From a virus, in the IMG/VR virus record IMGVR_UViG_3300027917_000046, positions 1-64,000 of that record: DNA of 64,000 nucleotides, one strand, 5' to 3'. This document shows positions 1-64,000 of the stretch, one piece after another. Every line of letters begins with the position of its first letter. The stretch's first letter is position 1. Under the pieces are notes generated by a model. The model had not been told where the DNA came from and did not search any database. It saw nothing but the letters and a program-made list of their open reading frames with translations. The translations under genes and the position numbers were made by a program.

Positions 1-371
1 GTGATCGGATCCGACCCGTTGATAACCGTCAGCTCAATGATCTGGCCCACTTTCGGGTCAGTCATAGCCGCGACCAGCAAAGCCGCCGTCGGCAGAGTGT
101 CGGTCCGGCTCGCACCAGCGCAATCACGCACGTAGATGCCGGACAGAGCCTCAGCCGCGGTCAGCGTATTGGGACCAGCTGTCGCGTCCGAAACCGGTGT
201 CGGGTTCGTAGACGGGCGATATCTCGACACGAAATACGTCCCGTGCCACGGATAGATAGGACCAGCTTGAATGCAATGCCATTCAACACCGACACTATCC
301 GTCACAACATCGCCAATGGCGTAGATCCCACTGCGCGGTTCACCTGGAGTGTTCTTTGTGTATGCTGCCAT
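1..371 (-). CDS. MAAYTK-module virion protein (3' end cut by window)
   Basis: The gene starts with ATG at 371, behind a GGAGGC Shine-Dalgarno, and runs off the left edge, so only the first 123 residues are visible. The N-terminal 25 or so residues (MAAYTKNTPGEP, then a GDVVTDS motif) match those of the proteins at 3805-4479 and 4492-5139, while the rest differs. This is typical of modular tail, fibre or capsid-decoration proteins with a common attachment head and variable distal part. It sits downstream of the adaptor-like gene in the late operon. The role is inferred from context and from the shared module only; no enzymatic motif is visible. Confidence 0.75.
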   Translation of the reverse strand, partial: MAAYTKNTPGEPRSGIYAIGDVVTDSVGVEWHCIQAGPIYPWHGTYFVSRYRPSTNPTPVSDATAGPNTLTAAEALSGIYVRDCAGASRTDTLPTAALLVAAMTDPKVGQIIELTVINGSDPI

Positions 372-380
372 AGTGCCTCC

Positions 381-1073
381 TTACCAAGGAATGCCGCCGT
401 AGCGGACTTGTTTCGGTTTGTGTCGAAGCCGTGACATCTCCTGCTTCACTTTCTCGACGTAACTATTAAAGGCGGTTTCGTTTGTATCCGCCAATGCTTT
501 ATCGTAAGTCTCGGCATCCTCTTTTGAGTAAGCCATGTATTTCATCCACTTGATCAGATGTAGGTGATGTTGTTCCTGCACTTCCAATTTACAGTCCGTA
601 TCTGTGATACGGGGGTACGGTAGCCGGTAGATATGCAGTTTACACACATCATCCGATTCAGGAACTTTATACCAACGGATCTTCCCGTCGGTCAACTCAA
701 GAATTCCTGCACGCACAGCACCGGTATCGGCGTCGTCCAGGAAGTCTATCGGGATCGAAAACCCATAATCTTTCATCTGAAGTGACTCGAGGTCGCCTTC
801 ATGAATAAAATCGACGGGTGTTCTAGCCGTTTGCATCTGCCCAGAGCGGATTCGCAGGATGTAGGGAGAGATGTCAGACCACGGCTCGTTGGCCGTAACC
901 GAAACTTGTGTCAGTTCCGGTGTGAAGAAATCGGCGAATCCGCCGAAGCCACGAACGAGCATATCCTGAGCATCTATTAGCCAGAGTAGGATTTCATCAT
1001 CGCTGAACAAGTAAGGTGTTTCCAGATCCTGTACTTGGCGGCGAAATTCGTCGATGACTTCGGTGATCGTCAT
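381..1073 (-). CDS. Head-tail adaptor-like protein
   Basis: This 230-residue protein is largely helical. It opens with MTITEVIDEFRRQ and has a middle beta-rich part, followed by a C-terminal helix rich in Lys and Glu. The layout fits phage adaptor proteins (DUF6682-like) that bind below the portal, and the position after portal, scaffold and capsid genes agrees. Its ATG overlaps the stop of the upstream gene as TAATG, which suggests translational coupling. The family assignment is from memory of sequence style and gene order and is moderate; it could also be an unrelated structural protein. Confidence 0.6.
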   Translation of the reverse strand: MTITEVIDEFRRQVQDLETPYLFSDDEILLWLIDAQDMLVRGFGGFADFFTPELTQVSVTANEPWSDISPYILRIRSGQMQTARTPVDFIHEGDLESLQMKDYGFSIPIDFLDDADTGAVRAGILELTDGKIRWYKVPESDDVCKLHIYRLPYPRITDTDCKLEVQEQHHLHLIKWMKYMAYSKEDAETYDKALADTNETAFNSYVEKVKQEMSRLRHKPKQVRYGGIPW

Positions 1074-1504
1074 TACTCTTCCTCACCGTGCAGGAGCTCA
1101 CGTCTGTGCTCTTCCCACACTCTCTTAACCTCCTTCACATCGACTTTCCAGCCCAGTGCGGCTGTAATCGACTTGTGAGACGGTATCCCGCCTCCAGTGA
1201 AGTCATTCGAATTGTTTCGTTTTACAAGGGCCTTGATAACATCCAGGATGCGTTCAGACCGCTCATCGCTATCTTCGGGAGCCAGAACAATGAGGGGTTC
1301 ATGGATTTCAACCAATTTCCCTACTTCTTCCTGCTCGATGATCTTGCCCTTTGCATCTATAGGCATGATCCCTTTCTCCATTACTTCTGCATGCATTACC
1401 GGTGGTACATATGTCGGTACGTCTCTCACAAACTTCACCGACATTCCGCTTTTCGCACTGCGGACAACGATATTACGGTTTGAAACAAATTCTAAGGGTT
1501 TCAC
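1073..1504 (-). CDS. Hypothetical virion-operon protein, probable GTG start
   Basis: A 143-residue protein from a GTG at 1504, or 147 residues from an ATG at 1516. The GTG is preferred because GGAGG lies about five bases upstream of it, while the ATG has no Shine-Dalgarno. The C-terminal half is charged and helical (GWKVDVKEVKRVWEEHRREL). It lies between the capsid-associated gene and the adaptor-like gene and is coupled to the latter by TAATG. I do not recognise the family. A minor head protein or head-completion factor is plausible from position only. Confidence 0.6.
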   Translation of the reverse strand: MKPLEFVSNRNIVVRSAKSGMSVKFVRDVPTYVPPVMHAEVMEKGIMPIDAKGKIIEQEEVGKLVEIHEPLIVLAPEDSDERSERILDVIKALVKRNNSNDFTGGGIPSHKSITAALGWKVDVKEVKRVWEEHRRELLHGEEE

Positions 1505-1526
1505 AAGTCCCTCCATTGAGAGTTAT

Positions 1527-1587
1527 GTATGGCGCACGCCATACCCGAAAGGGTATAGAAACTAGGTTCCTATACCCTTAAAGGTAT
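1527..1587 (-). other. Cluster of four overlapping hairpins between capsid-region genes
   Basis: Within 61 bases there are four inverted repeats: an 8-bp stem at 1527-1544, a 6-bp stem with a GAAA loop at 1541-1556, a 10-bp stem at 1549-1579, and a 5-bp stem at 1572-1587. Neighbouring stems share bases, so they are mutually exclusive. There is no U-run on the minus strand, so a simple intrinsic terminator is unlikely. An mRNA processing or stability element separating abundant capsid messages from downstream genes is one reading. Confidence 0.55.
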
Positions 1588-1596
1588 TGCTTACGC

Positions 1597-2061
1597 TTAC
1601 GTGGTTTTCAGGTTTTCGTTCGCACGTCCCGGCACAACCATGTCCACAATGATGATCGCCTTACCGGCGGTCGCTGCAGTCACAGTGTTCAGGATGGTTG
1701 CACGAACGGCCTCTTGACCGTCGTAGACATAACCGTCACCGAGCAGGTCGACCCCTGTCTTCGGAAGATCCGGGTCTTGGAGGTTCAGAGCCCCCGTCTC
1801 AGTGTAACGGTTCGGATCAGTCGCGTCACCCAGATCCAGCGTATTCGCTGTTGAGTTAAACGCGGTCACCACGATGACACGCCCGCCCTTCACAACTGCG
1901 CCCGGGGGCGGAGTGAAGATGTCAAACGTTGTCAGGTCCGCATCTTCGGCACCGAGCGCGAACTCGTCACCGTTGATGTTGACCATCGTGTCGTCGAAGT
2001 TAAACGCAAAAACAGCACTGATCGGCCATTGAGCGTTGGGAAGTTTCAGTAGCTTAGCCAT
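1597..2061 (-). CDS. Beta-rich capsid-associated protein (possible decoration protein)
   Basis: A 154-residue, acidic, beta-strand-rich protein starting MAKLLKLPNAQWPIS, with a GGAGAT Shine-Dalgarno. It follows the major capsid gene by 27 bases in the same operon. This position and the compact beta composition suit a head decoration or cement protein. I do not recognise a named family, so the role is inferred from context. A minor tail protein is the main alternative. Confidence 0.65.
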   Translation of the reverse strand: MAKLLKLPNAQWPISAVFAFNFDDTMVNINGDEFALGAEDADLTTFDIFTPPPGAVVKGGRVIVVTAFNSTANTLDLGDATDPNRYTETGALNLQDPDLPKTGVDLLGDGYVYDGQEAVRATILNTVTAATAGKAIIIVDMVVPGRANENLKTT

Positions 2062-2088
2062 AATTGATCTCCTTTTCCGTTGGCCCTA

Positions 2089-3207
2089 TTACTGCGCAAC
2101 GTACACGCTGATCACGCCAAAGTCTTGGACGGTCTGCGGGAAGTTGCCGTACTGGGTGAAGAATTGGGGCTTCAGGAACCCGAAGATCTTTCCGGTAGCG
2201 ATAGCTTGCTGGTTACCGTAGTCGTCGTCTTCTTCGACCCAAGTCGGCATGCCGATGTCGGCCATACCCATAGCTTGAGCACCGCAGAAGAGAACTTGAC
2301 ATCCGTCAACCAGTCCGCCCGCTCCCCACTTGCTGCCTGAGGCCAGACCACGTGTGTTATACACGTGACGGAACTCCCAAAGCTTCAAGCCGTCGAGCAT
2401 GACGTGCCCACCTTGGAACAACGGGTTACCGTCGCCACGCTTTTGAGCGTGCTGCATCGCTTGGATGTAATCCGGGTCGAGCTTCAGCTTGGACATCGCT
2501 GTCGGAGACAGGAACACGTTATACGACTCGTCTTCCCCGTTACCGCGAACACCACGGATGTAGTTTTCCTTGGCGTAGGCCTTCAGCTGAACCAACATGT
2601 TGTATGTCGGAGTGTCGGCAGCGGTTACGGAAGCTGTCGCGCCGGCGGTTTCCAGAACTTTGTCCGTTCCGTTCCAGCGCAACGCACGCCCGTTCGTCGG
2701 GGCGACAACGTCAGCAGCGTATTCCAGGTTGATGAAGTCAGAACCCACGCGGGTTCCACCATTGTTTTTGTTGCTGTAGGCAACGCCTGAAAGCGTCAGG
2801 AACGACAGCTGGTCCATCCGATCTGACAGCCAGTACGCTAGCTGGTCGCGCGAGGTCGAACGGAAGTTAACGATCGATTTCTGATCGCTCATCCGACCTT
2901 CGGACTTGTTCGCATTACGTAGCTGGTCGATACGGATAACCTTGTCGTACGCCTTGATACCTTCTTCGTTACCCTTTAGGGCACGGTCTCCGGCCACGCC
3001 GTCGCCTTCGAGATCGATGACGAGGGTCATGACGGCGCGAGCGCCTTTTTCGGTCTTCGTCAGCTCATCGATATGCTGGATCATGCTATTGGCAGATTTG
3101 CCAAGGAACTTGTTCGTAAACGACATGTTCCGAGCTTGTTTCCACAGATCGCGTGACCAGACCGTTTTCTGCTCGGTAGTTAGCCGAGTAAAGTTTGTTG
3201 TAGCCAT
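2089..3207 (-). CDS. Major capsid protein, N4-gp56/DUF4043-like
   Basis: This 372-residue protein begins MATTNFTRLTTEQKTVWSRD. It carries the signature of the N4 gp56/DUF4043 capsid family: an N-terminal helix, then a FLGKSANSMIQ segment, a GDGVAGDRALKGNEE loop and an RLxxLRNAxxxEGRMSDQ-type stretch. It would form the icosahedral shell. It has a GGAGCC Shine-Dalgarno, its own strong promoter about 130 bases upstream, and lies downstream of portal and scaffold, as expected. Length matches the family. The assignment is by recognition of motif style; a structural search would settle it. Confidence 0.85.
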   Translation of the reverse strand: MATTNFTRLTTEQKTVWSRDLWKQARNMSFTNKFLGKSANSMIQHIDELTKTEKGARAVMTLVIDLEGDGVAGDRALKGNEEGIKAYDKVIRIDQLRNANKSEGRMSDQKSIVNFRSTSRDQLAYWLSDRMDQLSFLTLSGVAYSNKNNGGTRVGSDFINLEYAADVVAPTNGRALRWNGTDKVLETAGATASVTAADTPTYNMLVQLKAYAKENYIRGVRGNGEDESYNVFLSPTAMSKLKLDPDYIQAMQHAQKRGDGNPLFQGGHVMLDGLKLWEFRHVYNTRGLASGSKWGAGGLVDGCQVLFCGAQAMGMADIGMPTWVEEDDDYGNQQAIATGKIFGFLKPQFFTQYGNFPQTVQDFGVISVYVAQ

Positions 3208-3340
3208 AGTGGCTCCTTCACGGTTATTGATCTTGTTTTACCATTGTATCGCCATGGTGTAGCGAACGCTGGCGTTGAAGGTGCCGCTACCTTCCGGAAC
3301 TGTCGTGCCCGGAAACCGAGGTATTGCAATTTGAGCGCGT

Positions 3341-3369
3341 ATTCTACCCTAAAAGGGCTTAAATGTCAA
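3341..3369 (-). promoter_or_regulatory. Late sigma70-type promoter for the capsid gene
   Basis: The minus strand reads TTGACA (3369-3364), 17 bases, then TAGAAT (3346-3341), followed directly by ACGCG. It overlaps the end of the preceding lipoprotein gene and would give a leader of roughly 127 bases before the capsid ATG. The spacer holds a small CCC/GGG hairpin. The same TTGnnn-17-TAnAAT-ACGCG layout occurs before the portal and TerS genes. Confidence 0.8.
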
Positions 3370-3781
3370 GCTTTTCGATCTTTGACCGTTCTATCTCGTT
3401 TTCGCTTGGTATACCCGGCTTAAAGCGCTCCTTCTGGAGGGGCCCCTGCCGTCCGAGTTCGTCAATTAGGTAGTAAAGATCTACAGCACCGGTTCCTACC
3501 TTGTTCATGATTGCGGGGTTTGCCCCATCGATATAACACAGCTTAGCGACCTTCCCGCTCACCAAATCCAAGGCCCGACCTTCCATAGCGGTGGACTTGA
3601 TATCGTCTTGAAAACTATCCCTAATTTCTGTAATCGAGCAGGGATCTTTGGTCAAAACCACCAGAAGTTTATCATCGCCATCTAGAATAGCGGACATAAC
3701 CCTCTTGGGCTCGGGTGAAAGGCTGGCGACAGCGCACGCCGAGAGGGCGAGCATTGCGAGTGCGGCGATGAGTTTCTTCAT
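3359..3781 (-). CDS. Phage lipoprotein in the late operon
   Basis: From ATG at 3781 (Shine-Dalgarno GGAGAC) this encodes 140 residues, opening with MKKLIAALAMLALSACA. That is a lipoprotein signal peptide with an LSAC lipobox, so the mature protein should be acylated on the Cys and anchored in a membrane of a Gram-negative host. The mature part has two more Cys (DPCSI, AKLCY) and a charged C-terminus. It sits between fibre-like genes and the capsid gene. Possible roles are superinfection exclusion or host-surface modification during late infection; it does not look like a typical spanin. A longer in-frame extension upstream overlaps the next gene and lacks a Shine-Dalgarno, so it was not used. 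Confidence 0.75.
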   Translation of the reverse strand: MKKLIAALAMLALSACAVASLSPEPKRVMSAILDGDDKLLVVLTKDPCSITEIRDSFQDDIKSTAMEGRALDLVSGKVAKLCYIDGANPAIMNKVGTGAVDLYYLIDELGRQGPLQKERFKPGIPSENEIERSKIEKLDI

Positions 3782-3804
3782 GGTGTCTCCTATTAGCTTC
3801 TGTT

Positions 3805-4479
3805 TTAAATTAACCCGTATACCCGTGCCACGCCTGCCGTCCACGTTCCGCTGCCTGTGATCAAACGTAAACCGCGTATAGAAGCGGTGTCTCCGCGATA
3901 CACAGTGCCTAATACCTGGTGAGCAATGGGTGGACCAGTATTGGTTGAACCATACGAACACTTCCACATAGCGATGTATTCCTTACCTGACGCGTAGGCC
4001 GTCACCGGATCGAAGACATCGATGACCATATCCACTGGTTCGGAGTTGGCGAACCACGGTGAAGCACCGTAAGCCGGGGTAAAGGTCGCACCTGTAGCTC
4101 CGTCTACCGCCGTGACTGTCGTGCCGGAGTGATGAATTACCCACTGCCGAGAAGTGGAGACTACAGAGTCAGCGGCGTTGAGGAAAGAAGCCGTAACAGC
4201 CGCGTCCGCGGTGCCGTAGAAGCCGTGGTATTCGATCGCATACCTACGGTAGTCAGCAGAGAACACATTCGACAGATTGAAGTTCGCCGACGCAGCTGGG
4301 ACCACATTCTGTGTAAGAAGTAGTGTGCGCCCGGCGGTGGCTCCCGCGATGATAAACGCCCCCGGCCATCCGCCGACCGTGCAAGTCCACTCCGTCCCGT
4401 CGGAGTCCGTTACTACGTCGCCTTTCAAGTAACGCCCACTAACCGGGGCGCCCGGTGTATTTTTTGTGTAAGCCGCCAT
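3805..4479 (-). CDS. MAAYTK-module virion protein, copy 2
   Basis: A 224-residue beta-rich protein. The first 45 or so residues (MAAYTKNTPGAP, GDVVTDSDG, a Trp-Thr-Cys and GWPGAFI motif) are clearly related to the genes at 1-371 and 4492-5139, and the rest diverges. No enzymatic residues are visible. The shared head and variable body suggest a family of decoration, fibre or receptor-contact proteins using one docking module. Its leader (GAAGCTAATAGGAGACA) is repeated before the next gene downstream, the lipoprotein, which suggests duplication of a gene-start cassette. Confidence 0.75.
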   Translation of the reverse strand: MAAYTKNTPGAPVSGRYLKGDVVTDSDGTEWTCTVGGWPGAFIIAGATAGRTLLLTQNVVPAASANFNLSNVFSADYRRYAIEYHGFYGTADAAVTASFLNAADSVVSTSRQWVIHHSGTTVTAVDGATGATFTPAYGASPWFANSEPVDMVIDVFDPVTAYASGKEYIAMWKCSYGSTNTGPPIAHQVLGTVYRGDTASIRGLRLITGSGTWTAGVARVYGLI

Positions 4480-4491
4480 TATTGTCTCCTA

Positions 4492-5139
4492 TTAGCTTCC
4501 GTAGACTGCGATTGCGCCCGAACTAAAGTTCTGAGCAGAACAGACAAACGAGATACCTGCCCAAGATGGCGACCCGGCAAAGACCGCTGCCTGACTATAC
4601 CTCCAAACTGGTTCACCAGCGTTGGTTCCGGGGAAACCGCACCACCAGTAGTGGACCGAATCGGCCAGTTGTGGTTTAATGATTAGGATTTCACCAGAAA
4701 TAGCCTGAGATGTTGCGTGGTTGCTTACACTGCGCATAAGCGGCCAGGACGTTGTGAGGTTTGCGTTGAAACCTGCCAATGTCGTACCAGTCTGGGAATA
4801 ACCCGTCTCCTTGCTCGTATAGCTTTGGGCCGCATCAGCTGCGTCCAAAGTAAACATACTGAAGAATGACTGGTTAATGATGAGTCTCTCAAGGACAATC
4901 TTGAACCTCGTATAGTCCGGGTTATTCACAAACAGATTGCTGAATACTTCGGACGCCTGTCCTGACATAACACGCCGTTCTATTAGCGCGGATTCTCCGC
5001 CGGCTTGTAGGACAAACTCACCCGGAATACCACCATTCACGCATTCGTAAACCTTACCATACGAATCCGTTACTGTGTCCCCAGGAAAATATTGACCATT
5101 CGTGGGTTTACCAGGGGTACTTTTTGTGTATGCTGCCAT
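4492..5139 (-). CDS. MAAYTK-module virion protein, copy 3
   Basis: A 215-residue protein with the same N-terminal module as its two relatives (MAAYTKSTPGKP, GDTVTDSYG, GGIPGEFV). The remaining 170 residues are beta-rich and Ser/Thr/Asn-rich, with aromatic patches (HYWWCGFPG) like those of sugar-binding tail domains. ATG at 5139 follows GGAGAAACT. Together with copies at 1-371 and 3805-4479 it forms a set of paralogues in one operon. Function is inferred as virion surface or tail adhesion. Confidence 0.75.
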   Translation of the reverse strand: MAAYTKSTPGKPTNGQYFPGDTVTDSYGKVYECVNGGIPGEFVLQAGGESALIERRVMSGQASEVFSNLFVNNPDYTRFKIVLERLIINQSFFSMFTLDAADAAQSYTSKETGYSQTGTTLAGFNANLTTSWPLMRSVSNHATSQAISGEILIIKPQLADSVHYWWCGFPGTNAGEPVWRYSQAAVFAGSPSWAGISFVCSAQNFSSGAIAVYGS

Positions 5140-5147
5140 AGTTTCTC

Positions 5148-6038
5148 CTAAATTCCAGCCATATAGGTAGCTATGGCATTAGTCATAGCTGTTAGTTCGG
5201 TATCGTTCAGACTTGCTCCGAGCCATCCAGCGGATATTCTCTGGGACGAACCGGCCTGCCCATTTTGATACAAGAAAACTATGACACCCGTCGCTTCTGG
5301 TGTTGCGGAGGTACTTCCAGTGGTGTCGATCTCTGTGCCGTTATGTACGAGTCGGATAAGTGTGCTGCTGTTCCGATCAACCGCCACCAGCCCTGAAACC
5401 GTCGCTGGCGCGGGCACGAGTTGAATGAGCGTGCTATCTACACCGTGAATGTTCCCGCGAGCTTCGCCAGCGGGGAACGTGAGCCTCGATATCATCGAGT
5501 TCTTAGCTGTGGTCGTAGATCCTATAACGTTGCCGTCATTAGCCGCTTGTGTGTTCTTGTAATACACACCCATACACGCGCTGTTCTGCACGTAGTGGGT
5601 AAAGGAGTCTGGAGCAGTGTTTGTGCTAAGGTACGCCTGGTTGGATACGTGGCTTCCCGCCCATCCGTCGTCGGCCACAAATGTAATCGTGCTACCCAGC
5701 ACGCCGTTAACAGCTAGAATCTCGCTGGTGTTAACCCAATTGATCCGCGAGGGCTGGTTATCGTGCCCCGCAAACATGCAGAACCAATCGAGTTTATCCC
5801 ATACGCCCGCGGTTTTAAGACTGCCGACCACGTTATCGATCAGCATAGCGCGAGCTCCAGTCGGTTTGGGATCCATCGTAGCCACGATCGCCGTAGCTTC
5901 GGGATTCTGGAGTGCGCCGCCGCCCGCAGCGATCACTGGCGCATGAGCCCGTCCGATTGCTCGGGCTATCGCTCCTCGTCCCTGGTTACCCTTGGCTGCA
6001 GGTCTGTACGAAAACGGAATGTAGCGATCGTCGGCCAT
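5148..6038 (-). CDS. LamG/concanavalin-like tail or fibre protein
   Basis: A 296-residue protein from ATG at 6038, which overlaps the upstream stop as TAATG; an in-frame start nine codons earlier is less likely. The C-terminal part (AGWLGASLNDTELTAMTNAI followed by ATYMAG) is typical of laminin-G or concanavalin A-like jelly-roll domains in phage tail proteins. Such domains bind surface glycans. It is coupled to the fibronectin-like gene upstream. A role in receptor contact or virion decoration is inferred. Confidence 0.7.
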   Translation of the reverse strand: MADDRYIPFSYRPAAKGNQGRGAIARAIGRAHAPVIAAGGGALQNPEATAIVATMDPKPTGARAMLIDNVVGSLKTAGVWDKLDWFCMFAGHDNQPSRINWVNTSEILAVNGVLGSTITFVADDGWAGSHVSNQAYLSTNTAPDSFTHYVQNSACMGVYYKNTQAANDGNVIGSTTTAKNSMISRLTFPAGEARGNIHGVDSTLIQLVPAPATVSGLVAVDRNSSTLIRLVHNGTEIDTTGSTSATPEATGVIVFLYQNGQAGSSQRISAGWLGASLNDTELTAMTNAIATYMAGI

Positions 6039-6670
6039 TACGCAGCTTCCCAAATGATCGCGCAAATATCTGTATCCACAGCTAGTTTAACTGTGATACC
6101 CTTATCTAACAACGCACCGGCAAACAACTTGCCAGACTGTGCTACGCCAGCAGCCGCTGAATGGACCACGTTCGCATTAGCCGATGACGAAACCGCTCCC
6201 GGACCGTCACCGGATACGTCATACGATGTTGATACCACGGTAAAGCCCGTAGCACCAGCTGCCACATTAAAGTAGCCATCATAGACACCTGTCGCGACAC
6301 CGACGTAAACTCTGAAACCAGCTGGAGTAGCGCCGGTCGTTGGAGCATCCCATGTAACCGCGACGCTGCCCGCACCTCCACCAGCTGTAACAGTATCGTT
6401 ATCTTCTGTGCCTTCGGCTGAAATGTTTCCGTCCGCATCCACCGCAACCACATTGATGAAGTACTGGTCATCCGCCAGTGACCCACCAGAGGAAGAAGCC
6501 GTTGCACCGATGTTGCCGACAGTGTCCACAACGAGTGCGCCCCGCGCATTACGGACATCGATAACCCCAGTTGTGGTCAGCTCCGGCAGAACCAGTACGA
6601 GATACGCTGCCTTGTTGCTGATCACCTGCTCTTCCGTAGTCCCGGAGAGTCTTGTGATATTAATAGCCAT
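6038..6670 (-). CDS. Virion protein with fibronectin III-like domain
   Basis: A 210-residue protein, Gly/Ala/Thr/Val-rich, with no visible membrane segment. The middle (GSVAVTWDAPTTGATPAGFR then VYVGV) follows the fibronectin type III strand pattern. FnIII and Ig-like folds are common on phage capsids and tails, where they contact host surfaces. It has a GGGGG-type Shine-Dalgarno and a TAATG junction with the next gene. Head decoration or fibre accessory is likely; the exact position on the particle is unknown. Confidence 0.7.
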   Translation of the reverse strand: MAINITRLSGTTEEQVISNKAAYLVLVLPELTTTGVIDVRNARGALVVDTVGNIGATASSSGGSLADDQYFINVVAVDADGNISAEGTEDNDTVTAGGGAGSVAVTWDAPTTGATPAGFRVYVGVATGVYDGYFNVAAGATGFTVVSTSYDVSGDGPGAVSSSANANVVHSAAAGVAQSGKLFAGALLDKGITVKLAVDTDICAIIWEAA

Positions 6671-6679
6671 AGTTACCCC

Positions 6680-6994
6680 CTACTTTCTAAGTCTCAGTGT
6701 ACCGGGGGCGCTTGGCTGGCCCGGTTTTACGAATACCAAAGGGACGCTTTTTACGCTCTCCTCCATGAATATTCCGTCGTCCACAATTGCCGTCATCTCG
6801 AACTTCTGCTGGCCGTTACTAATCCCGTCGATGTTCCAAACACATTCTTGGTTGGTCGATGGTACTATACCTACGTCCGCATCGTTATGATATACGCGGC
6901 AGTGTGTGACCTCGGGGGTAACATCACCGACCACTTCCACAGCGAATGCGTTCATAGAAAACAGAAGCAGTGCAGCTGCTAAAATAGCTTTCAT
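6680..6994 (-). CDS. Small secreted protein
   Basis: A 104-residue protein from ATG at 6994, with a strong GGAGGTAAT Shine-Dalgarno. It opens with a Sec signal peptide (MKAILAAALLLFSMNAFA, cleavage likely after AFA) and continues as a compact, probably beta-rich domain with two Cys (HCRVYH, ECVWN) that could form a disulphide in the periplasm. No family recognised. A signal peptide inside a virion operon is unusual and points to a late host-envelope function rather than a particle component. One base separates it from the stop of the small basic gene upstream. Confidence 0.75.
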   Translation of the reverse strand: MKAILAAALLLFSMNAFAVEVVGDVTPEVTHCRVYHNDADVGIVPSTNQECVWNIDGISNGQQKFEMTAIVDDGIFMEESVKSVPLVFVKPGQPSAPGTLRLRK

Positions 6995-6995
6995 A

Positions 6996-7118
6996 TTACC
7001 TCCGAAATTTCTTGTTCGGTAAAACGGGCGAACCACGCAGTCCTTTCCGGGCTGCCCTTTTTTGTTTTTTACTCGGTCTCCCGACTTGAGAGCCGTAGGT
7101 TCCTGGTCCAAATGCCAT
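6996..7118 (-). CDS. Small basic protein (40 aa)
   Basis: ATG at 7118 sits behind a strong GGAGGCGAA Shine-Dalgarno and encodes 40 residues beginning MAFGPGTYGSQVGRP, followed by a Lys/Arg-rich tail. Short proteins with this opening recur between the head and tail genes of many phages, but I know of no assigned function. The high positive charge suggests contact with DNA or an acidic scaffold. It ends two bases before the next ATG, which fits coupling with the secreted protein downstream. Confidence 0.75.
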   Translation of the reverse strand: MAFGPGTYGSQVGRPSKKQKRAARKGLRGSPVLPNKKFRR

Positions 7119-7133
7119 GGTTCGCCTCCTAGG

Positions 7134-8159
7134 TTACAAAATATCGCCTCGCATGCGGGCTTTTTCTTCGTCGGTCAGCTTGTCCCATTCAGCTTCTGAG
7201 AGCTTGTCGGGATCTTTCAAGGAGCCTTTACGGCCTGCCTTGTCGCTGTCCAGTCCGGCCTTCTTACTGTCCGCCGGTTGCTGACCCTTTGCTTCGAGGC
7301 CTTTCTTCACTGCTTCTTCCTTCCGCTTCGCCGCGGCTTCCTCGGCCTTTCTCTTGGCCTCGGGGTCCTCACTTTTGTCATCTTTCGATTCATCAGCTTT
7401 CGGCTTTGCGGGAGCTCTTCCATAGACCGCCCTTACCGCCTTGCGTAGCGCTTCGGTCGATCCATGCCCTTTTGCTTCAAACGCCTCCTTGAGTTCCATG
7501 ATCTCGCTGGCTGCGTCGTCGTCGTACGTATCCTCGTTTTCGGGATTCAACTCGGGATGCTGCACTTCGAGTTCCTTAACAAGAGCGTCGTACGTTACCT
7601 TCTCGATCGCTGCGGCTGTGGCTCGAGCAGCGTGCTGCGCTGCCTTGGCTTCTGCGATCTCCTGGTTCTTGCGACGGATTTCCTTGCGGAGACGTTGCTT
7701 GGTCTCTGCGTTTCCATCCTTGATCGCCTCTTCCAGTTTATCTTCCAACGCATCGATTTCATTCTCAACCTTTTCCAGGTCGAGTATGCCTCGTTGCGCC
7801 TCCATCTCTTCCTCAAGTTCAGCCAACTTTTGCTGCGCTATTTCGGCTTCCTTTCGGGCCTTAGCTACAGCTTGGTCAAACCGCGACTTTGGAATCCGGG
7901 GTTCTTCCTTGTCGTCCTTTTTGTCCGACTTTTTGTCCCCTTCATCCCCTTGTTTATCATCAGCATCAGCGTCTTTGGACTTGTCATCCTTGTCGCCTTC
8001 GCTGTCCTTGTTAAGGTCGCCGGCGTCTTCGGATCTTACGTCCTTGTTCTGATCGTCCGTATCGCCGGATTCATCGCTGGCAGTGACTACGTCACCGCGA
8101 TCTTCGTTGATGTCCTGGTCCTGGTTTTGGTCCTTGACATCCTTGTTGTCATCGCTCAT
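7134..8159 (-). CDS. Capsid scaffolding protein
   Basis: This 341-residue protein is strongly acidic in its first 100 residues (repeated Asp/Lys/Gln and DDKxD runs). A long helical or coiled-coil centre (about 105-180) and a charged C-terminal tail follow, ending in a KLTDEEKARMRGDIL-type helix. This is the usual composition of tailed-phage scaffolds, which guide procapsid assembly and then leave. It lies between portal and capsid genes, and its ATG overlaps the portal stop as ATGA. Confidence 0.85.
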   Translation of the reverse strand: MSDDNKDVKDQNQDQDINEDRGDVVTASDESGDTDDQNKDVRSEDAGDLNKDSEGDKDDKSKDADADDKQGDEGDKKSDKKDDKEEPRIPKSRFDQAVAKARKEAEIAQQKLAELEEEMEAQRGILDLEKVENEIDALEDKLEEAIKDGNAETKQRLRKEIRRKNQEIAEAKAAQHAARATAAAIEKVTYDALVKELEVQHPELNPENEDTYDDDAASEIMELKEAFEAKGHGSTEALRKAVRAVYGRAPAKPKADESKDDKSEDPEAKRKAEEAAAKRKEEAVKKGLEAKGQQPADSKKAGLDSDKAGRKGSLKDPDKLSEAEWDKLTDEEKARMRGDIL

Positions 8160-10321
8160 GCTGCTTTATCTCCTTGGTTGTCCTGCGGTTGGGCCATCTT
8201 TCCGGAGCGGATGGCGTCTGCCTTCGCGTCTCCTTCTTTGGCCATGTTTCGCGCCTTAATCATTTCCTGAGCGCGTTTGAGGCGGGCCTCCTCCTGCTTA
8301 ATTTGAAGCTTGAGGCGAGCCATTTCTTCTTCGTGGCGCATCTTCTGCTGATGCTTCTCTTCGTCGAGTTGCATCTCCTGTTGCGCCTGTTGCATTTCCA
8401 TTTGAACCTTAGCCTGCTCGCCCGGTTCTCCCTTGGCGAGCACGGCCGTCTCTGCGGTGGTCTTAGCGGCAGTAGCTTGCTCACGCAGCGTTACGGCCTC
8501 GAGACGCGCGGCCTCGGCCTTCATGTTGGCTAGTTCAAGTTCTTGCGCCATCAGCTGAATCTTCTTCTGCATCTCAGCCTCGGCTGACTTTGCCGCTTCG
8601 CGTAGCGCCTGAATCAGACGGGTCTTATCGACGAGATTCGAGTTCTGGATGAGGAATTCATTCGGGATCGGGATGCCCAACTTTTCTTTGAGCATGACCG
8701 CCTGTTCAAACTGCGACTCTTCCATTGTCTGACGCGCGGGTTGCGATATGATATTGATATCATAACGTCCCAGAGTAATGTCATTCTGGATTTCTCCAGT
8801 CGTCGGATCCGGCCAGTTAATCTGAATGTCCTCTTGATCACCGGTCAACTCATCTTTCGTTAGCGTCATGATCCGATGGTCAGTATAGTACTCCTGGACG
8901 AGGCTCAGAATGTTGCGGGCGAGCCAGTGGTCAGTCCGCTTCAAACTGTCCAACGCCGGGAGCAAACCGATCTCTCCACGCACGTTGTTGGCTTCGATCT
9001 GATCCGCGGACACATCGGCCCGGGTCATACCCATCTGAGCGTCACCGCGCATCGACACCGACTTGATATAGTTCTCACCCTTTCGTGACAACATATCCAG
9101 ACCCTGAGGAACTTGGTTCGGTTGGATCTTCTCGGCGTCGTCAACATCATTTAGTTCAAGCACCAGACCGGTTTTTGAACCCTGCATCTCCAACTCGTCG
9201 GTCGTCATGTTCAGAAGCGATCCGCGCTTCACCTTCCAACCTGAGTTCGCAGTTGTGTTGATAACGTGTAGTTCTTGCGATGTTGACTTGTTCAACAAGT
9301 CTTGCGGGTCGAGTAGATTCTCGACCAATCCTACCGTGGCACCGTAACGGAAATACGGGAAGTAGGGAATGATAGTGAAGTGTCTGTATGGTGACCAATC
9401 ATCATGCAGCACGAGGTCGTCAGCTGTCACCGTCCAACGAATGCGATGTCCGACGTCCTCTGTCAAAATTACGGGGATGCCCGCTGCGCGCTGGTTCTGA
9501 ACGTAGGCGGCAATTTGATCTGGGTTCCATGAGAACGGAACAACCATTCTGTCCCCCGTGCGGGGATTAACTACGCTGACGATCTTGGCGAGTTGTTTAT
9601 ATTGTCGTTCGATGGTACGAACGTACCGTGCGACCGACGGATCGTCGTCATGATCCTGCGCGAGCGAGCTCTGTCCGCCGAAGCGATCTGTTACAGTATC
9701 GATCGAGTCATACCCATACAGGAGCGAGGATCCGCGTGTGCGGAGTATGTCAGCGTCCGCTTTGTTATAGAGGATCTCAATATCGTCAGGCGTATACCAA
9801 CGCGTGACGATAACATCGTTCCATGTGTCCGGGTCAGCCATATCGGCGTCCGGGTCTGGAAGGACATTACTCGGGTTAACGTTCTCGATCACTACATCGC
9901 CGGCGATGTTCTGTTCGAAGTTCATACGGACGTCAAGATACCCTCGTGAGGTAATTGTTCCGTCGATGAACATCTCTGTGCGTCTCCAGTTCAGCTGGTT
10001 GTCGTAACTGATCACTCTAAACAATTTGGTTAGAATGTCCGCATTACCCGGAGGCGCTCCGTATCTGGCTTTGAAAGCGGTCTCGTTGCGTAGCTCGATC
10101 TGTTCCCCGAAGATTGAGGAAAGCGTACCGAGGATCTTGTTAACCGTGATGGCAGGACGTTGCTGCGAGCGCAGAAGCGCGAGCACACCCTCCTCCCATT
10201 GGTTACCAATGAAGTAGGCGTTGCACTTCTTCGCCTTTTGAATGAACTCGAGGTGACCGCTATCCCGAGCGTAGGTGTAACGCTCCCATTGGTCCTGGCT
10301 CAACCTTGCGTTTCTCGGCAT
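8156..10321 (-). CDS. Portal protein, P22-type
   Basis: A 721-residue protein from ATG at 10321, chosen for its GGAGGTGTGT Shine-Dalgarno. The N-terminal two thirds matches the P22-like portal style: a YFIGNQWEEG-type opening, a long alpha/beta body with Pro-rich turns (NPSNVLPDPDAD), and TTANSGWKVKRGSL with RADVSADQIEANNVRGE. The last 120 or so residues form a long coiled coil (Gln/Glu/Lys/Ala). The portal forms the dodecameric DNA channel and the motor and tail docking site. Its own promoter lies just upstream. Confidence 0.9.
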   Translation of the reverse strand: MPRNARLSQDQWERYTYARDSGHLEFIQKAKKCNAYFIGNQWEEGVLALLRSQQRPAITVNKILGTLSSIFGEQIELRNETAFKARYGAPPGNADILTKLFRVISYDNQLNWRRTEMFIDGTITSRGYLDVRMNFEQNIAGDVVIENVNPSNVLPDPDADMADPDTWNDVIVTRWYTPDDIEILYNKADADILRTRGSSLLYGYDSIDTVTDRFGGQSSLAQDHDDDPSVARYVRTIERQYKQLAKIVSVVNPRTGDRMVVPFSWNPDQIAAYVQNQRAAGIPVILTEDVGHRIRWTVTADDLVLHDDWSPYRHFTIIPYFPYFRYGATVGLVENLLDPQDLLNKSTSQELHVINTTANSGWKVKRGSLLNMTTDELEMQGSKTGLVLELNDVDDAEKIQPNQVPQGLDMLSRKGENYIKSVSMRGDAQMGMTRADVSADQIEANNVRGEIGLLPALDSLKRTDHWLARNILSLVQEYYTDHRIMTLTKDELTGDQEDIQINWPDPTTGEIQNDITLGRYDINIISQPARQTMEESQFEQAVMLKEKLGIPIPNEFLIQNSNLVDKTRLIQALREAAKSAEAEMQKKIQLMAQELELANMKAEAARLEAVTLREQATAAKTTAETAVLAKGEPGEQAKVQMEMQQAQQEMQLDEEKHQQKMRHEEEMARLKLQIKQEEARLKRAQEMIKARNMAKEGDAKADAIRSGKMAQPQDNQGDKAA

Positions 10322-10345
10322 ACACACCTCCAGTTTAAGCCGCGT

Positions 10346-10374
10346 ATTATACACCCTTTTTGCGCGGGGCGCAA
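10346..10374 (-). promoter_or_regulatory. Late sigma70-type promoter for the portal gene
   Basis: The minus strand reads TTGCGC (10374-10369), 17 bases, then TATAAT (10351-10346), followed by ACGCG. The predicted start of transcription lies about 20 bases before the portal ATG and leaves room for the Shine-Dalgarno. The -35 is embedded in the GC-rich hairpin that follows the upstream gene, so termination and initiation may be linked. Confidence 0.75.
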
Positions 10375-10382
10375 GCCCCGCG
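10363..10382 (-). terminator. GC-rich hairpin after the 718-aa virion gene
   Basis: A perfect 8-bp GC stem with a 4-base loop (10363-10370 with 10375-10382) begins a few bases after the stop codon of the upstream gene. No U-run follows on the minus strand, so this is either a weak intrinsic terminator or an RNA-stability hairpin. It overlaps the -35 of the portal promoter. Confidence 0.45.
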
Positions 10383-10389
10383 GCCGTAT

Positions 10390-12546
10390 CTAAACCTTAC
10401 CGACAAATGCGATCGGTGACCCAACAATATCGGCAAACCCCACCTGAGCCTTCAAGTCGTTATCCAGCAAGGTCACGCGGTTATCTGTTTGATCCGGTGG
10501 AGAAAGTTTCGAATCAGGAGCATTCAGGTTCCCGTGCATAGCGAGGACGTTCGACGTAGCCGTCGGCTTAGTTGTTGGGTTATAGTCCAAAAAGGTGCCG
10601 ATATTGTAGTTATTCCACGCTTTCGATATATTGAACGTGGCCGTGTAATCCTGCTCATTGCTCCCTATATCCAGGTGAGCAGCCCCTGAAATAGTGTCCA
10701 CATCGATCGTGACCCCGTTCTCAGCCGTGCCCTCATCCGGGGCAATATTACCCTGAATGAAGTTAATCGTGACGTCGTCCAACGGGCACAGGCCGAGGTC
10801 GACCTTGTACTCCCGAATATAGGGTCGAAACACCTTCCACTTGGTGATATTCTCGGATCCGGACTGGACGAGGCTGTCGTCGTTCACAATCAAGCTCGCC
10901 TCCCGATCCTCAGCGAACATAACGAACGCCGCGCGATGAACCCGGGTCTCGGTGAACCCTTGGAACCGCTGGCGGAACCGATCCCACTGATAGTCGTTCC
11001 CGAATACGGACGAACATACCGTCACCAACAGCATCGTAGTCGGATCGATGTAGTAGCAGTCCGGGTGCAGTCCGTAGGGGTTGGGGAAAGTAATTGTAAA
11101 GAACTCCGAGTTCGACGGTCCTTCAGTTACCGCCAGCGAACGGGACCGGGACCCGTGGTTATTCCCCACGCTGGATCCTCGCCCGTTGGAATACCCGAAT
11201 TCTATGTTCGTATATGACGGTGAATTCTCCCCCGTGCCACCGTACAGCCTGTTCGGGTAGTTCATCGTCCATATACCAGACGACGCGTAACAACTGAACC
11301 CCGGCACTACAGGTGGGATGTTCGCCACCCTTAGACCGTCCCAAGTAACCGTTCCACCGACTACTGTAACCGGGGGCGTCGTAAACGCAGCCACCGTCCC
11401 GTAGCTCAACGTCCACCGCGTCTCGACCGGGTCCTCCCCGTCGAAGTAGACGTAGATCGGAGCATCCTGGGTGGGATACTGCAGTACCTCCGGACCTGAG
11501 GGTGCGAAAGCGTCGAGACCAGCCCATTCAGCCGAGTCCGACGGAATCCACGTCTGGCCCGTTATAAGTGGGGTAAAGACCTTGTTACTGTCCAAGTTGA
11601 CCAGGACCGCCTGCACCGTCGGTATGGCCTCGTTGTACGTAAGCGAAATCTCCCACTGGTTCATCTCATAGTGAGATTCCGGCAAATTCTCTGCCCGGCC
11701 GAGCACGATCCGTACCTTCTGCCCTGATGCGCTGAACGCCCACCCATGGTCCGTGTACCACGGAGTCCCGGCATTGGCGCCTGTGTACGGCGGAGCCATG
11801 GCCGTGGCATCCAGGACCTCTATCACGTTCTCGCGCATGCCGTAGACTTTCGCCCACCACAGGCTGGTGGTGGTTCTATACTGCTGCCAACCCGGGTTCT
11901 CAGCCAGCTCCGCGTCCGTGGGCTGGTATGTCGTTATCTGGTACGAATCACAGCAGTTCTTCTTCACCACAATCGGTGCAGCATACAACCCAAGCGATGA
12001 GATCTCAATCAGGAAGTGCTTGGTCTTGCCATCCGACAGGGTAAACTTGACGATCCCGTGCGTGCGACCGAAGCTGTGGTCGAAGGGTGCATTAGCCTCC
12101 GTGCTTGGGGGCCCTGCCACGTGGTAGCATCCTACCACCCTTCTCATTATCCCGGTGTACTTGCTGGCCTGGTTCCTTGTTATAACGGTCCCTGTGCTCA
12201 GGTCCGTGGGCGGTGTCCACTTCTTCAAGCGCTTCTGAACTGCTCCGCCAACCCTCTCGACTTCGCCGTCGTTGTAATAGGCATCATAATCCGGGTTCAG
12301 AGCTGGTCCGCTCTTCACCAACAAGAAACCGCGCCGATCCTTACATCCTCCCTTGATCCGGATCATGCTCGAGAAGTCCGAATCATAGATGTCGATCGAG
12401 TGCCCGGCTACCTCCCGCCAACTCTTGCTGATAATAGGCAGGCCCAGGTTCTCGCGCAGAGTACGCTGAATCTCGTACTGAAGTTCAGCCCACTTCTTGA
12501 TCCCGGCCGGAGTTCCCGGGTCTATTTCCCGAATACGTCGTTTCAT
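10390..12546 (-). CDS. Large virion protein of unknown role (718 aa)
   Basis: A 718-residue, aromatic-rich protein with many beta-strand-like segments and long Gly/Ser/Pro turns, and no visible membrane segment or catalytic motif. An N-terminal helical part (about 1-40, IKKWAELQYEIQRTLREN) precedes the beta body. It lies between the 62-aa basic gene, to which it is coupled by ATGA, and the portal, an unusual place for a tail protein. It may be a tail or spike protein, or a virion protein assembled with the portal vertex. I do not recognise the family. Confidence 0.7.
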   Translation of the reverse strand: MKRRIREIDPGTPAGIKKWAELQYEIQRTLRENLGLPIISKSWREVAGHSIDIYDSDFSSMIRIKGGCKDRRGFLLVKSGPALNPDYDAYYNDGEVERVGGAVQKRLKKWTPPTDLSTGTVITRNQASKYTGIMRRVVGCYHVAGPPSTEANAPFDHSFGRTHGIVKFTLSDGKTKHFLIEISSLGLYAAPIVVKKNCCDSYQITTYQPTDAELAENPGWQQYRTTTSLWWAKVYGMRENVIEVLDATAMAPPYTGANAGTPWYTDHGWAFSASGQKVRIVLGRAENLPESHYEMNQWEISLTYNEAIPTVQAVLVNLDSNKVFTPLITGQTWIPSDSAEWAGLDAFAPSGPEVLQYPTQDAPIYVYFDGEDPVETRWTLSYGTVAAFTTPPVTVVGGTVTWDGLRVANIPPVVPGFSCYASSGIWTMNYPNRLYGGTGENSPSYTNIEFGYSNGRGSSVGNNHGSRSRSLAVTEGPSNSEFFTITFPNPYGLHPDCYYIDPTTMLLVTVCSSVFGNDYQWDRFRQRFQGFTETRVHRAAFVMFAEDREASLIVNDDSLVQSGSENITKWKVFRPYIREYKVDLGLCPLDDVTINFIQGNIAPDEGTAENGVTIDVDTISGAAHLDIGSNEQDYTATFNISKAWNNYNIGTFLDYNPTTKPTATSNVLAMHGNLNAPDSKLSPPDQTDNRVTLLDNDLKAQVGFADIVGSPIAFVGKV

Positions 12547-12731
12547 GAGGCCAGCATTCTTTTCGCCTTCGCACGGATCCGTGCCTTCTCACTGGCCGAC
12601 TTGGCATGCCGGATCAGGAGTAAGGCCGCTTTAGCATGGGCTTTGTCCGGAATCGGGTATGCCCGGCGCTCCGGGACCGCGAACGTGGAACTGCGGAGAC
12701 CACGTCTTTGTTTTGCTGAGAGTTTTGCCAT
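12543..12731 (-). CDS. Small basic protein next to the virion genes
   Basis: A 62-residue protein from ATG at 12731, behind GGAAAGGAGAACC. It begins MAKLSAKQRRGLRSSTFA and continues with an AYPIPDKAHAKAAL motif and an Arg/Lys/Ala helix. This short family is widespread in tailed phages, usually near the portal or terminase, and bacterial homologues also occur. Function is not established to my knowledge. It is the first gene after the iteron-bearing region, and its stop overlaps the next ATG as ATGA. Confidence 0.8.
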   Translation of the reverse strand: MAKLSAKQRRGLRSSTFAVPERRAYPIPDKAHAKAALLLIRHAKSASEKARIRAKAKRMLAS

Positions 12732-12761
12732 GGTTCTCCTTTCCATAAGGGTTTTTTCGGT

Positions 12762-13120
12762 CTGTTACGATATGTTACGATCTTGTTACGAAATTTGTTC
12801 TTTATAATCAACGAACTGTTACACATTACCACACTTTAACTTTCATCTGCAAGTGCTTGAATCTACAGGTTGCGTTTGGTTTTATGCGACGAAATTAGCC
12901 CTTTTCTATATTATATTTATATAAAAATAAAAAAAAATAATTTTTTTTATTTACAGTAAAAGGTACACAAAGATCGTAACATAAATTCCGAAAAATTGCA
13001 TGATTCGTCTGTAGAATCAAGGTTTTAAGCCCGAAAAAAGATCGTAACAAGTCGTAACAGTTCGTTGATCTATAACGACAATTTTCGTCACAAGATCGTA
13101 ACAAGATCGTAACATTTCGT
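12762..13120. repeat. Iteron array in a long inverted repeat around an AT-rich core (candidate origin)
   Basis: Eight copies of GTTACGA or its complement occur here. Three point one way at 12764, 12774 and 12785, and five point the other way at 12974, 13042, 13052, 13096 and 13107. The flanks form an imperfect inverted repeat of about 60 bases (12762-12822 with 13054-13120), including an exact 18-base pair (12774-12791 with 13096-13113) and an exact 16-base pair (12807-12822 with 13054-13069). The spacer contains a nearly pure A/T tract at 12903-12955. No convincing gene lies here. The arrangement resembles iteron origins or partition sites. Confidence 0.7.
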
Positions 13121-13169
13121 CGCACTGTTGCAAAAATGAGACAGTGTGGTAAAAATACAACAGTAGAAA

Positions 13170-13212
13170 CCTCCTATGTACCTAGTACATTCCTCCTAGT
13201 ACATTCCTCCTA
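13170..13212 (-). repeat. Three AGGAGG Shine-Dalgarno repeats after TerL, two with ATG-TAC-TAG micro-ORFs
   Basis: Reading the minus strand, AGGAGG occurs three times from the terminase stop codon onward (13211, 13197 and 13175). The first two are each followed by AATGTACTAG, a start codon, one codon and a stop, in a 14-base tandem repeat. The third has no ATG after it. A small palindrome (ATGTAC/GTACAT) lies at the downstream end. This may hold ribosomes or protect the 3' end of the terminase message. Confidence 0.5.
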
Positions 13213-15054
13213 GGCTCCCATGTGGGTCTTGCCTTTCCCAACGCTGTTATACCCCATCTGATACCGTTTGAGTTGTTCTGCGACCGTAAGTTCCCGTCCT
13301 TTTCCAAAAGTTGCTGGCCTCGGCCTCACCGGCGGGGTCTTGTTGACCGCCATCTGGACCGTCCAGGCGAGTGAGTCGATCGTGTCGTCGTGGGCCCCAG
13401 CCGGGAACCGCAAAGCTTCCCGCATGAGGTCGTCCACCCATACGGCCCCTTTCGGGAACGTGACCTTCCCCAACTGCATTCTGGCCTGAAGCGGGCGTGC
13501 CCGAACCATCTTATCCCGAATCGGCTTGAGAATATTCTCTTCCGAGATCGAGATGTAGATGCGTGTTTCCTGCATCCGTTTCTCGAGCGCTGAACGCAGT
13601 GTTCGCCAGATCATGCCGTCTTCGGCACCGAACATGGCTTTCGGAAATTCTTTAGCCAGTTGCAAGATCTCGTCAATGATCTTGTCAGTGCTGTTCGTCT
13701 TGAATCTTACCTGCTTTACGACGTGCAGGTTATCATCCCAGTCTTGGGCAATAACTGTACCAACAGTCCAGTCGTTCGTCTGTTTCTCGCTGATAGCGAA
13801 GTCCCATGCGATGTACTGGTTGCACCGATCGATAGTCTCCCTTGTGAGGGGTTTATCGCGGTACCGGAACATATCCTTGTTGAAGTACGCTCCTTCCTCG
13901 ATAATCGGGGACTGTTGATACAGCGCTGCCCAAAACCTTAGGCCTAATGTCCGTTTAATCTTATTAAGTTGGGTAATTCCGTACCGATCCGGGTGCAACG
14001 GTTCGCCTTTTGCACGATACTCCTCATCTTCTTCCGCGATCGCTGGATAGCGGATGATTTCAAATTGGTCGACGTCTGGATCGTCCGGATTGTCTTGCAT
14101 CTCCTGCTGTAGTCGGCCCTGGAGGTCGTCATAATGCCAGCATGTCTGGATCACTAAGACGCCTCCCCCGGGCGCTAATCTTGAATACGCAGTGGAACGA
14201 TACCAGTCCCAGTGTTTGTTACGAATGTCTACTGAGTCGGCTTCTTCCGCGTTCTTGATCGGGTCGTCAATGATAAGGATGTGCGCACCTTTACCCGTGA
14301 TCGGCCCTCCGACACCTGCCGCGTTGTAGCCTCCGCCTCCGAAGCCGCTTGGAGATTGAATGCGCCAAGATCCGGCAGCCATGAATTCTGGATTAAGCTT
14401 AGTAGCGGGAAAGATTCGGCCAAACTGTGTGGTGCGGACGAGGTCTCTACAGTCACGCGAGAAGTCGAGCGCAAGGGCTTCACCGTAGGAGCAGCAGATA
14501 AATTCATGTAGTGGATTATGTCCAAGATGCCAGGCCGGGAACATTTTTGACGCGATTTGCGATTTCCCATGACGCGGTGGAACCAGCAACATGAGTCGGG
14601 GTGATTTTCCTTCTTCGACATCCTTCGAAAACTTTTCAAGGCGCGTACAGATATCATGGTGAACCCATCCTGCTTTGTAGTTTGGATGAAAACCCTTGAC
14701 AAATTCAATCAGTTTGCGACGTTGGAGCTCGCGGCGCGCAAGTTCGCGGGTGGCGGCGTCTGTTTCCAGTTTTGCGCCTTCTTCCACCACGTCTAGCTTC
14801 ACGGCCGCGGCTCGCTTACGTGCCATCTTCTGATGTTTTTTATTCAGAAGACGTTGCTTCGCGATCTTTTTAAGTTCCTCGCGAAGCATTTTCTCTTGGC
14901 GACGATGCTCTACCTTCTGCTCGAGCGTTTGAGTAACAGAATTACTCTTCACGCATGAGCGGCACTCATCATGGTGCTTGTAGAAGACAGTAGCGGGTCT
15001 GTCCTTCTTACACGTCGGACAGAATCTTGTCTTCTTCTCTTCTTGGGGTAACAT
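13210..15054 (-). CDS. terL: Terminase large subunit
   Basis: This 614-residue protein packages DNA with an ATPase and a nuclease domain. An N-terminal zinc-ribbon-like segment (CPTC and CRSC about 20 residues apart) and a basic helix precede the ATPase. Walker A is PPRHGKS (near residue 156) and Walker B is ILIIDDP (near 260). A C-terminal RNase H-like nuclease part contains IAWDFAI, FGAEDG and a final GAHDDTIDS motif. ATG at 15054 has an AGGTG Shine-Dalgarno; the codon before it is TTG. It overlaps the small-subunit gene by about 47 bases. Confidence 0.92.
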   Translation of the reverse strand: MLPQEEKKTRFCPTCKKDRPATVFYKHHDECRSCVKSNSVTQTLEQKVEHRRQEKMLREELKKIAKQRLLNKKHQKMARKRAAAVKLDVVEEGAKLETDAATRELARRELQRRKLIEFVKGFHPNYKAGWVHHDICTRLEKFSKDVEEGKSPRLMLLVPPRHGKSQIASKMFPAWHLGHNPLHEFICCSYGEALALDFSRDCRDLVRTTQFGRIFPATKLNPEFMAAGSWRIQSPSGFGGGGYNAAGVGGPITGKGAHILIIDDPIKNAEEADSVDIRNKHWDWYRSTAYSRLAPGGGVLVIQTCWHYDDLQGRLQQEMQDNPDDPDVDQFEIIRYPAIAEEDEEYRAKGEPLHPDRYGITQLNKIKRTLGLRFWAALYQQSPIIEEGAYFNKDMFRYRDKPLTRETIDRCNQYIAWDFAISEKQTNDWTVGTVIAQDWDDNLHVVKQVRFKTNSTDKIIDEILQLAKEFPKAMFGAEDGMIWRTLRSALEKRMQETRIYISISEENILKPIRDKMVRARPLQARMQLGKVTFPKGAVWVDDLMREALRFPAGAHDDTIDSLAWTVQMAVNKTPPVRPRPATFGKGRELTVAEQLKRYQMGYNSVGKGKTHMGA

Positions 15055-15478
15055 CAATCACCTTGGCATTCGCCAATCTCAACAATTCATCTTCAGTCAG
15101 CTCGGTAAGTAGCTTTTGGAGGTCCTGTTTGTTCATGTCCCGCGTGATTTTCTTTACTTCGGGGGCATAGAAGCCCAGCATCTTGCCCATTTCACGGGCG
15201 GCCTGCACGATTCCAGTCGGATCGGCCTGTAATTTGGCCAGATCAGCAGCTTCTCGCAGCATTTCGATGACCATTTCCTTCGTTATGCCTACGTTTGAAG
15301 CCGTTTCAGCCCGAACCCGAGCCAACTCCTGGCTGACTGTTTCGGATTTCTCGATTCTTTCAGCCACAGGATCCCCTCCGTTCTCGGAATATCCAGCCAT
15401 GATCGCCGATTGCTCTCTCGAGAGACCCCGCGCGCGGTGCTGAACGTACTTCGCCTGCTTTTTGGTTAATTTAGCCAT
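15008..15478 (-). CDS. terS: Terminase small subunit-like protein
   Basis: A 156-residue protein opening MAKLTKKQAKYVQHRARGLS, followed by an AIMAGYSENG segment: the helix-turn-helix pattern of small terminases that recognise the packaging site. A long central helix and a charged C-terminus follow. It directly precedes and overlaps terL. The ATG at 15478 has no Shine-Dalgarno and lies only about four bases from the predicted start of transcription of the promoter at 15489-15517, so the message may be leaderless. Confidence 0.8.
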   Translation of the reverse strand: MAKLTKKQAKYVQHRARGLSREQSAIMAGYSENGGDPVAERIEKSETVSQELARVRAETASNVGITKEMVIEMLREAADLAKLQADPTGIVQAAREMGKMLGFYAPEVKKITRDMNKQDLQKLLTELTEDELLRLANAKVIDVTPRREEDKILSDV

Positions 15479-15488
15479 TTGGACGCGT

Positions 15489-15517
15489 ATTATACGCTAA
15501 AATTTTTGAAAAATCAA
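15489..15517 (-). promoter_or_regulatory. Late sigma70-type promoter for the terminase operon
   Basis: The minus strand reads TTGATT (15517-15512), 17 bases, then TATAAT (15494-15489), followed by ACGCG. It faces the terminase genes from the divergent region between late and early genes. It shares the ACGCG extension with the portal and capsid promoters. Confidence 0.8.
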
Positions 15518-15825
15518 GCGTAAATTGTTGCAAAAATACGACAAAAATTTTAAAGAAAAGGGTCCCCTATCAATAATTTAGGATATCCAGATGTCGGTGG
15601 GTCCCCTCTCCCGCGCCGCCGAGGCCCGGGGTGCCCGGTTCGTTCGACCGGAGTCCCACGCTGTTGGGACCCCTGGCTCGTCGCTCTGCGCCTGCACAGG
15701 GCTCGTCGCTCCGCTCCTCGTGCTCCGTTCGCTTCCGCTCTCTCCGCTGCGCTCGGTCCTTCGTCCCTCGCGCTCCGTCTTACGGTTGTGTGTTCGCTCT
15801 GAACACACTACATAGGAGATGGACG
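15518..15825 (+). other. Divergent late/early intergenic region with GC- and pyrimidine-rich tract
   Basis: About 300 bases without a supported gene. The left third is AT-rich. Positions 15586-15784 form a GC-rich, C/T-biased tract with short direct repeats (CTCGTCGCTC twice, several CGCTCCG-like units) and small hairpins (GTCCCA/TGGGAC, CCGGT/ACCGG). Immediately before the first early gene an 8-bp hairpin (15788-15808) abuts the Shine-Dalgarno. A long open frame here has a composition unlike a protein. The early promoter was not identified with confidence. Possible roles are a packaging (pac) site beside terS, an origin, or a regulatory RNA. Confidence 0.5.
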
Positions 15826-15996
15826 ATGAGCGCAGCATGGGCTGGGCCTGATGTGTTTGACGTTGAGGCAGTTGGTAGCTTTGTCCCCGAGGATACGGGG
15901 TATGGCCCGCAGTACGATGTGGATGACCCTCGGGTCACCAAGATCGTCCTGCGGTTTGCTCGTTTCAGTGATGTTCTTGCGAAGGAGGTCGAGTAA
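15826..15996 (+). CDS. Small acidic early protein (56 aa)
   Basis: The first plus-strand gene. ATG at 15826 follows GGAGATGGACG, itself preceded by an 8-bp hairpin that could modulate ribosome access. It encodes 56 residues beginning MSAAWAGPDVFDVEAVGSF, acidic, with no recognisable domain. Its stop overlaps the next ATG as TAATG. Position at the head of the early array suits a host-takeover peptide, but that is only positional reasoning. Confidence 0.65.
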   Translation: MSAAWAGPDVFDVEAVGSFVPEDTGYGPQYDVDDPRVTKIVLRFARFSDVLAKEVE

Positions 15997-16214
15997 TGAA
16001 GCTCTTCGGTAAGGAGTACAAACTGGTGAAGTTCGAGGCGCATCATGAGGTGCGGGCTCTGTACAACGAGCAGTTTGCCAAGGGCATGCACGGTCGTGAC
16101 GCAGTGCACCGTAAGCTGCGCCCTATCGGCAACGCCCTCAGTACAGTGAACGCTGCTGCTAAGGTCGCGGTCGTGAGTACCGTGGCCCGAGTGCATGGTT
16201 TCCTGCACTGGTAG
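15996..16214 (+). CDS. Small early protein of unknown function (72 aa)
   Basis: A 72-residue basic, helical protein starting MKLFGKEYKLVKFEAHHEV, coupled by TAATG to the gene before and followed by an intrinsic-terminator-like element. No family recognised. As the second gene of the early region it may act on host functions; no motif supports a specific role. Confidence 0.65.
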   Translation: MKLFGKEYKLVKFEAHHEVRALYNEQFAKGMHGRDAVHRKLRPIGNALSTVNAAAKVAVVSTVARVHGFLHW

Positions 16215-16237
16215 CAGAGGTCGGCGGTACCCTGTAG

Positions 16238-16263
16238 CATTGTTGCAACAATGTCGCTTTTTT
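16238..16263 (+). terminator. Palindromic terminator-like element
   Basis: A perfect 16-base palindrome (CATTGTTGCAACAATG, 16238-16253) is followed after four bases by six T residues. It separates the first two early genes from the next. Because the stem is AT-rich and the T-run is offset, it may be a partial terminator. Confidence 0.5.
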
Positions 16264-16294
16264 ACAACACCCTTTGGGGTATAAGGAGTTTATC

Positions 16295-16648
16295 ATGAGT
16301 TTCGCACGATATGGTAATGTTGAGCTGAAGAAGTACCTCTCGCACGGAGTGTCGCGGTACGAAGGGCCTCTGACCTTGGAAGATGGTGAGACTGAACTCC
16401 GTTTCGTGGGACTGTCTTACCCGGACAAGCCCTATGAGTTCGACATCGTTGATCCTAAGAACGGCTGGATGAAGCTCGACGAGTTCAAGCTCGAGCAGTT
16501 CGGAGATCAACGTCGTCAGGACATTCATGTCCCAAACCTCGGCCTGAGCTTGCGCGCTTGGATCGGAAAGACCCGTAAGGGTAAGTTCTGTATCAAGTTC
16601 GTAATCCTCGACGAGAAGGGCATGCCTCCGGCACCCCGTCCTCGGTAA
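16295..16648 (+). CDS. Early hypothetical protein (117 aa)
   Basis: ATG at 16295 has an AAGGAG Shine-Dalgarno; an upstream in-frame TTG at 16274 lies before it and was not used. The 117-residue product begins MSFARYGNVELKKYLSHGV and is a mixed alpha/beta, charged soluble protein ending in a Pro/Arg tail. No catalytic motif or family recognised. It stands alone between a terminator-like palindrome and a structured RNA. Confidence 0.65.
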   Translation: MSFARYGNVELKKYLSHGVSRYEGPLTLEDGETELRFVGLSYPDKPYEFDIVDPKNGWMKLDEFKLEQFGDQRRQDIHVPNLGLSLRAWIGKTRKGKFCIKFVILDEKGMPPAPRPR

Positions 16649-16680
16649 TTTGCGACCTGGTCGCATGGTAGTCGTTTATC

Positions 16681-16756
16681 GGAGCTAGCTGCGGGGTAAC
16701 CGCGGTGAAGGGGCGAGCGTTAAGCCACTGTGGCAACACGCTCCCCCGCTCCACCA
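16681..16756 (+). ncRNA. 76-nt tRNA-like structured element ending in CCA
   Basis: Bases 16681-16756 are 76 long and end in ACCA, with a 5-bp acceptor-like stem joining the ends (GGAGC with GCTCC). A small arm (GCGG/CCGC, 5-base loop) sits where a D arm would be. A long 10-bp stem with a bulged C (16710-16720 with 16738-16747) replaces the anticodon and T arms. There is no T-loop, so it is not a normal tRNA. It lies directly before the Shine-Dalgarno of the next gene, so it may be a tRNA mimic or a leader regulatory RNA. Confidence 0.45.
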
Positions 16757-16771
16757 CTTAAGGAGACTTAT

Positions 16772-17032
16772 ATGAAGATCATAGTTGACATCGAAGATCT
16801 GCAGGCTGATGAGCAAACGCTGAATCACTTGACGCATGTGCTTTATGGTGCTTTAACAGAGTTTGTCGCTGTCCGTTGTACAGAGTATGCTGGCAAAGAC
16901 TACGTTGCACGCCGGTATCCGACTCTGGACGCCATGGACGCCCAAGCTATGCGTACTACAATCTGGCAACGCTGTAGGGTTGCCGATGAACTTCGCGCAG
17001 CTTGTGCCCATGGTGTTACTATTGAGGAGTAA
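16772..17032 (+). CDS. Early hypothetical protein (86 aa)
   Basis: ATG at 16772 follows AAGGAGACTTAT; the in-frame extension upstream runs through the structured RNA and is not used. The 86-residue product begins MKIIVDIEDLQADEQTLNHL and is acidic and mostly helical. No family recognised. The tRNA-like element ends 15 bases before the start codon and could control translation. Confidence 0.65.
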   Translation: MKIIVDIEDLQADEQTLNHLTHVLYGALTEFVAVRCTEYAGKDYVARRYPTLDAMDAQAMRTTIWQRCRVADELRAACAHGVTIEE

Positions 17033-17037
17033 TAGCC

Positions 17038-17289
17038 ATGTTAGAGATCGTATTGTGGTTTGGCTTCATAACCGCGATCGGTGAGTTCATATTGTTGAAA
17101 ACACTGCCCTGTAGGCTACGAGCTTGGCTCGTAGGGCCAGGGCAGCATCTGACCCACTTTGGGTTTGCTGCATTCAACTTATGGATTCATTGGGGCACAG
17201 TGACTGGTACGATGACTGCTGTTGTTGCATTCATTGTATCCACAGTCGTCTGTGATTTTGTGCGTCGCACGACAACGCGTAGCGCGTAA
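17038..17289 (+). CDS. Small membrane protein
   Basis: An 83-residue protein with two or three hydrophobic segments (about residues 3-20, 40-53 and 55-72) joined by a basic loop, ending in an Arg/Thr-rich tail. ATG at 17038 has a GAGGAG Shine-Dalgarno overlapping the previous stop. Likely an inner-membrane protein made early. Possible roles such as superinfection exclusion are only suggested by type. Confidence 0.65.
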   Translation: MLEIVLWFGFITAIGEFILLKTLPCRLRAWLVGPGQHLTHFGFAAFNLWIHWGTVTGTMTAVVAFIVSTVVCDFVRRTTTRSA

Positions 17290-17361
17290 CGTCAGCACAA
17301 GAGCATAAGCCCTAATCCTTAACTACTTAAGATAAACGCCAACGTGTGAGAAAGGAGCAGC

Positions 17362-17694
17362 ATGGGGAAAAATATAAAGGTAGGCGATCTGGCCTATATA
17401 TACCGCTCCGCTGCATGCTGCGGTGCGAACAACGACATTGGAAAGATCGGCCAGATAGCAGCCATCCATAGAGTAACACTGTGGTGTACTAAATGCTGGA
17501 CAGCGTACACCGGAATGTATGCAACTTGGACTAGTAGTCCTGTCGATACTTATCCCATCTACATGCTCAAACCCATTGATGGACTGAGCCAGGATGAGAA
17601 GCTCGAAGAGTCCATATTTCATCCCTATGGAGAGCACGCTCGGGTAACAGAAGAGGCAGCAAAGCCCTCGCGTCCCGTCCCACAGAAGGTGTAG
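17362..17694 (+). CDS. Cys-containing hypothetical protein
   Basis: A 110-residue protein starting MGKNIKVGDLAYIYRSAACC, with AACCGA and CTKC motifs about 20 residues apart that could hold a metal. The first half looks like a small beta-barrel (KVGDLAYI, IGKIGQIAAI). The C-terminus is charged and Pro-rich. The ATG is preceded by GAAAGGAGCAGC. No family recognised; a nucleic-acid-binding role is possible from the fold impression. Confidence 0.6.
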   Translation: MGKNIKVGDLAYIYRSAACCGANNDIGKIGQIAAIHRVTLWCTKCWTAYTGMYATWTSSPVDTYPIYMLKPIDGLSQDEKLEESIFHPYGEHARVTEEAAKPSRPVPQKV

Positions 17695-17714
17695 TTTAGT
17701 TAGAGGAGTCGCAT

Positions 17715-17840
17715 ATGGTAATTATGAATGATAGACGTAGAGCCAAACTGCTGAGCAGGTTGTGGCAACACGACAGTGTCGCTGCCATACGGATCGCTGT
17801 GTGGTACTACGACGCAGATATTTTCTTTTATCTATGGTAG
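17715..17840 (+). CDS. Short basic protein (41 aa)
   Basis: ATG at 17715 follows AGAGGAGTCGCAT and encodes 41 residues: a basic start (MVIMNDRRRAKLLSRLW) and an aromatic, hydrophobic end (VWYYDADIFFYLW). It could lie on the membrane surface. The gene is too short for composition statistics; support is the strong Shine-Dalgarno and tight spacing to its neighbours. Confidence 0.5.
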   Translation: MVIMNDRRRAKLLSRLWQHDSVAAIRIAVWYYDADIFFYLW

Positions 17841-17862
17841 TCCACATGTGGAGACACAATTT

Positions 17863-18051
17863 ATGTCGCTACTAAAGAAGGTCACAGTCCTAAGTCCTCT
17901 GGTTGAGGAGCTCGGTGTATTCATCGTGCCCGAGAACTCAGTTGCTTGTAATCTGTTGTTATACCTGCTTGAGGAGAAAGAGATTGCCTATGACATCGAA
18001 TCCATCCAAAGACCGGGGTCGCGTAGTTCACTGCAAGAAAGAGAAGTTTGA
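17863..18051 (+). CDS. Hypothetical protein (62 aa)
   Basis: ATG at 17863 has TGGAGA ten bases upstream. The 62-residue product begins MSLLKKVTVLSPLVEELG, with an alternating beta/alpha feel and acidic helix (LYLLEEKEIAYDIES). It overlaps the next gene (DUF4326-like) by 62 bases in another frame. The arrangement resembles a thioredoxin- or SLOG-like small domain, but no residues confirm that. Confidence 0.55.
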   Translation: MSLLKKVTVLSPLVEELGVFIVPENSVACNLLLYLLEEKEIAYDIESIQRPGSRSSLQEREV

Positions 18052-18283
18052 TGTATATATCGGACGGCCTGGGTACTTCGGTAATCCGTTCGTACTACAT
18101 CGAGAACAAGATCGTGAGTCTGTCGTTCATCGTTACGAGCTCTATGCTCGGAAGCGCATGATCGAGGACATCGAGTTCGAGAAAAAGATCAAAGACCTGT
18201 ACGGCAAAACGCTTGGATGCTATTGTGCTCCAAGACTTTGTCATGGAGATATCTTGTTAAAAATCGCAGAGGAGCTACAGTAA
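17990..18283 (+). CDS. DUF4326-like protein
   Basis: A 97-residue protein from ATG at 17990. It has the DUF4326 pattern: RVVHC, then VYIGRPGYFGNPFV, then LYGKTLGCYCAPRLCHGDIL. The GNPF loop and the clustered Cys/His at the C-terminus are conserved in the family, which occurs in many phages and bacteria and has no firmly established function. It overlaps the preceding gene and is followed by tRNA-Tyr. Confidence 0.75.
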   Translation: MTSNPSKDRGRVVHCKKEKFDVYIGRPGYFGNPFVLHREQDRESVVHRYELYARKRMIEDIEFEKKIKDLYGKTLGCYCAPRLCHGDILLKIAEELQ

Positions 18284-18292
18284 TTAACCAAT

Positions 18293-18379
18293 GGATGAGA
18301 CGCCCAAATGGTAGGGCACCGGGCTGTAAACCCGTGGTCGGCTAGTTCCGTGTAGGTTCGAATCCTACCTCATCCACCA
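18293..18379 (+). tRNA. tRNA-Tyr (GUA)
   Basis: An 87-base cloverleaf with encoded CCA. The 7-bp acceptor GGATGAG/CTCATCC is perfect, the anticodon loop is CTGTAAA (anticodon GTA), the variable arm is long as in bacterial tRNA-Tyr, and the T arm is GTAGG-TTCGAAT-CCTAC. It lies in the early array and would supplement host tRNA or replace tRNA cut by host anticodon nucleases. Confidence 0.95.
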
Positions 18380-18400
18380 AATTTGCACTATGGAGCCGCT

Positions 18401-18595
18401 ATGAAAACCTTCTTAGTAGACTACAAATACAGAGTCAAAGCAGTCAATGATGTAGATGCGCAAGAACGCACGCTATTGTACATCTATAACTCTGATTACC
18501 GTAATGCGTGCAAAGCATCGAGTAATCCAGTCGTCAAGGAAGAGATCACCATCAGACAAGTAACTGAATCAGACGGATGGGAGATAGCACCATGA
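18401..18595 (+). CDS. Hypothetical protein (64 aa)
   Basis: ATG at 18401 with TGGAG upstream; an in-frame TTG at 18383 is less likely. The 64-residue product (MKTFLVDYKYRVKAVNDVDA...) has two beta-like stretches around a helix, like small nucleic-acid or ligand-binding folds. It overlaps the next gene by ATGA. No family recognised. Confidence 0.6.
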   Translation: MKTFLVDYKYRVKAVNDVDAQERTLLYIYNSDYRNACKASSNPVVKEEITIRQVTESDGWEIAP

Positions 18596-18933
18596 AAATA
18601 CGTAAGATAGTAACTGTCGAAACAAGAATGTTCAGAATCATCGTTATGTGCGGCATAGTTATATTCTTGTTCTCAGTTATTTGTTTGTTAGCCGCCATTA
18701 TGGCAGAACAAGAGTTGCGTTACCTGCAGAAACGCAGCTCATATCCAATACGTGTTGAGAAGGAGATCTTCGATGTTGGAACCTACAGGTGTCAAAAACA
18801 GCTCGATTACGTCATCTTCCCACGGAAAGGTCAAACGTACGTATTCGCATGTAGTGACGGCAACAAATACAAAGACACCATCACCCTTACAACGACAGTG
18901 GATAAGCCAGCAGTCGACTATGCATTGGACTAA
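18592..18933 (+). CDS. Single-pass membrane protein
   Basis: A 113-residue protein with one strong membrane segment (about residues 15-39, IIVMCGIVIFLFSVICLLAA). A periplasmic or cytoplasmic domain with two Cys (YRCQKQ, FACSDG) follows. ATG at 18592 overlaps the previous stop as ATGA. Topology is unknown; a basic N-terminus (MKIRKIV) favours N-in and C-out, which would place the Cys pair in the periplasm. Confidence 0.6.
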   Translation: MKIRKIVTVETRMFRIIVMCGIVIFLFSVICLLAAIMAEQELRYLQKRSSYPIRVEKEIFDVGTYRCQKQLDYVIFPRKGQTYVFACSDGNKYKDTITLTTTVDKPAVDYALD

Positions 18934-19396
18934 CTGGCTACTGACCGTTTTCATATTACTACTCTTGTCTTTCGCTTATAGTAATGTTGATGGTGCTGAT
19001 TTATCTTTGAAGGATAAAGTAGGGTCAGTACTTATTTTGCATGACAGTAAGTGTGATAGTAAGAAAGTACTTTATGTCATGACATATAGAAAGCTTCCAA
19101 CGAAAGGAATGAAAAATGCTGAGTTCTTCTCAGTCAGTAAAGGAGCAACAAAAGGATGCTGGGATGCGAACCCGAAAACAGGACAAATCTTCCTCCTCTT
19201 CGAAAACGGCATGTGGTCAACCAGTTTCTATCTACACCAGTTTGGAGAAGAAGGCAAAGAGCTCAGACCTCGTAGCGGCCAACAGAGTAAACACCATACT
19301 AACAAGAAACAGTTCTTCGCCGAATTGGCCAGAGACACAGCTAATGATGGCTATATTACATCAAACAGTAATGGATCTAATAAGCCCGGAAGATGA
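18920..19396 (+). CDS. Secreted protein (158 aa)
   Basis: From ATG at 18920 this gives 158 residues with a hydrophobic signal peptide (about 1-27, LLTVFILLLLSFAYS then NVDGADL). The mature part is soluble, with two Cys (DSKCDSKK, KGCWDANP). Upstream in-frame codons overlap the previous gene and look like shadow sequence. With its neighbour it forms an envelope-directed pair in the early region. Function unknown; the weak Shine-Dalgarno suggests coupling to the gene before. Confidence 0.55.
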   Translation: MHWTNWLLTVFILLLLSFAYSNVDGADLSLKDKVGSVLILHDSKCDSKKVLYVMTYRKLPTKGMKNAEFFSVSKGATKGCWDANPKTGQIFLLFENGMWSTSFYLHQFGEEGKELRPRSGQQSKHHTNKKQFFAELARDTANDGYITSNSNGSNKPGR

Positions 19397-19538
19397 ATAC
19401 ATTGAAGCAAATGCAAGAAGGTTTCTAAGAATGAAATGGTTCACAATGGTTTGTGACTATTGTGGTTTAGATCCACAATTTGCTCGCGAACTGATAAGAG
19501 GAGCTCATGAAATCAAGAGACAACGAAAAACCCATTGA
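19344..19538 (+). CDS. Hypothetical protein (64 aa)
   Basis: Tandem ATG codons at 19344 and 19347 begin this short frame, which overlaps the end of the secreted-protein gene. The 64-residue product has a helical centre (EDEYIEANARRFLRMKWF) and a CDYCGLD segment. The part upstream of 19344 in the same frame is a shadow of the neighbouring gene. No family recognised. Confidence 0.55.
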   Translation: MMAILHQTVMDLISPEDEYIEANARRFLRMKWFTMVCDYCGLDPQFARELIRGAHEIKRQRKTH

Positions 19539-20601
19539 AGTAGCAATCGACTCAAGTTCACCTTTATGGCGCCTGCTTGAGCCGATAGATCCAAACGGTG
19601 ATCCTCTCGACCTGTTAATCAGGGCTGAGGATGGCGACGAAATCGCAATTTCAATCTTAAGACCATGGAAAGGAAACACAATGAACTACCTGAATCATCT
19701 TGTAAACGAATGCGACGAGAACCGCATCAGTCAGTCTGCCCTCGTCACGGCGATTCGTTCCATCGCTAACCTCTGTCACGGAAATCTGCAAACCATCAGC
19801 AGCGTACGTCTCGCCAACATCGAGAAACGCGGCGATGCTGATTTGACCCGTGCAATGGTGGAAGGCACGATGGATCATCCCGCCGGCGAACCAGGCGACG
19901 AAGGAGCTGAAATCGAACGTTCAGCAGAGCTTGGTTTTGCACATCGTCTGACCGTAACGCAACGTGGTGATTGCTTTGCTTCAATCAGGGAAGCATGTTT
20001 CAATCTGGCTGCAGAACGCGGCTTTACTGGGTTCGATGCACCCCGTAACTTCAAGGATTACCTCGAAGGTAGGGTCGCCCGCCTTCGTACCGGCGCTGTC
20101 AGTGAAGCTGATATTGCTGTGATCCAGAAGAAGATGCTGGGTTATGATCGTGACCAAGCAAAGGCTTTTGCCCTGAAGAGCAACAAAGCTCGTGCAGAAG
20201 AGCTCGAGAAGAACGCAGACGCAGTAATCGCTGAAGACAGTTCGTACGAAACTGACATCGACTTTGAGGAAGCCTGTGGTTCGCTGGGTTGGCTATTCCA
20301 GCAACGCATGCGCGTCAAGGTTATCGACGGTATCATGTATGAAGTCAAGCGAATCGACAAGGTTCTGGAGAATCACACAACGTTTGAAGCACTCATCGCA
20401 AAAAGGAACGATCTGTCCCTTGATGCGCTCGTCCTCGAGAATGAGCTCAAACAATTCGAGAGGACCTACCGTACCTCCATCAACAAAGAAATGGGTGAGA
20501 CTGGTTGGACGCCCTCGGTAGTTGATCCTGAACATCAGAGCAAGATGAACTACACCAGGAAGTTGATTGCACTGCAGGCGCAAGAGCAGCAAGCTGCTTA
20601 G
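19507..20601 (+). CDS. Helical protein of unknown function (364 aa)
   Basis: ATG at 19507 has AAGAGGAGCTC upstream and encodes 364 residues. The first 58 are acidic. From Met at 19681, itself behind AAAGGAAACACA, the rest is a long alpha-helical soluble protein with Glu/Lys-rich segments (about 200-350). The second start could make a separate 306-residue form. No motif recognised. The strong terminator that follows makes this the last gene of the first early unit. Abundant helix and no Cys clusters fit a structural or DNA-associated host-takeover protein. Confidence 0.65.
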   Translation: MKSRDNEKPIEVAIDSSSPLWRLLEPIDPNGDPLDLLIRAEDGDEIAISILRPWKGNTMNYLNHLVNECDENRISQSALVTAIRSIANLCHGNLQTISSVRLANIEKRGDADLTRAMVEGTMDHPAGEPGDEGAEIERSAELGFAHRLTVTQRGDCFASIREACFNLAAERGFTGFDAPRNFKDYLEGRVARLRTGAVSEADIAVIQKKMLGYDRDQAKAFALKSNKARAEELEKNADAVIAEDSSYETDIDFEEACGSLGWLFQQRMRVKVIDGIMYEVKRIDKVLENHTTFEALIAKRNDLSLDALVLENELKQFERTYRTSINKEMGETGWTPSVVDPEHQSKMNYTRKLIALQAQEQQAA

Positions 20602-20631
20602 TCTGTCTCCTCAGCGGCTCCTCGCTGATTA

Positions 20632-20667
20632 CCCCGCCGGTGGCAACCCCACTGGCGGGGGTTTTTT
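20632..20667 (+). terminator. Strong intrinsic terminator
   Basis: A GC-rich hairpin (CCCCGCC at 20632-20638 with GGCGGGG at 20654-20660, extended inside by GTGG/CCAC) is followed by six T residues. It closes the first early transcription unit. Confidence 0.9.
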
Positions 20668-20698
20668 ATTTGAATAACTACTCTATATGGGGACTAAT

Positions 20699-21289
20699 AT
20701 GAAACGTCCATTTTGGTTTATGTACGCAGTCATACTGGGTACACTTTTGTTGTTTGGCAACGGTAACGCAGCTCCTCCAGTGTTTGAAGGTGGTCTCGGT
20801 TTCGGTAAGGGGCAGGGAGTAGCCTGTAATGGCCCCGCTGCGCTCATGAATCCGTTCTGTAGAGGCGTAACACCACCGTCTCCTCCGCCTCCGCCCGTAA
20901 CACCTCCGCCCGTAACACCTCCTCCTGTGACGCCTCCTCCTGTGACGCCTCCGCCCGTAACACCTCCGCCCGTAACACCTCCGCCCACGGTAACACCGCC
21001 TGTAGCACCGCCACCGCCTAGTACTACGCCGCCGGCTACAACGCCACCGAGTACAGCAGCGCCGTCATCGCAAGGTGGAAGTAATGCAACGCAGAATGCG
21101 GGCCATAGTGGCAAATCTACATTTGCCAAGGTTGTAGAAATTGGCATCGCTGCAATTACGGCCTACATCATTATCTGTATGATCGTTGAGCAGAACGATG
21201 ATGTCTCCCAGGAAGATAAAGACTACTGGTGTGGTCGAGACGAAGAGTGGGAAGGTACTCCATTCCCAGTTGACAACTCAATCGATTAG
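20699..21289 (+). CDS. Proline-stalk envelope protein
   Basis: From ATG at 20699 (GGGGAC upstream; an ATG four codons earlier is possible) this gives 196 residues. They comprise an N-terminal signal or anchor (MKRPFWFMYAVILGTLLLFG), a short domain with two Cys, a Pro-rich stalk of repeated VTPPP units (about 57-100), a Gly/Ser/Asn linker, a second membrane segment (VVEIGIAAITAYIIICMIV), and an acidic tail with one Cys. A stiff proline rod between two hydrophobic ends could span the periplasm, as unimolecular spanins do, but there is no lipobox. It starts a new unit after the terminator. Confidence 0.65.
   Translation: MKRPFWFMYAVILGTLLLFGNGNAAPPVFEGGLGFGKGQGVACNGPAALMNPFCRGVTPPSPPPPPVTPPPVTPPPVTPPPVTPPPVTPPPVTPPPTVTPPVAPPPPSTTPPATTPPSTAAPSSQGGSNATQNAGHSGKSTFAKVVEIGIAAITAYIIICMIVEQNDDVSQEDKDYWCGRDEEWEGTPFPVDNSID
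20891..20980 (+). repeat. Six tandem 15-base repeats encoding VTPPP
   Basis: The unit CCGCCCGTAACACCT or its variant CCTCCTGTGACGCCT occurs six times in a row in the order A-A-B-B-A-A. Synonymous variation keeps the peptide constant. Repeat number could change by slippage and alter stalk length. Confidence 0.85.
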
Positions 21290-21373
21290 TTTTGAATGGG
21301 AACTGGTGGTACCCAATGGCGGGTTTAAATGGAATGCCCCTCCAGCCACCAGAGCCCAAGTGAAAGAGAAGAA

Positions 21374-21670
21374 ATGAGCGAGACGACTATCCTTGTTGTG
21401 CTGTGGGCCATAACGAGTGTAATTTACATAGGTGTATTCCTACACGCTTATTACAGGATGGGGGAGGGTTTTATGAAAACGAATACTTTGGGCGACATTA
21501 TTCGCAAGGCAGAGCTTAAGCAAGATCGAATTGACGCCTATCGACGCGGCGAATATGTCATTGGTCATCACGCGTTTGATGGTTGCACTGGGTTATGGAC
21601 CAAGGCGGATTGGATCAAGGCCGTCACGTTCAATGATCCGCGTTTGGAAAAGGAAAAGTTTGATGACTAA
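21374..21670 (+). CDS. Membrane-anchored small protein
   Basis: ATG at 21374 after AAAGAGAAGAA gives 98 residues: an N-terminal membrane segment (about 5-27, ILVVLWAITSVIYIGVFL) and a soluble C-terminal domain containing GHHAFDGCTGLW. No family recognised. The next gene overlaps its end by eight bases. Confidence 0.6.
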   Translation: MSETTILVVLWAITSVIYIGVFLHAYYRMGEGFMKTNTLGDIIRKAELKQDRIDAYRRGEYVIGHHAFDGCTGLWTKADWIKAVTFNDPRLEKEKFDD

Positions 21671-22004
21671 CCTGCCTCAGCTTATGAGCGAGACGCCGAG
21701 AACGGATGCCCTTACCGGAACATTTTATTTGCGATGCGATGAATGCCCGCAACCTGATAGATGCGAGCGTATGAAATCCGTGCATCCTGACGACGTGAAA
21801 GCCCTTGAACGCGAACTAGCCGCTGTCGAGGCGAAGCTGCGGGAGTGCGAGAAAGATGCGGAACGGTGGCGGATTTTGGTCGATAAATCTTTAGGCCCGG
21901 TTCCTACGTTTTCTATTCACTATTGCATAGGGCACGATTGGTGCCGAGCGGTCTGGCGCGGGGAGCTGCAATCCGTCATCGACGCAGCGAGGGAGGAAAA
22001 ATGA
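21663..22004 (+). CDS. Modular coiled-coil protein of the MSETPRTDA/IDAAREEK type
   Basis: ATG at 21663 (AAGGAAAAG upstream) gives 113 residues; an internal ATG at 21684 starts exactly at MSETPRTDA. Four Cys (RCDECPQPDRC, RECEK) suggest a small metal site near the N-terminus. A coiled coil (LERELAAVEAKLRECEKDAE) leads to a C-terminal IDAAREEK motif. The same N-terminal motif recurs in the next gene, and the same coiled coil and C-terminus in the one after. Such Ead/Ea22-like phage proteins are mosaic and of unknown function. Confidence 0.7.
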   Translation: MTNLPQLMSETPRTDALTGTFYLRCDECPQPDRCERMKSVHPDDVKALERELAAVEAKLRECEKDAERWRILVDKSLGPVPTFSIHYCIGHDWCRAVWRGELQSVIDAAREEK

Positions 22005-22195
22005 GCGAGACACCTAGAACAGATGCGAATAGTTGGATTAGTCCAGAAAGCGATTCGGGACGTGTTTGTGATGCGCGTTTTGCCGCCGAACTAGAACTTC
22101 AGTTGGCCGTCGCTAAGGCCACGTTCAAGAAAGCAACAGGCTATACACTGGAGGAATACGCAAAGATGAGACAGGAGATCGCAAATGAGCGATGA
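22001..22195 (+). CDS. Modular MSETPRTDA protein (64 aa)
   Basis: ATG at 22001 follows GGGAGGAAAA and overlaps the previous stop as ATGA. The 64-residue product starts with the same MSETPRTDA motif as its neighbour but continues differently (NSWISPESDSGRVCDAR and a helix). It appears to be a shortened member of the same mosaic family. No known function. Confidence 0.65.
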   Translation: MSETPRTDANSWISPESDSGRVCDARFAAELELQLAVAKATFKKATGYTLEEYAKMRQEIANER

Positions 22196-22694
22196 ATGTA
22201 TGTACCCCGGCTGTCATCGCAGATCGAGCGGCTATTATGACATTACGATTACCGGCATCGGGGACTTCATCTTCCATTGCGATGACGTAATTCATAAAGA
22301 ATGGGCCTTTGCAAAAGAAAGGATGATTAGTGAAAGGCGAAAAAAAGAGCGCGAGGAAAAGAAAATGAGCCACTACATAGAACGATGGTGCCAAGAGCAT
22401 AAGGAATGGGACGACGATGTAGATTGCCCATCAGAAGGATGTCCGAAGTGTATCGAGGAAGGGAAATTCAAGACGCGGGCTATGCTGAAAGCGGAAGTCG
22501 AGCGGCTGACGCGGGAGCGGGATGAGGCGCAGGAGGATGCGGAGCGATATCGTAAAAAACGCGATATTGATGCCGGAGCATATGTCAGGTCCGATGCTTA
22601 TCGGAACAATCCACCGAGGGTTCGTGATTCATTGTTAGCCGCTTGGTGGGAGGCATACAACGCCGCCATTGACGCAGCACGGGAGGAGAAATGA
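22185..22694 (+). CDS. Modular Cys-rich coiled-coil protein ending IDAAREEK
   Basis: A 169-residue protein from ATG at 22185 (GGAGATCGCAA). It has an N-terminal Cys/His region (MSDECMYPGCHRR, then HCDD), a charged helix, a second Cys cluster (CPSEGCPKC), a coiled coil (LKAEVERLTRERDEAQEDAE), and the C-terminal IDAAREEK motif shared with the gene at 21663. It looks like a fusion of a zinc-binding part with the common tail module. Function unknown. Confidence 0.65.
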   Translation: MSDECMYPGCHRRSSGYYDITITGIGDFIFHCDDVIHKEWAFAKERMISERRKKEREEKKMSHYIERWCQEHKEWDDDVDCPSEGCPKCIEEGKFKTRAMLKAEVERLTRERDEAQEDAERYRKKRDIDAGAYVRSDAYRNNPPRVRDSLLAAWWEAYNAAIDAAREEK

Positions 22695-23722
22695 GTGAAC
22701 AAGTAGCCCTGTTTCTCGGACGCTTTGCCCCGTTTCATAATGGACATCTGTATGTGCTGAAACGAGCAATGCAGAAATACGATCATGTGATCATGGGCGT
22801 TTGCGGATATAACAGATCCTGTGATCCAAAAACCCCGTTCTCTCCATATGATAGAATTTGGATGATTCAAAATGCTATAGAAGGAAATTTCAAAGTTTCG
22901 TATATCTACGTAAACGATTACCCGGATAGCGATCACGAATGGGCTACTGAAATCATCAAGAGCCTAGAATTCAAGATGCCTAAAGCAAAAGTAACTATCA
23001 TTGGCGCACCAAAAGATACAGATACGGACTACTATTTGAACTATCTCTCCGAAGTAACGGGTTGGCCTTTGGACCTTATACCTTATACCACCGTCAACAT
23101 TCTCCCTAGTTCTACGCTTGTCCGCGAATTACTCTTTCACGGATCGCTTAAAGGCGAATATGTCACGGATCCTTTTGCATTTATATCTTATCTTGTTCCC
23201 CCTTCTACTTTGAAGTTTCTTCATTCTTATATCAATACATCAGAATATAAACTCATAGTTAATTGGATTGAACAAAACAGAGCTTTACGCAGTTTTCAAC
23301 GTGCAGGAGAACCTATTTTTGTAACCACAGACGCCATATTAAGAAATATCGATAGACAAATTCTTATAATTAAACGCGGTGGAGCGACGGGCCATGGGTT
23401 GTGGGCTTTACCAGGAGGATTCGCTGAACCTGACTTAACGTTAGTAGAAAACATGCGTAAGGAATTACGCGAAGAAGTAGGTGTTGATCTAAAGAATCAG
23501 AATCCAATCCATTCGTGGGTCGAAGACAAAGTTGACCGGAGTACTAGAGGACGCACCATCACGCATGTTTTCGTGTGGGAAGTAGGGGCACCAAATGTAT
23601 TCCGATCAAATGAGGCTTTAGAGTTTCGTTGGGTTTCTTTTAAGAATTTTCCAAAAGCACAGGAGTGGTTTGAAGACCATTATTTCCTTGCTCAAAAAGG
23701 ACTAATTTATGATAATAAATGA
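22691..23722 (+). CDS. Bifunctional NMN adenylyltransferase-Nudix protein
   Basis: 343 residues in two domains. Residues 1-185 form a nucleotidylyltransferase with the GRFAPFHNGH signature (His16 and His19 of HxGH) and an LPSSTLVR motif, expected to make NAD from nicotinamide mononucleotide and ATP. Residues 200-343 carry a Nudix domain with a PGGF start and KELREEVGV; two positions of the consensus box (a Glu and the Arg) are replaced. This fusion is known from bacterial NadM-Nudix proteins and from phage KVP40 NatV. The next gene supplies the substrate, making a two-step nicotinamide-to-NAD route. Confidence 0.9.
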   Translation: MSEQVALFLGRFAPFHNGHLYVLKRAMQKYDHVIMGVCGYNRSCDPKTPFSPYDRIWMIQNAIEGNFKVSYIYVNDYPDSDHEWATEIIKSLEFKMPKAKVTIIGAPKDTDTDYYLNYLSEVTGWPLDLIPYTTVNILPSSTLVRELLFHGSLKGEYVTDPFAFISYLVPPSTLKFLHSYINTSEYKLIVNWIEQNRALRSFQRAGEPIFVTTDAILRNIDRQILIIKRGGATGHGLWALPGGFAEPDLTLVENMRKELREEVGVDLKNQNPIHSWVEDKVDRSTRGRTITHVFVWEVGAPNVFRSNEALEFRWVSFKNFPKAQEWFEDHYFLAQKGLIYDNK

Positions 23723-25115
23723 AGATACTACATTGAACCCACTGTTTAGGTCGGACTCCTACAAGCACAGTCACGCACCATTATACCCTCCAGGCATTAC
23801 AGGCATGGATGCGTATATTACCGCAAGGAAGAAAGGTGCGCGTGTCATGTTGTTTGGCTTGCAGATGCACCTGCGTAAATGGCTCGAAAATATTTGGCCT
23901 ATTCAACCGTATGATGTAGCAGAGACCGCTGAATTTCTCGCAAGTCATGGAGAACCATTCGATGAAAAACCTTGGATGTACCTCATTGAAAAATACGGCG
24001 GCTATCCGCCCGTCACCATTAAAGCCATACCTGAAGGTCTTCTCGTCCCGGCTCAATGCCCACTGGTACGTATCACATGTACTGATCCGAAGCTCTTCTG
24101 GTTACCTATGTTCCTTGAGACGGATCTCCAAAGAGCCGTTTGGTACCCCTCAAGTGTCGCCAGCCAAGACCACGAACACTACCTTGCTATCAAGCGGTGG
24201 TGGGGTCTCACTTGTGATTCCTTCGCAGGAATGGAATTCGCACTACACGACTTTGGAGGGCGAGGCGTCACGTGTGGAGAACAGGCCCAAATCGGAGGCG
24301 CTGCTCACCTTGTGCACTTTAGCGGATCTGACACGTTAGAAGGAGTGTGGGCTGCAAATAAATACTACGACGCACAAATGGCCGGATTTAGCGTCCCCGC
24401 GTCCGAGCACAGTATCCAGTGCGCTTGGGGCCCCTTACGGCAAAAAGAATACTTAGAGCACGTCTTGCACACGTACGCCAAAGAAGGAACGATCGTTAGT
24501 ATTGTATTGGATGGATACGATACACTTCGGGAGGTCACTACATTATGCACTGTCCTTAAAGACAAAATCGTTGGATCTAAGGCTCTCAAGGTGGTATTCA
24601 GGCCTGACAGCGGAGACGCGATCAAGTTGGTCGGAGAAATTCTCCAGATACAAGCAGCAGTGTTTGGAACCACTCGTAATCAACGTGGTTATAAGGAGCT
24701 TAATGGTGTGGGCGTTATCCAAGGCGACGGTGTCGACAAAACTGCGATTGAAGCGATATTGGCCAGGGCGGAGGCCTTGGGCTTCGCGTCAAACAATATT
24801 GTATTTGGCTCCGGCGGCGCACTCCTCCAAAAACTTAATCGCGACACGTATGGTTTCGCGCAGAAAGCTTCCGCTGTGGAGGAAATCCACCGTTGGAAAG
24901 GAATATACAAAGATCCGGTTACAGATCCCGACAAGCGATCGGCGGCTGGCAAATTGGAGACGTTCCGCTCATTGCTCACCAGCGAGTATGTATGCCTGGA
25001 CACAATCGAAAAAATATCCGACGAGTTTGTGCCTGTCATGAGAGTTGTGTACGATAAGGGCATTTTACATAACCTAGAATCGCTTGACCTGATACGAAAA
25101 AGAGCTCGCACATGA
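23709..25115 (+). CDS. Nicotinamide phosphoribosyltransferase
   Basis: This 468-residue protein has the type II phosphoribosyltransferase signatures of NAMPT: SDSYKHSH near the N-terminus, HDFGGRGV (near 180), VFRPDSGD (near 298), IQGDGVD and FGSGGALLQK. It joins nicotinamide and phosphoribosyl pyrophosphate to give nicotinamide mononucleotide. Together with the preceding adenylyltransferase it forms the pair described as the NARP2 pathway, by which phages rebuild NAD after host defences deplete it. The genes overlap by 14 bases. Length fits the family. Confidence 0.93.
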   Translation: MIINEDTTLNPLFRSDSYKHSHAPLYPPGITGMDAYITARKKGARVMLFGLQMHLRKWLENIWPIQPYDVAETAEFLASHGEPFDEKPWMYLIEKYGGYPPVTIKAIPEGLLVPAQCPLVRITCTDPKLFWLPMFLETDLQRAVWYPSSVASQDHEHYLAIKRWWGLTCDSFAGMEFALHDFGGRGVTCGEQAQIGGAAHLVHFSGSDTLEGVWAANKYYDAQMAGFSVPASEHSIQCAWGPLRQKEYLEHVLHTYAKEGTIVSIVLDGYDTLREVTTLCTVLKDKIVGSKALKVVFRPDSGDAIKLVGEILQIQAAVFGTTRNQRGYKELNGVGVIQGDGVDKTAIEAILARAEALGFASNNIVFGSGGALLQKLNRDTYGFAQKASAVEEIHRWKGIYKDPVTDPDKRSAAGKLETFRSLLTSEYVCLDTIEKISDEFVPVMRVVYDKGILHNLESLDLIRKRART

Positions 25116-25282
25116 ACACATGGACAGCTATGATAGCTCTATGGCCTGCGTGTGGCCACTCAAAACACCCAGAAAATAGTACTCGTTCGGGAAAGTGGCC
25201 ACGCTGTAGAACTTGTCATATAAGCTACATGAAGAAATACCGCAAACGAATTAAAAAATCGCTCTCGAAAGGACAAAAGTAA
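25112..25282 (+). CDS. Small zinc-finger-like protein (56 aa)
   Basis: ATG at 25112 overlaps the previous stop as ATGA, and its own stop overlaps the RtcB ATG as TAATG, so it is coupled on both sides. The 56-residue product has a CGH/CRTC pattern, with two Cys/His pairs about 20 residues apart that could bind one zinc, and a very basic C-terminus. It may bind RNA or DNA. Its place between NAD-synthesis and RNA-repair genes is notable. Confidence 0.65.
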   Translation: MNTWTAMIALWPACGHSKHPENSTRSGKWPRCRTCHISYMKKYRKRIKKSLSKGQK

Positions 25283-26469
25283 TGAAGGTAATCCATGAAG
25301 AGGGCAGTCGACCAATTAAACTTTGGACCGATGATGTTGAAGAGAGCGCACTTGAACAACTCAAAAACATCGCTAAACTACCATTCATCGCCCCCAACGG
25401 CGTGGCGGGCATGCCAGATGTCCACTGGGGTATTGGCGCTACCGTTGGTAGCGTCATTGCCACTCGAGGCGCTATCATTCCTGCCGCAGTCGGAGTCGAT
25501 ATTGGATGCGGAATGGTTGCGGGTAAAACAAGTATTAAGCTGTCCCAGCTTCCCGATTCGTTGGCATCCCTACGTGACAGCATCGAGAGGGCCGTGCCCC
25601 TTGGTCCCGGAGGCGCCCACCGCGGTGATAGGCAATCAGGTTATCTTCCTCGAATACCATCATCCAGATTTGCTGACACGCTTTGTCACTTGGGCTACAC
25701 AAATCTTACGAAAGCTGAATCACAGATCGGTACCCTTGGATCTGGAAACCACTTCATCGAAATATGTGGAGACCAAGATCAGAACGTCTGGATTATGCTC
25801 CATTCAGGGTCGCGCGGAGTTGGAAATCGACTTGGGAGTCACTTTATTGCTGCGGCAAAAGAAGAAATGCGACGATATTTCATTAATCTCCCCGACAACA
25901 ATCTCGCCTATCTCCCCGAAGGAACACCGTTATTCGAAGAATATAGGGAAGCTGTTCTCTGGGCGCAGGATTACGCACGGATAAACCGTAATATAATGTT
26001 CGATACCGTATTGGCTCAACTTCAATTTGAGGTATTTGAGGAACCCGTTTTCATTATCGGGAAAGCAATTAATTGTCACCATAATTACGTGGAACGGGAG
26101 AGCCATTTCAATGATAACTACTGGGTCACTCGAAAGGGAGCAATCCGTGCACGAGATGGAGATCTCGGCATTATACCAGGTTCCATGGGTCAGCGTTCGT
26201 ACATTGTCCGTGGACGAGGAGTTGCCGAAAGCTTTCATTCCTGTTCTCATGGAGCAGGTCGGAGAATGGGTCGCAAACAAGCACGAGCAACCTTTACTGT
26301 TGACGATTTACGAAAGCAAACCGAAGGTGTGGAATGCAGGAAAGACGACGCTGTACTTGATGAAATTCCTGGAGCTTACAAGGACATCGACACAGTCATG
26401 GAGAACCAGAAAGATCTGGTCGAGATTATTGCAACCCTGAAACAAGTTCTTTGCGTGAAAGGAGCGTAA
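25282..26469 (+). CDS. rtcB: RtcB-type RNA ligase
   Basis: This 395-residue protein has RtcB hallmarks: AGMPDVHWGIGATVGSV, VGVDIGCGM (metal-binding Asp and Cys), LGSGNHFIEI, HSGSRG, and SCSHGAGRRMGRK, where HGAGR is the guanylylated-histidine motif. RtcB joins 2',3'-cyclic phosphate or 3'-phosphate ends to 5'-OH RNA using GTP and Mn. In a phage it could repair tRNAs or rRNA cut by host anticodon nucleases or toxins. It sits directly after the NAD pair, suggesting a combined counter-defence unit. No archease was seen. Confidence 0.93.
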   Translation: MKVIHEEGSRPIKLWTDDVEESALEQLKNIAKLPFIAPNGVAGMPDVHWGIGATVGSVIATRGAIIPAAVGVDIGCGMVAGKTSIKLSQLPDSLASLRDSIERAVPLGPGGAHRGDRQSGYLPRIPSSRFADTLCHLGYTNLTKAESQIGTLGSGNHFIEICGDQDQNVWIMLHSGSRGVGNRLGSHFIAAAKEEMRRYFINLPDNNLAYLPEGTPLFEEYREAVLWAQDYARINRNIMFDTVLAQLQFEVFEEPVFIIGKAINCHHNYVERESHFNDNYWVTRKGAIRARDGDLGIIPGSMGQRSYIVRGRGVAESFHSCSHGAGRRMGRKQARATFTVDDLRKQTEGVECRKDDAVLDEIPGAYKDIDTVMENQKDLVEIIATLKQVLCVKGA

Positions 26470-26745
26470 ATGAGGTTCATTCCCTGGTACGTTTTCGGCC
26501 TATTGGCCGCGGTGGGCATTGCGGTGACTGCTCCACAGCAACTGCCCATCGTCATATATAAGCTGTCGCTTGTGACCATTGGTCTGGTCGGCGGCTATTG
26601 GGCAGATAAAACGTTGTTTAAGAATCTTCCAAATAGACTCAAGATCACGGATCAGTTGGATCTTAATACAAATGGAGGTCTTCGGATCCTGGCACGAGCC
26701 ATCATCGTCTTGGCTGTCATTCTTGGTGTCACGCGTGGCCTATGA
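26470..26745 (+). CDS. Putative holin
   Basis: A 91-residue membrane protein with three hydrophobic segments (about 6-22, 28-47, 73-88) joined by short charged loops, including GGYWADKTLF. Size, topology and position directly before a muralytic enzyme fit a holin that permeabilises the inner membrane. It is adjacent to the RtcB stop and overlaps the next gene by ATGA. Confidence 0.75.
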   Translation: MRFIPWYVFGLLAAVGIAVTAPQQLPIVIYKLSLVTIGLVGGYWADKTLFKNLPNRLKITDQLDLNTNGGLRILARAIIVLAVILGVTRGL

Positions 26746-27401
26746 AGAAAGAACGGTCCATATGGACTGACATAGATAATGCATTGTTCAAGCTTTTGTC
26801 TGGAATATTCGTAGTATTTATAATTCTAGCTATGCTTGTTGATTGTTCAGCCCAAGCACAAGGATACCCACCATATGAATCTCTCAAATATCGTGACGAC
26901 CTCATTCGTAACGCTCGAGTCATCGGTGGACTTGGGGCGCCTATTGCACTATTTGCTGGTCAAATCCAGCAAGAGTCGGCTTGGCGACCAGATGTCTCCT
27001 CTAAGTATGCTCACGGGCTGGCACAATTCACCCCCGATACAAGCGAATGGATCTCTGGAATGTTCCCAGAGCTTCGCGAAAACCAGCCTTTTAACCCCTC
27101 TTGGGCTCTTCGAGCCCTCGTCCGCTATGACTATTGGTTAAGAGAGAGAATCCGTGGGGATGTTGATTGTGATCGATGGGCAATGGTGCTGTCAGCTTAT
27201 AACGGAGGGCTTGGTTGGCTCTTACGAGATAAGAATCTTGCCAGATCAAATGGAAATAATCCCTACTTATGGTGGGGACACGTTGAGCTGTATTCAACAA
27301 GAGCTGCATGGGCTTTTAAGGAGAATCGAGAATATCCACGTAGGATTTTCCGATGGCAACATCGTTATGAAACATGGGGACAAGGAATAGAGTGTAAATA
27401 G
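26742..27401 (+). CDS. Lytic transglycosylase-type endolysin with N-terminal signal anchor
   Basis: A 219-residue protein. A hydrophobic segment (about 18-34) near the N-terminus works as a signal anchor or signal peptide. The catalytic part follows the SLT pattern: QQESAW (Glu78), GLAQFTP and an LSAYNGG motif. It would cleave peptidoglycan from the periplasm, so holin dependence may differ from cytoplasmic endolysins. Coupled to the putative holin by ATGA. Confidence 0.85.
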   Translation: MKKERSIWTDIDNALFKLLSGIFVVFIILAMLVDCSAQAQGYPPYESLKYRDDLIRNARVIGGLGAPIALFAGQIQQESAWRPDVSSKYAHGLAQFTPDTSEWISGMFPELRENQPFNPSWALRALVRYDYWLRERIRGDVDCDRWAMVLSAYNGGLGWLLRDKNLARSNGNNPYLWWGHVELYSTRAAWAFKENREYPRRIFRWQHRYETWGQGIECK

Positions 27402-27410
27402 GAGATATTT

Positions 27411-27611
27411 ATGGTTCGAGGAGGCTCACCTGACTGGATCGGCTACGGAGTTTTGGGCGGCTGGATCTTAGCCCTACTTTTCTGCGTTGGCTGGCTTATC
27501 AACATCTACAAGCTAGTTGGATTAATCGGAGGCGATATCACAACGTGGTTTATTGCCCGGCTTGTAGGTATTTTCGTGTTACCATTAGGAGGAATACTTG
27601 GATACTTCTAA
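27411..27611 (+). CDS. Small two-segment membrane protein
   Basis: 66 residues, two hydrophobic segments (about 12-33 and 45-65). ATG at 27411 behind AGGAGATATTT. Lies directly after the endolysin, so a second holin, antiholin or lysis regulator is likely. It overlaps the next gene by 14 bases. Confidence 0.65.
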   Translation: MVRGGSPDWIGYGVLGGWILALLFCVGWLINIYKLVGLIGGDITTWFIARLVGIFVLPLGGILGYF

Positions 27612-27771
27612 CAGACATTGGAACGTAGTCGCTGGCGGCACCATCATGGTAACGCTGACATATCTGGCCATCCTTGCCATTCAAGGATCGGACAATTACA
27701 TTCGTGACGCGCTACCTGTGGTAACGCCGTGGTTCACGCTTATGGGCGTGTTCCTCAAAGATAAGATTTGA
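27598..27771 (+). CDS. Small membrane protein with TTG start
   Basis: TTG at 27598 lies after AGGAGGAATAC, the strongest Shine-Dalgarno in the area, and encodes 57 residues: MDTSNRHWNVV, one membrane segment (GGTIMVTLTYLAILAI), a short loop and a second hydrophobic stretch. An internal ATG at 27646 is an alternative. It is the third membrane protein of the lysis-like cassette. Confidence 0.6.
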   Translation: MDTSNRHWNVVAGGTIMVTLTYLAILAIQGSDNYIRDALPVVTPWFTLMGVFLKDKI

Positions 27772-27890
27772 TCAATAGCGCGGGGTGCCTCTTGTTAAGA
27801 TAAACCCTAACCACGAAAGGAGAAAGCCGACGAGTTCGTGTGTAACGAAGGAGGGCCGTCACCCTGCGCCACCCTCTATTAAGGATTACC

Positions 27891-28001
27891 GTGAGACTTT
27901 GGCCTTTTGAATTGGATGCATTTGTTGAACTCCTATTATGGATATTGGTAATGATAATCATAATTTTATCACTGCCCAAAGAACCTCCCGACTGGTGGTA
28001 G
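27891..28001 (+). CDS. Very small membrane peptide (36 aa, GTG start)
   Basis: GTG at 27891 follows AAGGATTACC. The product is 36 residues with a single strong membrane helix (LLLWILVMIIIILSL) and a charged, Trp-ended tail. Its place after three other membrane genes and before a promoter suggests part of the lysis cassette. Short length keeps confidence low. Confidence 0.5.
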   Translation: MRLWPFELDAFVELLLWILVMIIIILSLPKEPPDWW

Positions 28002-28031
28002 AGTAGTTGGTGAAACACAAGATGTTGTGCG

Positions 28032-28060
28032 TTGAAATTTTCCAAGGAAAGGAGTATAAT
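28032..28060 (+). promoter_or_regulatory. Sigma70-type promoter for the replication genes
   Basis: TTGAAA (28032-28037), 17 bases, TATAAT (28055-28060). It lies 28 bases before the ATG of the primase-helicase, whose Shine-Dalgarno AGGTGA falls just after the start of transcription. It lacks the ACGCG extension of the late promoters. Confidence 0.8.
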
Positions 28061-28088
28061 GCACCGCTCTTACCAGAATAGGTGACCA

Positions 28089-30428
28089 ATGAAAATAACT
28101 TTCCTTGAAGCTGAAGTACCTCTAACAAAAACTTTTACCATTGAAAATGGGCAACTCACAAAAACCGGCCATCCGAGGATAATCGATGTCACTAGCCACA
28201 CGGAGAACTACGAAACGATCGAAGAACTCCACGAACATCTTATCCGTCACGCAGATGCTGGACACAGCATGCTCAAAGGAAACGTCACTCGCCCGCTCGT
28301 TAAGGAATCTCGAGCGGGATCCACGGATCCGAATGCTCCGACGCAGATCCTATTACTTGATATGGACGGTGTGAAAGATGTCAAAGATGTTGACCACTTT
28401 ACGCGTCTTGTCGGCTTTCATGATGTGGACTACATTGCTCAGTTCAGCTGCTCTAGTGGTATTGTTGGTGATCGTGGGCTTTCTGCTCATGTCATGATGC
28501 TGTTGTCGAAGCCTACATCACCGGCCATTCTTAAACAATGGTTGATGAACAAGAACTTGACTATCCCGCAACTTCGAAACAACATCGACTTGACGAGGAC
28601 TAACAATGCTCTCAGATGGACCCTTGATGTTTCGACTTGTCAAAACGATAAGCTCATCTACATTGCTCCGCCCATCCTTGGCACAAATGTCAAAGATAAT
28701 TTCCAAGGAGATCGGATCCAACTGGTCAAGAAGTCTAAGCGGACAGTGGGAGATCTTGGTGCTGTGCCGTCCGCTGAAGCAAATAAAATCAAAGCGGAGA
28801 AAATGCTCAATGATCTACGAGACAAAGCAGGGCTCCCGAAAAGGAAGAAAACATCTTTCAAGAGTCACGGATCGATAGAATATCAAGCGAATCCAGATCA
28901 AGCCTCAGTCACGGGCATTAAGACCGAGAGAGGCTTTACGTATTTGAATTTGAATGGCGGCGACTCATGGGGATATTACCACCCGGAGAACAATCCAACG
29001 TTCATTTTCAACTTCAAAGGCGAGTCGATTTACAGAACACAAGACCTACTGCCCGAATACTGGAAGGATGTTCGTGGGAAGATCAACGAGATACATCCTG
29101 ATGCCAAAGGCAAGCTTTATCTCGCGGTTAGGGATTTCCGTACGGCAGGTTACTGGAACGGGACTTGGGAACCGAAAGCGCAGAGGTTGGACCTGGCTCA
29201 AGCGAAGTCCAAAGACCAACTAAAGGACTTTCTCAAGCAACATGGTCAGCCCGTGGGCGAGTTCATTCCGGATTGGGAAATTTATTTCCTTCCGAATGAA
29301 GAGTTCATTGTGGACGTTGAAAAGCATATTATCAATACCTTCCTCCCGTCTGACTATATGCGCAATGCGCGGAAAGTAAGTCACGAAGGATTACGCGTAC
29401 CGCCTGCTATTAAACGCCTGATCATGCACGCCGTCGGTGACGATGAGGAGTGTTTTGATCACATGATGAACTGGCTGGCATGTATCTTCCAGTTCAAAAC
29501 AAGGAGCGAGACGTGCTGGATTCTCCAGGGAGTCGAAGGGACCGGGAAAGGGCTCTTCTTAAATCGGATTTTAAGGCCTTTGTTCAAGTATGTAGTAAGC
29601 AAGCGTATGAGCGAACTGGACAGCCAATTCAATGGATACATGGAGCGCTGCCTTATCTTATGGATCGACGAAATGCAGTTGTCAGCTATGAAGTCCAGAG
29701 CAGATTCTATCGAGTCCGACTTAAAGAACTACATCGTCGAGCCAAAGCTTTCTATCAGACGTATGCACACGATGCCTTACGAGGCAGATAATTATTGCAA
29801 TCTAATCATTCCGGGGAACAAAGATGACGTCATGCACATATCTCCAACAGATCGTAGGTTCAATGTATGTCCCTACCAAGAAAATAAGTTCATTACGTCT
29901 GACGAAGAGCTTGATCAAGTGGAACGAGAGCTCCCCGCTTTTGCAGACTACCTTGCAAGCTATTCCGCGTCTAAACAGAGAGCGCGTACCGCTTTGCATA
30001 ACGAGGCCAAGAGCCGAATGACCCACATCACGGCTACTGGCCTCGAGGAGGTATGTAAGGAACTTCGTTTGGGCAATCTCCAGTTCTTCTGGGATCAACG
30101 CCCAGGTTCCGCTGTAACACAAACCAATACATCGCAGGATATAGCTGCAGGGGCGTACCTTAGATTAATGACCCAAGCAGCAAAAGGGGAATTGGAAATA
30201 GTGTCAAGAGAAGAGCTACAAGCTATCTTGGGATACACCTTGGGCCAAATACCTAATTCACCGCATAAGTTCACTTCGCTATTGAAGCATCACAAGCTGT
30301 TTATAAAATCACTTAGACGAAGAGAACAAAGCATACGCGGAGTCAGGGTTAACTGGCAGGTTTCAGACGAAATTAAGAATGAAATCCTTGGTCTCACAAA
30401 GGATATTCAGGCAATAGGTGAAGCATGA
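28089..30428 (+). CDS. Primase-helicase (AEP-like primase plus SF3/D5-like helicase)
   Basis: 779 residues. The N-terminal half has primase-polymerase-like motifs: LLLDMDG (two acidic residues), GLSAHVMMLL, and RWTLD. The C-terminal half is a superfamily 3/D5-like helicase with Walker A GVEGTGKG (near 480) and Walker B LILWIDE (near 520), as in DUF5906 proteins. It should unwind DNA and prime replication. It is the first gene behind a strong promoter and overlaps the next gene by ATGA. Confidence 0.85.
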   Translation: MKITFLEAEVPLTKTFTIENGQLTKTGHPRIIDVTSHTENYETIEELHEHLIRHADAGHSMLKGNVTRPLVKESRAGSTDPNAPTQILLLDMDGVKDVKDVDHFTRLVGFHDVDYIAQFSCSSGIVGDRGLSAHVMMLLSKPTSPAILKQWLMNKNLTIPQLRNNIDLTRTNNALRWTLDVSTCQNDKLIYIAPPILGTNVKDNFQGDRIQLVKKSKRTVGDLGAVPSAEANKIKAEKMLNDLRDKAGLPKRKKTSFKSHGSIEYQANPDQASVTGIKTERGFTYLNLNGGDSWGYYHPENNPTFIFNFKGESIYRTQDLLPEYWKDVRGKINEIHPDAKGKLYLAVRDFRTAGYWNGTWEPKAQRLDLAQAKSKDQLKDFLKQHGQPVGEFIPDWEIYFLPNEEFIVDVEKHIINTFLPSDYMRNARKVSHEGLRVPPAIKRLIMHAVGDDEECFDHMMNWLACIFQFKTRSETCWILQGVEGTGKGLFLNRILRPLFKYVVSKRMSELDSQFNGYMERCLILWIDEMQLSAMKSRADSIESDLKNYIVEPKLSIRRMHTMPYEADNYCNLIIPGNKDDVMHISPTDRRFNVCPYQENKFITSDEELDQVERELPAFADYLASYSASKQRARTALHNEAKSRMTHITATGLEEVCKELRLGNLQFFWDQRPGSAVTQTNTSQDIAAGAYLRLMTQAAKGELEIVSREELQAILGYTLGQIPNSPHKFTSLLKHHKLFIKSLRRREQSIRGVRVNWQVSDEIKNEILGLTKDIQAIGEA

Positions 30429-30661
30429 CAGACTGGAAAGCAATGCAGGTAACAACGAGCATGGACCCACGTACTAAGCATCTTACAGTCTTGGTGCCTG
30501 GCGGTTTAAAACCGAAGTATGTAGCAATGGCGTCATGGACGCCGAAACACCTTCGCCGGGTCGCCGGCGGCGCTGGCAAAACCAGCGGAAGAGGTAAACG
30601 TAAACTCCAGCAGTTGCCGACGACGGTCCCAACTGACAATAAAGGATGGGTTATTAAATGA
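30425..30661 (+). CDS. Small basic protein (78 aa)
   Basis: A 78-residue protein with a beta-like N-terminus (MQVTTSMDPRTKHLTVLVPG) and a Gly/Lys/Arg-rich C-terminal half (GGAGKTSGRGKRKL). It is coupled on both sides by ATGA, between the primase-helicase and rIIA-like genes. The basic tail suggests nucleic-acid binding. No family recognised. Confidence 0.65.
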   Translation: MTDWKAMQVTTSMDPRTKHLTVLVPGGLKPKYVAMASWTPKHLRRVAGGAGKTSGRGKRKLQQLPTTVPTDNKGWVIK

Positions 30662-32928
30662 AGGTAGCGTACGCAGAGCTAGGTAGAACAGAGGAATCAC
30701 AAGGTGTACAGCGAAGCAAAACATTCCAAATTAGAACCAACGGCCACGCATTCAAGATGCTTTCTTCCGGCCTTTATTCGGATAAGATTACGGCCGTGCT
30801 CCGAGAGATTGGTTGTAATGCGCAGGATGCGCATATTGCAGCAGGGCAAAAAAGACCGTTTTTGGTCAAGCTTCCGACCCGGCTAGACAACCAGTTCTAT
30901 ATCAAGGACTGGGGCATCGGGATGGACTCGAATGAGGTCGAAGATCTTTATTCGACTTACTTCGCTTCCAGTAAACAAGACTCGAACGACTACACCGGTG
31001 CGTTCGGTCTTGGATCAAAATCCCCCTTTTCGTACACAGACGCGTTCATGGTGACAGCTGTCAAGGATGGCGTCAAACGCGTATACACACTACACGTCGA
31101 TAAGGTGGGCTCTCCTGTTGTATCTCTGATGCATGAAGGGCCAGCCGATGCCGATTGGCAGAGCGGGGTACAAGTAGGCTTTCAAGTAAAACCAGAGGAC
31201 TTTGAAAGTTTCCGTACTAAAGCAGAACGCGTATTCCGCGTATTTTCTCCATTCCCAGAAATACAGGGCGTTAAACTCAAGCCACTTGAATTCACGGAAG
31301 ACTTGGGTAAGTACGCCATGTTGACCGACGAGTGCGCACACGAACTAGACAGCGGATCATATAATTACAGACTGATAAATGCTAATTTTGTACTTATGGG
31401 TAGCGTTCTCTATCCATTAAAAATCGAGCAGCTCACACGGATTACAGGCTCCGTTGGACAATTCATAGAAGCTGCGCGTAAAATGAGCGGGCTTATGCTC
31501 CGGGTTCCAATCGGTTCAGTACAGGTCGCTGGTAGTCGGGAAGAACTACAATATGATGACGATACCAAGAAGTACCTAGCGGATATAATTGCCGAAATCC
31601 CGAAAAAGGCACTCGAAAAATTAATCAAAGAATACCGAAGTATAAAAACGTATAAAGAAACTTTTACTTTCCGTGCAAAAGCTGATCAACTTAATAACAA
31701 TATCCCCTACTCCACGGATATGTTAAAACATTGTGGTGCTACGGATTCGGAAGCTAATGATATTTTTACCGCATCTCGCTATGGCTGTACATGGAAGATG
31801 CCTAGGTGGGATAGTGGAAAGCGAGGCTCAACAATTCGGTTCGTACGAAGCGCAGGCAGCTCAGAATTCCGGCTTAGAATCGATACAGCTAGTAAAGACC
31901 ACGAACATAGTGTGCAACCGACTCTTGAAACTAAACTAGTTGTCGGTGATTGTCTAAATCCATACGGCCGTACACGGTTGGCAATAAAAACCGACAAATT
32001 GTCGACTTGCTTCCTTGTTACTAAGCACGAGACAGCCTTGGACGATCAAGGCGTAGAGGATGCGGTAAAAGAACTACAAAAAATGTTTAAAGATATAGAG
32101 ATTATTAAGACCAGCAATTTAGACAAACCAGCCAAGATAAAGAAGGTAGCGGCGCGAGCTAACGAATACCACAATATAGACGGACAACAGGTGAAGTTAG
32201 ACGACATACCGGCTGACCGTAAGCTTTACGTAAAGGTCAAACGCCGTAGCACATGGGGCAACATGCGTACCGACTACCATCTCAAGAACAGTAAGATTGG
32301 CAGGTACGAACTGTGGCAGCTTAAACGGAATCTCGATAGTATGGAAAGTATTATCGGAGAATTCCACTGGCCGTTGGAATTCACAGAACGCCAGATTAAA
32401 CGGTATGGACTGGAAGATGACCCGGATTGGACGGAGTGGGAAGACTATATCAAGGAGAAGCTCGAGAAACAAACAGCAAAAGATGAACTTAAAAAGCTTC
32501 TCGGTAAGAATAAGTTGACCGTAGATATGGCCTACAGTGGACTGTACGCCAAGGACATATTGACCATATTGTGCTGTTTCAAGAAAGAACATCCGCAGTT
32601 TTTTAAGGTGATAGAACCGGTACTGAAAAACCACGGGCTTCTCAACACGGTAGAAACAGTATACAATGACAGTATCGCAAAAACATCAGGAAAAAGTCAA
32701 GTGTACAGTGCCGGTCAGATATCTGAGATATTTAGTACGTATGCTGAACTATGCACTAAGTTCGGCGCCAATGCTTCGGTTCCACAAGCTCCAAAGACAT
32801 CGGCGGTTAATGCCTTCGCAAATTACAAGAAGGCAGCAAAGCTTGGGTGGAGCACGTTCATGACGCTCTGCCAGATTGATCCAGAGTATCTTAAACACGT
32901 GTTAGACAGTGAACTAAAGAAAGGTTAA
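30658..32928 (+). CDS. rIIA-like GHKL-ATPase protein
   Basis: 756 residues with the GHKL ATP-binding motifs: N-box LREIGCNAQDAH (Glu50, Asn54), DWGIGMD (84-90) and GAFGLGSKSP (114-123). A long C-terminal region follows that I do not recognise. The layout matches phage rIIA-like proteins, and the next gene is an rIIB-like protein. In T4 the rII pair protects against Rex-type abortive infection. Mechanism is not established. The pair sits within the replication region. Confidence 0.8.
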   Translation: MKVAYAELGRTEESQGVQRSKTFQIRTNGHAFKMLSSGLYSDKITAVLREIGCNAQDAHIAAGQKRPFLVKLPTRLDNQFYIKDWGIGMDSNEVEDLYSTYFASSKQDSNDYTGAFGLGSKSPFSYTDAFMVTAVKDGVKRVYTLHVDKVGSPVVSLMHEGPADADWQSGVQVGFQVKPEDFESFRTKAERVFRVFSPFPEIQGVKLKPLEFTEDLGKYAMLTDECAHELDSGSYNYRLINANFVLMGSVLYPLKIEQLTRITGSVGQFIEAARKMSGLMLRVPIGSVQVAGSREELQYDDDTKKYLADIIAEIPKKALEKLIKEYRSIKTYKETFTFRAKADQLNNNIPYSTDMLKHCGATDSEANDIFTASRYGCTWKMPRWDSGKRGSTIRFVRSAGSSEFRLRIDTASKDHEHSVQPTLETKLVVGDCLNPYGRTRLAIKTDKLSTCFLVTKHETALDDQGVEDAVKELQKMFKDIEIIKTSNLDKPAKIKKVAARANEYHNIDGQQVKLDDIPADRKLYVKVKRRSTWGNMRTDYHLKNSKIGRYELWQLKRNLDSMESIIGEFHWPLEFTERQIKRYGLEDDPDWTEWEDYIKEKLEKQTAKDELKKLLGKNKLTVDMAYSGLYAKDILTILCCFKKEHPQFFKVIEPVLKNHGLLNTVETVYNDSIAKTSGKSQVYSAGQISEIFSTYAELCTKFGANASVPQAPKTSAVNAFANYKKAAKLGWSTFMTLCQIDPEYLKHVLDSELKKG

Positions 32929-32930
32929 CC

Positions 32931-33980
32931 ATGATTCCTATGATTGTAACAAAAGACGGCATTAACTTCATGCTTGGCTCTAAGCCGTACCATGTAGCGC
33001 GAACTGATCCGCATTTTGAAGATGTGTATAATGCGGTGAAGAACGATGCTGATGACTGGGAGATTGAGGAAATTCTCAATCGTGTCAAGAACCAGCTAGG
33101 CAAACTTCAGGATCTGTCACCGCGTCTGTCGTTCGATGGCGCAGTAATTTGGTTCAATGGAGAAATACTGCGTAATTACGCAGCTGATCGTCTGCTCGCT
33201 ATGCTCGCCAGCGGCGATCCGATCGATCCGGTTGTCAACTTCCTAGAGAACCTGCTCGAGAACCCGAGTAAAACGGTGGTCGATAACTTGTACAGCTTCC
33301 TGGAACACGGCAGGATCCCGTTGACGCAGGATGGACACTTTCTGGTGTACAAGGCGATCAACAAAGACTGGACCGATATCTATACCGGAAAGTTCGACAA
33401 CAGTATCGGGGCTAAACCCGAAATGGTGCGAAACAAAGTCGACGAGGATCGGAACCGTACGTGTTCGACGGGATTTCACGTTTGCAGTTACGACTACTTG
33501 CCGCATTTTGCGCACGCGGATGGGCACGTGGTTGTCTGTAAGGTAAATCCGGCAGACGTGGTAGCTATCCCGAACGACTACAACGATACCAAGATGCGCG
33601 TATGCAGGTACGAGGTTATCAGTGAGGTCGACGAATACTACCGCAATGAAGAGAACATCCTGACCACGCAGCCTCTGTTCCACGTCGGCGGAGTCGATCC
33701 GGATTCATATGGATTCGATGACGACGAAGAGGAAGAGGAAGAGGAAGATGATGAAGAAGCATCGGCAGAAGCTGGTGATACGTACGCTATTCGCGCTCGC
33801 CGCCACGGCTGTCAAGTCTCCGAGGTTGTTGAAGATGGGATAGAAGGCTACAAGAACGCGCACACATCTGCTCGTGAGAAGTTTATTGCAGGTACTTCGC
33901 GTGGTGGTGTGGTAGCAGTAGCCGTGGTCAATGAAAATACGGGTGAGTTGATGTACACCTGGGGCCTATGGACCGCCTAA
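32931..33980 (+). CDS. rIIB-like protein
   Basis: 349 residues. The central part (LENPSKTVVDNLYSFLEHG, then GHFLVYKAI, then RTCSTGFHVCSYDYL and GHVVVCKV) matches the conserved core of rIIB-like phage proteins. An acidic run (near 262-276) and a helical C-terminus follow. It starts three bases after the rIIA-like stop, behind GAAAGGTTAACC. Together the two likely form the rII complex. Confidence 0.8.
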   Translation: MIPMIVTKDGINFMLGSKPYHVARTDPHFEDVYNAVKNDADDWEIEEILNRVKNQLGKLQDLSPRLSFDGAVIWFNGEILRNYAADRLLAMLASGDPIDPVVNFLENLLENPSKTVVDNLYSFLEHGRIPLTQDGHFLVYKAINKDWTDIYTGKFDNSIGAKPEMVRNKVDEDRNRTCSTGFHVCSYDYLPHFAHADGHVVVCKVNPADVVAIPNDYNDTKMRVCRYEVISEVDEYYRNEENILTTQPLFHVGGVDPDSYGFDDDEEEEEEEDDEEASAEAGDTYAIRARRHGCQVSEVVEDGIEGYKNAHTSAREKFIAGTSRGGVVAVAVVNENTGELMYTWGLWTA

Positions 33981-34255
33981 CCCCAGAACTAGCTCGCATC
34001 CTGCAGAAACGCATTCGTCGGGTCATAGAGAAAGCTCGCTATGACCCGGCGAGCGTTCATGATATGGAAGCGGCGGCCTACGAAGTAATCAGACCGTACT
34101 TACCATTGGAGAAGAAAGATGACACGCAGTCAGTTGATAGCAGGACTAGCAAGCATGCAGGGCAAGGACACAGGAATCGTCGTCAAGAATCAGCAGACGG
34201 AACAGGTCATGCCCATCAAGACAGTGGGTGTGGAAAAGAACCCGTTTGGACGTGA
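33968..34255 (+). CDS. Hypothetical protein (95 aa)
   Basis: ATG at 33968 overlaps the end of the rIIB-like gene. The first 50 residues (MDRLTPELARILQKRIRRVI...) form a clear charged helix-rich domain. The last 45 (Ser/His/Gly/Gln-rich) overlap another gene in a different frame and look unlike protein. The gene may end in a variable tail, or its real 3' end may have been altered by a frameshift. Confidence 0.5.
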   Translation: MDRLTPELARILQKRIRRVIEKARYDPASVHDMEAAAYEVIRPYLPLEKKDDTQSVDSRTSKHAGQGHRNRRQESADGTGHAHQDSGCGKEPVWT

Positions 34256-34286
34256 GGACGAATTCTTAACGGTATTATACGTATAA
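34119..34286 (+). CDS. Small overlapping protein (55 aa)
   Basis: ATG at 34119 lies behind TTGGAGAAGAAAG and encodes 55 residues (MTRSQLIAGLASMQGKDTGI...), a normal mixed composition with helix then beta. It overlaps the C-terminal part of the preceding gene for 137 bases. The cleaner composition here suggests it is the true gene of this stretch. Confidence 0.55.
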   Translation: MTRSQLIAGLASMQGKDTGIVVKNQQTEQVMPIKTVGVEKNPFGREDEFLTVLYV

Positions 34287-34315
34287 AATCAAGGATTTAT
34301 GTGATATATAGAGAC

Positions 34316-34344
34316 TTGATTTCCGCCGAGGAACGTGGTATCAT
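34316..34344 (+). promoter_or_regulatory. Sigma70-type promoter before the RecB/Cas4-like nuclease gene
   Basis: TTGATT (34316-34321), 17 bases, TATCAT (34339-34344). It lies about 35 bases before the ATG at 34379 and decides that start against longer in-frame extensions. It begins the third plus-strand unit. Confidence 0.7.
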
Positions 34345-34378
34345 CGGGGCTTTCTCAAATAACGAAGAAAGCCTAGAG

Positions 34379-35092
34379 ATGAAGTTTAAAGCGTGGAGTC
34401 ATTCTCGTATTACGACGTTTCAGCAATGCAAGTTCAGGGCCAAATTGGCCTACATCGATCGAATCCCCGAACCGGAGCGTCCGCTACCGCCGGGTAAAAC
34501 GGAGCACGCAAATGAACGGGGTGAAAGACTTCATATCGGCGCCGAAGCGTACATCCGCGGAGGCGTGGAACTGCTACCTGAACTATCGGCGTACTACGAA
34601 GCCGAGTTTAAACGAGCTCGAGAACTGTTCAAGCAAGGAAAACTCTCCCTCGAAGGGGAGTGGGCATTCACTAAAGACTGGGAATCCACAGCCTGGAAAT
34701 CAAGCGACGCTTGGTGTAGAATAAAGGCTGACATGGTAGCGTTCATGACCGACGATTACGCAGTAGTCGTGGATTATAAGTCGGGCAAGAGCTATGGAAA
34801 CGAACTGAAGCACACGGAGCAGTTGCGGTTGTACGCAATCGCTGCACTCCTGAAATACCCGAACATTAAGAAAGTGCGCACGGAAGCGTGGTACCTCGAC
34901 CAAGATGAACTTCTATCGATGGACTACACGAGAGCACAAGCCTTGAGGTTCCTGAATAACTTTGAAACGCGTGGCAAGGAAATGACGGAGTGCGAAGAAT
35001 TCCCTGCCAATCCGAATCAATACAGCTGCAAGTGGTGCCCGTATAAACCCGAGGCACTCGGCGGCACAGGACACTGCGATGTAGGCGTATAA
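34379..35092 (+). CDS. RecB/Cas4-like PD-(D/E)XK nuclease
   Basis: A 237-residue protein with the RecB-family order: WSHSRITTFQQCKFR (first Cys), a Glu-bearing helix, AWCRIKADMVAF, the catalytic VVDYKSGK, a QLRLYAIAALL helix (Gln-x-x-x-Tyr), and C-terminal CKWCPY plus GHC. The four Cys (one N-terminal, three C-terminal) suit a 4Fe-4S cluster as in Cas4 and AddB. It probably processes DNA ends in replication or recombination. Start fixed by the promoter at 34316-34344. Confidence 0.85.
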   Translation: MKFKAWSHSRITTFQQCKFRAKLAYIDRIPEPERPLPPGKTEHANERGERLHIGAEAYIRGGVELLPELSAYYEAEFKRARELFKQGKLSLEGEWAFTKDWESTAWKSSDAWCRIKADMVAFMTDDYAVVVDYKSGKSYGNELKHTEQLRLYAIAALLKYPNIKKVRTEAWYLDQDELLSMDYTRAQALRFLNNFETRGKEMTECEEFPANPNQYSCKWCPYKPEALGGTGHCDVGV

Positions 35093-35093
35093 C

Positions 35094-35170
35094 AGCCCTG
35101 TAAGTGTAGACAGCGACATCCCTGCCTTGTAAGCAGGAGAGGACCGTGCAAATCGTGTCACAGGGCTCCA
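35094..35170 (+). tRNA. tRNA-Thr (UGU), atypical T arm
   Basis: 77 bases with encoded CCA. The acceptor AGCCCTG/CAGGGCT is perfect, and the anticodon arm CCTGC-CTTGTAA-GCAGG gives anticodon TGT. The T-stem pairs only with a bulged U (GAC-CG with CG-U-GTC), and one extra base precedes the acceptor strand. The D arm is weak. It may be a divergent functional tRNA or a decaying one. Confidence 0.7.
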
Positions 35171-35189
35171 GATTATTGTGAGGTGAGTT

Positions 35190-35522
35190 ATGAAACATCA
35201 ACCAGCTACGCCGCTGCCGTGGAGCTATGTCCCGATTTCTGACTTTGACGAGGACGATGACGGCAACAAGGGGCATTGGAAAGATGGGCAATTTTTCCCC
35301 GTGACCGATGACGAATTAACGCAACAATTAACAGATCACGATTTCGCCGCCCACGCCGCCAACGCCTACCCTCGCTTGATCGAACAAGTGAAGGTATTTG
35401 CCTTCGCGGATTGGGCTTGTGACTGCGTAGATCAAGGCTGGCATGGCGAGGAGGGTCACACCCTAAGCTGCCCGCAGGGTGACGCGCAAACTTTACTCCG
35501 CGACCTCGGAGAATTGTCTTAA
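35190..35522 (+). CDS. Hypothetical phage protein (110 aa)
   Basis: A 110-residue acidic protein with KHQPATPLPWSYVP and HDFAAHAANAYPRLIEQ motifs, which recur in mosaic Ead-type phage proteins, and a CDCVDQGWHGEEGHTLSC segment that may bind metal. ATG at 35190 behind GAGGTGAGTT. Lies between tRNA-Thr and tRNA-Asn. Function unknown. Confidence 0.65.
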   Translation: MKHQPATPLPWSYVPISDFDEDDDGNKGHWKDGQFFPVTDDELTQQLTDHDFAAHAANAYPRLIEQVKVFAFADWACDCVDQGWHGEEGHTLSCPQGDAQTLLRDLGELS

Positions 35523-35524
35523 TT

Positions 35525-35600
35525 TGCACGGTAGTATTCACGGTGAGTACACCCGGCTGTTAACCGGAGGAGCTTGGTTCGATTCCAAGCCGTGCAGCCA
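35525..35600 (+). tRNA. tRNA-Asn (GUU)
   Basis: 76 bases with encoded CCA. Acceptor TGCACGG/CCGTGCA, anticodon loop CTGTTAA (anticodon GTT), T arm CTTGG-TTCGATT-CCAAG. The fold is regular apart from a G discriminator base. Confidence 0.92.
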
Positions 35601-35614
35601 GAACAGGAGGCAAA

Positions 35615-35707
35615 ATGAGAGATTTCCGACTGAAAGTTCCTGCGTTCATCGCGGTGATCCTCACCGCTGTTGTCCTGTTCATCGCTGCGCTATTCCTGAC
35701 AAGCTAG
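35615..35707 (+). CDS. Very small membrane peptide (30 aa)
   Basis: ATG at 35615 behind ACAGGAGGCAAA, a near-perfect Shine-Dalgarno. Thirty residues: a basic start (MRDFRLK) and one membrane helix (VILTAVVLFIAALFL). Possibly an envelope-acting peptide. Confidence 0.55.
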   Translation: MRDFRLKVPAFIAVILTAVVLFIAALFLTS

Positions 35708-35720
35708 GAGACAAAATGAT

Positions 35721-35894
35721 ATGAGACTACATACTGAATGCCAAGCTGCCGGAAAATGCCTAAACGAGACAGGAAATCACGCGCCGTGTGAGGGTGAGTG
35801 TGACCTCCAAGTAATAGAAGATTTTGAAAGGGAAGAGCGATGGGATTGTCCCTTACACGGATTGCAAGATGGACCGGAGTGTCCGCGTTGTTGA
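35721..35894 (+). CDS. Cys-rich zinc-finger-like protein (57 aa)
   Basis: ATG at 35721 (GGAG 12 bases upstream) gives 57 residues with seven Cys: an N-terminal set (TECQAAGKC, CEGEC) and a C-terminal CPLH...CPRC set spaced for zinc. The next gene starts inside it. A small metal-binding protein is likely; target unknown. Confidence 0.55.
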   Translation: MRLHTECQAAGKCLNETGNHAPCEGECDLQVIEDFEREERWDCPLHGLQDGPECPRC

Positions 35895-36130
35895 TTCTAG
35901 GACTGACCGGGTTCCATAATTGGGAGCCACATGCAAACCCATGGCAAGGAGTAGTCATGACGTTCCCGAAGTCAGGTACAGGTATATTCACTGGAGTGGC
36001 TCGCACATTTAAGACCGAAAAAGAATGTAAGAAATGGGAAATAGACACAAGAGTTAGAACAGGTAAAGTGCATTTCATATATGCACCACAGCAGTTTGAC
36101 GTAACAGGTGGTTGTAAGAAGGTGGGCTGA
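35840..36130 (+). CDS. Small secreted or anchored protein
   Basis: 96 residues, with an N-terminal hydrophobic stretch (about 12-25, TGVSALLILGLTGF) and a soluble part containing two Cys that may pair in the periplasm. ATG at 35840 has AAAGGGAAGAGCG upstream. It overlaps the Cys-rich gene before it and meets the next gene's ATG at one base. No family recognised. Confidence 0.6.
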   Translation: MGLSLTRIARWTGVSALLILGLTGFHNWEPHANPWQGVVMTFPKSGTGIFTGVARTFKTEKECKKWEIDTRVRTGKVHFIYAPQQFDVTGGCKKVG

Positions 36131-36420
36131 TGGCTATTAGACATTTAATTGCTGTAAATTGTCTGCAAACAAACGATCTGTTTCAGCTATCAGAGATGCT
36201 GAAGGACGCAGTCAAAAATGCAATTGACGATAAATCGGACCCAATCAGGGATCCAGCCATCAATATAATCTGCCATCAAGTAGCATTTGCAGGAAACGGA
36301 GATCATCCCTTCCTGAAGTATTACAAAGAGTCATATGACTATTGTATGGCGCAAATACAACGTGATCAACACGGTTTACCGGAGAAAGATGATGAAAAGC
36401 CGATTTATTCGGGTTCCTAG
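36130..36420 (+). CDS. Hypothetical protein (96 aa)
   Basis: 96 residues, mainly helical (MAIRHLIAVNCLQTNDLFQL...), acidic at the C-terminus. Starts at the last base of the previous stop. No motif recognised. The next gene overlaps its end by 32 bases. Confidence 0.6.
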   Translation: MAIRHLIAVNCLQTNDLFQLSEMLKDAVKNAIDDKSDPIRDPAINIICHQVAFAGNGDHPFLKYYKESYDYCMAQIQRDQHGLPEKDDEKPIYSGS

Positions 36421-36634
36421 TACCAGAGCAATTTTCGCAGTTGAAAACCTAGTCGCGGTTATTCCGCAGGATATAAATGCCTATGGTTTAATCATCAAGG
36501 GCTTACCCACGGTCATGGGTGCCCTTAAAGCCGACGGTAGCGATGTCGACTTCATCGTCGAACAACTCGGCGGTGAGCTGGCCCAAACTGAGGGTACGGC
36601 TGAACAAAAGTTGGTAGATACGAATGCAGAGTAG
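36389..36634 (+). CDS. Hypothetical protein (81 aa)
   Basis: ATG at 36389 follows CCGGAGAAAG and gives 81 residues (MMKSRFIRVPSTRAIFAVEN...), with beta strands then an acidic helix. It overlaps both neighbours. Position directly before an SNF2 helicase is the only clue to role. Confidence 0.6.
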   Translation: MMKSRFIRVPSTRAIFAVENLVAVIPQDINAYGLIIKGLPTVMGALKADGSDVDFIVEQLGGELAQTEGTAEQKLVDTNAE

Positions 36635-38015
36635 CGTCCCGCCGCTCTTCGAGCATCAGAAGGGCGATATTGAGTTCGAGCTCAATAATGACCGGGTCTA
36701 TGATGCCTCCGATCCTGGAACCGGAAAGACCCGGACAAGACTCGAAGTGTTCTCGCAGCGTCGCGCCAAAGGCGCGAACTGTATGCTAGTGATCGCCCCC
36801 AAGTCGTTGTTGTACTCGGCTTGGGTGGTCGATTGCCAGAAGTTCACGCCGTGGCTGAAGGTCGTTACGGCGTACGCGGAAAATCGAGAGAAGGCTTTCA
36901 AGCAGCAGGCGGACATCTATGTTACCAACCACGACGCTGTTAAGTGGCTCGCAAAAAAGCCAGCGTCTTTCTTTGATAAGTTCTCTGATCTTGTTGTTGA
37001 CGAAAGTGGTGCGTTCAAACACCGCACGTCCCAACGTTCCAAAGCACTAGGCAAGATCAAGGGCTATTTTCCTAGAAGGGTGTGCATGAATGGTACTCCT
37101 AACCCTAACACGATCACCGACATCTGGAACCAGATTAATATACTTGATGACGGGAGGAGACTCGGGCGATCCTTCTTTGCTTTTCGGGCCGCTACCCAGC
37201 TACCCGAACAAGTCGGTCCAAAGCCGAATATGGTCAAATGGTCGGATCGTGCTGGTGCTGAAGAGTCTGTCTCCGACCTAATCAAGGATATCACTATACG
37301 CCACGTGTTCGAGGAATGTCACGACATTCCACCGAACCACAACTACATCATGCCGTTCCAACTTACCAGTAAGCTGGAGAAAGCTTATGAGGAAATGGAG
37401 TCGAAAGCAGTATTGGCACTACGGACCGGAACCGTTACCGCTATCAACGCAGCTGCAGTCGTTACAAAACTACTTCAGATTGCGTCAGGTGCTGTATACG
37501 AAAACGAAGACACCTACCACATCCTTGACGAAGCCCGATACGAACTCGTAGCTGATCTAGCTGACGCACGAAAGTTCAGCGTGGTATTCTTCAATTGGAA
37601 GCATCAACGAGATCTACTCCAAAAGGTGTTCGATGAAAGAGAAATCACATACACGGTCATTGATGGGTCAGTCACGAAAGGCAAGAGGGACAAAGCGGTT
37701 GAGTACTTTCAGAACGGCTTTTATCGTGTTCTCCTCGCGCACCCTAAGTCAGCAGCTCATGGACTCACTCTTACAAAGGGCACGTCAACTATTTGGACCA
37801 GTCCGACTTACAACTTGGAGCATTGGCTCCAAGGGAACCGCCGTATCTATCGTGCCGGTCAAACAGAGAAAACAGAAACAATCAACATCATCGCGGAAGG
37901 CACGTTAGAGGAGCATGTATATTCGGTCCTCGTAAACAAGGGCGTCAAGATGATGGACCTGCTGACATTGCTTAAGGACATGGGAAATGCCCCAGCCGAC
38001 GGAGGAAAAGAATAG
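36624..38015 (+). CDS. SNF2-type DNA helicase
   Basis: 463 residues with superfamily 2 helicase motifs: DPGTGKT (Walker A, 30-36), VVDESG (DExx, near 127), NGTPNPN (motif III), VIDGSVTKGKRD, and QGNRRIYRAGQ (motif VI, near 409). Such short SNF2 proteins in phages act in DNA replication, recombination or chromatin-like remodelling. It overlaps the next small gene by 29 bases and precedes DNA polymerase. Confidence 0.88.
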   Translation: MQSSVPPLFEHQKGDIEFELNNDRVYDASDPGTGKTRTRLEVFSQRRAKGANCMLVIAPKSLLYSAWVVDCQKFTPWLKVVTAYAENREKAFKQQADIYVTNHDAVKWLAKKPASFFDKFSDLVVDESGAFKHRTSQRSKALGKIKGYFPRRVCMNGTPNPNTITDIWNQINILDDGRRLGRSFFAFRAATQLPEQVGPKPNMVKWSDRAGAEESVSDLIKDITIRHVFEECHDIPPNHNYIMPFQLTSKLEKAYEEMESKAVLALRTGTVTAINAAAVVTKLLQIASGAVYENEDTYHILDEARYELVADLADARKFSVVFFNWKHQRDLLQKVFDEREITYTVIDGSVTKGKRDKAVEYFQNGFYRVLLAHPKSAAHGLTLTKGTSTIWTSPTYNLEHWLQGNRRIYRAGQTEKTETINIIAEGTLEEHVYSVLVNKGVKMMDLLTLLKDMGNAPADGGKE

Positions 38016-38178
38016 TCCGTGGCTCGTGTACATCGATACCCAGACATTCCTATATGCAAGATACCAAAGGAATAAAAACGATGTGCGAGCCACAGCACCA
38101 CGACTTCTCAGGCCCGACGAGGTCGAGAGGTTCCGAATAAATCCGCAGTCTGTGATAGACGAAGGAATAAATAAATGA
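37987..38178 (+). CDS. Hypothetical protein (63 aa)
   Basis: 63 residues, charged, beginning MPQPTEEKNSPWLVYIDTQT. It starts inside the helicase gene and overlaps the polymerase start by ATGA. The coupling suggests a replisome accessory, but no motif supports this. Confidence 0.55.
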   Translation: MPQPTEEKNSPWLVYIDTQTFLYARYQRNKNDVRATAPRLLRPDEVERFRINPQSVIDEGINK

Positions 38179-40040
38179 ATTTAGTTACACTTGACTTTGA
38201 AACTTACCACGACGACGATTATACGCTTTCTAAACTTGCTACTTCTGAGTATGTCCGTGATCCAAGGTTTGAAGCAATTAGTTGCGCAATCAAGATCGAC
38301 GACAACCCAACGGAAGTATACTTCGGACAGGATATCCGGCGGGGACTCAAGACGGTTGACTGGGCAAACACGATCTTGCTCTGCCACCACACCCAGTTCG
38401 ACGGACTCATCCTCAGCCATCACTACAACATCGTACCCGCTAAGTACGCGGACACCCTATCGATGGCACGAGGACTTCACCCCAAAGGGAAATCCGCATC
38501 GCTGGAAGAAGTGGCAAAGAAGTACGGCAAAACCAACAAATTAAAAATGCCAGATTTCAAGGGGAAACATGAATGTCAACTTACTGATGAGGAAAGGCAG
38601 GCTATTACTGCCTACAACGGTGTCGACGTCGACGCGTGCCGGGAGATCTACGATGAAATGGTCAAGAGCTTTCCTGAGGCGGAGCTCGACCTCGTTGACG
38701 TTACGGTACGTATGTTCTGCGACCCGGTACTCAAGGTGGATCTGGTTAGCGCGCAGACCGAGCTGGACAGGGAGGTTGCGGCGAAAGAAAAGGCCATTGG
38801 TGACAGTGGGTGTGATGCGAAAACCCTCTCTTCTAACAAACAATTTGTGGCGAAGCTCGAAGAACTCGGGATCGATGTCCCCAAGAAACCCAGCCCTACC
38901 GTTTCAGGTAAGATGATTCCAGCTGTCGCCAAGAGCGACGAAGCACTAACTGCGCTACTGGCTCATCCGGACGAACAAGTAGTAAAGCTGGTGGAAGGCC
39001 GATTGGCAGCAAAGTCAACGATCGGTGAATCAAGAGCCCTGCGTCTGATTAAGTATGGCACAGGTATGAATCTTCCGATATACTTGTCATACTGTGGCGC
39101 ACATACGATGAGGTGGTCAGGCGGCGACAAGCTTAACCCGCAGAACTTCAAACAAGCGCAGAAGCTCGGAGGAGCGCTGCGATCGTGCATTATGGCTCCG
39201 GACGGCCACGTCTTGGTGGTTGTGGACGCCTCTCAGATCGAGGCAAGATTCACAGCTTGGCTTGCTGGTGAGGAAGAACTTCTCGAAGATTTCCGGCTTA
39301 AGCGCGACCCATATTGTGCGTTTGCCTCCAAAGCGTACGGTCGACCGGTCACGAAGGCCGACAAGGAAGAGCGGTTCGTAGGAAAGACCTGTGTGCTTGG
39401 CCTCGGCTACGGAATGGGCGGTGCGAAACTGCAGACAACCATCTTGGCTCAGTCGACGAACCAAGGGCTAGACCCTGTACGGCTACCACTTGACGTGTGC
39501 TACACACTTGTGTCAGTATACCGGCAAATGAATTCTAAGATTGCTAGGATGTGGGGTTGGTTGAACGACTACGGTATCCGATACATGATCGAAGGCGAGA
39601 ATGTAGAGTGGAAATGCCTCAAATTTATGCAAGATGCGGTAGAAATGCCCAATGGATTGAAGTTGCAATATCCTGGGCTTGACGGACATATCACAGAGAA
39701 GGAAGGCACAGGTTTCTTCGCAGATATGGGGCGCCACGCCGCTGTTATGGACGCATCCTATCTAACGTTCAAAGGACGCAGTAAGATCTACGGAGGCCTG
39801 TTCCTCGAGAACATAATCCAATGTCTCGCCCGGATCAAGATCGGTGAATCAATGCGTAAAATCGCCAAGCGCTACCGCGTGGTGATGTCGTCACACGATG
39901 AAATTGTATCAGTAGTGCCAATAGCAGAAGCACAAGAAGGGCTCTATTGGATGCTCGAGCAAGTATCAACCCCACCAGTTTGGGCGCCAGACATACCACT
40001 AGCGGCCGAAGGTGGATTCGACCAGAGGTATTCAAAATGA
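38175..40040 (+). CDS. DNA polymerase, family A
   Basis: 621 residues. The N-terminal 3'-5' exonuclease has LDFETY (Asp7, Glu9), CHHTQFD and YNGVDVDACREIY. The polymerase domain has motif A VVVDASQIEARF, motif B KEERFVGKTCVLGLGYGMG and motif C SSHDEIV. There is no 5'-3' exonuclease domain. It would be the phage replicative polymerase. Family A polymerases paired with nucleotide-pool enzymes occur in phages with altered bases; see the gene at 42213. Confidence 0.93.
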   Translation: MNLVTLDFETYHDDDYTLSKLATSEYVRDPRFEAISCAIKIDDNPTEVYFGQDIRRGLKTVDWANTILLCHHTQFDGLILSHHYNIVPAKYADTLSMARGLHPKGKSASLEEVAKKYGKTNKLKMPDFKGKHECQLTDEERQAITAYNGVDVDACREIYDEMVKSFPEAELDLVDVTVRMFCDPVLKVDLVSAQTELDREVAAKEKAIGDSGCDAKTLSSNKQFVAKLEELGIDVPKKPSPTVSGKMIPAVAKSDEALTALLAHPDEQVVKLVEGRLAAKSTIGESRALRLIKYGTGMNLPIYLSYCGAHTMRWSGGDKLNPQNFKQAQKLGGALRSCIMAPDGHVLVVVDASQIEARFTAWLAGEEELLEDFRLKRDPYCAFASKAYGRPVTKADKEERFVGKTCVLGLGYGMGGAKLQTTILAQSTNQGLDPVRLPLDVCYTLVSVYRQMNSKIARMWGWLNDYGIRYMIEGENVEWKCLKFMQDAVEMPNGLKLQYPGLDGHITEKEGTGFFADMGRHAAVMDASYLTFKGRSKIYGGLFLENIIQCLARIKIGESMRKIAKRYRVVMSSHDEIVSVVPIAEAQEGLYWMLEQVSTPPVWAPDIPLAAEGGFDQRYSK

Positions 40041-40411
40041 GCAGGACAGTCGCGGACCTTTCAGACGAGATTTTGGCTATTAAGAACGATATCCAAATGC
40101 ATGAGCAAGAGATAACAGAACTCAAAAAACAAAAGGAGGAACTGGAAAGGGAACTTATCGCGGAAGCAGAAAAGCAGCAACTTAAATCGGGCGCGGGAAC
40201 ATCATCCTCGTTCTCGATTAAGGAAGAAACAGTACCACAAGCATCAGACTGGGATGAAGTTTGGAAATTCATCAAAGAGAATGATTACTTCCACATGGTT
40301 CAGAAGCGACTGTCTTCTACAGCCTGTAGAGAATTGTGGGAGCTTGGAACGACAATTCCTGGAGTAAACAAGTATACAAGTCACAAAGTCAACGTTAAAG
40401 GAGTGGATTAA
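40037..40411 (+). CDS. Coiled-coil replication-associated protein
   Basis: 124 residues from ATG at 40037, which overlaps the polymerase stop as ATGA. The first 55 form a coiled coil (MSRTVADLSDEILAIKND...). A Ser/Thr linker and a C-terminal helical domain follow. Tight coupling to the polymerase suggests a processivity or recruitment role, unproven. Confidence 0.65.
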   Translation: MSRTVADLSDEILAIKNDIQMHEQEITELKKQKEELERELIAEAEKQQLKSGAGTSSSFSIKEETVPQASDWDEVWKFIKENDYFHMVQKRLSSTACRELWELGTTIPGVNKYTSHKVNVKGVD

Positions 40412-41106
40412 TGAATCCAGGTACTGAAGTATTAGACATCAACAAAGTGCTGGCTGAGGAAGCTGCTCAGATCAGCAAGCGCATCGCAGCTGGTGCGCCG
40501 TTCATCAAGTGTACGCAAGACAAGAAGTTCATGATGCCCGATAAGACGGAATCTGCTGGCCCGTTGTCGGCGGTCATCATTGACTTCATCGCAGCGAACT
40601 ATTTCTTCGATCGCGAGTATGAGAAGGGAGCCATAGTGCCCCCGGCGTGCTTCGCGCTGGCCGTGGAACCGCGCAGCATGGTACCCCACGAGACAGCTCC
40701 TGCGAAGGAGGCGGAGGCCTGCAACGGTTGCCCGAACAACGAGTTCGGCTCGAAAGGCAAAGGAAAGGCTTGCCAGAATACGCGGCTTCTAGCCGTGGTA
40801 AGCCCGGATGAGAAAGATCCGCAGATCTATCTGCTTAAGGTCAGCGCAACCGGCGTAAAGCCGTTCGATAACTACGTTCAGTCGATTAAGACTCAATTCA
40901 ACGCCCCGCCGTTGGCGGTTGTGACCGACATCTTCTTCGACAAGAACGCACGTTACGGCTCGCTGCGGTTCGGTAATCCGCGACCGAACCCGAAGCTCAG
41001 GGATCATTTCGAGCTCCGTGGTCAGGCTCGGGATATTCTCCTAGCACCACCGGACGTCTCGCAATATGAGCCGATCAACGAGACCAAAGCTGCCAAGAAA
41101 AAGTAG
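40411..41106 (+). CDS. Putative zinc-bearing replication accessory protein (ssDNA-binding?)
   Basis: 231 residues, mixed alpha/beta, with a CNGCPNNEFGSKGKGKAC segment near residue 105 that looks metal-binding, followed by beta strands (LLAVVSPDE, IYLLKVSAT). Coupled to the gene before by one base. Related proteins often accompany phage polymerases. A single-strand binding role is a guess from position and size; I cannot confirm it. Confidence 0.6.
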   Translation: MNPGTEVLDINKVLAEEAAQISKRIAAGAPFIKCTQDKKFMMPDKTESAGPLSAVIIDFIAANYFFDREYEKGAIVPPACFALAVEPRSMVPHETAPAKEAEACNGCPNNEFGSKGKGKACQNTRLLAVVSPDEKDPQIYLLKVSATGVKPFDNYVQSIKTQFNAPPLAVVTDIFFDKNARYGSLRFGNPRPNPKLRDHFELRGQARDILLAPPDVSQYEPINETKAAKKK

Positions 41107-41113
41107 TGCGATA

Positions 41114-41260
41114 ATGGAAGACGTCTCCCAAGCGGATTGGGAGAAGGATCACCAAGAAGCACGCAAAGCCTTTGAACAGGCGAAAGAGCGCTTGGAAGAG
41201 GTCGAAGCAAGGAATCCGTCGCCTGCCCCCGGGTCGGGGGAACAGACCTCAGGCGAGTAA
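41114..41260 (+). CDS. Small coiled-coil protein (48 aa)
   Basis: From ATG at 41114: 48 residues, a single charged helix (MEDVSQADWEKDHQEARKAF...) and a Pro/Gly/Ser-rich end. No good Shine-Dalgarno. Probably translated by read-on from the gene before. Function unknown. Confidence 0.5.
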   Translation: MEDVSQADWEKDHQEARKAFEQAKERLEEVEARNPSPAPGSGEQTSGE

Positions 41261-41435
41261 GCTGTGTGCCCTCGAGTCCCCCGCCTGATACGCGGGGTGT
41301 AGCCATACAGTGGTGGATCAGGGGACAGGGAGGAGAGACTCCCACCGAACAATGGCGCACGTGCGTGTCCGCCGAGCTACCAGCGATAGCGGATCGTAGG
41401 TTCAACTCCTACGGCGCCTCCTTTAAGGAGTATGT
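41261..41435 (+). other. Structured intergenic region with degenerate tRNA-like element
   Basis: About 175 bases without a gene. It holds a 6-bp hairpin with a 7-base loop resembling a tRNA-Ile anticodon arm (CCCCGC-CTGATAC-GCGGGG, 41279-41297) and a GGGAG/CTCCC hairpin. At 41353-41419 a tRNA-like fold has a perfect T arm (GTAGG-TTCAACT-CCTAC) and a 5-bp acceptor (GGCGC/GCGCC), but a poor D arm, an anticodon loop lacking U33, and no CCA. Likely remnants of one or more tRNA genes, or a structured leader for the gene at 41436. Confidence 0.4.
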
Positions 41436-41690
41436 ATGGAAGACTGCCCAGATTGTGGTAGACTGCAAGAAATTGAAGACAGGTTGAAAGCTGGTGTTCT
41501 CCATACGGAAGATACCAAGTGGATGATCGCCCAGATTCGTAACTATCAACAATGGGCGGTCAAGGTCATCGACCTAATAGACCCGATCCACGCACTGCAT
41601 GTAGCATACGACGGGTTGTTTAAACCAGTAAAAAAGGAAGTCAATGGACAACTTAATGATCGACCTGGAGACACTGGACATCAAACCTAG
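41436..41690 (+). CDS. Hypothetical protein with N-terminal CxxC (84 aa)
   Basis: 84 residues starting MEDCPDCGRLQEIEDRLKAG, with a CPDC pair and helices. ATG at 41436 behind AAGGAG. Overlaps the exonuclease gene by 47 bases. No family recognised. Confidence 0.6.
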   Translation: MEDCPDCGRLQEIEDRLKAGVLHTEDTKWMIAQIRNYQQWAVKVIDLIDPIHALHVAYDGLFKPVKKEVNGQLNDRPGDTGHQT

Positions 41691-42168
41691 TGCGGTGGTC
41701 GTAAGTATCGGAGCAGTATGGTTTGACGGCGTCGATCGCCTAGGTGCAGAGTTCTACGAAGTCTGTGACCTTAATGATCAGTTCAAGTATGGTCGTACCA
41801 TGTCGCCAAGTACGGTGAAATGGTGGATGCAACAATCTGCCGCAGCTCGGGAAGTGTTCCTCAAACCCCCGACCAAGACTTCTCAGGTCTTGGCAGACTT
41901 TGTCGACTTCCTTGGTGAAGGGAACAAATGGGCGAAGATCTGGGGTAACGGCGCCGATTTTGATAATATCATTCTCGGCGGCCTATACGAAACCTACGGT
42001 GTAGCTCGTCCGTGGAGCTACGGTAATAATCGGTGTTTCCGCACGTTGAAGAACTTGGCGAATGTAATTCCGCCCAATAGGGTCGGCACTCACCACAACG
42101 CGCTGGATGACGCCAAATACCAAGCGGAGTGGGCAAATGCAATCTTTACCAGCATCAGAAGCTCGTAA
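41644..42168 (+). CDS. DEDDh 3'-5' exonuclease
   Basis: 174 residues of RNase H-like fold: MIDLETL (Asp7, Glu9), WGNGADFDN, and HNALDDAKYQA (His and last Asp). This is the DnaQ/DexA-like pattern; phage members degrade DNA or RNA from the 3' end. ATG at 41644 with AAAAAGGAAGTCA upstream. Role in nucleotide recycling or replication clean-up. Confidence 0.88.
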   Translation: MDNLMIDLETLDIKPSAVVVSIGAVWFDGVDRLGAEFYEVCDLNDQFKYGRTMSPSTVKWWMQQSAAAREVFLKPPTKTSQVLADFVDFLGEGNKWAKIWGNGADFDNIILGGLYETYGVARPWSYGNNRCFRTLKNLANVIPPNRVGTHHNALDDAKYQAEWANAIFTSIRSS

Positions 42169-42212
42169 TTACTGGGTTCTGCGGCCGATCAAAAGAATAG
42201 GAGATTATTTCA

Positions 42213-42869
42213 GTGACCTCTCAGAAACAGACAAGCTTATCGTTCGAAAGCTTACCCGACGGGCCGGAACCTACACCGGAATCCAATGTCAGCGGATATA
42301 CTGGTTCTTCAAGGACCGCGCCGCAGAAAACGCAAGACGGATCCTACACAGAAAACACACCAGAGAACGAACCATCGTCGAACTGGAAACATACCAATCC
42401 GAAGGACGCAGTTGGCTCGGGGAAGCTTCCATTGGAGCTGGTCCCGGACACAATCGAAGTTGAAGTAGCTCTGGCGTACTTGGAGGGTGCTTTGAAGTAC
42501 GGGCGTTACAACTGGAGGATCAGTGGGGTCAGAGCATCAATCTACCGCGCCGCTTTAAGGAGACATCTCGCTAGGTGGTGGAATGGGGAAGATAGAGACC
42601 AAATTACTCATATTAAGCATCTCGCTAGCATCATTGCCTGTGCTGGGATTCTCCTTGATGCCGAGCTTTGCGGCAAGCTTATGGATGATCGTCCTCCTCG
42701 TACGCCTATCGGGAAGATCATTGACGTTGAACCCCATATAGAGCATCTAAAGCAACTTTTTAAGCAGTATTCTCCCAAGCAATACACAATAAATGATGGA
42801 GTAAAGAGTGAAGACGATATATCTCGTGGGGAGTCTGAGAAACCCCAAAGTCCCACTGCTGGCGAATAA
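42213..42869 (+). CDS. dATP/dGTP diphosphohydrolase-like protein (DUF5664)
   Basis: 218 residues from a GTG at 42213, behind AATAGGAGATT. After a disordered 60-residue start, the core matches this family: NPKDAVGSGKLPLELVP, LAYLEGALKYGRYNW, RAALRRHLARWWNGEDRD, HLASIIACAGILLDAEL. The His and acidic residues form the expected metal site. It may remove dATP or dGTP from the pool. The next two genes are deoxyribosyltransferase-like, suggesting a purine-remodelling set. Confidence 0.75.
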   Translation: MTSQKQTSLSFESLPDGPEPTPESNVSGYTGSSRTAPQKTQDGSYTENTPENEPSSNWKHTNPKDAVGSGKLPLELVPDTIEVEVALAYLEGALKYGRYNWRISGVRASIYRAALRRHLARWWNGEDRDQITHIKHLASIIACAGILLDAELCGKLMDDRPPRTPIGKIIDVEPHIEHLKQLFKQYSPKQYTINDGVKSEDDISRGESEKPQSPTAGE

Positions 42870-43242
42870 TCTCCGCTTAATGGGGTTCGACGTCTTTGAT
42901 GATTGGTTTGCGGCTGGACCGGAAGCTGATGACTACTGGATGAAGTACGAAAAGAACCGAGGACACGATTTCAAAGCAGCACTGAAAGGTTATGCCGCGA
43001 ATCACGTGTTCAACTATGACCATTTCCATCTTGATCGGGCTGATATCGGCGTTCTTATGATGCCGGCCGGGAAGTCAGGGCACCTAGAACTCGGATATCT
43101 AAGTGGTCAGAAGAAGCCCTGTTACATCCTTCTGGATGGGGAACCGGAGAGGTTCGACGTTATGTATTTACACGCCAATAAAGGCGTGTATTACACGGCG
43201 CAGGAGTTAATGGATGCTTTGCATAAGGACTTCCCTGCATGA
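42808..43242 (+). CDS. Nucleoside 2-deoxyribosyltransferase-like protein A
   Basis: 144 residues from a GTG at 42808 (TGGAGTAAAGA), overlapping the gene before. Rossmann-like opening MKTIYLVGSLRNPKVPLLAN, then ADIGVLMMPAGKSGHLELGYLSGQ, the typical nucleotide-binding and active-site region (Asp and Glu) of deoxyribosyltransferase/DUF4406-like proteins. It may swap bases on deoxynucleosides. Distinct in sequence from its neighbour. Confidence 0.7.
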   Translation: MKTIYLVGSLRNPKVPLLANNLRLMGFDVFDDWFAAGPEADDYWMKYEKNRGHDFKAALKGYAANHVFNYDHFHLDRADIGVLMMPAGKSGHLELGYLSGQKKPCYILLDGEPERFDVMYLHANKGVYYTAQELMDALHKDFPA

Positions 43243-43631
43243 AAATATACATCAGCGGATCGATGAAGGACCAAGAGCACCTGCGCCAGGAAGCCCACCG
43301 CTTATGGTTTGCGGGGCATGAGATAACTAGCTCGTGGCTAAACGAAACTATTGAGCCTATCGGTATAATGTGGCGCGGTGTCGCCATTACAGACATTGCT
43401 GAGGTCTATAAGGCCGACTGCATCATAATGGACAACAACGGAGCTTCTTCTACGGGTGGTCGATACGTCGAATGGGGACTTGCGTTAGCTCCTGGAGCGA
43501 ACAAAATAAAAATTCTCGTGGCACACGATAAACCGGTTAAAGCGTTTTTAACCTTAGCAGATCATATCTGCGTGACATGGCAAGACGTACACAATTTATT
43601 GGAGAGTCACTATGCCGTACATAAAGCCTGA
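43239..43631 (+). CDS. Nucleoside 2-deoxyribosyltransferase-like protein B
   Basis: 130 residues starting MKIYISGSMKDQEHLRQEAH, with ADCIIMDNNGASSTGGRYVEWGLALA, again the deoxyribosyltransferase pattern with a catalytic Glu region. Overlaps its neighbour by ATGA. A second, divergent member beside the first suggests the two may act on different bases or in one complex. Confidence 0.7.
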   Translation: MKIYISGSMKDQEHLRQEAHRLWFAGHEITSSWLNETIEPIGIMWRGVAITDIAEVYKADCIIMDNNGASSTGGRYVEWGLALAPGANKIKILVAHDKPVKAFLTLADHICVTWQDVHNLLESHYAVHKA

Positions 43632-44049
43632 AAATCGGGAACCAGTAATTCGAGGCGAACACTGCCCAAAGGATGCAGGTGAGTTGAATTTCATGGTCAC
43701 TTTTATGTTGCTCAGAGCAATCGAAGGTAAATATATAAACTACAAGATGCTCGTAGAAGACTTGTTGCAGCTAGCCAAAGAATACGCTGCGGATCAAGAA
43801 CTAAAATATCAACGTATTAACGATGTCATTGGCGCCTTTACAGGGGCTTGGATGGAGTTTGTGCGTCGTAAAACCAATCGCACGTATGACTACTCGATGT
43901 TCGATGTCGACACGGCGGAGCTGTATGATTGCTGCGGCGAGGCTGTCGGAGAAGCTCTCGATACGTTTTATAAGGTTATAGTCGGCCCCTACGAAGACAC
44001 GAAGATTAAGGAAAACGGAGATGTCTATACCGATGCCCGAAGCAGTTGA
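43612..44049 (+). CDS. DUF6899-like phage protein
   Basis: 145 residues opening MPYIKPENREPVIRGEHCPK, then GELNFMVTFMLLRAIE and a helical body with two adjacent Cys (YDCCGEA). The opening matches a small phage and bacterial family of unknown function (DUF6899). ATG at 43612 behind TTGGAGAG; overlaps both neighbours. Confidence 0.65.
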   Translation: MPYIKPENREPVIRGEHCPKDAGELNFMVTFMLLRAIEGKYINYKMLVEDLLQLAKEYAADQELKYQRINDVIGAFTGAWMEFVRRKTNRTYDYSMFDVDTAELYDCCGEAVGEALDTFYKVIVGPYEDTKIKENGDVYTDARSS

Positions 44050-44203
44050 TGTATCATATTACGCGACCTGGGGCAGTGCTGCGCTGTTCCTGATCGCAGC
44101 AGGGTTTATGGGAATGGAAAGTAAGTGGCTCGGCGTAATGCTGTACGGCGGGCTATTCTGCGCCAACGGCGCCATCGCACTTATCTCGATCCAGACCCTA
44201 TGA
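44021..44203 (+). CDS. Small two-segment membrane protein (60 aa)
   Basis: 60 residues with two hydrophobic segments (about 14-30 and 36-57). Starts inside the previous gene behind GGAAAACGGAG and ends at ATGA with the nuclease gene. Function unknown. Confidence 0.55.
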   Translation: MSIPMPEAVDVSYYATWGSAALFLIAAGFMGMESKWLGVMLYGGLFCANGAIALISIQTL

Positions 44204-44727
44204 GCCGCGGCCCCGAAAACAGGTTTATTGATTCTATGCATCGCCTGTTGAAAGGCAAATGTCATTTTGAAAAGATGCACAACCCTTATCGCGGTGGCAC
44301 CGCCGACGTATGGTACTCAGGCAAGTCGGGAGACTGCTGGGTAGAATACAAATGGCTAAATAGAGTCCCTAAGAGGGGTGCAGTCAAGCCTAAGCTTGAA
44401 CCACTCCAACGCGAATGGCTACGGGGTCGATGGAACGAAGGCCGGTGTGTCTTCGTCATAGTAGGCTGCCCCGCAGGCGCGATGCTCTTCCCGGAACCCA
44501 AGGACTGGGAAAATGGAATCGCTGTCAGCCAAATAAAACAAGAGCCGAAGGAAAACATGGCGAAAGAGATCCTTCTCTACGTCAACACTTCGGAGACAAC
44601 AAATGAGAAAGGTAGTAAGAGGAGCACTAGACGCACAAACGCTGGTAAGCGCGCTATACAAAGTAGTGATAACCTCATTTCTGCTGTACGAGTTGCTAAG
44701 GTTTCAAATAAGGAGAGCAAGTGTTAA
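44200..44727 (+). CDS. PD-(D/E)XK-type endonuclease (VRR-NUC-like)
   Basis: 175 residues from ATG at 44200. Motif order: a helix with NRFIDSMHRLL, GGTADVWY (Asp), WVEYKWL (Glu and Lys of ExK), and LQREWLRGRWNEG. This fits small phage VRR-NUC or Holliday-junction-type nucleases. The last 50 residues are basic, unlike the core, and overlap another possible frame. Confidence 0.75.
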   Translation: MSRGPENRFIDSMHRLLKGKCHFEKMHNPYRGGTADVWYSGKSGDCWVEYKWLNRVPKRGAVKPKLEPLQREWLRGRWNEGRCVFVIVGCPAGAMLFPEPKDWENGIAVSQIKQEPKENMAKEILLYVNTSETTNEKGSKRSTRRTNAGKRAIQSSDNLISAVRVAKVSNKESKC

Positions 44728-44782
44728 AGGACAGTCACCCTGCCGTCAAGAAGAGGACAACCATATACTTAAAAACGGTTAA
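44603..44782 (+). CDS. Possible embedded membrane peptide (59 aa)
   Basis: ATG at 44603 behind GGAGACAACAA opens a 59-residue frame inside the 3' part of the nuclease gene. It has a hydrophobic stretch (LVSALYKVVITSFLLYELL) flanked by Arg/Lys. It runs 62 bases into the next gene. The good Shine-Dalgarno supports it; the full overlap argues for caution. Confidence 0.3.
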   Translation: MRKVVRGALDAQTLVSALYKVVITSFLLYELLRFQIRRASVKGQSPCRQEEDNHILKNG

Positions 44783-45407
44783 GGATGCGGAAGACGTCAA
44801 GCGACTGATCCAACCTGCGACAACAAACGCAAAGTTGGCCGGCGGAAAGGGCATAGTCACAAAAGGCAGGTTCAAAGGACTGCCAATGTACTCATTAACC
44901 CTAGAGGAACGAAAAACGTGTCCAAGATCATGTCAGCAGTGGAATTCCTGCTACGGCAACAATATGCCGTTTGCAAACAGAATCGACCATACGTCAACCG
45001 AGTTCGAGTCGAGACTGAAGGAGGAGGTCAACTTACTGTGTACCAAGAAACACCCGCAGGGCATTCTGCTACGCTTGCACGTGCTGGGAGATTTCTACTC
45101 CGTGACATACGTGAACTTCTGGATAAAATTGAAAAAGAAATACCCGAACCTCCAGATCTTCGGCTACACTCACCAGGCGTCATCATCGAATATTGGGCGG
45201 GCAATAAGGAAGTTGAACAGGCTGGGCGCATGGATAAGGTGGAGCGATCGAAAGGGCCCGATGGGCGCGACCGTTATTCATGCGGATGCGAAATCGGTCC
45301 GGAAGAATGGGATAATCTGCCCTGAGCAGACCGGTAAGACAGCGGGGTGTACAACGTGCGGACTGTGTTGGTCCGTGAAGAAAGAAATCTTCTTTTTGGA
45401 ACACTAA
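44721..45407 (+). CDS. Gp88-like Cys-rich protein
   Basis: 228 residues from a GTG at 44721 behind AAGGAGAGCAA. It has an N-terminal Cys group (TCPRSCQQWNSCYGNN), a central LHVLGDFYS, IFGYTHQAS pattern, and a C-terminal group (ICPEQ, CTTCGLCW). This matches the phage Gp88 family. Eight or so conserved Cys suggest an iron-sulphur cluster or structural zinc. The biochemical role is not known to me. Confidence 0.75.
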   Translation: MLKDSHPAVKKRTTIYLKTVKDAEDVKRLIQPATTNAKLAGGKGIVTKGRFKGLPMYSLTLEERKTCPRSCQQWNSCYGNNMPFANRIDHTSTEFESRLKEEVNLLCTKKHPQGILLRLHVLGDFYSVTYVNFWIKLKKKYPNLQIFGYTHQASSSNIGRAIRKLNRLGAWIRWSDRKGPMGATVIHADAKSVRKNGIICPEQTGKTAGCTTCGLCWSVKKEIFFLEH

Positions 45408-45589
45408 TGAAAACCAAATTTCTAGTTGATTTTGAGTTCGACAATGGTGCACGCTACGGGGTAGAGTTGACAGCTTTTGACACGGATCTTCGGGATCTGT
45501 TCGAAAAACAAAAGCTGACGGCCGTTGACGTGCGAGTTTCAGAGGAACGGTTCGTTCAGCTCTTTAACAAACGGAACGAGCTCCAATGA
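45407..45589 (+). CDS. Hypothetical protein (60 aa)
   Basis: ATG at 45407 overlaps the previous stop as TAATG. 60 residues (MKTKFLVDFEFDNGARYGVE...) with beta strands and a helix; coupled to the next gene by ATGA. No family recognised. Confidence 0.6.
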   Translation: MKTKFLVDFEFDNGARYGVELTAFDTDLRDLFEKQKLTAVDVRVSEERFVQLFNKRNELQ

Positions 45590-46278
45590 ACAACGACGTT
45601 AGGACAGCATTCAGCAAGATGAACGCCAGTAAGCTGCACAGTTATTACAAGTATTGGGGTAGCTTAACAGCAAATAGCGACGAAGAATACTTCAGGCGGT
45701 TCTTGTTCGCGTTCTGTTCGGTACATACAACCTGGAAAGGTAACGTGTACGGCTATGAAGCAATCAAAGACTTCCACCCTGATCGATGGACTAAGAAGCA
45801 GTTATGGAGTGCATTGGCCGGGAGCGGATGCGGTTTGTACAACGATCGAACTGAGCACATTTGGTTATTCGGAACCAAGTTCTGGAATGACCCCTCGCAA
45901 TATAGACCCTTGCCTGGCGAGTCACTGTACTTCCTCCGAAATCGACTGGTTCCGGCTATTAAAGGTCTCGGAGTCGCTAAGGTAAGTTTCGCACTAGAGA
46001 TGGCCTACCCCACGGATAAGACCCTAGATATAACCTGCCTTGACGTCCACATGCTTAGGCTGTATGGTAATGCCAAGATGAGCGCCCAGAGCCGAAAAGG
46101 ACGTACGGAGTACGAGAAGTACGAGGCCGACTGGGTAGGCCGATGCGCAAACCTGCCTACTGGACCCTACGTGGCCCGTATGGTATACTGGGACAGTATT
46201 CAAGATAAGGACAGCTCCCGCTACTGGAGTTACGTCCTAGAGAGGCAGAATGAGAGTCTTAGTGGCATGCGAGTATAG
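45586..46278 (+). CDS. HhH DNA glycosylase-like protein
   Basis: 230 residues. The C-terminal half has IKGLGVAKVSFALEMAY, a helix-hairpin-helix, followed by LDITCLDVHMLRLYG, the position of the catalytic Asp in HhH-GPD glycosylases. It lacks the usual FeS Cys loop. It probably recognises a damaged or modified base. The next gene is a cytosine methyltransferase-like protein, making a base-modification pair possible. Confidence 0.65.
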   Translation: MNNDVRTAFSKMNASKLHSYYKYWGSLTANSDEEYFRRFLFAFCSVHTTWKGNVYGYEAIKDFHPDRWTKKQLWSALAGSGCGLYNDRTEHIWLFGTKFWNDPSQYRPLPGESLYFLRNRLVPAIKGLGVAKVSFALEMAYPTDKTLDITCLDVHMLRLYGNAKMSAQSRKGRTEYEKYEADWVGRCANLPTGPYVARMVYWDSIQDKDSSRYWSYVLERQNESLSGMRV

Positions 46279-46822
46279 CGGCACGGTTAGAGACGCTTTC
46301 AAACGGCAGGGACACGACGCGTGGTCGTGCGATATTCTACCCACCGAGAGGAAAGGCCAGCATTACCAAGGCGATGTTCGTGATGTGCTGGATGAGGACT
46401 GGGATCAGATCATAGCTCATCCGCCCTGTACTAGGCTGTGCAACAGCGGAGTACGGTGGCTGAACGAACGAAATCTGTGGGCCGAACTAGAGGCAGCGGC
46501 AGAATTCTTTAAACTGTTCCTCAATAACAAGTGCCCGCGCATCGCCATAGAGAACCCTATACCGCATCGCTATGCGGTGAGGCTAATAGGACGACAGTAC
46601 GATCAGGTGATTCAACCGTGGCAGTTTGGCCACCCTGAGTCCAAGGCAGTGTGCCTATGGCTCAAGGGGCTGCCTAAGCTGGTGCCTACAAGGATTGTAA
46701 CCAAAGGCATCAAGCAGAAAGTGTGGCGTATGGGACCGAGCGAGGACCGGGCAAAAGAACGGTCTCGGTTCTATAACGGCATCGCCAACGCAATGGCCAA
46801 ACAGTGGGGTACAAATGATTAG
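46250..46822 (+). CDS. Cytosine-5 methyltransferase-like protein (short)
   Basis: 190 residues opening MRVLVACEYSGTVRDAFKRQ, with a Rossmann-like start, AHPPCTRLC (motif IV PPC, Cys60 as nucleophile), and IAIENPIPH (motif VI ENP). It lacks a recognition domain, which is normal for this short phage form. It may modify phage or host DNA, or act as an adenine/cytosine-related enzyme of changed function. Overlaps the gene before by 29 bases. Confidence 0.7.
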   Translation: MRVLVACEYSGTVRDAFKRQGHDAWSCDILPTERKGQHYQGDVRDVLDEDWDQIIAHPPCTRLCNSGVRWLNERNLWAELEAAAEFFKLFLNNKCPRIAIENPIPHRYAVRLIGRQYDQVIQPWQFGHPESKAVCLWLKGLPKLVPTRIVTKGIKQKVWRMGPSEDRAKERSRFYNGIANAMAKQWGTND

Positions 46823-47000
46823 CAAGAAGGATATGAAGCAGATGGTGGATGCGTGGACGGTATCATATCTGGAACGGACCCAAGCGCATTTGACGATAGT
46901 GGACATGAAGCCGAGGCATACACAAAAGGATGTGCTCAAGATGAAGAATTACATCGGCGAGAGAATAACAAAAATGAGGGGGACGTATGATAAAAAGTAA
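46815..47000 (+). CDS. Hypothetical protein (61 aa)
   Basis: 61 residues, basic and helical (MISKKDMKQMVDAWTVSYLE...). Overlaps the methyltransferase stop and the next gene. No motif recognised. Confidence 0.55.
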   Translation: MISKKDMKQMVDAWTVSYLERTQAHLTIVDMKPRHTQKDVLKMKNYIGERITKMRGTYDKK

Positions 47001-47190
47001 ACCATGCCTAAGCGCGAAGTGCAAGAATCGACATAAAAGTGACGGCGATTATTGCGCTGAGCATGCTCATCTCGAGCGGAAACAGACGATGGCTTGGCCT
47101 AGAATCCGAGCCTGTTCTGATCCACATTTAGCAGAAGAGTATGACGCACATGTTGGCTACGCGTGGTCGTTAAAAAGGAATGTCCTGTGA
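46987..47190 (+). CDS. Cys/His-rich small protein (67 aa)
   Basis: 67 residues; PCLSAKCKNRHKSDGDYCAEH near the N-terminus could bind zinc. Starts inside the gene before and overlaps the next start as GTGA. Function unknown. Confidence 0.55.
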   Translation: MIKSKPCLSAKCKNRHKSDGDYCAEHAHLERKQTMAWPRIRACSDPHLAEEYDAHVGYAWSLKRNVL

Positions 47191-47600
47191 TCCGCCACGC
47201 GGGGTCCCGAACACGAACCCTGTATCGATGGGAATCTCGTCTTATCAACAGAAAGGCTACCGGTGGTAACCGGAAGGTTCGCTCGGCAGCAGAAGGTCGG
47301 CTCATCATCGATCGTATCTGGCAACTAGAAGGGCGGAAGGGCCCAGTGCCAACGCTCGAGATCAAGAAGATGCGCGGTTATCCGTACTACGAGGACGCGA
47401 AGCACGCGATCGTCCTCACGAGCGAAGATCACTCTGTTCAGACGCTGGTGCACGAGATTACGCACGCCCTCGGAGTAGGCCGGAGCGACAATCACCACAG
47501 CGAAGGATTCGTGAAGAAGTACTGCAAGCTGCTGGCGTTCCAGTTTGGTTGGAGCGAAGAACAACTGTTGTGTGAAGCAAAGGATATAAAACTTTTATGA
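47187..47600 (+). CDS. Zinc metalloprotease-like protein (HExxH)
   Basis: 137 residues from a GTG at 47187, chosen because AAGGA lies seven bases upstream; an earlier GTG has none. A basic start leads to a SprT/WLM-like part: AIVLTSEDHSVQTLVHEITH, then ALGVGRSDNHHSEGF and KKYCKLL. His-Glu-x-x-His and the downstream His pair form a zinc site. Such phage proteins may cut DNA-protein crosslinks. Confidence 0.75.
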   Translation: MIRHAGSRTRTLYRWESRLINRKATGGNRKVRSAAEGRLIIDRIWQLEGRKGPVPTLEIKKMRGYPYYEDAKHAIVLTSEDHSVQTLVHEITHALGVGRSDNHHSEGFVKKYCKLLAFQFGWSEEQLLCEAKDIKLL

Positions 47601-47959
47601 GACTCGTATACACAAAGAAGCAAATCGTCGAAGGCCTAAATCTTGATCAATTCACTCCTGAGAAGGTACTCGTCAGGGAGATCGCACGTATTATGAAACC
47701 CGGCGAAGAGCAAGCACCTTGGTATAAGGTGGATATGCAACGCAAGCCGCATATCTACGTGAGTAAAGCCCATTACGACGAACCTAATTTGTTCGTTCTA
47801 GAACTAGAAGGTTCACCGCCGCGCATGACCACAGTTGTGTGGGATTTGCATTACTCGTTCCCATACGTTATGTTTGCTGGTAAGCGCCTTGAGAACCGCG
47901 GAAAACGCTCGGAGGCTATAGTCAACGCCGTTAGGACTTATCTGGAAGACATTAAATGA
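47597..47959 (+). CDS. Hypothetical protein (120 aa)
   Basis: 120 residues, mixed alpha/beta (MRLVYTKKQIVEGLNLDQFT...), coupled by ATGA to both neighbours. No motif recognised. Lies between a metalloprotease-like gene and DNA ligase. Confidence 0.6.
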   Translation: MRLVYTKKQIVEGLNLDQFTPEKVLVREIARIMKPGEEQAPWYKVDMQRKPHIYVSKAHYDEPNLFVLELEGSPPRMTTVVWDLHYSFPYVMFAGKRLENRGKRSEAIVNAVRTYLEDIK

Positions 47960-48843
47960 AACCCATGCTCGCGGCACCAGTCAAGATTGACCAAGTACAA
48001 TTCCCTGTGTATGCGTCGGCCAAGCTCGACGGGGTCCGAGCCGTTGTGATGGAAGGGACCGTATTCGCGAGGTCCCTCAAAGAACTACCCAATGAGAACA
48101 TCCAAAAGATGTTCGGACAAAGAAGCCTGGAAGGGTTGGACGGTGAGCTGGTTTTCGGACCACCATACGCCAAAGACGTATATCTCAGGACTGTGTCCAT
48201 ATGCAATAGTAAGGCAAAACCAATACCAGACATAGCATTCTGGGTATTCGACTTCATTACTGAGCCGGATGTTCCATTCTCCGATAGACTAAGGTCTGTT
48301 AATCTCGTATGTCGGCAGGCGCAAAAACAGAAACTCCCCGTGTATATGCTGCCACAGGTTCGGATCAACAACGAAAAGGAACTTCGTGAATATGAAAGAT
48401 ACAGACTGGTGGAGGGGTACGAAGGTGTTATTCTTAGATCTCCGGACGGGACGTACAAGTACGGACGTTCGACGGTTAAGGAAGGCGGCATGCTCAAACT
48501 CAAGCGTTTTGTGGACGCCGAAGCAGAGATCTTGGAGGTCTACGAAGAGTTCGCTAATGAGAACGAGGCCACGACAAATGCGCTTGGCCGCACGGAACGT
48601 AGCTCTGCAAAAGCAGGTCTTGTTGCAAAAGGCACAGCTGGAGGCCTACATGTTCGAAGTAAAGAATTTACAGAAACGTTTAGAATTGGAACGGGCTTCA
48701 CGGCCGAACAGAGGGAGTGGTTCTGGGCAAATCGCAGCGCTGTTGTCGGTAAGCAAGTTAAATTCAAATTCTTCGACCACGGAGTGAAAGATAGGCCGCG
48801 TCACCCCGTTTACTTAGGCCCTAGAGAGGACTGGGATCTATGA
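47956..48843 (+). CDS. ATP-dependent DNA ligase
   Basis: 295 residues. Adenylation motif I AKLDGVRA (Lys23), motif III VFDF, motif IV EGVILRSPDG, motif V MLKLKRF, then an OB-fold-like C-terminus. It is a small T7-like ligase that seals nicks in replicated DNA. Coupled to its neighbours by ATGA. Confidence 0.92.
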   Translation: MKPMLAAPVKIDQVQFPVYASAKLDGVRAVVMEGTVFARSLKELPNENIQKMFGQRSLEGLDGELVFGPPYAKDVYLRTVSICNSKAKPIPDIAFWVFDFITEPDVPFSDRLRSVNLVCRQAQKQKLPVYMLPQVRINNEKELREYERYRLVEGYEGVILRSPDGTYKYGRSTVKEGGMLKLKRFVDAEAEILEVYEEFANENEATTNALGRTERSSAKAGLVAKGTAGGLHVRSKEFTETFRIGTGFTAEQREWFWANRSAVVGKQVKFKFFDHGVKDRPRHPVYLGPREDWDL

Positions 48844-49115
48844 CCGCAACCATTTCGATGGGCGAGCTTCTCGGCGAGGAGCCACAAAAACCGAAGCGCC
48901 CACCGCGCAGCCCCAAGCAACTGAAACTTACCGGACGCAAATTCCGGGTAGGCCAGTGGCGTTGTATTGACCGTACCAAGCTGATCGTCAACAAAGCTGG
49001 TAAGGAAGTTCAGCGTTCAGTTCATGAGCGCATGAACTACGACGCGTCCAAGAAGTACCCACACAGTTCTACCCGGCAAAGACTACGTGAATTGAGACGT
49101 ATTGGATCTTTATGA
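48840..49115 (+). CDS. Basic hypothetical protein (91 aa)
   Basis: 91 residues, Lys/Arg/Pro-rich (EEPQKPKRPPRSPKQLKLTG) with one Cys and a helical end. Likely nucleic-acid-binding. Overlaps ligase and next gene by ATGA. Confidence 0.6.
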   Translation: MTATISMGELLGEEPQKPKRPPRSPKQLKLTGRKFRVGQWRCIDRTKLIVNKAGKEVQRSVHERMNYDASKKYPHSSTRQRLRELRRIGSL

Positions 49116-49300
49116 CTGCCAAATTTGAAAAGCGCAAATTCACCGTATCGCTGGGCGATAGTCAGGCTTACAAGGACAACTACGATGCAATCTTCAGAAA
49201 GGACAAGGATGGATCCGTTCAGAAAAACATACCGAGTACTCAGCCAGAAGGAGAAGGAAGATCTCCATCGGATGAAGATGAAGGCCGAGGAACTGTATGA
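49112..49300 (+). CDS. Hypothetical protein (62 aa)
   Basis: 62 residues; first 40 look like normal protein (MTAKFEKRKFTVSLGDSQAY...), last 25 are Ser/Gly/Glu/Asp-rich and overlap the next gene in another frame. Function unknown. Confidence 0.55.
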   Translation: MTAKFEKRKFTVSLGDSQAYKDNYDAIFRKDKDGSVQKNIPSTQPEGEGRSPSDEDEGRGTV

Positions 49301-49415
49301 GTTGTTCAAAGGCTTGGCAGGGGAACAGGACAACCATCATGCCAGTCGTGAATGGTCACTGGCTGTCACCAATCTGGAGCAATCAGTAATGTGGGCTACG
49401 AAGGCGCTAACATGA
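49209..49415 (+). CDS. Acb2/Tad1-hairpin-like small protein (68 aa)
   Basis: ATG at 49209 after AAAGGACAAGG gives 68 residues; the longer frame upstream overlaps another gene. The pattern YRVLSQKEKEDLHRMKMKAE, then REWSLAVTNLEQSVMWATKA, is that of the Acb2/Tad1 hairpin family: two helices with a C-terminal LxxTxLExxxMWxxKA signature. Acb2 proteins form hexameric sponges for cyclic nucleotides made by CBASS and Thoeris defences. Sequestration by this protein is inferred from that likeness. Confidence 0.65.
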   Translation: MDPFRKTYRVLSQKEKEDLHRMKMKAEELYELFKGLAGEQDNHHASREWSLAVTNLEQSVMWATKALT

Positions 49416-49882
49416 AATGGGATTTATTCTTCCTTAACATGTGCGATCTCGTATCAGGTCTTTCGAAAGACCCCAGCACTAAGACCGGAGCTATCATAGT
49501 CCGTCCAGACAAAACTGTGGCGAGCACTGGGTTCAACGGGTTCCCGAAACCCATGAACGATGATTCTAGCCTGTATAACGACAGACCCACGAAGTATAGT
49601 AGAATCATCCACAGTGAGATGAATGCCTTGCTACATGCACGAGAACCAGTAAAAGGGTACACATTGTACACGACCGGTTGTTGCTGCGACCGGTGTTTCG
49701 TCCATATGGTGCAGGCTGGAATCAAGCGGTTCGTATACTGGGAAGACACCGAGGATATGAAATCCCGGTGGGGAGACCAGTTCGGTAAAGTCTCATCATA
49801 CGCCCTCGAAGCCGACGTCGATCTCGTTCAATACCCTTTAACCTTAAGAGAACGTAAACGTTATAGCGGGCAAAACAAATGA
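49412..49882 (+). CDS. dCMP deaminase
   Basis: 156 residues from ATG at 49412, coupled by ATGA. CDA-fold motifs: KDPSTKTGAIIV, FNGFP, HSEMNAL (His67, Glu69) and CCCDRC (zinc Cys92 and Cys95). Converts dCMP to dUMP for thymidylate synthesis. The usual Pro before the Cys pair is missing. Confidence 0.88.
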   Translation: MKWDLFFLNMCDLVSGLSKDPSTKTGAIIVRPDKTVASTGFNGFPKPMNDDSSLYNDRPTKYSRIIHSEMNALLHAREPVKGYTLYTTGCCCDRCFVHMVQAGIKRFVYWEDTEDMKSRWGDQFGKVSSYALEADVDLVQYPLTLRERKRYSGQNK

Positions 49883-50202
49883 GAACTGTTTTTGTTGCAC
49901 TTATGAGCGTAGTTCTATTCTGCATGGGCGGCCTTGGCGTGATCGCTGCTCAAGAAGGGTATGTTCCGTACAAGGTAATGAGTCCGCCGACCACCGATCG
50001 TGTTAAGCTCGTCGTGAAGTTCATGCCACAGGAAGAAGTAGAGATGTACTGTGGCCCTCGTGCAGAGGGGTGTTATCTCAAGAACGTTGCCGGCTACGAT
50101 GACTGGCTTGTGATGATACCCATTAAGGACTTCAATGACGAGCGCAGTCTCTTCATACTAGGGCACGAAATATTCCACGCCTTAGGAGCGGAGCATGACT
50201 AA
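49879..50202 (+). CDS. Secreted metzincin-like protein
   Basis: 107 residues. A signal peptide (MRTVFVALMSVVLFCMGG, LGVIAAQ) is followed by a small domain with two Cys and ends in LGHEIFHALGAEHD: the full metzincin zinc motif HExxHxxGxxH (His96, Glu97, His100, His106) one residue before the stop. It would act in the periplasm late in infection or on the host wall or proteins. It is the last plus-strand gene and meets the minus-strand gene tail to tail. Confidence 0.75.
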   Translation: MRTVFVALMSVVLFCMGGLGVIAAQEGYVPYKVMSPPTTDRVKLVVKFMPQEEVEMYCGPRAEGCYLKNVAGYDDWLVMIPIKDFNDERSLFILGHEIFHALGAEHD

Positions 50203-50450
50203 CGTTTATCCCTTGCCTTGCGAAGAGCGATGCAAGCATACGTCCCCGAGAATGCGCCTAACGCTACAGGGATCAACATCCACGGATTTGATACATAGCT
50301 CAACACTACTCCGCCGTTGATCACCATCAGGACGGAGGCCATAGACGACGCCTTCCAAATATCATCATGGGCTACCCATTTGATATAGGCTGCCCATGCA
50401 AAGTCAAGCGCGAACATTAGCCAGAACGTCCAAAAGGCTTGCAGAAGCAC
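50199..50450 (-). CDS. Membrane protein (83 aa)
   Basis: GTG at 50450 overlaps the previous stop as TAGTG, behind GGGAGA. 83 residues with three to four hydrophobic segments (about 3-20, 33-50, 52-72) and a basic end. Its conserved-looking SYVSNPWMLIPVALGAFSGT occurs in many phage membrane proteins of unknown role. It ends four bases into the convergent plus-strand gene. Confidence 0.65.
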   Translation of the reverse strand: MLLQAFWTFWLMFALDFAWAAYIKWVAHDDIWKASSMASVLMVINGGVVLSYVSNPWMLIPVALGAFSGTYACIALRKARDKR

Positions 50451-50797
50451 TATTCTCTCCCGCAATGCTTGCAGTCGATAGGTTCGAGCATGTTCTTGCA
50501 GATCCAGTCCGCTGCTTTATATCTCCAGCCTGTGCGGCTGCGCAGGTACCTACGTAGACGATTTGTAATTGTCAACTCCCTCGGATAATCCAGAAACAAA
50601 ACGCTGAACAGCAGGACGTTCAGGACAATGTCCAGCACCCATCCTGCCGCAGCGATAGAAACCATGAACCAATAAAGGAACGGGCTTCTATTTTTAATCT
50701 CTTTGGATTTGGGCTTTGTGCTGAAAACGGCGATATATATGAACCATGAGAGCGCTAGAAGCCCCACCAGGTACAACGGTGTATGAAGTAGCCACAT
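50450..50797 (-). CDS. Membrane protein of the phage LNVxxFxxLPREL type
   Basis: 115 residues with two membrane segments (about 7-27, 41-63) and a WVLDIVLNVLLFSVLFLDYP, RELTITNRLRRYL region, then a CKHCGRE tail. Similar proteins occur near lysis or tail genes in many phages, with no agreed function. ATG at 50797 has AGGAGG upstream. Follows the giant virion gene. Confidence 0.7.
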   Translation of the reverse strand: MWLLHTPLYLVGLLALSWFIYIAVFSTKPKSKEIKNRSPFLYWFMVSIAAAGWVLDIVLNVLLFSVLFLDYPRELTITNRLRRYLRSRTGWRYKAADWICKNMLEPIDCKHCGRE

Positions 50798-50809
50798 CTT
50801 GTTAGCCTC

Positions 50810-53800
50810 CTAGAAGTAGCGAACGCCCGGCGTCGCGCGTTGGAAGTCTTTTAGAAGACCTGCTGTGTCGCCCTGGAAAGCGTTGACAGTGAGGTTCATC
50901 AGCTGTTCAGCTGACGGACCCAGCAGGGACAGACCGCCACCATACTTCATATCCTGTCCCGTGTCAAGTGCTATTTGCCCCGGACCGTAGATTCCGGCAC
51001 GTTGGACGCCCCTCATGAGCCAATCTGCTCCATCCCAATCATCGTGGTCGTCGCCCGCGTTGGGCGTCAGGATCGACCGCAGCATGTCAGACATAATGAT
51101 TACAGGCACATAGGAGATCAAACCTAGAGCCGGGGTGTAGTTCCCGTGGCCGAGTTCGCCCGCCATGCGGTTGATGATGGTTTGCTGGAATAGGTAGGTG
51201 TATTGCTTCAAGTGGGACACCAGAATCCAGTTCGGATCACTCATGTAGATAGGACGGAGAGCCGCGTTCGGACGCAGGATGGCCTGGTCAACCCACAGGT
51301 TGATGGCCGCTCGCATGTTGTCGTTGAGGATAAGGCTTCCGTCCGGATGGGTTTGGACGTCTTCCTTGGTCAGATTCAGCTCTTTCAGGAACCGTTCGCT
51401 GTGCTCATTCACGCCTTTCGCATGCCGAAGGATGAACTGCTGCGCAGCGGCGGAGGCTGAGATACGCATGCTCTTGTTCCAGTTCTCCATACCGTTATAC
51501 TTGAAGAAGAGCTCGTTGATCTTCTTCAGAGTCGGTGACATGAACTGGCTCGAATACATGTCCGTAACCACCTGGACGTCGTTGGCCGTATTGATGGCGC
51601 CGACGAGGGCCGCAAGACCGGCCTTGTCGTCTTTCATCGTCCCTACCAACTCGCGGATCCCACGGAAGAAGGCTTTGGTGGCCTCGCCAAAGGTACCACC
51701 TCTCACCACAATTCCGAGCGGATCCACGATAGACGAGAACAGCGCCAGCGGGAGTAGGCGGATGTTCTGGTAGGTCGTGACAGCGCCAAACGCAGCACGT
51801 AGCTGCGGCGACATATCAGCACCGAGAGTTCCCTCCATCGCCTTCACGGCGTTGTCGAAGGTCTCGAGCTGTCGCTCAGTCGCACCCTGTTCTTTAGCCT
51901 CCTGACGGGCTTTGAGAATCTCCTCGCCGGAATTGCCGAACCGGCTAGTATATTCCCCACGTCGCGCCGCACGGGCTGTATATTGGGACATAATCCCAAA
52001 CAGGTTGTTCTCTAGGAACGGGGCCAGCTCTGCCTCCGGGATGGCCGTCATTGTCCGTTCCTGCGTAAAGGGGGCGTAGAACGTCAAGTTTAGAGTCTCG
52101 TCGCCCTGTGAGTTCCCCAGCATGTTGATGTCTCCCACGATGTTGCTGTAGATCTGTTCTGCGTGGGCGATGTTGTACTTCTTGAGCAGGTCGAGGAACG
52201 CCTGACGGTTGTCGCGCACGTATTGCAAGTTGAACACACGCGGGAAGTAGTTCTTGACCTTCTGCAGATCCTTGTAGATCGGGTTGTCGAACTCATCGCG
52301 CTTCACCCTTCCTTCTTCGCGGACGATGGTCTTAACCCCGGACTCTTGCAGGTAGTCATACAGTTCATCGAGCACCTTGCGAACCTCCGCACGTGCAGAT
52401 TCGAGATCCGGCCGTGTCGGACGGTTTTCGCGCATAGCGCTCACGATCTCCTGCTGATCAGCCTCGGACATAGTCGCGATGGCCTTGGCCACGCGGTTCA
52501 GGAAGCTGTTGTAGACCGTGTGCTTCTCCTGCAAGAACCCCGGACGCTGTCCTTGGGTCCCGGTCTTGATGTGGAAATCGTCCATGACCTTGGTCAGCGG
52601 TTCGTAGCCGTAGTCCCGCACCGCTCCCGTGGCTGTGTATAGCCACTTATCAAGGAAGCTTCCTAGCGCCGGCCAGACGCGGTCCGCAGCCTCACGAGAG
52701 GCCATGGGCTTCTCGTTGTTCAGGACTTGCGCGAACGTGTTGCGGTCGGCGAAGCGGCCTTCATGGAAGGCGTGCATCAGCTCGCTGGCACCGATGGCGG
52801 TGTCGAGCTGGACGTCGTCGGTCCAGATAGCCGTGATCTTACGGAACACGGTCTTGACCTTGTCGAACCAAGTAAGTGTCTCCGGCCCTACCGGCATCTT
52901 GATCTGTCCAGAGGCCCAGAACTGATACATATAAGCCAGCCGTTCAACCGGGTCGTCCAGCTGGTTCAGCGCATCCGGTTCATCCTTTAGCAGTTCGCGT
53001 AGTCGTGCTACCATCGGGGTAGCGTTAGCGGCGTTCTTAAGCACGCGTGCAGCCTTGGCGTCATGGGCCAGCAGCCGCTTGAAGAAGGCGTGCATAGCCT
53101 CGTGGCGAGCCACGCTCATCGGGTCGGCTGCGTTCATAGAGATACGCAGCATCTCGATCGCATCGGTGCCGATGAACTCACCCGCTTCCTCCATCTTGGA
53201 GAACACGACGATAGCCATGTCTTTGCCGAGGACCTTCTCCACGTATTCCCTCACGTCTTTCTTCTGCTGCTCCGTTACGGTGTCCGTTCCGAGCTTGACC
53301 TTGGAGAAGATACCACGCATAGCGGCGCCCTCTTCCTGGCCCCACAGGCTCTTCCCGAACTCCTCAATGGATCTGCGGACCTCTGCTGAAGCGTGGTAAG
53401 CTCCGGCCATTATCACAAGCTTCCGCATTTCCGGGTCCTTCACGTCCTTTGCGTATTTATCAACCAGCTCGGGATTCTCTTTTTCTAATATAGCGGAGAA
53501 TTCGTCCCGGGAGTAGATCAGACCAGTGAACTCTTCGTATTGTCTTCCGGTCAAGATCGACTGAACCGCGTCTATGACCGTATTCGGTAGCTTACCGAAC
53601 TGCTTCTCCAACCGGTCTACAAGTCTTCCACGCATGATGGCTAGTTCCGGTCCGTCCTCCACACCTACTAGAAGGAATCTCGGGTCCTGGATCCGATCGC
53701 GATAGTCGATCGGCTTGGCTTCCCGGAAGTGCCCTTCGTGGATCTTCTCGAACATGTAGCTGAGTTTCTCCCCGGCGGGCGCCACGAATCCCAGGAACTC

Positions 53801-56800
53801 CAGGATGCTGCTGAACACGCGTTTCAACTTGGATGACTTCGGTAGAACAAGTTCGCCCGTTGCCCACATAGCGTAGGCCTGCACGAACAGTTCTTCCGGT
53901 GCTTCCAACCAGTGCGACCACATCTCGCTCGAGTAGTTCTTTTTAATAGTCTCGATGATCTTCTTCTGACGGGCCAGCTCAAGGATCTTAGCTGTGTGAT
54001 CCTTTCCATACTTACCAGTCATACGGCCCACGATGGCGTGCCCGATCTCGTGGTGCAGCGTGTGCATCCACGTTCTACCGAAGCCTTCAGCCCCGTTAGC
54101 GTAGATTGAGATGACGTCGTAGATCTGGTTCTGAATGGCTGAGTGCTCGGTAATGAAGATTCCCTCACCAGGATGTGTATCCGGTTCCAGCTTGAGGATT
54201 GTATTGATCTTGCCCAGAACACGTTCAACCTCGTCGTTCATCTGTTTGATGTTGGCTTCACCGAAGACCGCATTTTGTAGTTCCAACTCCAACGAAGACT
54301 GGAAGGTTTGGTATTCCTTCTTCGCCTTGTTGTATTCCGCCATAGCGTCGGCCATGCCGTGTCCGCGATCGGCGGCGGCTTTTTTTACTGCTTCGCGTTT
54401 GAGGTTCAGATCGTCGAGCAGCTCGCGTGCCCGCGCTACGTGCTTCTTCCCTACCTTCTTGCGGATATCCTCAACCTGGGATTCCCAATTGTTCTTAATC
54501 CAGCGCTTCAGCTTCTTCTTGATGTCAGTCAGGAATATGCCCACGGCTTCACGCGGCTTAGCTGTCAGCCCTTCGTCCTTGCGTAGCTTTCTCGCCTCAT
54601 TAATCTCGTCCAATTGGTCCTGTTCAAGCACTTCATCGGCTCTTACGATGCCGTGTCCGCCACCAGGTGATAGCTCCATCGGGTAAACTAGGGTGTCGCG
54701 CGTAGCCCCGCCTAGCTGTCTCTCGATAGCCTTCTGCGACTCCTCGTAGATCTCTTGGTCGGCGGTTTCCTGCTTCTTGGCCGTGCGGCGTTCTTGCCCA
54801 ACCGGCAATCTTGTTTCTTCCTCTACGATACGCGCACCTTTTCTGTCCTGCGAGCGACGTGTTGTTCCCAGTTCCTCGCGCTCAACTTGCAGCGCCTCTG
54901 TCGCGTCGGCTTCCTCAGCGCGGGCCATGACATACTCGATGGCACGTTGCAGACGCCGCCATTCCGGGTCTCCCGGAACAAGCTGCTGCTTCCCGCCTTC
55001 CCTGGTGGGCTTGATTATCTCGTCAGCGACGAAGCGGGCCTGCATGTCGATCAACGGCTCTAGGGCTTCCGCCAACGAAGCACCTTCGGCCAGATCATCC
55101 AGAGCTCCCTCAACGAGAGGCTGTGTAATGTCTGCAGCCTGCTGTTCGCGTTCGTAGTATTCGCCCAGCGCATCTAGGGCCTTTTCGCGTTGCGGCGTTC
55201 CCTTCTTGGTCTTGCGGATGCCCTTACGGAGCTCACGGGCTGTCTTGTTCTGCGGGAACTCAGCATTACGGATCATGCCGTAGGTGATCTTACGCCCGCC
55301 AAACGTTCCGAGATACAGGTTATCCGAGAACTCCGGCACCTTCAATCCCTTGAACTCCGGCATGCTCATAAGGGCCGAAATACCACGGCCGAACATATCC
55401 GATACGAACTTGAGTGTTCCCTCGCGTGATTGCTGGCGCTGGGTCTTCATCATCAGCTTGACCAAACGCGGGGCACTCAGCTTGTTCTGGTAACCACCTT
55501 CGCGCTTGATCGTGAAGACACCTTGTTCCGGCGTGTGGTCACCGAACTGCTTAGGCTCCTTGATGGACTCGAAATCCACCTTGCCCAGCTTGAATGTATC
55601 CGGGTCTTCGACCTCGATCGTGTATTCGTTATCGCCGTGGCGCTGCACAACGAAGCGGGCCAAGTGCGGCGGGTATGAGGTTCTCAGCCCTTCGAGGGCG
55701 TCCTCGGCCTCGCCACGGTGCTCGTATCTCTTGTCCAGACGCGGGTCGCCCTGGAACTCCGGTGTGGGCGCCAAGTCCTTCTCGAGGATGGACTGCGGGC
55801 CCTCTTCGCGCAACGCGTCCAGCTGGTCCAGCACGTTTTCAGTTTTCTCACCGAACACTTCCTGCATAGCCGCAACGAAGCGCTTGTTGTATTCACCTTG
55901 GCCTTCGATGAAGTCCATCATCTGCGGCGCAAGTTCTTCGTCGATGATCCGGCGTAGATTCGGATCAGCCAAGAACTGGGCACCCAGGTTTTGGCGCAGA
56001 ACTCTCTGGACCTGCTGCATACGAGCATTGCCAAAGCGCGTGGACTCGCCAGTCGCACTCTTGATGGTGCTTATAGCCTGACGACGCCCCTCTCGGTTGC
56101 TGAACACTCTACCGGCCGCTGCCTCCAAGAAGGCGTCTGTCTTGTCCCCAAATACCTTACGCAGCCCGCGCAGCACGCCGGGGTTCTTGAAGCCGCTGGG
56201 CTCCTGTAGGAGCTGCCGGATAGACTGGGACATGGCCAGCAGTGACTCCGGAGAAGCGGTGTTCTTGAACTCCGGCAGGACGTGCTCCATCATAACCTTA
56301 TGGACCTCGTCGTCCATAGGTGTCCGTTCTTCTATCTCGGTCTTCTGGACGGATCTCAGCCCTTCGTCAAAACGCTTGCCGAAGACCTTCCGTCGCTCAG
56401 ACGCTACGAACTGAGACCGGATCTCCGGGTCCGTCGTGTAGCCTCTAAATTGCTCGTTTTCCGGTAGTTGAGCCGCTTCGGCCAGAATGTCGTCGGTTAC
56501 CCCGTCGCTCTCACTAAGCACGCGAGAAAGCTCCTCAGCGTCCGTGGTGCCCTCGGAACCCGGGGGTACGTCATTCTCCCCTGTGGGCACCCGATCCTTC
56601 GCCATACGGTCCCTGAACGCGCTCAGGCTGACGTTTGCGCCTACCCCGATCCCCCCGAGGGCCAGACCGCCGATACCACCGACGATGGCCGACTCCCGTA
56701 GCTGGGCGGTGTCGATCTCATGTTCCGGGTTGACGATCTGACGCCCGAACTCCCCAGCACCTTGCTGCAAGGTTTCTGTGACGCTTTCGCCTACCCCTGA

Positions 56801-57490
56801 CTTCAGAAGCTCCTTCGGAGCCTCCTTAACTGTCTCTTTGAAGCCCTTATCGGCTGCGCGGCGGAGCCCCTGCTTGCTCAGACCTCGGGCCAAACGACCA
56901 GCCCCTGACCCTACTTCCAGCAGGCCGCCCACGGCGCCTTTGGCAGCAGCGTGCCCTAGGAGCTCTCCGGCCCCTAGTTTCTTACCCTCCGGGTCCTCGC
57001 GCAACGTCTGAACCTGTTCCCCACCCTCAGCGATACCTGATAGGGCCGCTGTGGCGAATACCGGGTGCTTTGTAAGCAGAGATGCGCCCACTAGCGGGAG
57101 CGTCGAGCCAAAAGCCTGCCCAACACTTTGGGAGACGAACTGAGTCAGATCTGCGAAATCCCGGACCGCCGTCGAGTCTTTGATCGGCATCCCGATCTTT
57201 TGGGAGTCCTCGATATACTTTTCGGCTTCTGCGAACCGACGTTGGGCGAACTCGTCCATACCCATCGCCAGCCCCGTCTGTCCGACGAAGCTCTCGAAGG
57301 TGCTGGCAAGCCCTAGGGCCCCGCCGCGCAGCCCTCTACGGAATGGGCCAGCGGCTTGCGCCTCAGCTTCAAGGGGATCGGTAACTGGAGCCTGTTGCCC
57401 CAACTCTGCCGTTGCTTCGTCTACAGCTCGACCTTCCGACAGCCCCAACTCAGTTGTGGCGTCTAGAATACGGTCTCTGCTACGCGCCAT
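50810..57490 (-). CDS. Giant internal virion protein (2226 aa) with two HExxH motifs
   Basis: A 2226-residue protein, the largest in the window. The N-terminus has helical and Gly/Ala-rich hydrophobic parts; the middle is long, charged and helical. HEIGH at residues 1147-1151 (in LHHEIGHAIVG) and HEAMH at 1463-1467 (in ARHEAMHAFF) are zinc-peptidase-like. The C-terminus (PLALFSSIVDPLGIVVRGG and LKQYTYLFQQ) resembles internal virion proteins that are ejected with DNA. No RNA polymerase motif was seen. It lies after the tail genes, where internal proteins usually are. ATG has GGAGTAATTC upstream. Confidence 0.8.
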   Translation of the reverse strand: MARSRDRILDATTELGLSEGRAVDEATAELGQQAPVTDPLEAEAQAAGPFRRGLRGGALGLASTFESFVGQTGLAMGMDEFAQRRFAEAEKYIEDSQKIGMPIKDSTAVRDFADLTQFVSQSVGQAFGSTLPLVGASLLTKHPVFATAALSGIAEGGEQVQTLREDPEGKKLGAGELLGHAAAKGAVGGLLEVGSGAGRLARGLSKQGLRRAADKGFKETVKEAPKELLKSGVGESVTETLQQGAGEFGRQIVNPEHEIDTAQLRESAIVGGIGGLALGGIGVGANVSLSAFRDRMAKDRVPTGENDVPPGSEGTTDAEELSRVLSESDGVTDDILAEAAQLPENEQFRGYTTDPEIRSQFVASERRKVFGKRFDEGLRSVQKTEIEERTPMDDEVHKVMMEHVLPEFKNTASPESLLAMSQSIRQLLQEPSGFKNPGVLRGLRKVFGDKTDAFLEAAAGRVFSNREGRRQAISTIKSATGESTRFGNARMQQVQRVLRQNLGAQFLADPNLRRIIDEELAPQMMDFIEGQGEYNKRFVAAMQEVFGEKTENVLDQLDALREEGPQSILEKDLAPTPEFQGDPRLDKRYEHRGEAEDALEGLRTSYPPHLARFVVQRHGDNEYTIEVEDPDTFKLGKVDFESIKEPKQFGDHTPEQGVFTIKREGGYQNKLSAPRLVKLMMKTQRQQSREGTLKFVSDMFGRGISALMSMPEFKGLKVPEFSDNLYLGTFGGRKITYGMIRNAEFPQNKTARELRKGIRKTKKGTPQREKALDALGEYYEREQQAADITQPLVEGALDDLAEGASLAEALEPLIDMQARFVADEIIKPTREGGKQQLVPGDPEWRRLQRAIEYVMARAEEADATEALQVEREELGTTRRSQDRKGARIVEEETRLPVGQERRTAKKQETADQEIYEESQKAIERQLGGATRDTLVYPMELSPGGGHGIVRADEVLEQDQLDEINEARKLRKDEGLTAKPREAVGIFLTDIKKKLKRWIKNNWESQVEDIRKKVGKKHVARARELLDDLNLKREAVKKAAADRGHGMADAMAEYNKAKKEYQTFQSSLELELQNAVFGEANIKQMNDEVERVLGKINTILKLEPDTHPGEGIFITEHSAIQNQIYDVISIYANGAEGFGRTWMHTLHHEIGHAIVGRMTGKYGKDHTAKILELARQKKIIETIKKNYSSEMWSHWLEAPEELFVQAYAMWATGELVLPKSSKLKRVFSSILEFLGFVAPAGEKLSYMFEKIHEGHFREAKPIDYRDRIQDPRFLLVGVEDGPELAIMRGRLVDRLEKQFGKLPNTVIDAVQSILTGRQYEEFTGLIYSRDEFSAILEKENPELVDKYAKDVKDPEMRKLVIMAGAYHASAEVRRSIEEFGKSLWGQEEGAAMRGIFSKVKLGTDTVTEQQKKDVREYVEKVLGKDMAIVVFSKMEEAGEFIGTDAIEMLRISMNAADPMSVARHEAMHAFFKRLLAHDAKAARVLKNAANATPMVARLRELLKDEPDALNQLDDPVERLAYMYQFWASGQIKMPVGPETLTWFDKVKTVFRKITAIWTDDVQLDTAIGASELMHAFHEGRFADRNTFAQVLNNEKPMASREAADRVWPALGSFLDKWLYTATGAVRDYGYEPLTKVMDDFHIKTGTQGQRPGFLQEKHTVYNSFLNRVAKAIATMSEADQQEIVSAMRENRPTRPDLESARAEVRKVLDELYDYLQESGVKTIVREEGRVKRDEFDNPIYKDLQKVKNYFPRVFNLQYVRDNRQAFLDLLKKYNIAHAEQIYSNIVGDINMLGNSQGDETLNLTFYAPFTQERTMTAIPEAELAPFLENNLFGIMSQYTARAARRGEYTSRFGNSGEEILKARQEAKEQGATERQLETFDNAVKAMEGTLGADMSPQLRAAFGAVTTYQNIRLLPLALFSSIVDPLGIVVRGGTFGEATKAFFRGIRELVGTMKDDKAGLAALVGAINTANDVQVVTDMYSSQFMSPTLKKINELFFKYNGMENWNKSMRISASAAAQQFILRHAKGVNEHSERFLKELNLTKEDVQTHPDGSLILNDNMRAAINLWVDQAILRPNAALRPIYMSDPNWILVSHLKQYTYLFQQTIINRMAGELGHGNYTPALGLISYVPVIIMSDMLRSILTPNAGDDHDDWDGADWLMRGVQRAGIYGPGQIALDTGQDMKYGGGLSLLGPSAEQLMNLTVNAFQGDTAGLLKDFQRATPGVRYF

Positions 57491-57499
57491 GAATTACTC

Positions 57500-59131
57500 C
57501 TACTTTCTCTGTGACTTCTCGAATTTAGCGATCATGCTGCCATAGACGTTCTGAATGTCCCTGTCCACAGGTGCATTCGGGCCAAGAAGATTGAACCCTC
57601 CACCTGCAAGCTCTCTAACGGTGATAGTATTACCGTTCTTGAGATGGACCAAGTAGCCCCCACCGCCCAGCGTTGTGCGTTCCACCTTCTTCGGGAGATA
57701 AGATGTCAAGTCACGCGACGTGAACCGCTTGATACCGAAGTAATCGCGCAGCGCCTGCATCGCCGACGGGTTGTTCTTTACGGCCTGTTTAAAACGAGCA
57801 GCTGTGAACAAAGCCTCGCGCTGAGGCCCTTTCAGGTTCTTTACTCCAAGTTGAGCCATCGTATGACGGATATCGCCGGCCAATTCTGAACGACGCTGCG
57901 ATAGCCGCCCTTCATATGCTTCCTTGGATTCGCCGGCGAAAGGAATGATTGATGTCGATTGCGGCCCTTCACCGCGTCTGACTTCATCATCAATAGCTTT
58001 ATCCAACTCTTCTTGGCTTGCTTTCTCCTCAGATAGTTCAAGTTGACGACGAGCTGTTTCGGCGTTGAACGCACCACGCAGCCCTTTGGCCTCAGCTACC
58101 TCACGGTCGACGATGTTCTTCTCGCGTGCGACATTCGCTTCTTCTTGGTTCTTAGCCAGACGGCTCGTAGCACCATACGCGCCGAGCGCTGCCAGCGAAC
58201 CAAACGCTCCGCCGCCGAAACGACCAACATCCGGTAGCGACGTGCGACCACCTCTGAGACCCTGCACGGTGTTACCCTGCACGGTGTTCCGATCGCTCAG
58301 GGCTCTCAATTCGTCTTGGGTGTATGTTCTGCCCTCGGTGGGACTGCGGCCGATAAACCCTTCCCCCGGTTGCACGCTGTCCAGCTGCGATCTTACACCT
58401 GATGGCGTAGCCGGTGAAGCCGTATCCACAGCCGGTGCCTGCTCCTGCGGGAAAGCATCATTGTTAGGCAATGTGGGAGTGCCATCACGTAGAGCATTTC
58501 TACGTTGGGTCTTCTGAACCAATGCGGTATTTGCGGTAGTAGCGCCGCCTTCGAGCCCGGTAATTGGGCTGTTCAGATCGGGCGCCGGGCGACCCGGAAC
58601 CTGATCCGCAGCTGCTGCCGAAGGGATCAATGCATCTGCGATCGTGCGCAGCGGGTTGAACGACGAAGTCTTTGCAGGCGCGGTTCGCAGACTTTCTTCC
58701 TTCTGCTCACGGCGCTTTGGAGAGAACGCATCGCGGATACTTTTCTTGGCTCTGTCAAAGAACCCCGGCTCTTCCTGTGCGGGAGCTTCTCCCGCCGGTT
58801 TCACCGTTGTGTCCTTTTGATCTGGAATATTGTATTTCTTGCGTAACGCGCGTTCAGCTTCAATGTCTGCCTGTGTGGGAGGTAGAAGTCCGCCCTCGAT
58901 GGTAGCATCACTAAGTGGTGCCCCACCTACGCTGTTTGTCTTACCGGTAGCCGGTCTGCCAGAAGAATCCAGATGCCCGGTACCTTTTAGGAAATCCTCA
59001 GCACCAGCGAGCCGCACAGGCGGTGAACCCTCACGCAATCCGCGTGCTGTCCCCCTTCCAGCGGTTCCAGGCGTCTGATCAATCAGCTTCGCCTTGCGCT
59101 GCAGTTCATCGTCCATGTCGAAAATTGCCAT
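57500..59131 (-). CDS. Internal virion-like protein (543 aa)
   Basis: 543 residues from ATG at 59131 (AAGGAGAATAAT). Mostly Ala/Gly/Pro/Arg/Glu-rich with low complexity and helices, typical of disordered virion components; one hydrophobic patch (GAFGSLAALGAYGATS). It precedes the giant internal protein and likely works with it during genome delivery. No family recognised. Confidence 0.65.
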   Translation of the reverse strand: MAIFDMDDELQRKAKLIDQTPGTAGRGTARGLREGSPPVRLAGAEDFLKGTGHLDSSGRPATGKTNSVGGAPLSDATIEGGLLPPTQADIEAERALRKKYNIPDQKDTTVKPAGEAPAQEEPGFFDRAKKSIRDAFSPKRREQKEESLRTAPAKTSSFNPLRTIADALIPSAAAADQVPGRPAPDLNSPITGLEGGATTANTALVQKTQRRNALRDGTPTLPNNDAFPQEQAPAVDTASPATPSGVRSQLDSVQPGEGFIGRSPTEGRTYTQDELRALSDRNTVQGNTVQGLRGGRTSLPDVGRFGGGAFGSLAALGAYGATSRLAKNQEEANVAREKNIVDREVAEAKGLRGAFNAETARRQLELSEEKASQEELDKAIDDEVRRGEGPQSTSIIPFAGESKEAYEGRLSQRRSELAGDIRHTMAQLGVKNLKGPQREALFTAARFKQAVKNNPSAMQALRDYFGIKRFTSRDLTSYLPKKVERTTLGGGGYLVHLKNGNTITVRELAGGGFNLLGPNAPVDRDIQNVYGSMIAKFEKSQRK

Positions 59132-59141
59132 ATTATTCTCC

Positions 59142-60263
59142 TTATGTGGCATCGACTTCTGCTGTATTCACAGCTAGTCCATTTATTCCATTCATCGCCG
59201 AACCCAGTCCGGTTCTGAAGAAGTCTGACAACCACTTAGCGATATCCCGTCTGTTATCAGTTGTGGCGACAAGCTGCGACAACTTGTCGCGAGTAACCTG
59301 TACTTGCGACGCCCAAATATTACGCGCATGCTCTGCAGCGTTTCTCGAGTTCTCCATATCTATGCGAGCCGACTGGATAATCGCGTTCGTTTTCGCCACG
59401 AATGCATTTACCTCAGCGGAGTGGATCACTGCCAAAGCCTGGTTCACCGACAGATATGTATCAGCCTGCGCCTTTAGGGCCTCAAGTTTTGATGTAAACA
59501 GCCGAACCGCTGCGTCGTATAGAAATACAGCCATCTCGACCTCTGTCCGCGCTGCGAGTAGTAGTCTATTCTGAATAGCATTGTAAAGTGCATAATGCTG
59601 TTCCTCAGACCGAAGAGCTTGGTCGATGGTCCGAGCCCGATTTTCTACATACAGCCTTGCCCGCTCAAGTGTGATGTCTCTATTGGTGTCGGACAGTTTC
59701 GAAACATAGGCGGACCGCGCTCTGTCCAGCTGCTTAGATAGAATTCCTTGCGGAAGCGGGAACCCAGTAGCGGCATTTTGCCGCATTACATTCATCTCAT
59801 TCTCGGATAGTAGCTGCGCTTCACGATCTCGCGTACGGTCGAACAGAGCCTGCTCGTCATTGATATCGATCCCGTAGCCACCATTAATCAAGTCGTAGAG
59901 CAGCTTATCCTGAATCGTAGACATCAAAACGCCTGTATACCCCGGCTCAACATAATTGAATGACACTGTTGGCGCATTGGGTGGAGTAAGCAGTTTGATC
60001 TGATTGATGATGTCGATAAGCGGGACTTCTGCCAAGGTCGGCGCTGCGGGCGCATTACCGATTCCGGCCGCGAAAGTGTACCATTGAGTCCCGTTATACA
60101 GCGGCGTGGTCCCCACTGATGAAAAATCCACATCAACTAGGTCCTGCAAGGTGCTCAGTGCAGAATTGCCTTCCTCGACAATAGCACTAGAGGCCTGCGC
60201 CAACCAGTCGGCCACCGCGCCGAAATCGGCGTTTGTTGCCAGAACAGGTAGAGAAAGAGCCAT
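59142..60263 (-). CDS. Helical virion protein (373 aa)
   Basis: 373 residues. A beta-containing start with Pro-rich turns (APTLAEVPLIDIINQ) is followed by a long, mostly alpha-helical body (from about 140) with heptad-like patterns. Composition fits a tail or internal virion protein. GGGGTAAC Shine-Dalgarno. Lies in the tail-to-internal-protein gene order. Confidence 0.65.
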   Translation of the reverse strand: MALSLPVLATNADFGAVADWLAQASSAIVEEGNSALSTLQDLVDVDFSSVGTTPLYNGTQWYTFAAGIGNAPAAPTLAEVPLIDIINQIKLLTPPNAPTVSFNYVEPGYTGVLMSTIQDKLLYDLINGGYGIDINDEQALFDRTRDREAQLLSENEMNVMRQNAATGFPLPQGILSKQLDRARSAYVSKLSDTNRDITLERARLYVENRARTIDQALRSEEQHYALYNAIQNRLLLAARTEVEMAVFLYDAAVRLFTSKLEALKAQADTYLSVNQALAVIHSAEVNAFVAKTNAIIQSARIDMENSRNAAEHARNIWASQVQVTRDKLSQLVATTDNRRDIAKWLSDFFRTGLGSAMNGINGLAVNTAEVDAT

Positions 60264-60266
60264 ATG

Positions 60267-61841
60267 TTACCCCAATCTGCGAGTTGTTTTTGTAAAGTTC
60301 ACCTGCATCGAATCCAGTTCCAAGGTGGCGTTGTTCTTCCCACGCAAACCCACCGCATAGTAACGAGAACGCATTCCTTTGCCAGGTGTAACTCTGTGCT
60401 GGTGGATCGTCGTCTTTTTCACCACCGGCAGGTTGTAATCATAGCTGGTTACATCGTTCGGGTGGATCGTAACCACCACTCTCTCATTCGAACGTAGCCC
60501 CAGCAGCACTTCTGGTAGTCGTTTAAGATCGGGATTCTTATCGTCCATCTGCCCCGTCTTAATCTGCCAATCAATGTTCGTGGTATTCGGGTCTATGGTT
60601 CCTGATAGGCGGACCAGCCCTGCCGGCCCTGCCGCATAGTATTCCGTCCCGATTCGCGCAAAGCTGTTGTAACGGTGATTCGTGAACTCAGTAACTGCGC
60701 CTGTCCGTAGGTTCACGACTTTGATATCATATACTTCCGATTCCTCTTCCTGACCTAGACCTGCGGCCACCAGCGGCATGAACGACGCATAACCTGCGTT
60801 CGCCTCCACAACAAGAGGCTCGAATGAAGCCGCCCCCACACCTGCTGCGACCGCAACACCGCTGGCTGTCAACGCTTCAAACAGGCCTGCTCCAGAGTTA
60901 GGCCCGTATCCAGCGCCAAACATCGGCTCGAATTCTGCTGCGCCTTCGCCAACGAACGGAACATCAGCCGTTCCTTCCGCGGTCATCGCCTCGAAATAGC
61001 CGCGCCCATGGGCTGTCGGACTATGCTCGCCCGTACCAAGCGCAACCATCGGTCCAAATGAAGCTGCACCCGGTCCACCCTGAATCAGGGTTACTGGCGG
61101 TGAGTCCGCCGTTCCGGTTCCCTCACCAGCGCCTGATCCTGTCTGCGCAAAGCCGGTCAAACCGACAGTCGAAGTAACAGTAGCTGCGCCTGTCCCTTCA
61201 CCAGCGCCTGATCCTGTTGCACTGAAATCGACACCGTGCGAGAACGAGATCGCGCCAATCGCCCAGTCCGCGCTGGACTGAGTGAAGTCCACCGCCCGCG
61301 CCCCCGCCGTGCTGCCATCCAGATCATAGAGCGCCGGGTAAGTGGCGTCAGTTCCGTCCAGCCCTGTATACGCCCCACCCGGCGTTATCGGACTACCCTG
61401 TGCTTCCGCGATCGCCCAAATAAATGAGTTGTCTCGCGGAGTCGTCAAACTTACCGTGGCCGACGTGCTGGTGCCTGATGCATCTACTTCGTTAGAGTCG
61501 TAGGTTACAATCCCTACGTCCGGCGTCAACGCCATCGCACGAAGACCCAGCGTAGTTACTGTGCCGTCAAGCGTGACAGTGATGGTCTTATTACCGCCCG
61601 TTGAGACATTCAGCAGGTAACCGAACCAATACCGGTCAGTGCTGTTCGTCTCAAACGTCTGAACAGTTGTGGCGTCCGACTCGCTAGTGATAGTGACCGA
61701 CGTAATACCACGCAACGTGCCGATACCGTAAATGCCGATGACGATTAGGTCACCAGCACTTACGCTCGTCAGCGTTACGTTCGTAGTAGCTGTCGAACTG
61801 GCGAAGCTATTCTGCTCGCCTACACTAACTGTAAACGCCAC
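60267..61841 (-). CDS. Tail protein with Gly/Phe repeats
   Basis: 524 residues from a GTG at 61841, behind GGAGGATACT. The N-terminal half is beta-rich and Thr/Ser-rich. The centre has repeats of about 20 residues with GxAxFEPM or GxxLFEAL motifs. The C-terminal part (VYDIKVVNLRTGAVTEFTNH...) resembles a conserved phage tail domain. A tail-tube or adhesion role is inferred. Confidence 0.7.
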   Translation of the reverse strand: MAFTVSVGEQNSFASSTATTNVTLTSVSAGDLIVIGIYGIGTLRGITSVTITSESDATTVQTFETNSTDRYWFGYLLNVSTGGNKTITVTLDGTVTTLGLRAMALTPDVGIVTYDSNEVDASGTSTSATVSLTTPRDNSFIWAIAEAQGSPITPGGAYTGLDGTDATYPALYDLDGSTAGARAVDFTQSSADWAIGAISFSHGVDFSATGSGAGEGTGAATVTSTVGLTGFAQTGSGAGEGTGTADSPPVTLIQGGPGAASFGPMVALGTGEHSPTAHGRGYFEAMTAEGTADVPFVGEGAAEFEPMFGAGYGPNSGAGLFEALTASGVAVAAGVGAASFEPLVVEANAGYASFMPLVAAGLGQEEESEVYDIKVVNLRTGAVTEFTNHRYNSFARIGTEYYAAGPAGLVRLSGTIDPNTTNIDWQIKTGQMDDKNPDLKRLPEVLLGLRSNERVVVTIHPNDVTSYDYNLPVVKKTTIHQHRVTPGKGMRSRYYAVGLRGKNNATLELDSMQVNFTKTTRRLG

Positions 61842-61856
61842 AGTATCCTCCTACAA

Positions 61857-62285
61857 TTACAGATCGCTCAACGTAGCGAATTCGATCTGCGGAGTTACTT
61901 TAATTTCACCACCATATGTTGCCGGAACCACAATCGGAGCGCCTGAGAATCTCTCGACCCATAGCAGAGCACCCGAAGTATTGTCGGTTAGGTAGTAACC
62001 ATACACGTTTGTCGCACCACCGGTTCCGTCGAATACATACGTCTGCTCGGCATAAGTAGCCCGCGACTGAACACCGACGTCGGATACTGACCAGCTCGTA
62101 TTTGTGAGCGTCTTGGCTGCGTACCCCTGCGTCGTCATTTCTGTCAAGCTGCCGAGGACCGTAGCCCCTGTGGGAGTGTGGTCGTTCACGTAGAGCCGCA
62201 GAGTCCAGTTCGCGTTCGGTGTATCATCACCGACCATGAACTGAAGTAGCAGCGTTTCCCCTACGTCAGGGATGACGATAGCCAT
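61857..62285 (-). CDS. Small beta-rich tail protein (142 aa)
   Basis: 142 residues, beta-rich (MAIVIPDVGETLLLQFMVGD...), no membrane segment. In line with the other tail genes. GGAGGCTCT Shine-Dalgarno. No named family. Confidence 0.65.
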   Translation of the reverse strand: MAIVIPDVGETLLLQFMVGDDTPNANWTLRLYVNDHTPTGATVLGSLTEMTTQGYAAKTLTNTSWSVSDVGVQSRATYAEQTYVFDGTGGATNVYGYYLTDNTSGALLWVERFSGAPIVVPATYGGEIKVTPQIEFATLSDL

Positions 62286-62296
62286 AGAGCCTCCTA

Positions 62297-63076
62297 TTAA
62301 GAAGTCGGGAACGTCAACGCGAAGCTAGTGATAACTTGCGGGACCGTGTCGACAAACGAAAGGTTGGTCAAGTTAAGTTCCGCGCCCGACGTTCCAACTG
62401 CTCCGTCCAAACGGGGATACAACTCGCTCGAATCGAGGGTGCCCGGATCCGCAGTAGCCGCTGTAAAGCGGAACCATCCAGCTGTGCCCGTAGCCACCGC
62501 GTCGCCTTCCCATACCTCTGCTGCGGCCTTAGTAATCACGCCAGCTGCTGTGACATCCCAATTCAGGCCGTTGACGGCATCTACACCCGCGACTGCGGTG
62601 CCGATGTTTACATCCGTCCCAACCATAGTTGTGGTCGCGGACACGACAGCCAGACCGTTTGCATCTGTGCCGAAACCGCGTTGCGCTGTAAGCGTAACTA
62701 CCGCACCAGAAGCTGACGCTGTCACGATCTTGTGGTCGTGGTAGTAGTTGATCTGTGTAGCGACGTCGAGCGCTGTTTGCGTCAGGTCGCTGTTAAAGGG
62801 GATAACTGCGCCTAGGATCTCGATCCCAGCCACTGTTACGCTATCGACAGAACCTGATCCGCCAGATAGTGTGATCGTTCCCGCCGCGCGAACTTCGTTC
62901 ACGAATGCGACCCCGCCGTTAGTATAAGTGCAAAGCAGCGTGCCTGTGACAGCTGCGTCAGCCGATGCCGGTTGCGACCCCGTGTATACATTCAGAACAC
63001 AGTCCGTCATAAGTTGACGGAACGCCGCAGTCGCCAGCATGCCGTTGCGAAGAGCTTTGGATGCTTTTAGAGCCAT
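62297..63076 (-). CDS. Structural protein (259 aa)
   Basis: 259 residues starting MALKASKALRNGMLATAAFR, then long Thr/Ala/Val-rich beta region. Typical of tail or fibre-base proteins. GGAGGCAATC Shine-Dalgarno. Role from context only. Confidence 0.65.
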   Translation of the reverse strand: MALKASKALRNGMLATAAFRQLMTDCVLNVYTGSQPASADAAVTGTLLCTYTNGGVAFVNEVRAAGTITLSGGSGSVDSVTVAGIEILGAVIPFNSDLTQTALDVATQINYYHDHKIVTASASGAVVTLTAQRGFGTDANGLAVVSATTTMVGTDVNIGTAVAGVDAVNGLNWDVTAAGVITKAAAEVWEGDAVATGTAGWFRFTAATADPGTLDSSELYPRLDGAVGTSGAELNLTNLSFVDTVPQVITSFALTFPTS

Positions 63077-63088
63077 GATTGCCTCCTG

Positions 63089-64000
63089 TTACGATTGATT
63101 GTTCGCGGAACCTGTTCCTCTGAGGACATTCAAATACTGAACGAATCCTCTGTGCTGCCGCACAATTCCCGCTCCGCGTTGTGCATAGGGAAAAGAGTAT
63201 CGTGACTCAGTGATATTATTCGCTGAGCCACCGTTGTAACCTACGCAGACACCGTGCCTGCTAGTCCATATAACTGCTTCTCCGACCTTTTCTGTTTCAC
63301 CCTGTTCCGGGGATGTTATAAGAGCAGCGGTGCACTTAGCAGCAGTATTCGGAATAGCCCCATAGTCAAACACTACTGAACTATCAAAATCTGCTGGTGA
63401 CCCACCTGCCAAATACCACGTCATAGAAGTCGTTTCCGGGTCGTCACCTTCAACATCAGCTGTCGCTACGAAGATTCCGTTCTTCACGCACTCAAACATA
63501 GCAATCTGACCGGGGAACCGAAGGAAGTTTTCCCCGATACGGAACAGCTCCGGGTTGTACGGATCAGAGAAGTAAACCACATCCCCCGCGACCACATACA
63601 TAATCCCGTTGAAATACCGCACGATATTACCAGCGGGCGGCGGACATGCGTGCTGAGTTCGCAGCGCCACTTTCAAATCTTTTGCGTTGCTGCTATATAC
63701 GTATGTTGTAACATAATTGGGTATTACAGCCGCCCGATACAAAGTCTCTCCATTCGTCCCACTCATGTAGAGTATCTTGTCCGTCACATCAGGATCCGAA
63801 GAGACTTCGATGTTCGAGAAATTGATCCCACCATTCGCGCCTACTTCAATCAGTCCTTCGACCCCGGTGCCGGATTCGTGGCCATCTGAACGCAGGAATG
63901 TCAGAGCATATAGATACCGTCCAGCGGGGAGACCGCCTACCGAAACCGTAGCTGTCGGTTGCCCCACCGGGGGAGTTACACCCCACAACTTTGAGGTAGC
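63089..64000 (-). CDS. Tail protein, 5' end cut by window
   Basis: The reading frame is open to the right edge, so the true start lies outside. The visible 303 or so residues are rich in beta strands with DG/NG turns and VYFSDPYNPELFRIGEN, GVCVGYNGG motifs, like beta-propeller tail or head-completion proteins of podoviruses. Likely the upstream part of the tail module. Confidence 0.7.
   Translation of the reverse strand, partial: ATSKLWGVTPPVGQPTATVSVGGLPAGRYLYALTFLRSDGHESGTGVEGLIEVGANGGINFSNIEVSSDPDVTDKILYMSGTNGETLYRAAVIPNYVTTYVYSSNAKDLKVALRTQHACPPPAGNIVRYFNGIMYVVAGDVVYFSDPYNPELFRIGENFLRFPGQIAMFECVKNGIFVATADVEGDDPETTSMTWYLAGGSPADFDSSVVFDYGAIPNTAAKCTAALITSPEQGETEKVGEAVIWTSRHGVCVGYNGGSANNITESRYSFPYAQRGAGIVRQHRGFVQYLNVLRGTGSANNQS

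Follow-up and report, generated by a model that had tools for sequence, protein, structure and literature searches.

Introduction

To our knowledge, the site where replication starts is not known for most lytic phages other than the model ones. In the SaPI satellite islands, the origin has an A/T-rich segment with a set of short iterons on either side, which the helicase reads with its C-terminal part, and the initiator is encoded close to the origin. In P4, the iterons lie at two distinct loci, ori and crr. The short repeats of the P4 origin are bound by the winged helix of the primase-helicase alpha, the primase of which is a Toprim-type bacterial primase (PMC4234260). For pRN1, no iterons were found, and a stem-loop origin was proposed for this type of protein, including those of phages (PMC4234260). 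For the primase-polymerase of the Nitratiruptor phage NrS-1, the 8-nt primase recognition sequence TTTGGTTA was proposed as the start site (PMC8718748, PMC7102993). In PLE, a satellite of ICP1, the DNA-binding domain of RepA and the origin covary between variants (PMC8263062).

The DNA analyzed here (64,000 nucleotides, referred to as the window) comprises positions 1 to 64,000 of the IMG/VR record IMGVR_UViG_3300027917_000046. The full record of 67,077 bp belongs to a podovirus related to Pseudomonas phage KPP25, with identities of 36.5% for TerL, 43% for the portal protein and 41% for the primase-helicase. It encodes RIIA/RIIB, a family A DNA polymerase, an ATP-dependent ligase, an SNF2-type helicase and a 779-aa DUF5906/VapE-like protein. 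The presence of RIIA/RIIB and the finding of no integrase suggest a lytic phage. NadM/Nudix-like and NAMPT-like genes lie side by side at 22691–25115, a pair which we take to serve NAD salvage, as in the NAD+ reconstitution by which phages are known to counter NAD-depleting defences. A gene for an RtcB RNA ligase is located at 25282–26469, and the genome also carries tRNA-Tyr and tRNA-Asn genes (18293–18379 and 35525–35600). Based on sequence comparisons, we propose that the intergenic region 12732–13209 is the iteron-type replication origin of this phage and that it is read by the primase-helicase encoded at 28089–30428, a reading to which we assign a probability of roughly three in four.

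Results

The Intergenic Region and Its Setting

The putative origin as a whole (12732–13209, no strand assigned) occupies a gap of 478 bp that holds all eight clustered iterons and an A/T-rich core. As described in the initial annotation, it is the sole long noncoding gap of the left, minus-strand arm, between terL and the portal region, with no other gap in this arm exceeding 151 bp. The right flank is formed by the gene for the terminase large subunit (terL, 13210–15057, minus strand; PHROG 38, E 6e-115). To the left follow, also on the minus strand, a 62-aa ORF (12543–12731) with weak likeness to DUF6582 below the Pfam cut-off, a 718-aa ORFan and the portal gene. For the ORFan (10390–12546), which adjoins the putative origin, no match was found in PHROG, Pfam, PDB or the phage collection, its only match being a contig of the same virus. 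The gap sequence was identical in a second contig of this virus. Elsewhere, 75 bp (17530–17604) are missing from the 99.9% identical contig L003, i.e., a small indel between strains. Two tandem repeats were also seen: a perfect 14-bp repeat, CCTAGTACATTCCT, with 2.4 copies at the end of terL (13181–13213), and CCTCCGCCCGTAACA within an ORF (20886–21003), the unit of which ends in the iteron-like GTAACA.

Exact copies of the octamer TCGTAACA/TGTTACGA start at 12763, 12773 and 12784 on the minus strand and at 12974, 13042, 13052, 13096 and 13107 on the plus strand, together spanning 352 bp (12763–13114). The left array (12763–12791) has spacings of 10 and 11 bp. On the right, a core-proximal iteron (12974–12981) is followed by two copies at 13042–13059 and by a group at 13085–13114, in which the exact copies at 13096 and 13107 are joined by the one-mismatch copy TCGTCACA at 13085. 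Only two further copies occur outside the gap in the rest of the 64-kb window (14217 and 63087). The whole-window count of 10 compares with a chance mean of 1.5 and was reached in none of 100 shuffles. Among 2000 dinucleotide-shuffled versions of the 478-bp gap, the octamer occurred at most twice, and no 8-mer of any kind exceeded four copies, as compared to the eight observed. Thus, the eight iterons of the initial annotation, three left and five right, were confirmed. Since all left iterons lie on the minus strand and all right ones on the plus strand, both sets point outward from the core.

The flanks form an inverted repeat with exact arms of 20 nt (12772–12791 and 13096–13115) and of 16 nt (ATCAACGAACTGTTAC at 12807–12822, plus strand, with its partner at 13054–13069), both of which sit inside a 50-nt pair that is 84% complementary. 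The inverted repeat noted initially is therefore real and its 16-base block exact, while the block given as 18 bases is 20 bases long. Between the flanks lies the A/T-rich core (12901–12962), a proposed DNA unwinding element. With 93–95% A/T, it bears out the nearly pure A/T tract of the initial annotation and includes the 60 bp with the highest A/T content in the record; 93% over 60 bp is reached nowhere else in the 67,077 bp.

A second cluster of TCGTAACA was not present in the record, bases 64001–67077 included. Scans of the region returned no RNA family, no terminator and no sigma-70-like promoter, shuffled sequences giving 1.2 of the latter. The turning points of the GC skew fell 1–10 kb away from the clusters, were inconsistent in sign and did not locate an origin. 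GC skew here also tracks gene orientation, and this check, proposed in the initial annotation, neither supports nor refutes an origin.

Conservation of the Iterons in Related Phages

Conservation was analyzed by 8-mer clustering carried out without prior knowledge of the word. The main noncoding cluster proved to be TCGTAACA in the window (8 copies), in KPP25 (8) and in the metagenomic phages G006 (7) and G018 (13, plus a second cluster). G007 carries eight copies of the one-base variant TCGGAACA, and L006 carries ten copies of TCGTAAC between terL and the next gene. More diverged relatives have other words, namely TTACACTT in G012, TGGGACAT in G004 and a ACTACACTT-like word in L005, in which the cluster has the same position as in the window. 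Hence, the search for the repeat in related genomes, by which the initial annotation would have had its reading judged, revealed the same octamer, and the origin reading was not refuted.

The genes next to the cluster are not the same in all phages. The neighbor is terL in the window, L006 and L005, and a gene of the SLOG family in G006. Early genes adjoin it in KPP25, and in G018 it lies near the gene of a giant virion protein. These differences argue against a single role as promoter or packaging site. KPP25 contains two clusters (26394–26825, in L171, and 58257–58542), as does G018 (2717–3024 and 33704–34020), whereas the window genome has one. In both phages, the two clusters are 0.496 of the record length apart, and one of them lies near the 3' end of the giant virion-protein gene. 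Since this neighbor is common to KPP25 and G018, the two-cluster arrangement was probably inherited rather than acquired independently.

The T-rich core and the AAGATCGTAACA that comes after it are conserved. The window (12940–12981, plus strand), both G018 clusters and both KPP25 clusters can be aligned over a T-run, a short TGTA-like word (ACAGTA in the window) and AAAGATCGTAACA, which is represented by AAGAATCGTAACA in the second KPP25 cluster. In the window, in G018 and in the first KPP25 cluster, the iterons nearest to the core face away from it on both sides.

As an exception to this conservation, no cluster was found in phiA008, which has an initiator (26% identity). AP1 and MW202615, two portal relatives that are absent among the initiator matches listed, have no cluster, in keeping with the proposed link between initiator and iterons. 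The phage collection gave no match when it was searched at the DNA level for the window region. The KPP25 annotations show nothing at either cluster, and in the literature consulted no report was found on these repeats or on the origin of KPP25-like phages.

The Candidate Initiator

The candidate initiator is a 779-aa primase-helicase encoded on the plus strand at 28089–30428, about 15 kb from the iterons, with an SF3-type helicase (DUF5906) and a predicted C-terminal winged helix (residues 681–757). A homologue was present in every long genome of the family that was examined. In a profile search, the protein matched the NrS-1 primase (E 1.6e-54, profile positions 393–681). Structural comparison agreed, with a Foldseek match to the C-terminal region of NrS-1 (E 7.7e-24) and a VIA match to NrS-1 (Z 27.5, rmsd 7.5, 378 aligned). 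SaPI5 PriRep1 was matched with Z 15.7 and 13.2 (7ola and 7pds), and poxvirus D5/E5 and ASFV helicases also matched, with scores below that of NrS-1.

For residues 681–757, the AlphaFold secondary structure follows the winged-helix topology H-S-H-H-S-S. On its own, this domain gave weak structural matches, the best being the NrS-1 C-terminus (Z 4.0, rmsd 3.6, 76 aligned), followed by the winged helices of ORC and Cdc6/Orc1 (Z 3.8), and Foldseek with the C-terminal domain alone returned no confident match (E above 0.1). The origin-binding domain of P4 alpha is absent among the matches listed, which is not evidence of a difference. Residues 1–330 were not covered by any sequence or structure match. 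D91-x-D93 and H134 are invariant among homologues, as expected for AEP motifs, and it is solely by these conserved motifs that residues 1–330 are regarded as a putative primase.

The recognition-helix region of the window protein reads KFTSLLKHH, and the helices KFTSLLKHH, KFTSLIKHH and KFTSMLKHH go with TCGTAACA. The helix is nearly unchanged in KPP25 and G018, which share this octamer. The slightly changed KLTSLLKHQ of G007 pairs with TCGGAACA, KFTRTAGKF of G012 with TTACACTT, and SFGKRLGRN of G004 with TGGGACAT. In this small sample, covariation of recognition helix and iteron word is suggestive. It is not clean, since G006 combines TCGTAACA with the less similar helix KATKFLAHK. Fragments of 17.7–37.5 kb from two further lineages (G010; G011 and G013, near-identical in the initiator protein) encode a helix of the KFTSLLKHH type but contain no TCGTAACA cluster; there, the predicted octamer was not confirmed.

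Iteron Arrays in Other Elements

Pattern scans for TCGTAACA were extended across other viruses and genomes. Arrays directly adjoin primase-helicase genes in four elements that are less closely related to the window or not at all: in L109 (CHC2 zinc finger, DUF927 and Cch-type HTH), L075 (D5_N and DUF5906), L100 (Prim-Pol) and L149 (VapE-like). Only L075 matches the family profile, and weakly so (E 6.9e-6). Many direct-only arrays (e.g., L146, L156 and L159) and the mixed-strand array of L167 were not counted, as they looked like tandem repeats and lay in coding or unrelated contexts. Because many other matches are of this nature, the association with primase-helicase genes stays a lead.

Two further arrangements were observed. 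In L056, L048 and L097 (also L083), which are unrelated to the window, direct-only arrays lie just upstream of a small zinc-ribbon gene. L147 (97–172) and L153 (4600–4697) have CTCGTAACACTCGTAACACTCGTAACACC followed by an A-rich tract in common, an origin-like layout; family searches of the L147 record found no initiator.

Discussion

The region resembles several of the known systems without matching any of them in full. As in P4, short repeats lie at the putative origin and the candidate initiator is a primase-helicase with a predicted winged helix, and the two clusters of KPP25 and G018 recall ori and crr. In contrast to the Toprim-type primase of alpha, the window protein is NrS-1-like, the iteron sequence differs from that of P4, and the KPP25 and G018 clusters are half a genome apart. 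As at the SaPI origin, two iteron sets surround A/T-rich DNA, and the candidate initiator is structurally similar to SaPI5 PriRep1; however, the window derives from a 67-kb phage rather than a satellite island, its candidate initiator gene lies 15 kb from the iterons, and the iteron word is different. With the NrS-1 protein, it shares a homologous helicase and C-terminal region, but TTTGGTTA is not conserved at the predicted origins, and NrS-1 has no TCGTAACA cluster. As a conserved start, TTTGGTTA was rejected: it is absent from KPP25 and G007 and off-cluster in most genomes. ORF904 of pRN1 is a PrimPol, SF3 helicase and winged-helix protein, a combination that is predicted for the candidate initiator as well, but for which a stem-loop was proposed, in contrast to the iteron origin predicted here. 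PLE is alike in having an initiator/iteron module, but its initiator is of the RepA_N type and its three iterons are semi-palindromes of about 30 bp.

Since the same octamer is clustered in relatives beside different genes, the region is most likely the site where the primase-helicase of the phage starts DNA copying. In the proposed mechanism, the winged-helix C-terminus would bind the iterons, and the SF3 helicase domain would assemble as a hexamer and melt the A/T core. The N-terminal primase domain would then begin synthesis, to be continued by the family A polymerase. The outward-pointing arrays on either side of the core may allow loading of the helicase on each side and, hence, bidirectional forks.

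Of the roles first considered (origin, centromere-like site and multi-site operator), the comparative evidence favors the origin, and operator, centromere and packaging site are less likely. A phage regulator bound to the repeats might control leftward transcription of the head genes: the gap lies directly 5' of the leftward genes that begin at 12731, and the clustering of the sites, spaced by helical turns, would suit a cooperative regulator. We consider such an operator or enhancer quite unlikely, as the cluster adjoins other genes in the relatives and occurs twice per genome in KPP25 and G018, no sigma-70-like promoter was predicted in the region, and the conserved A/T core would be left unexplained. 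The element could nevertheless serve a dual use, as origin and promoter. A centromere-like partition site bound by a ParB/ParR/TubR-type protein is highly improbable. Sites such as parC and tubC are arrays of short repeats, and their spacing is comparable to the 10–11 bp seen here, but no partition-like protein was found among the proteins scanned (part of the gene set), and the phage appears to be lytic. Equally remote is a packaging (pac) or terminase recognition site: the element adjoins terL in the window, L006 and L005, but the KPP25 clusters are kilobases away from terL and half a genome apart, and G018, too, has two of them.

The region may also be an iteron origin as proposed but be read by another phage protein or by a host factor. 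A shared host factor could explain why the octamer adjoins primase-helicases of different families, and the isolated winged helix has only weak structural matches. This we regard as unlikely, since, for most of the small sample, a change in the iteron goes with a change in the helix and the arrays of the other elements adjoin the primase-helicase gene itself. The reading of the region as an origin served by the primase-helicase is thus preferred. It is possible, although doubtful, that TCGTAACA is a shared origin word for the winged-helix tails of several primase-helicase families (NrS-1/DUF5906, D5-like, VapE-like and DUF927/Cch-type), and that Kochitakasuvirus-like genomes are served by two such origins half a genome apart.

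For proteins that combine PrimPol, SF3 helicase and winged helix, a P4/SaPI-style iteron origin is thereby predicted. The prediction brings with it a testable correspondence between recognition helix and iteron, and the element is carried by a cultured phage, KPP25. If it is true, the octamer would make origins easy to search for, both in other phages and in integrated elements.
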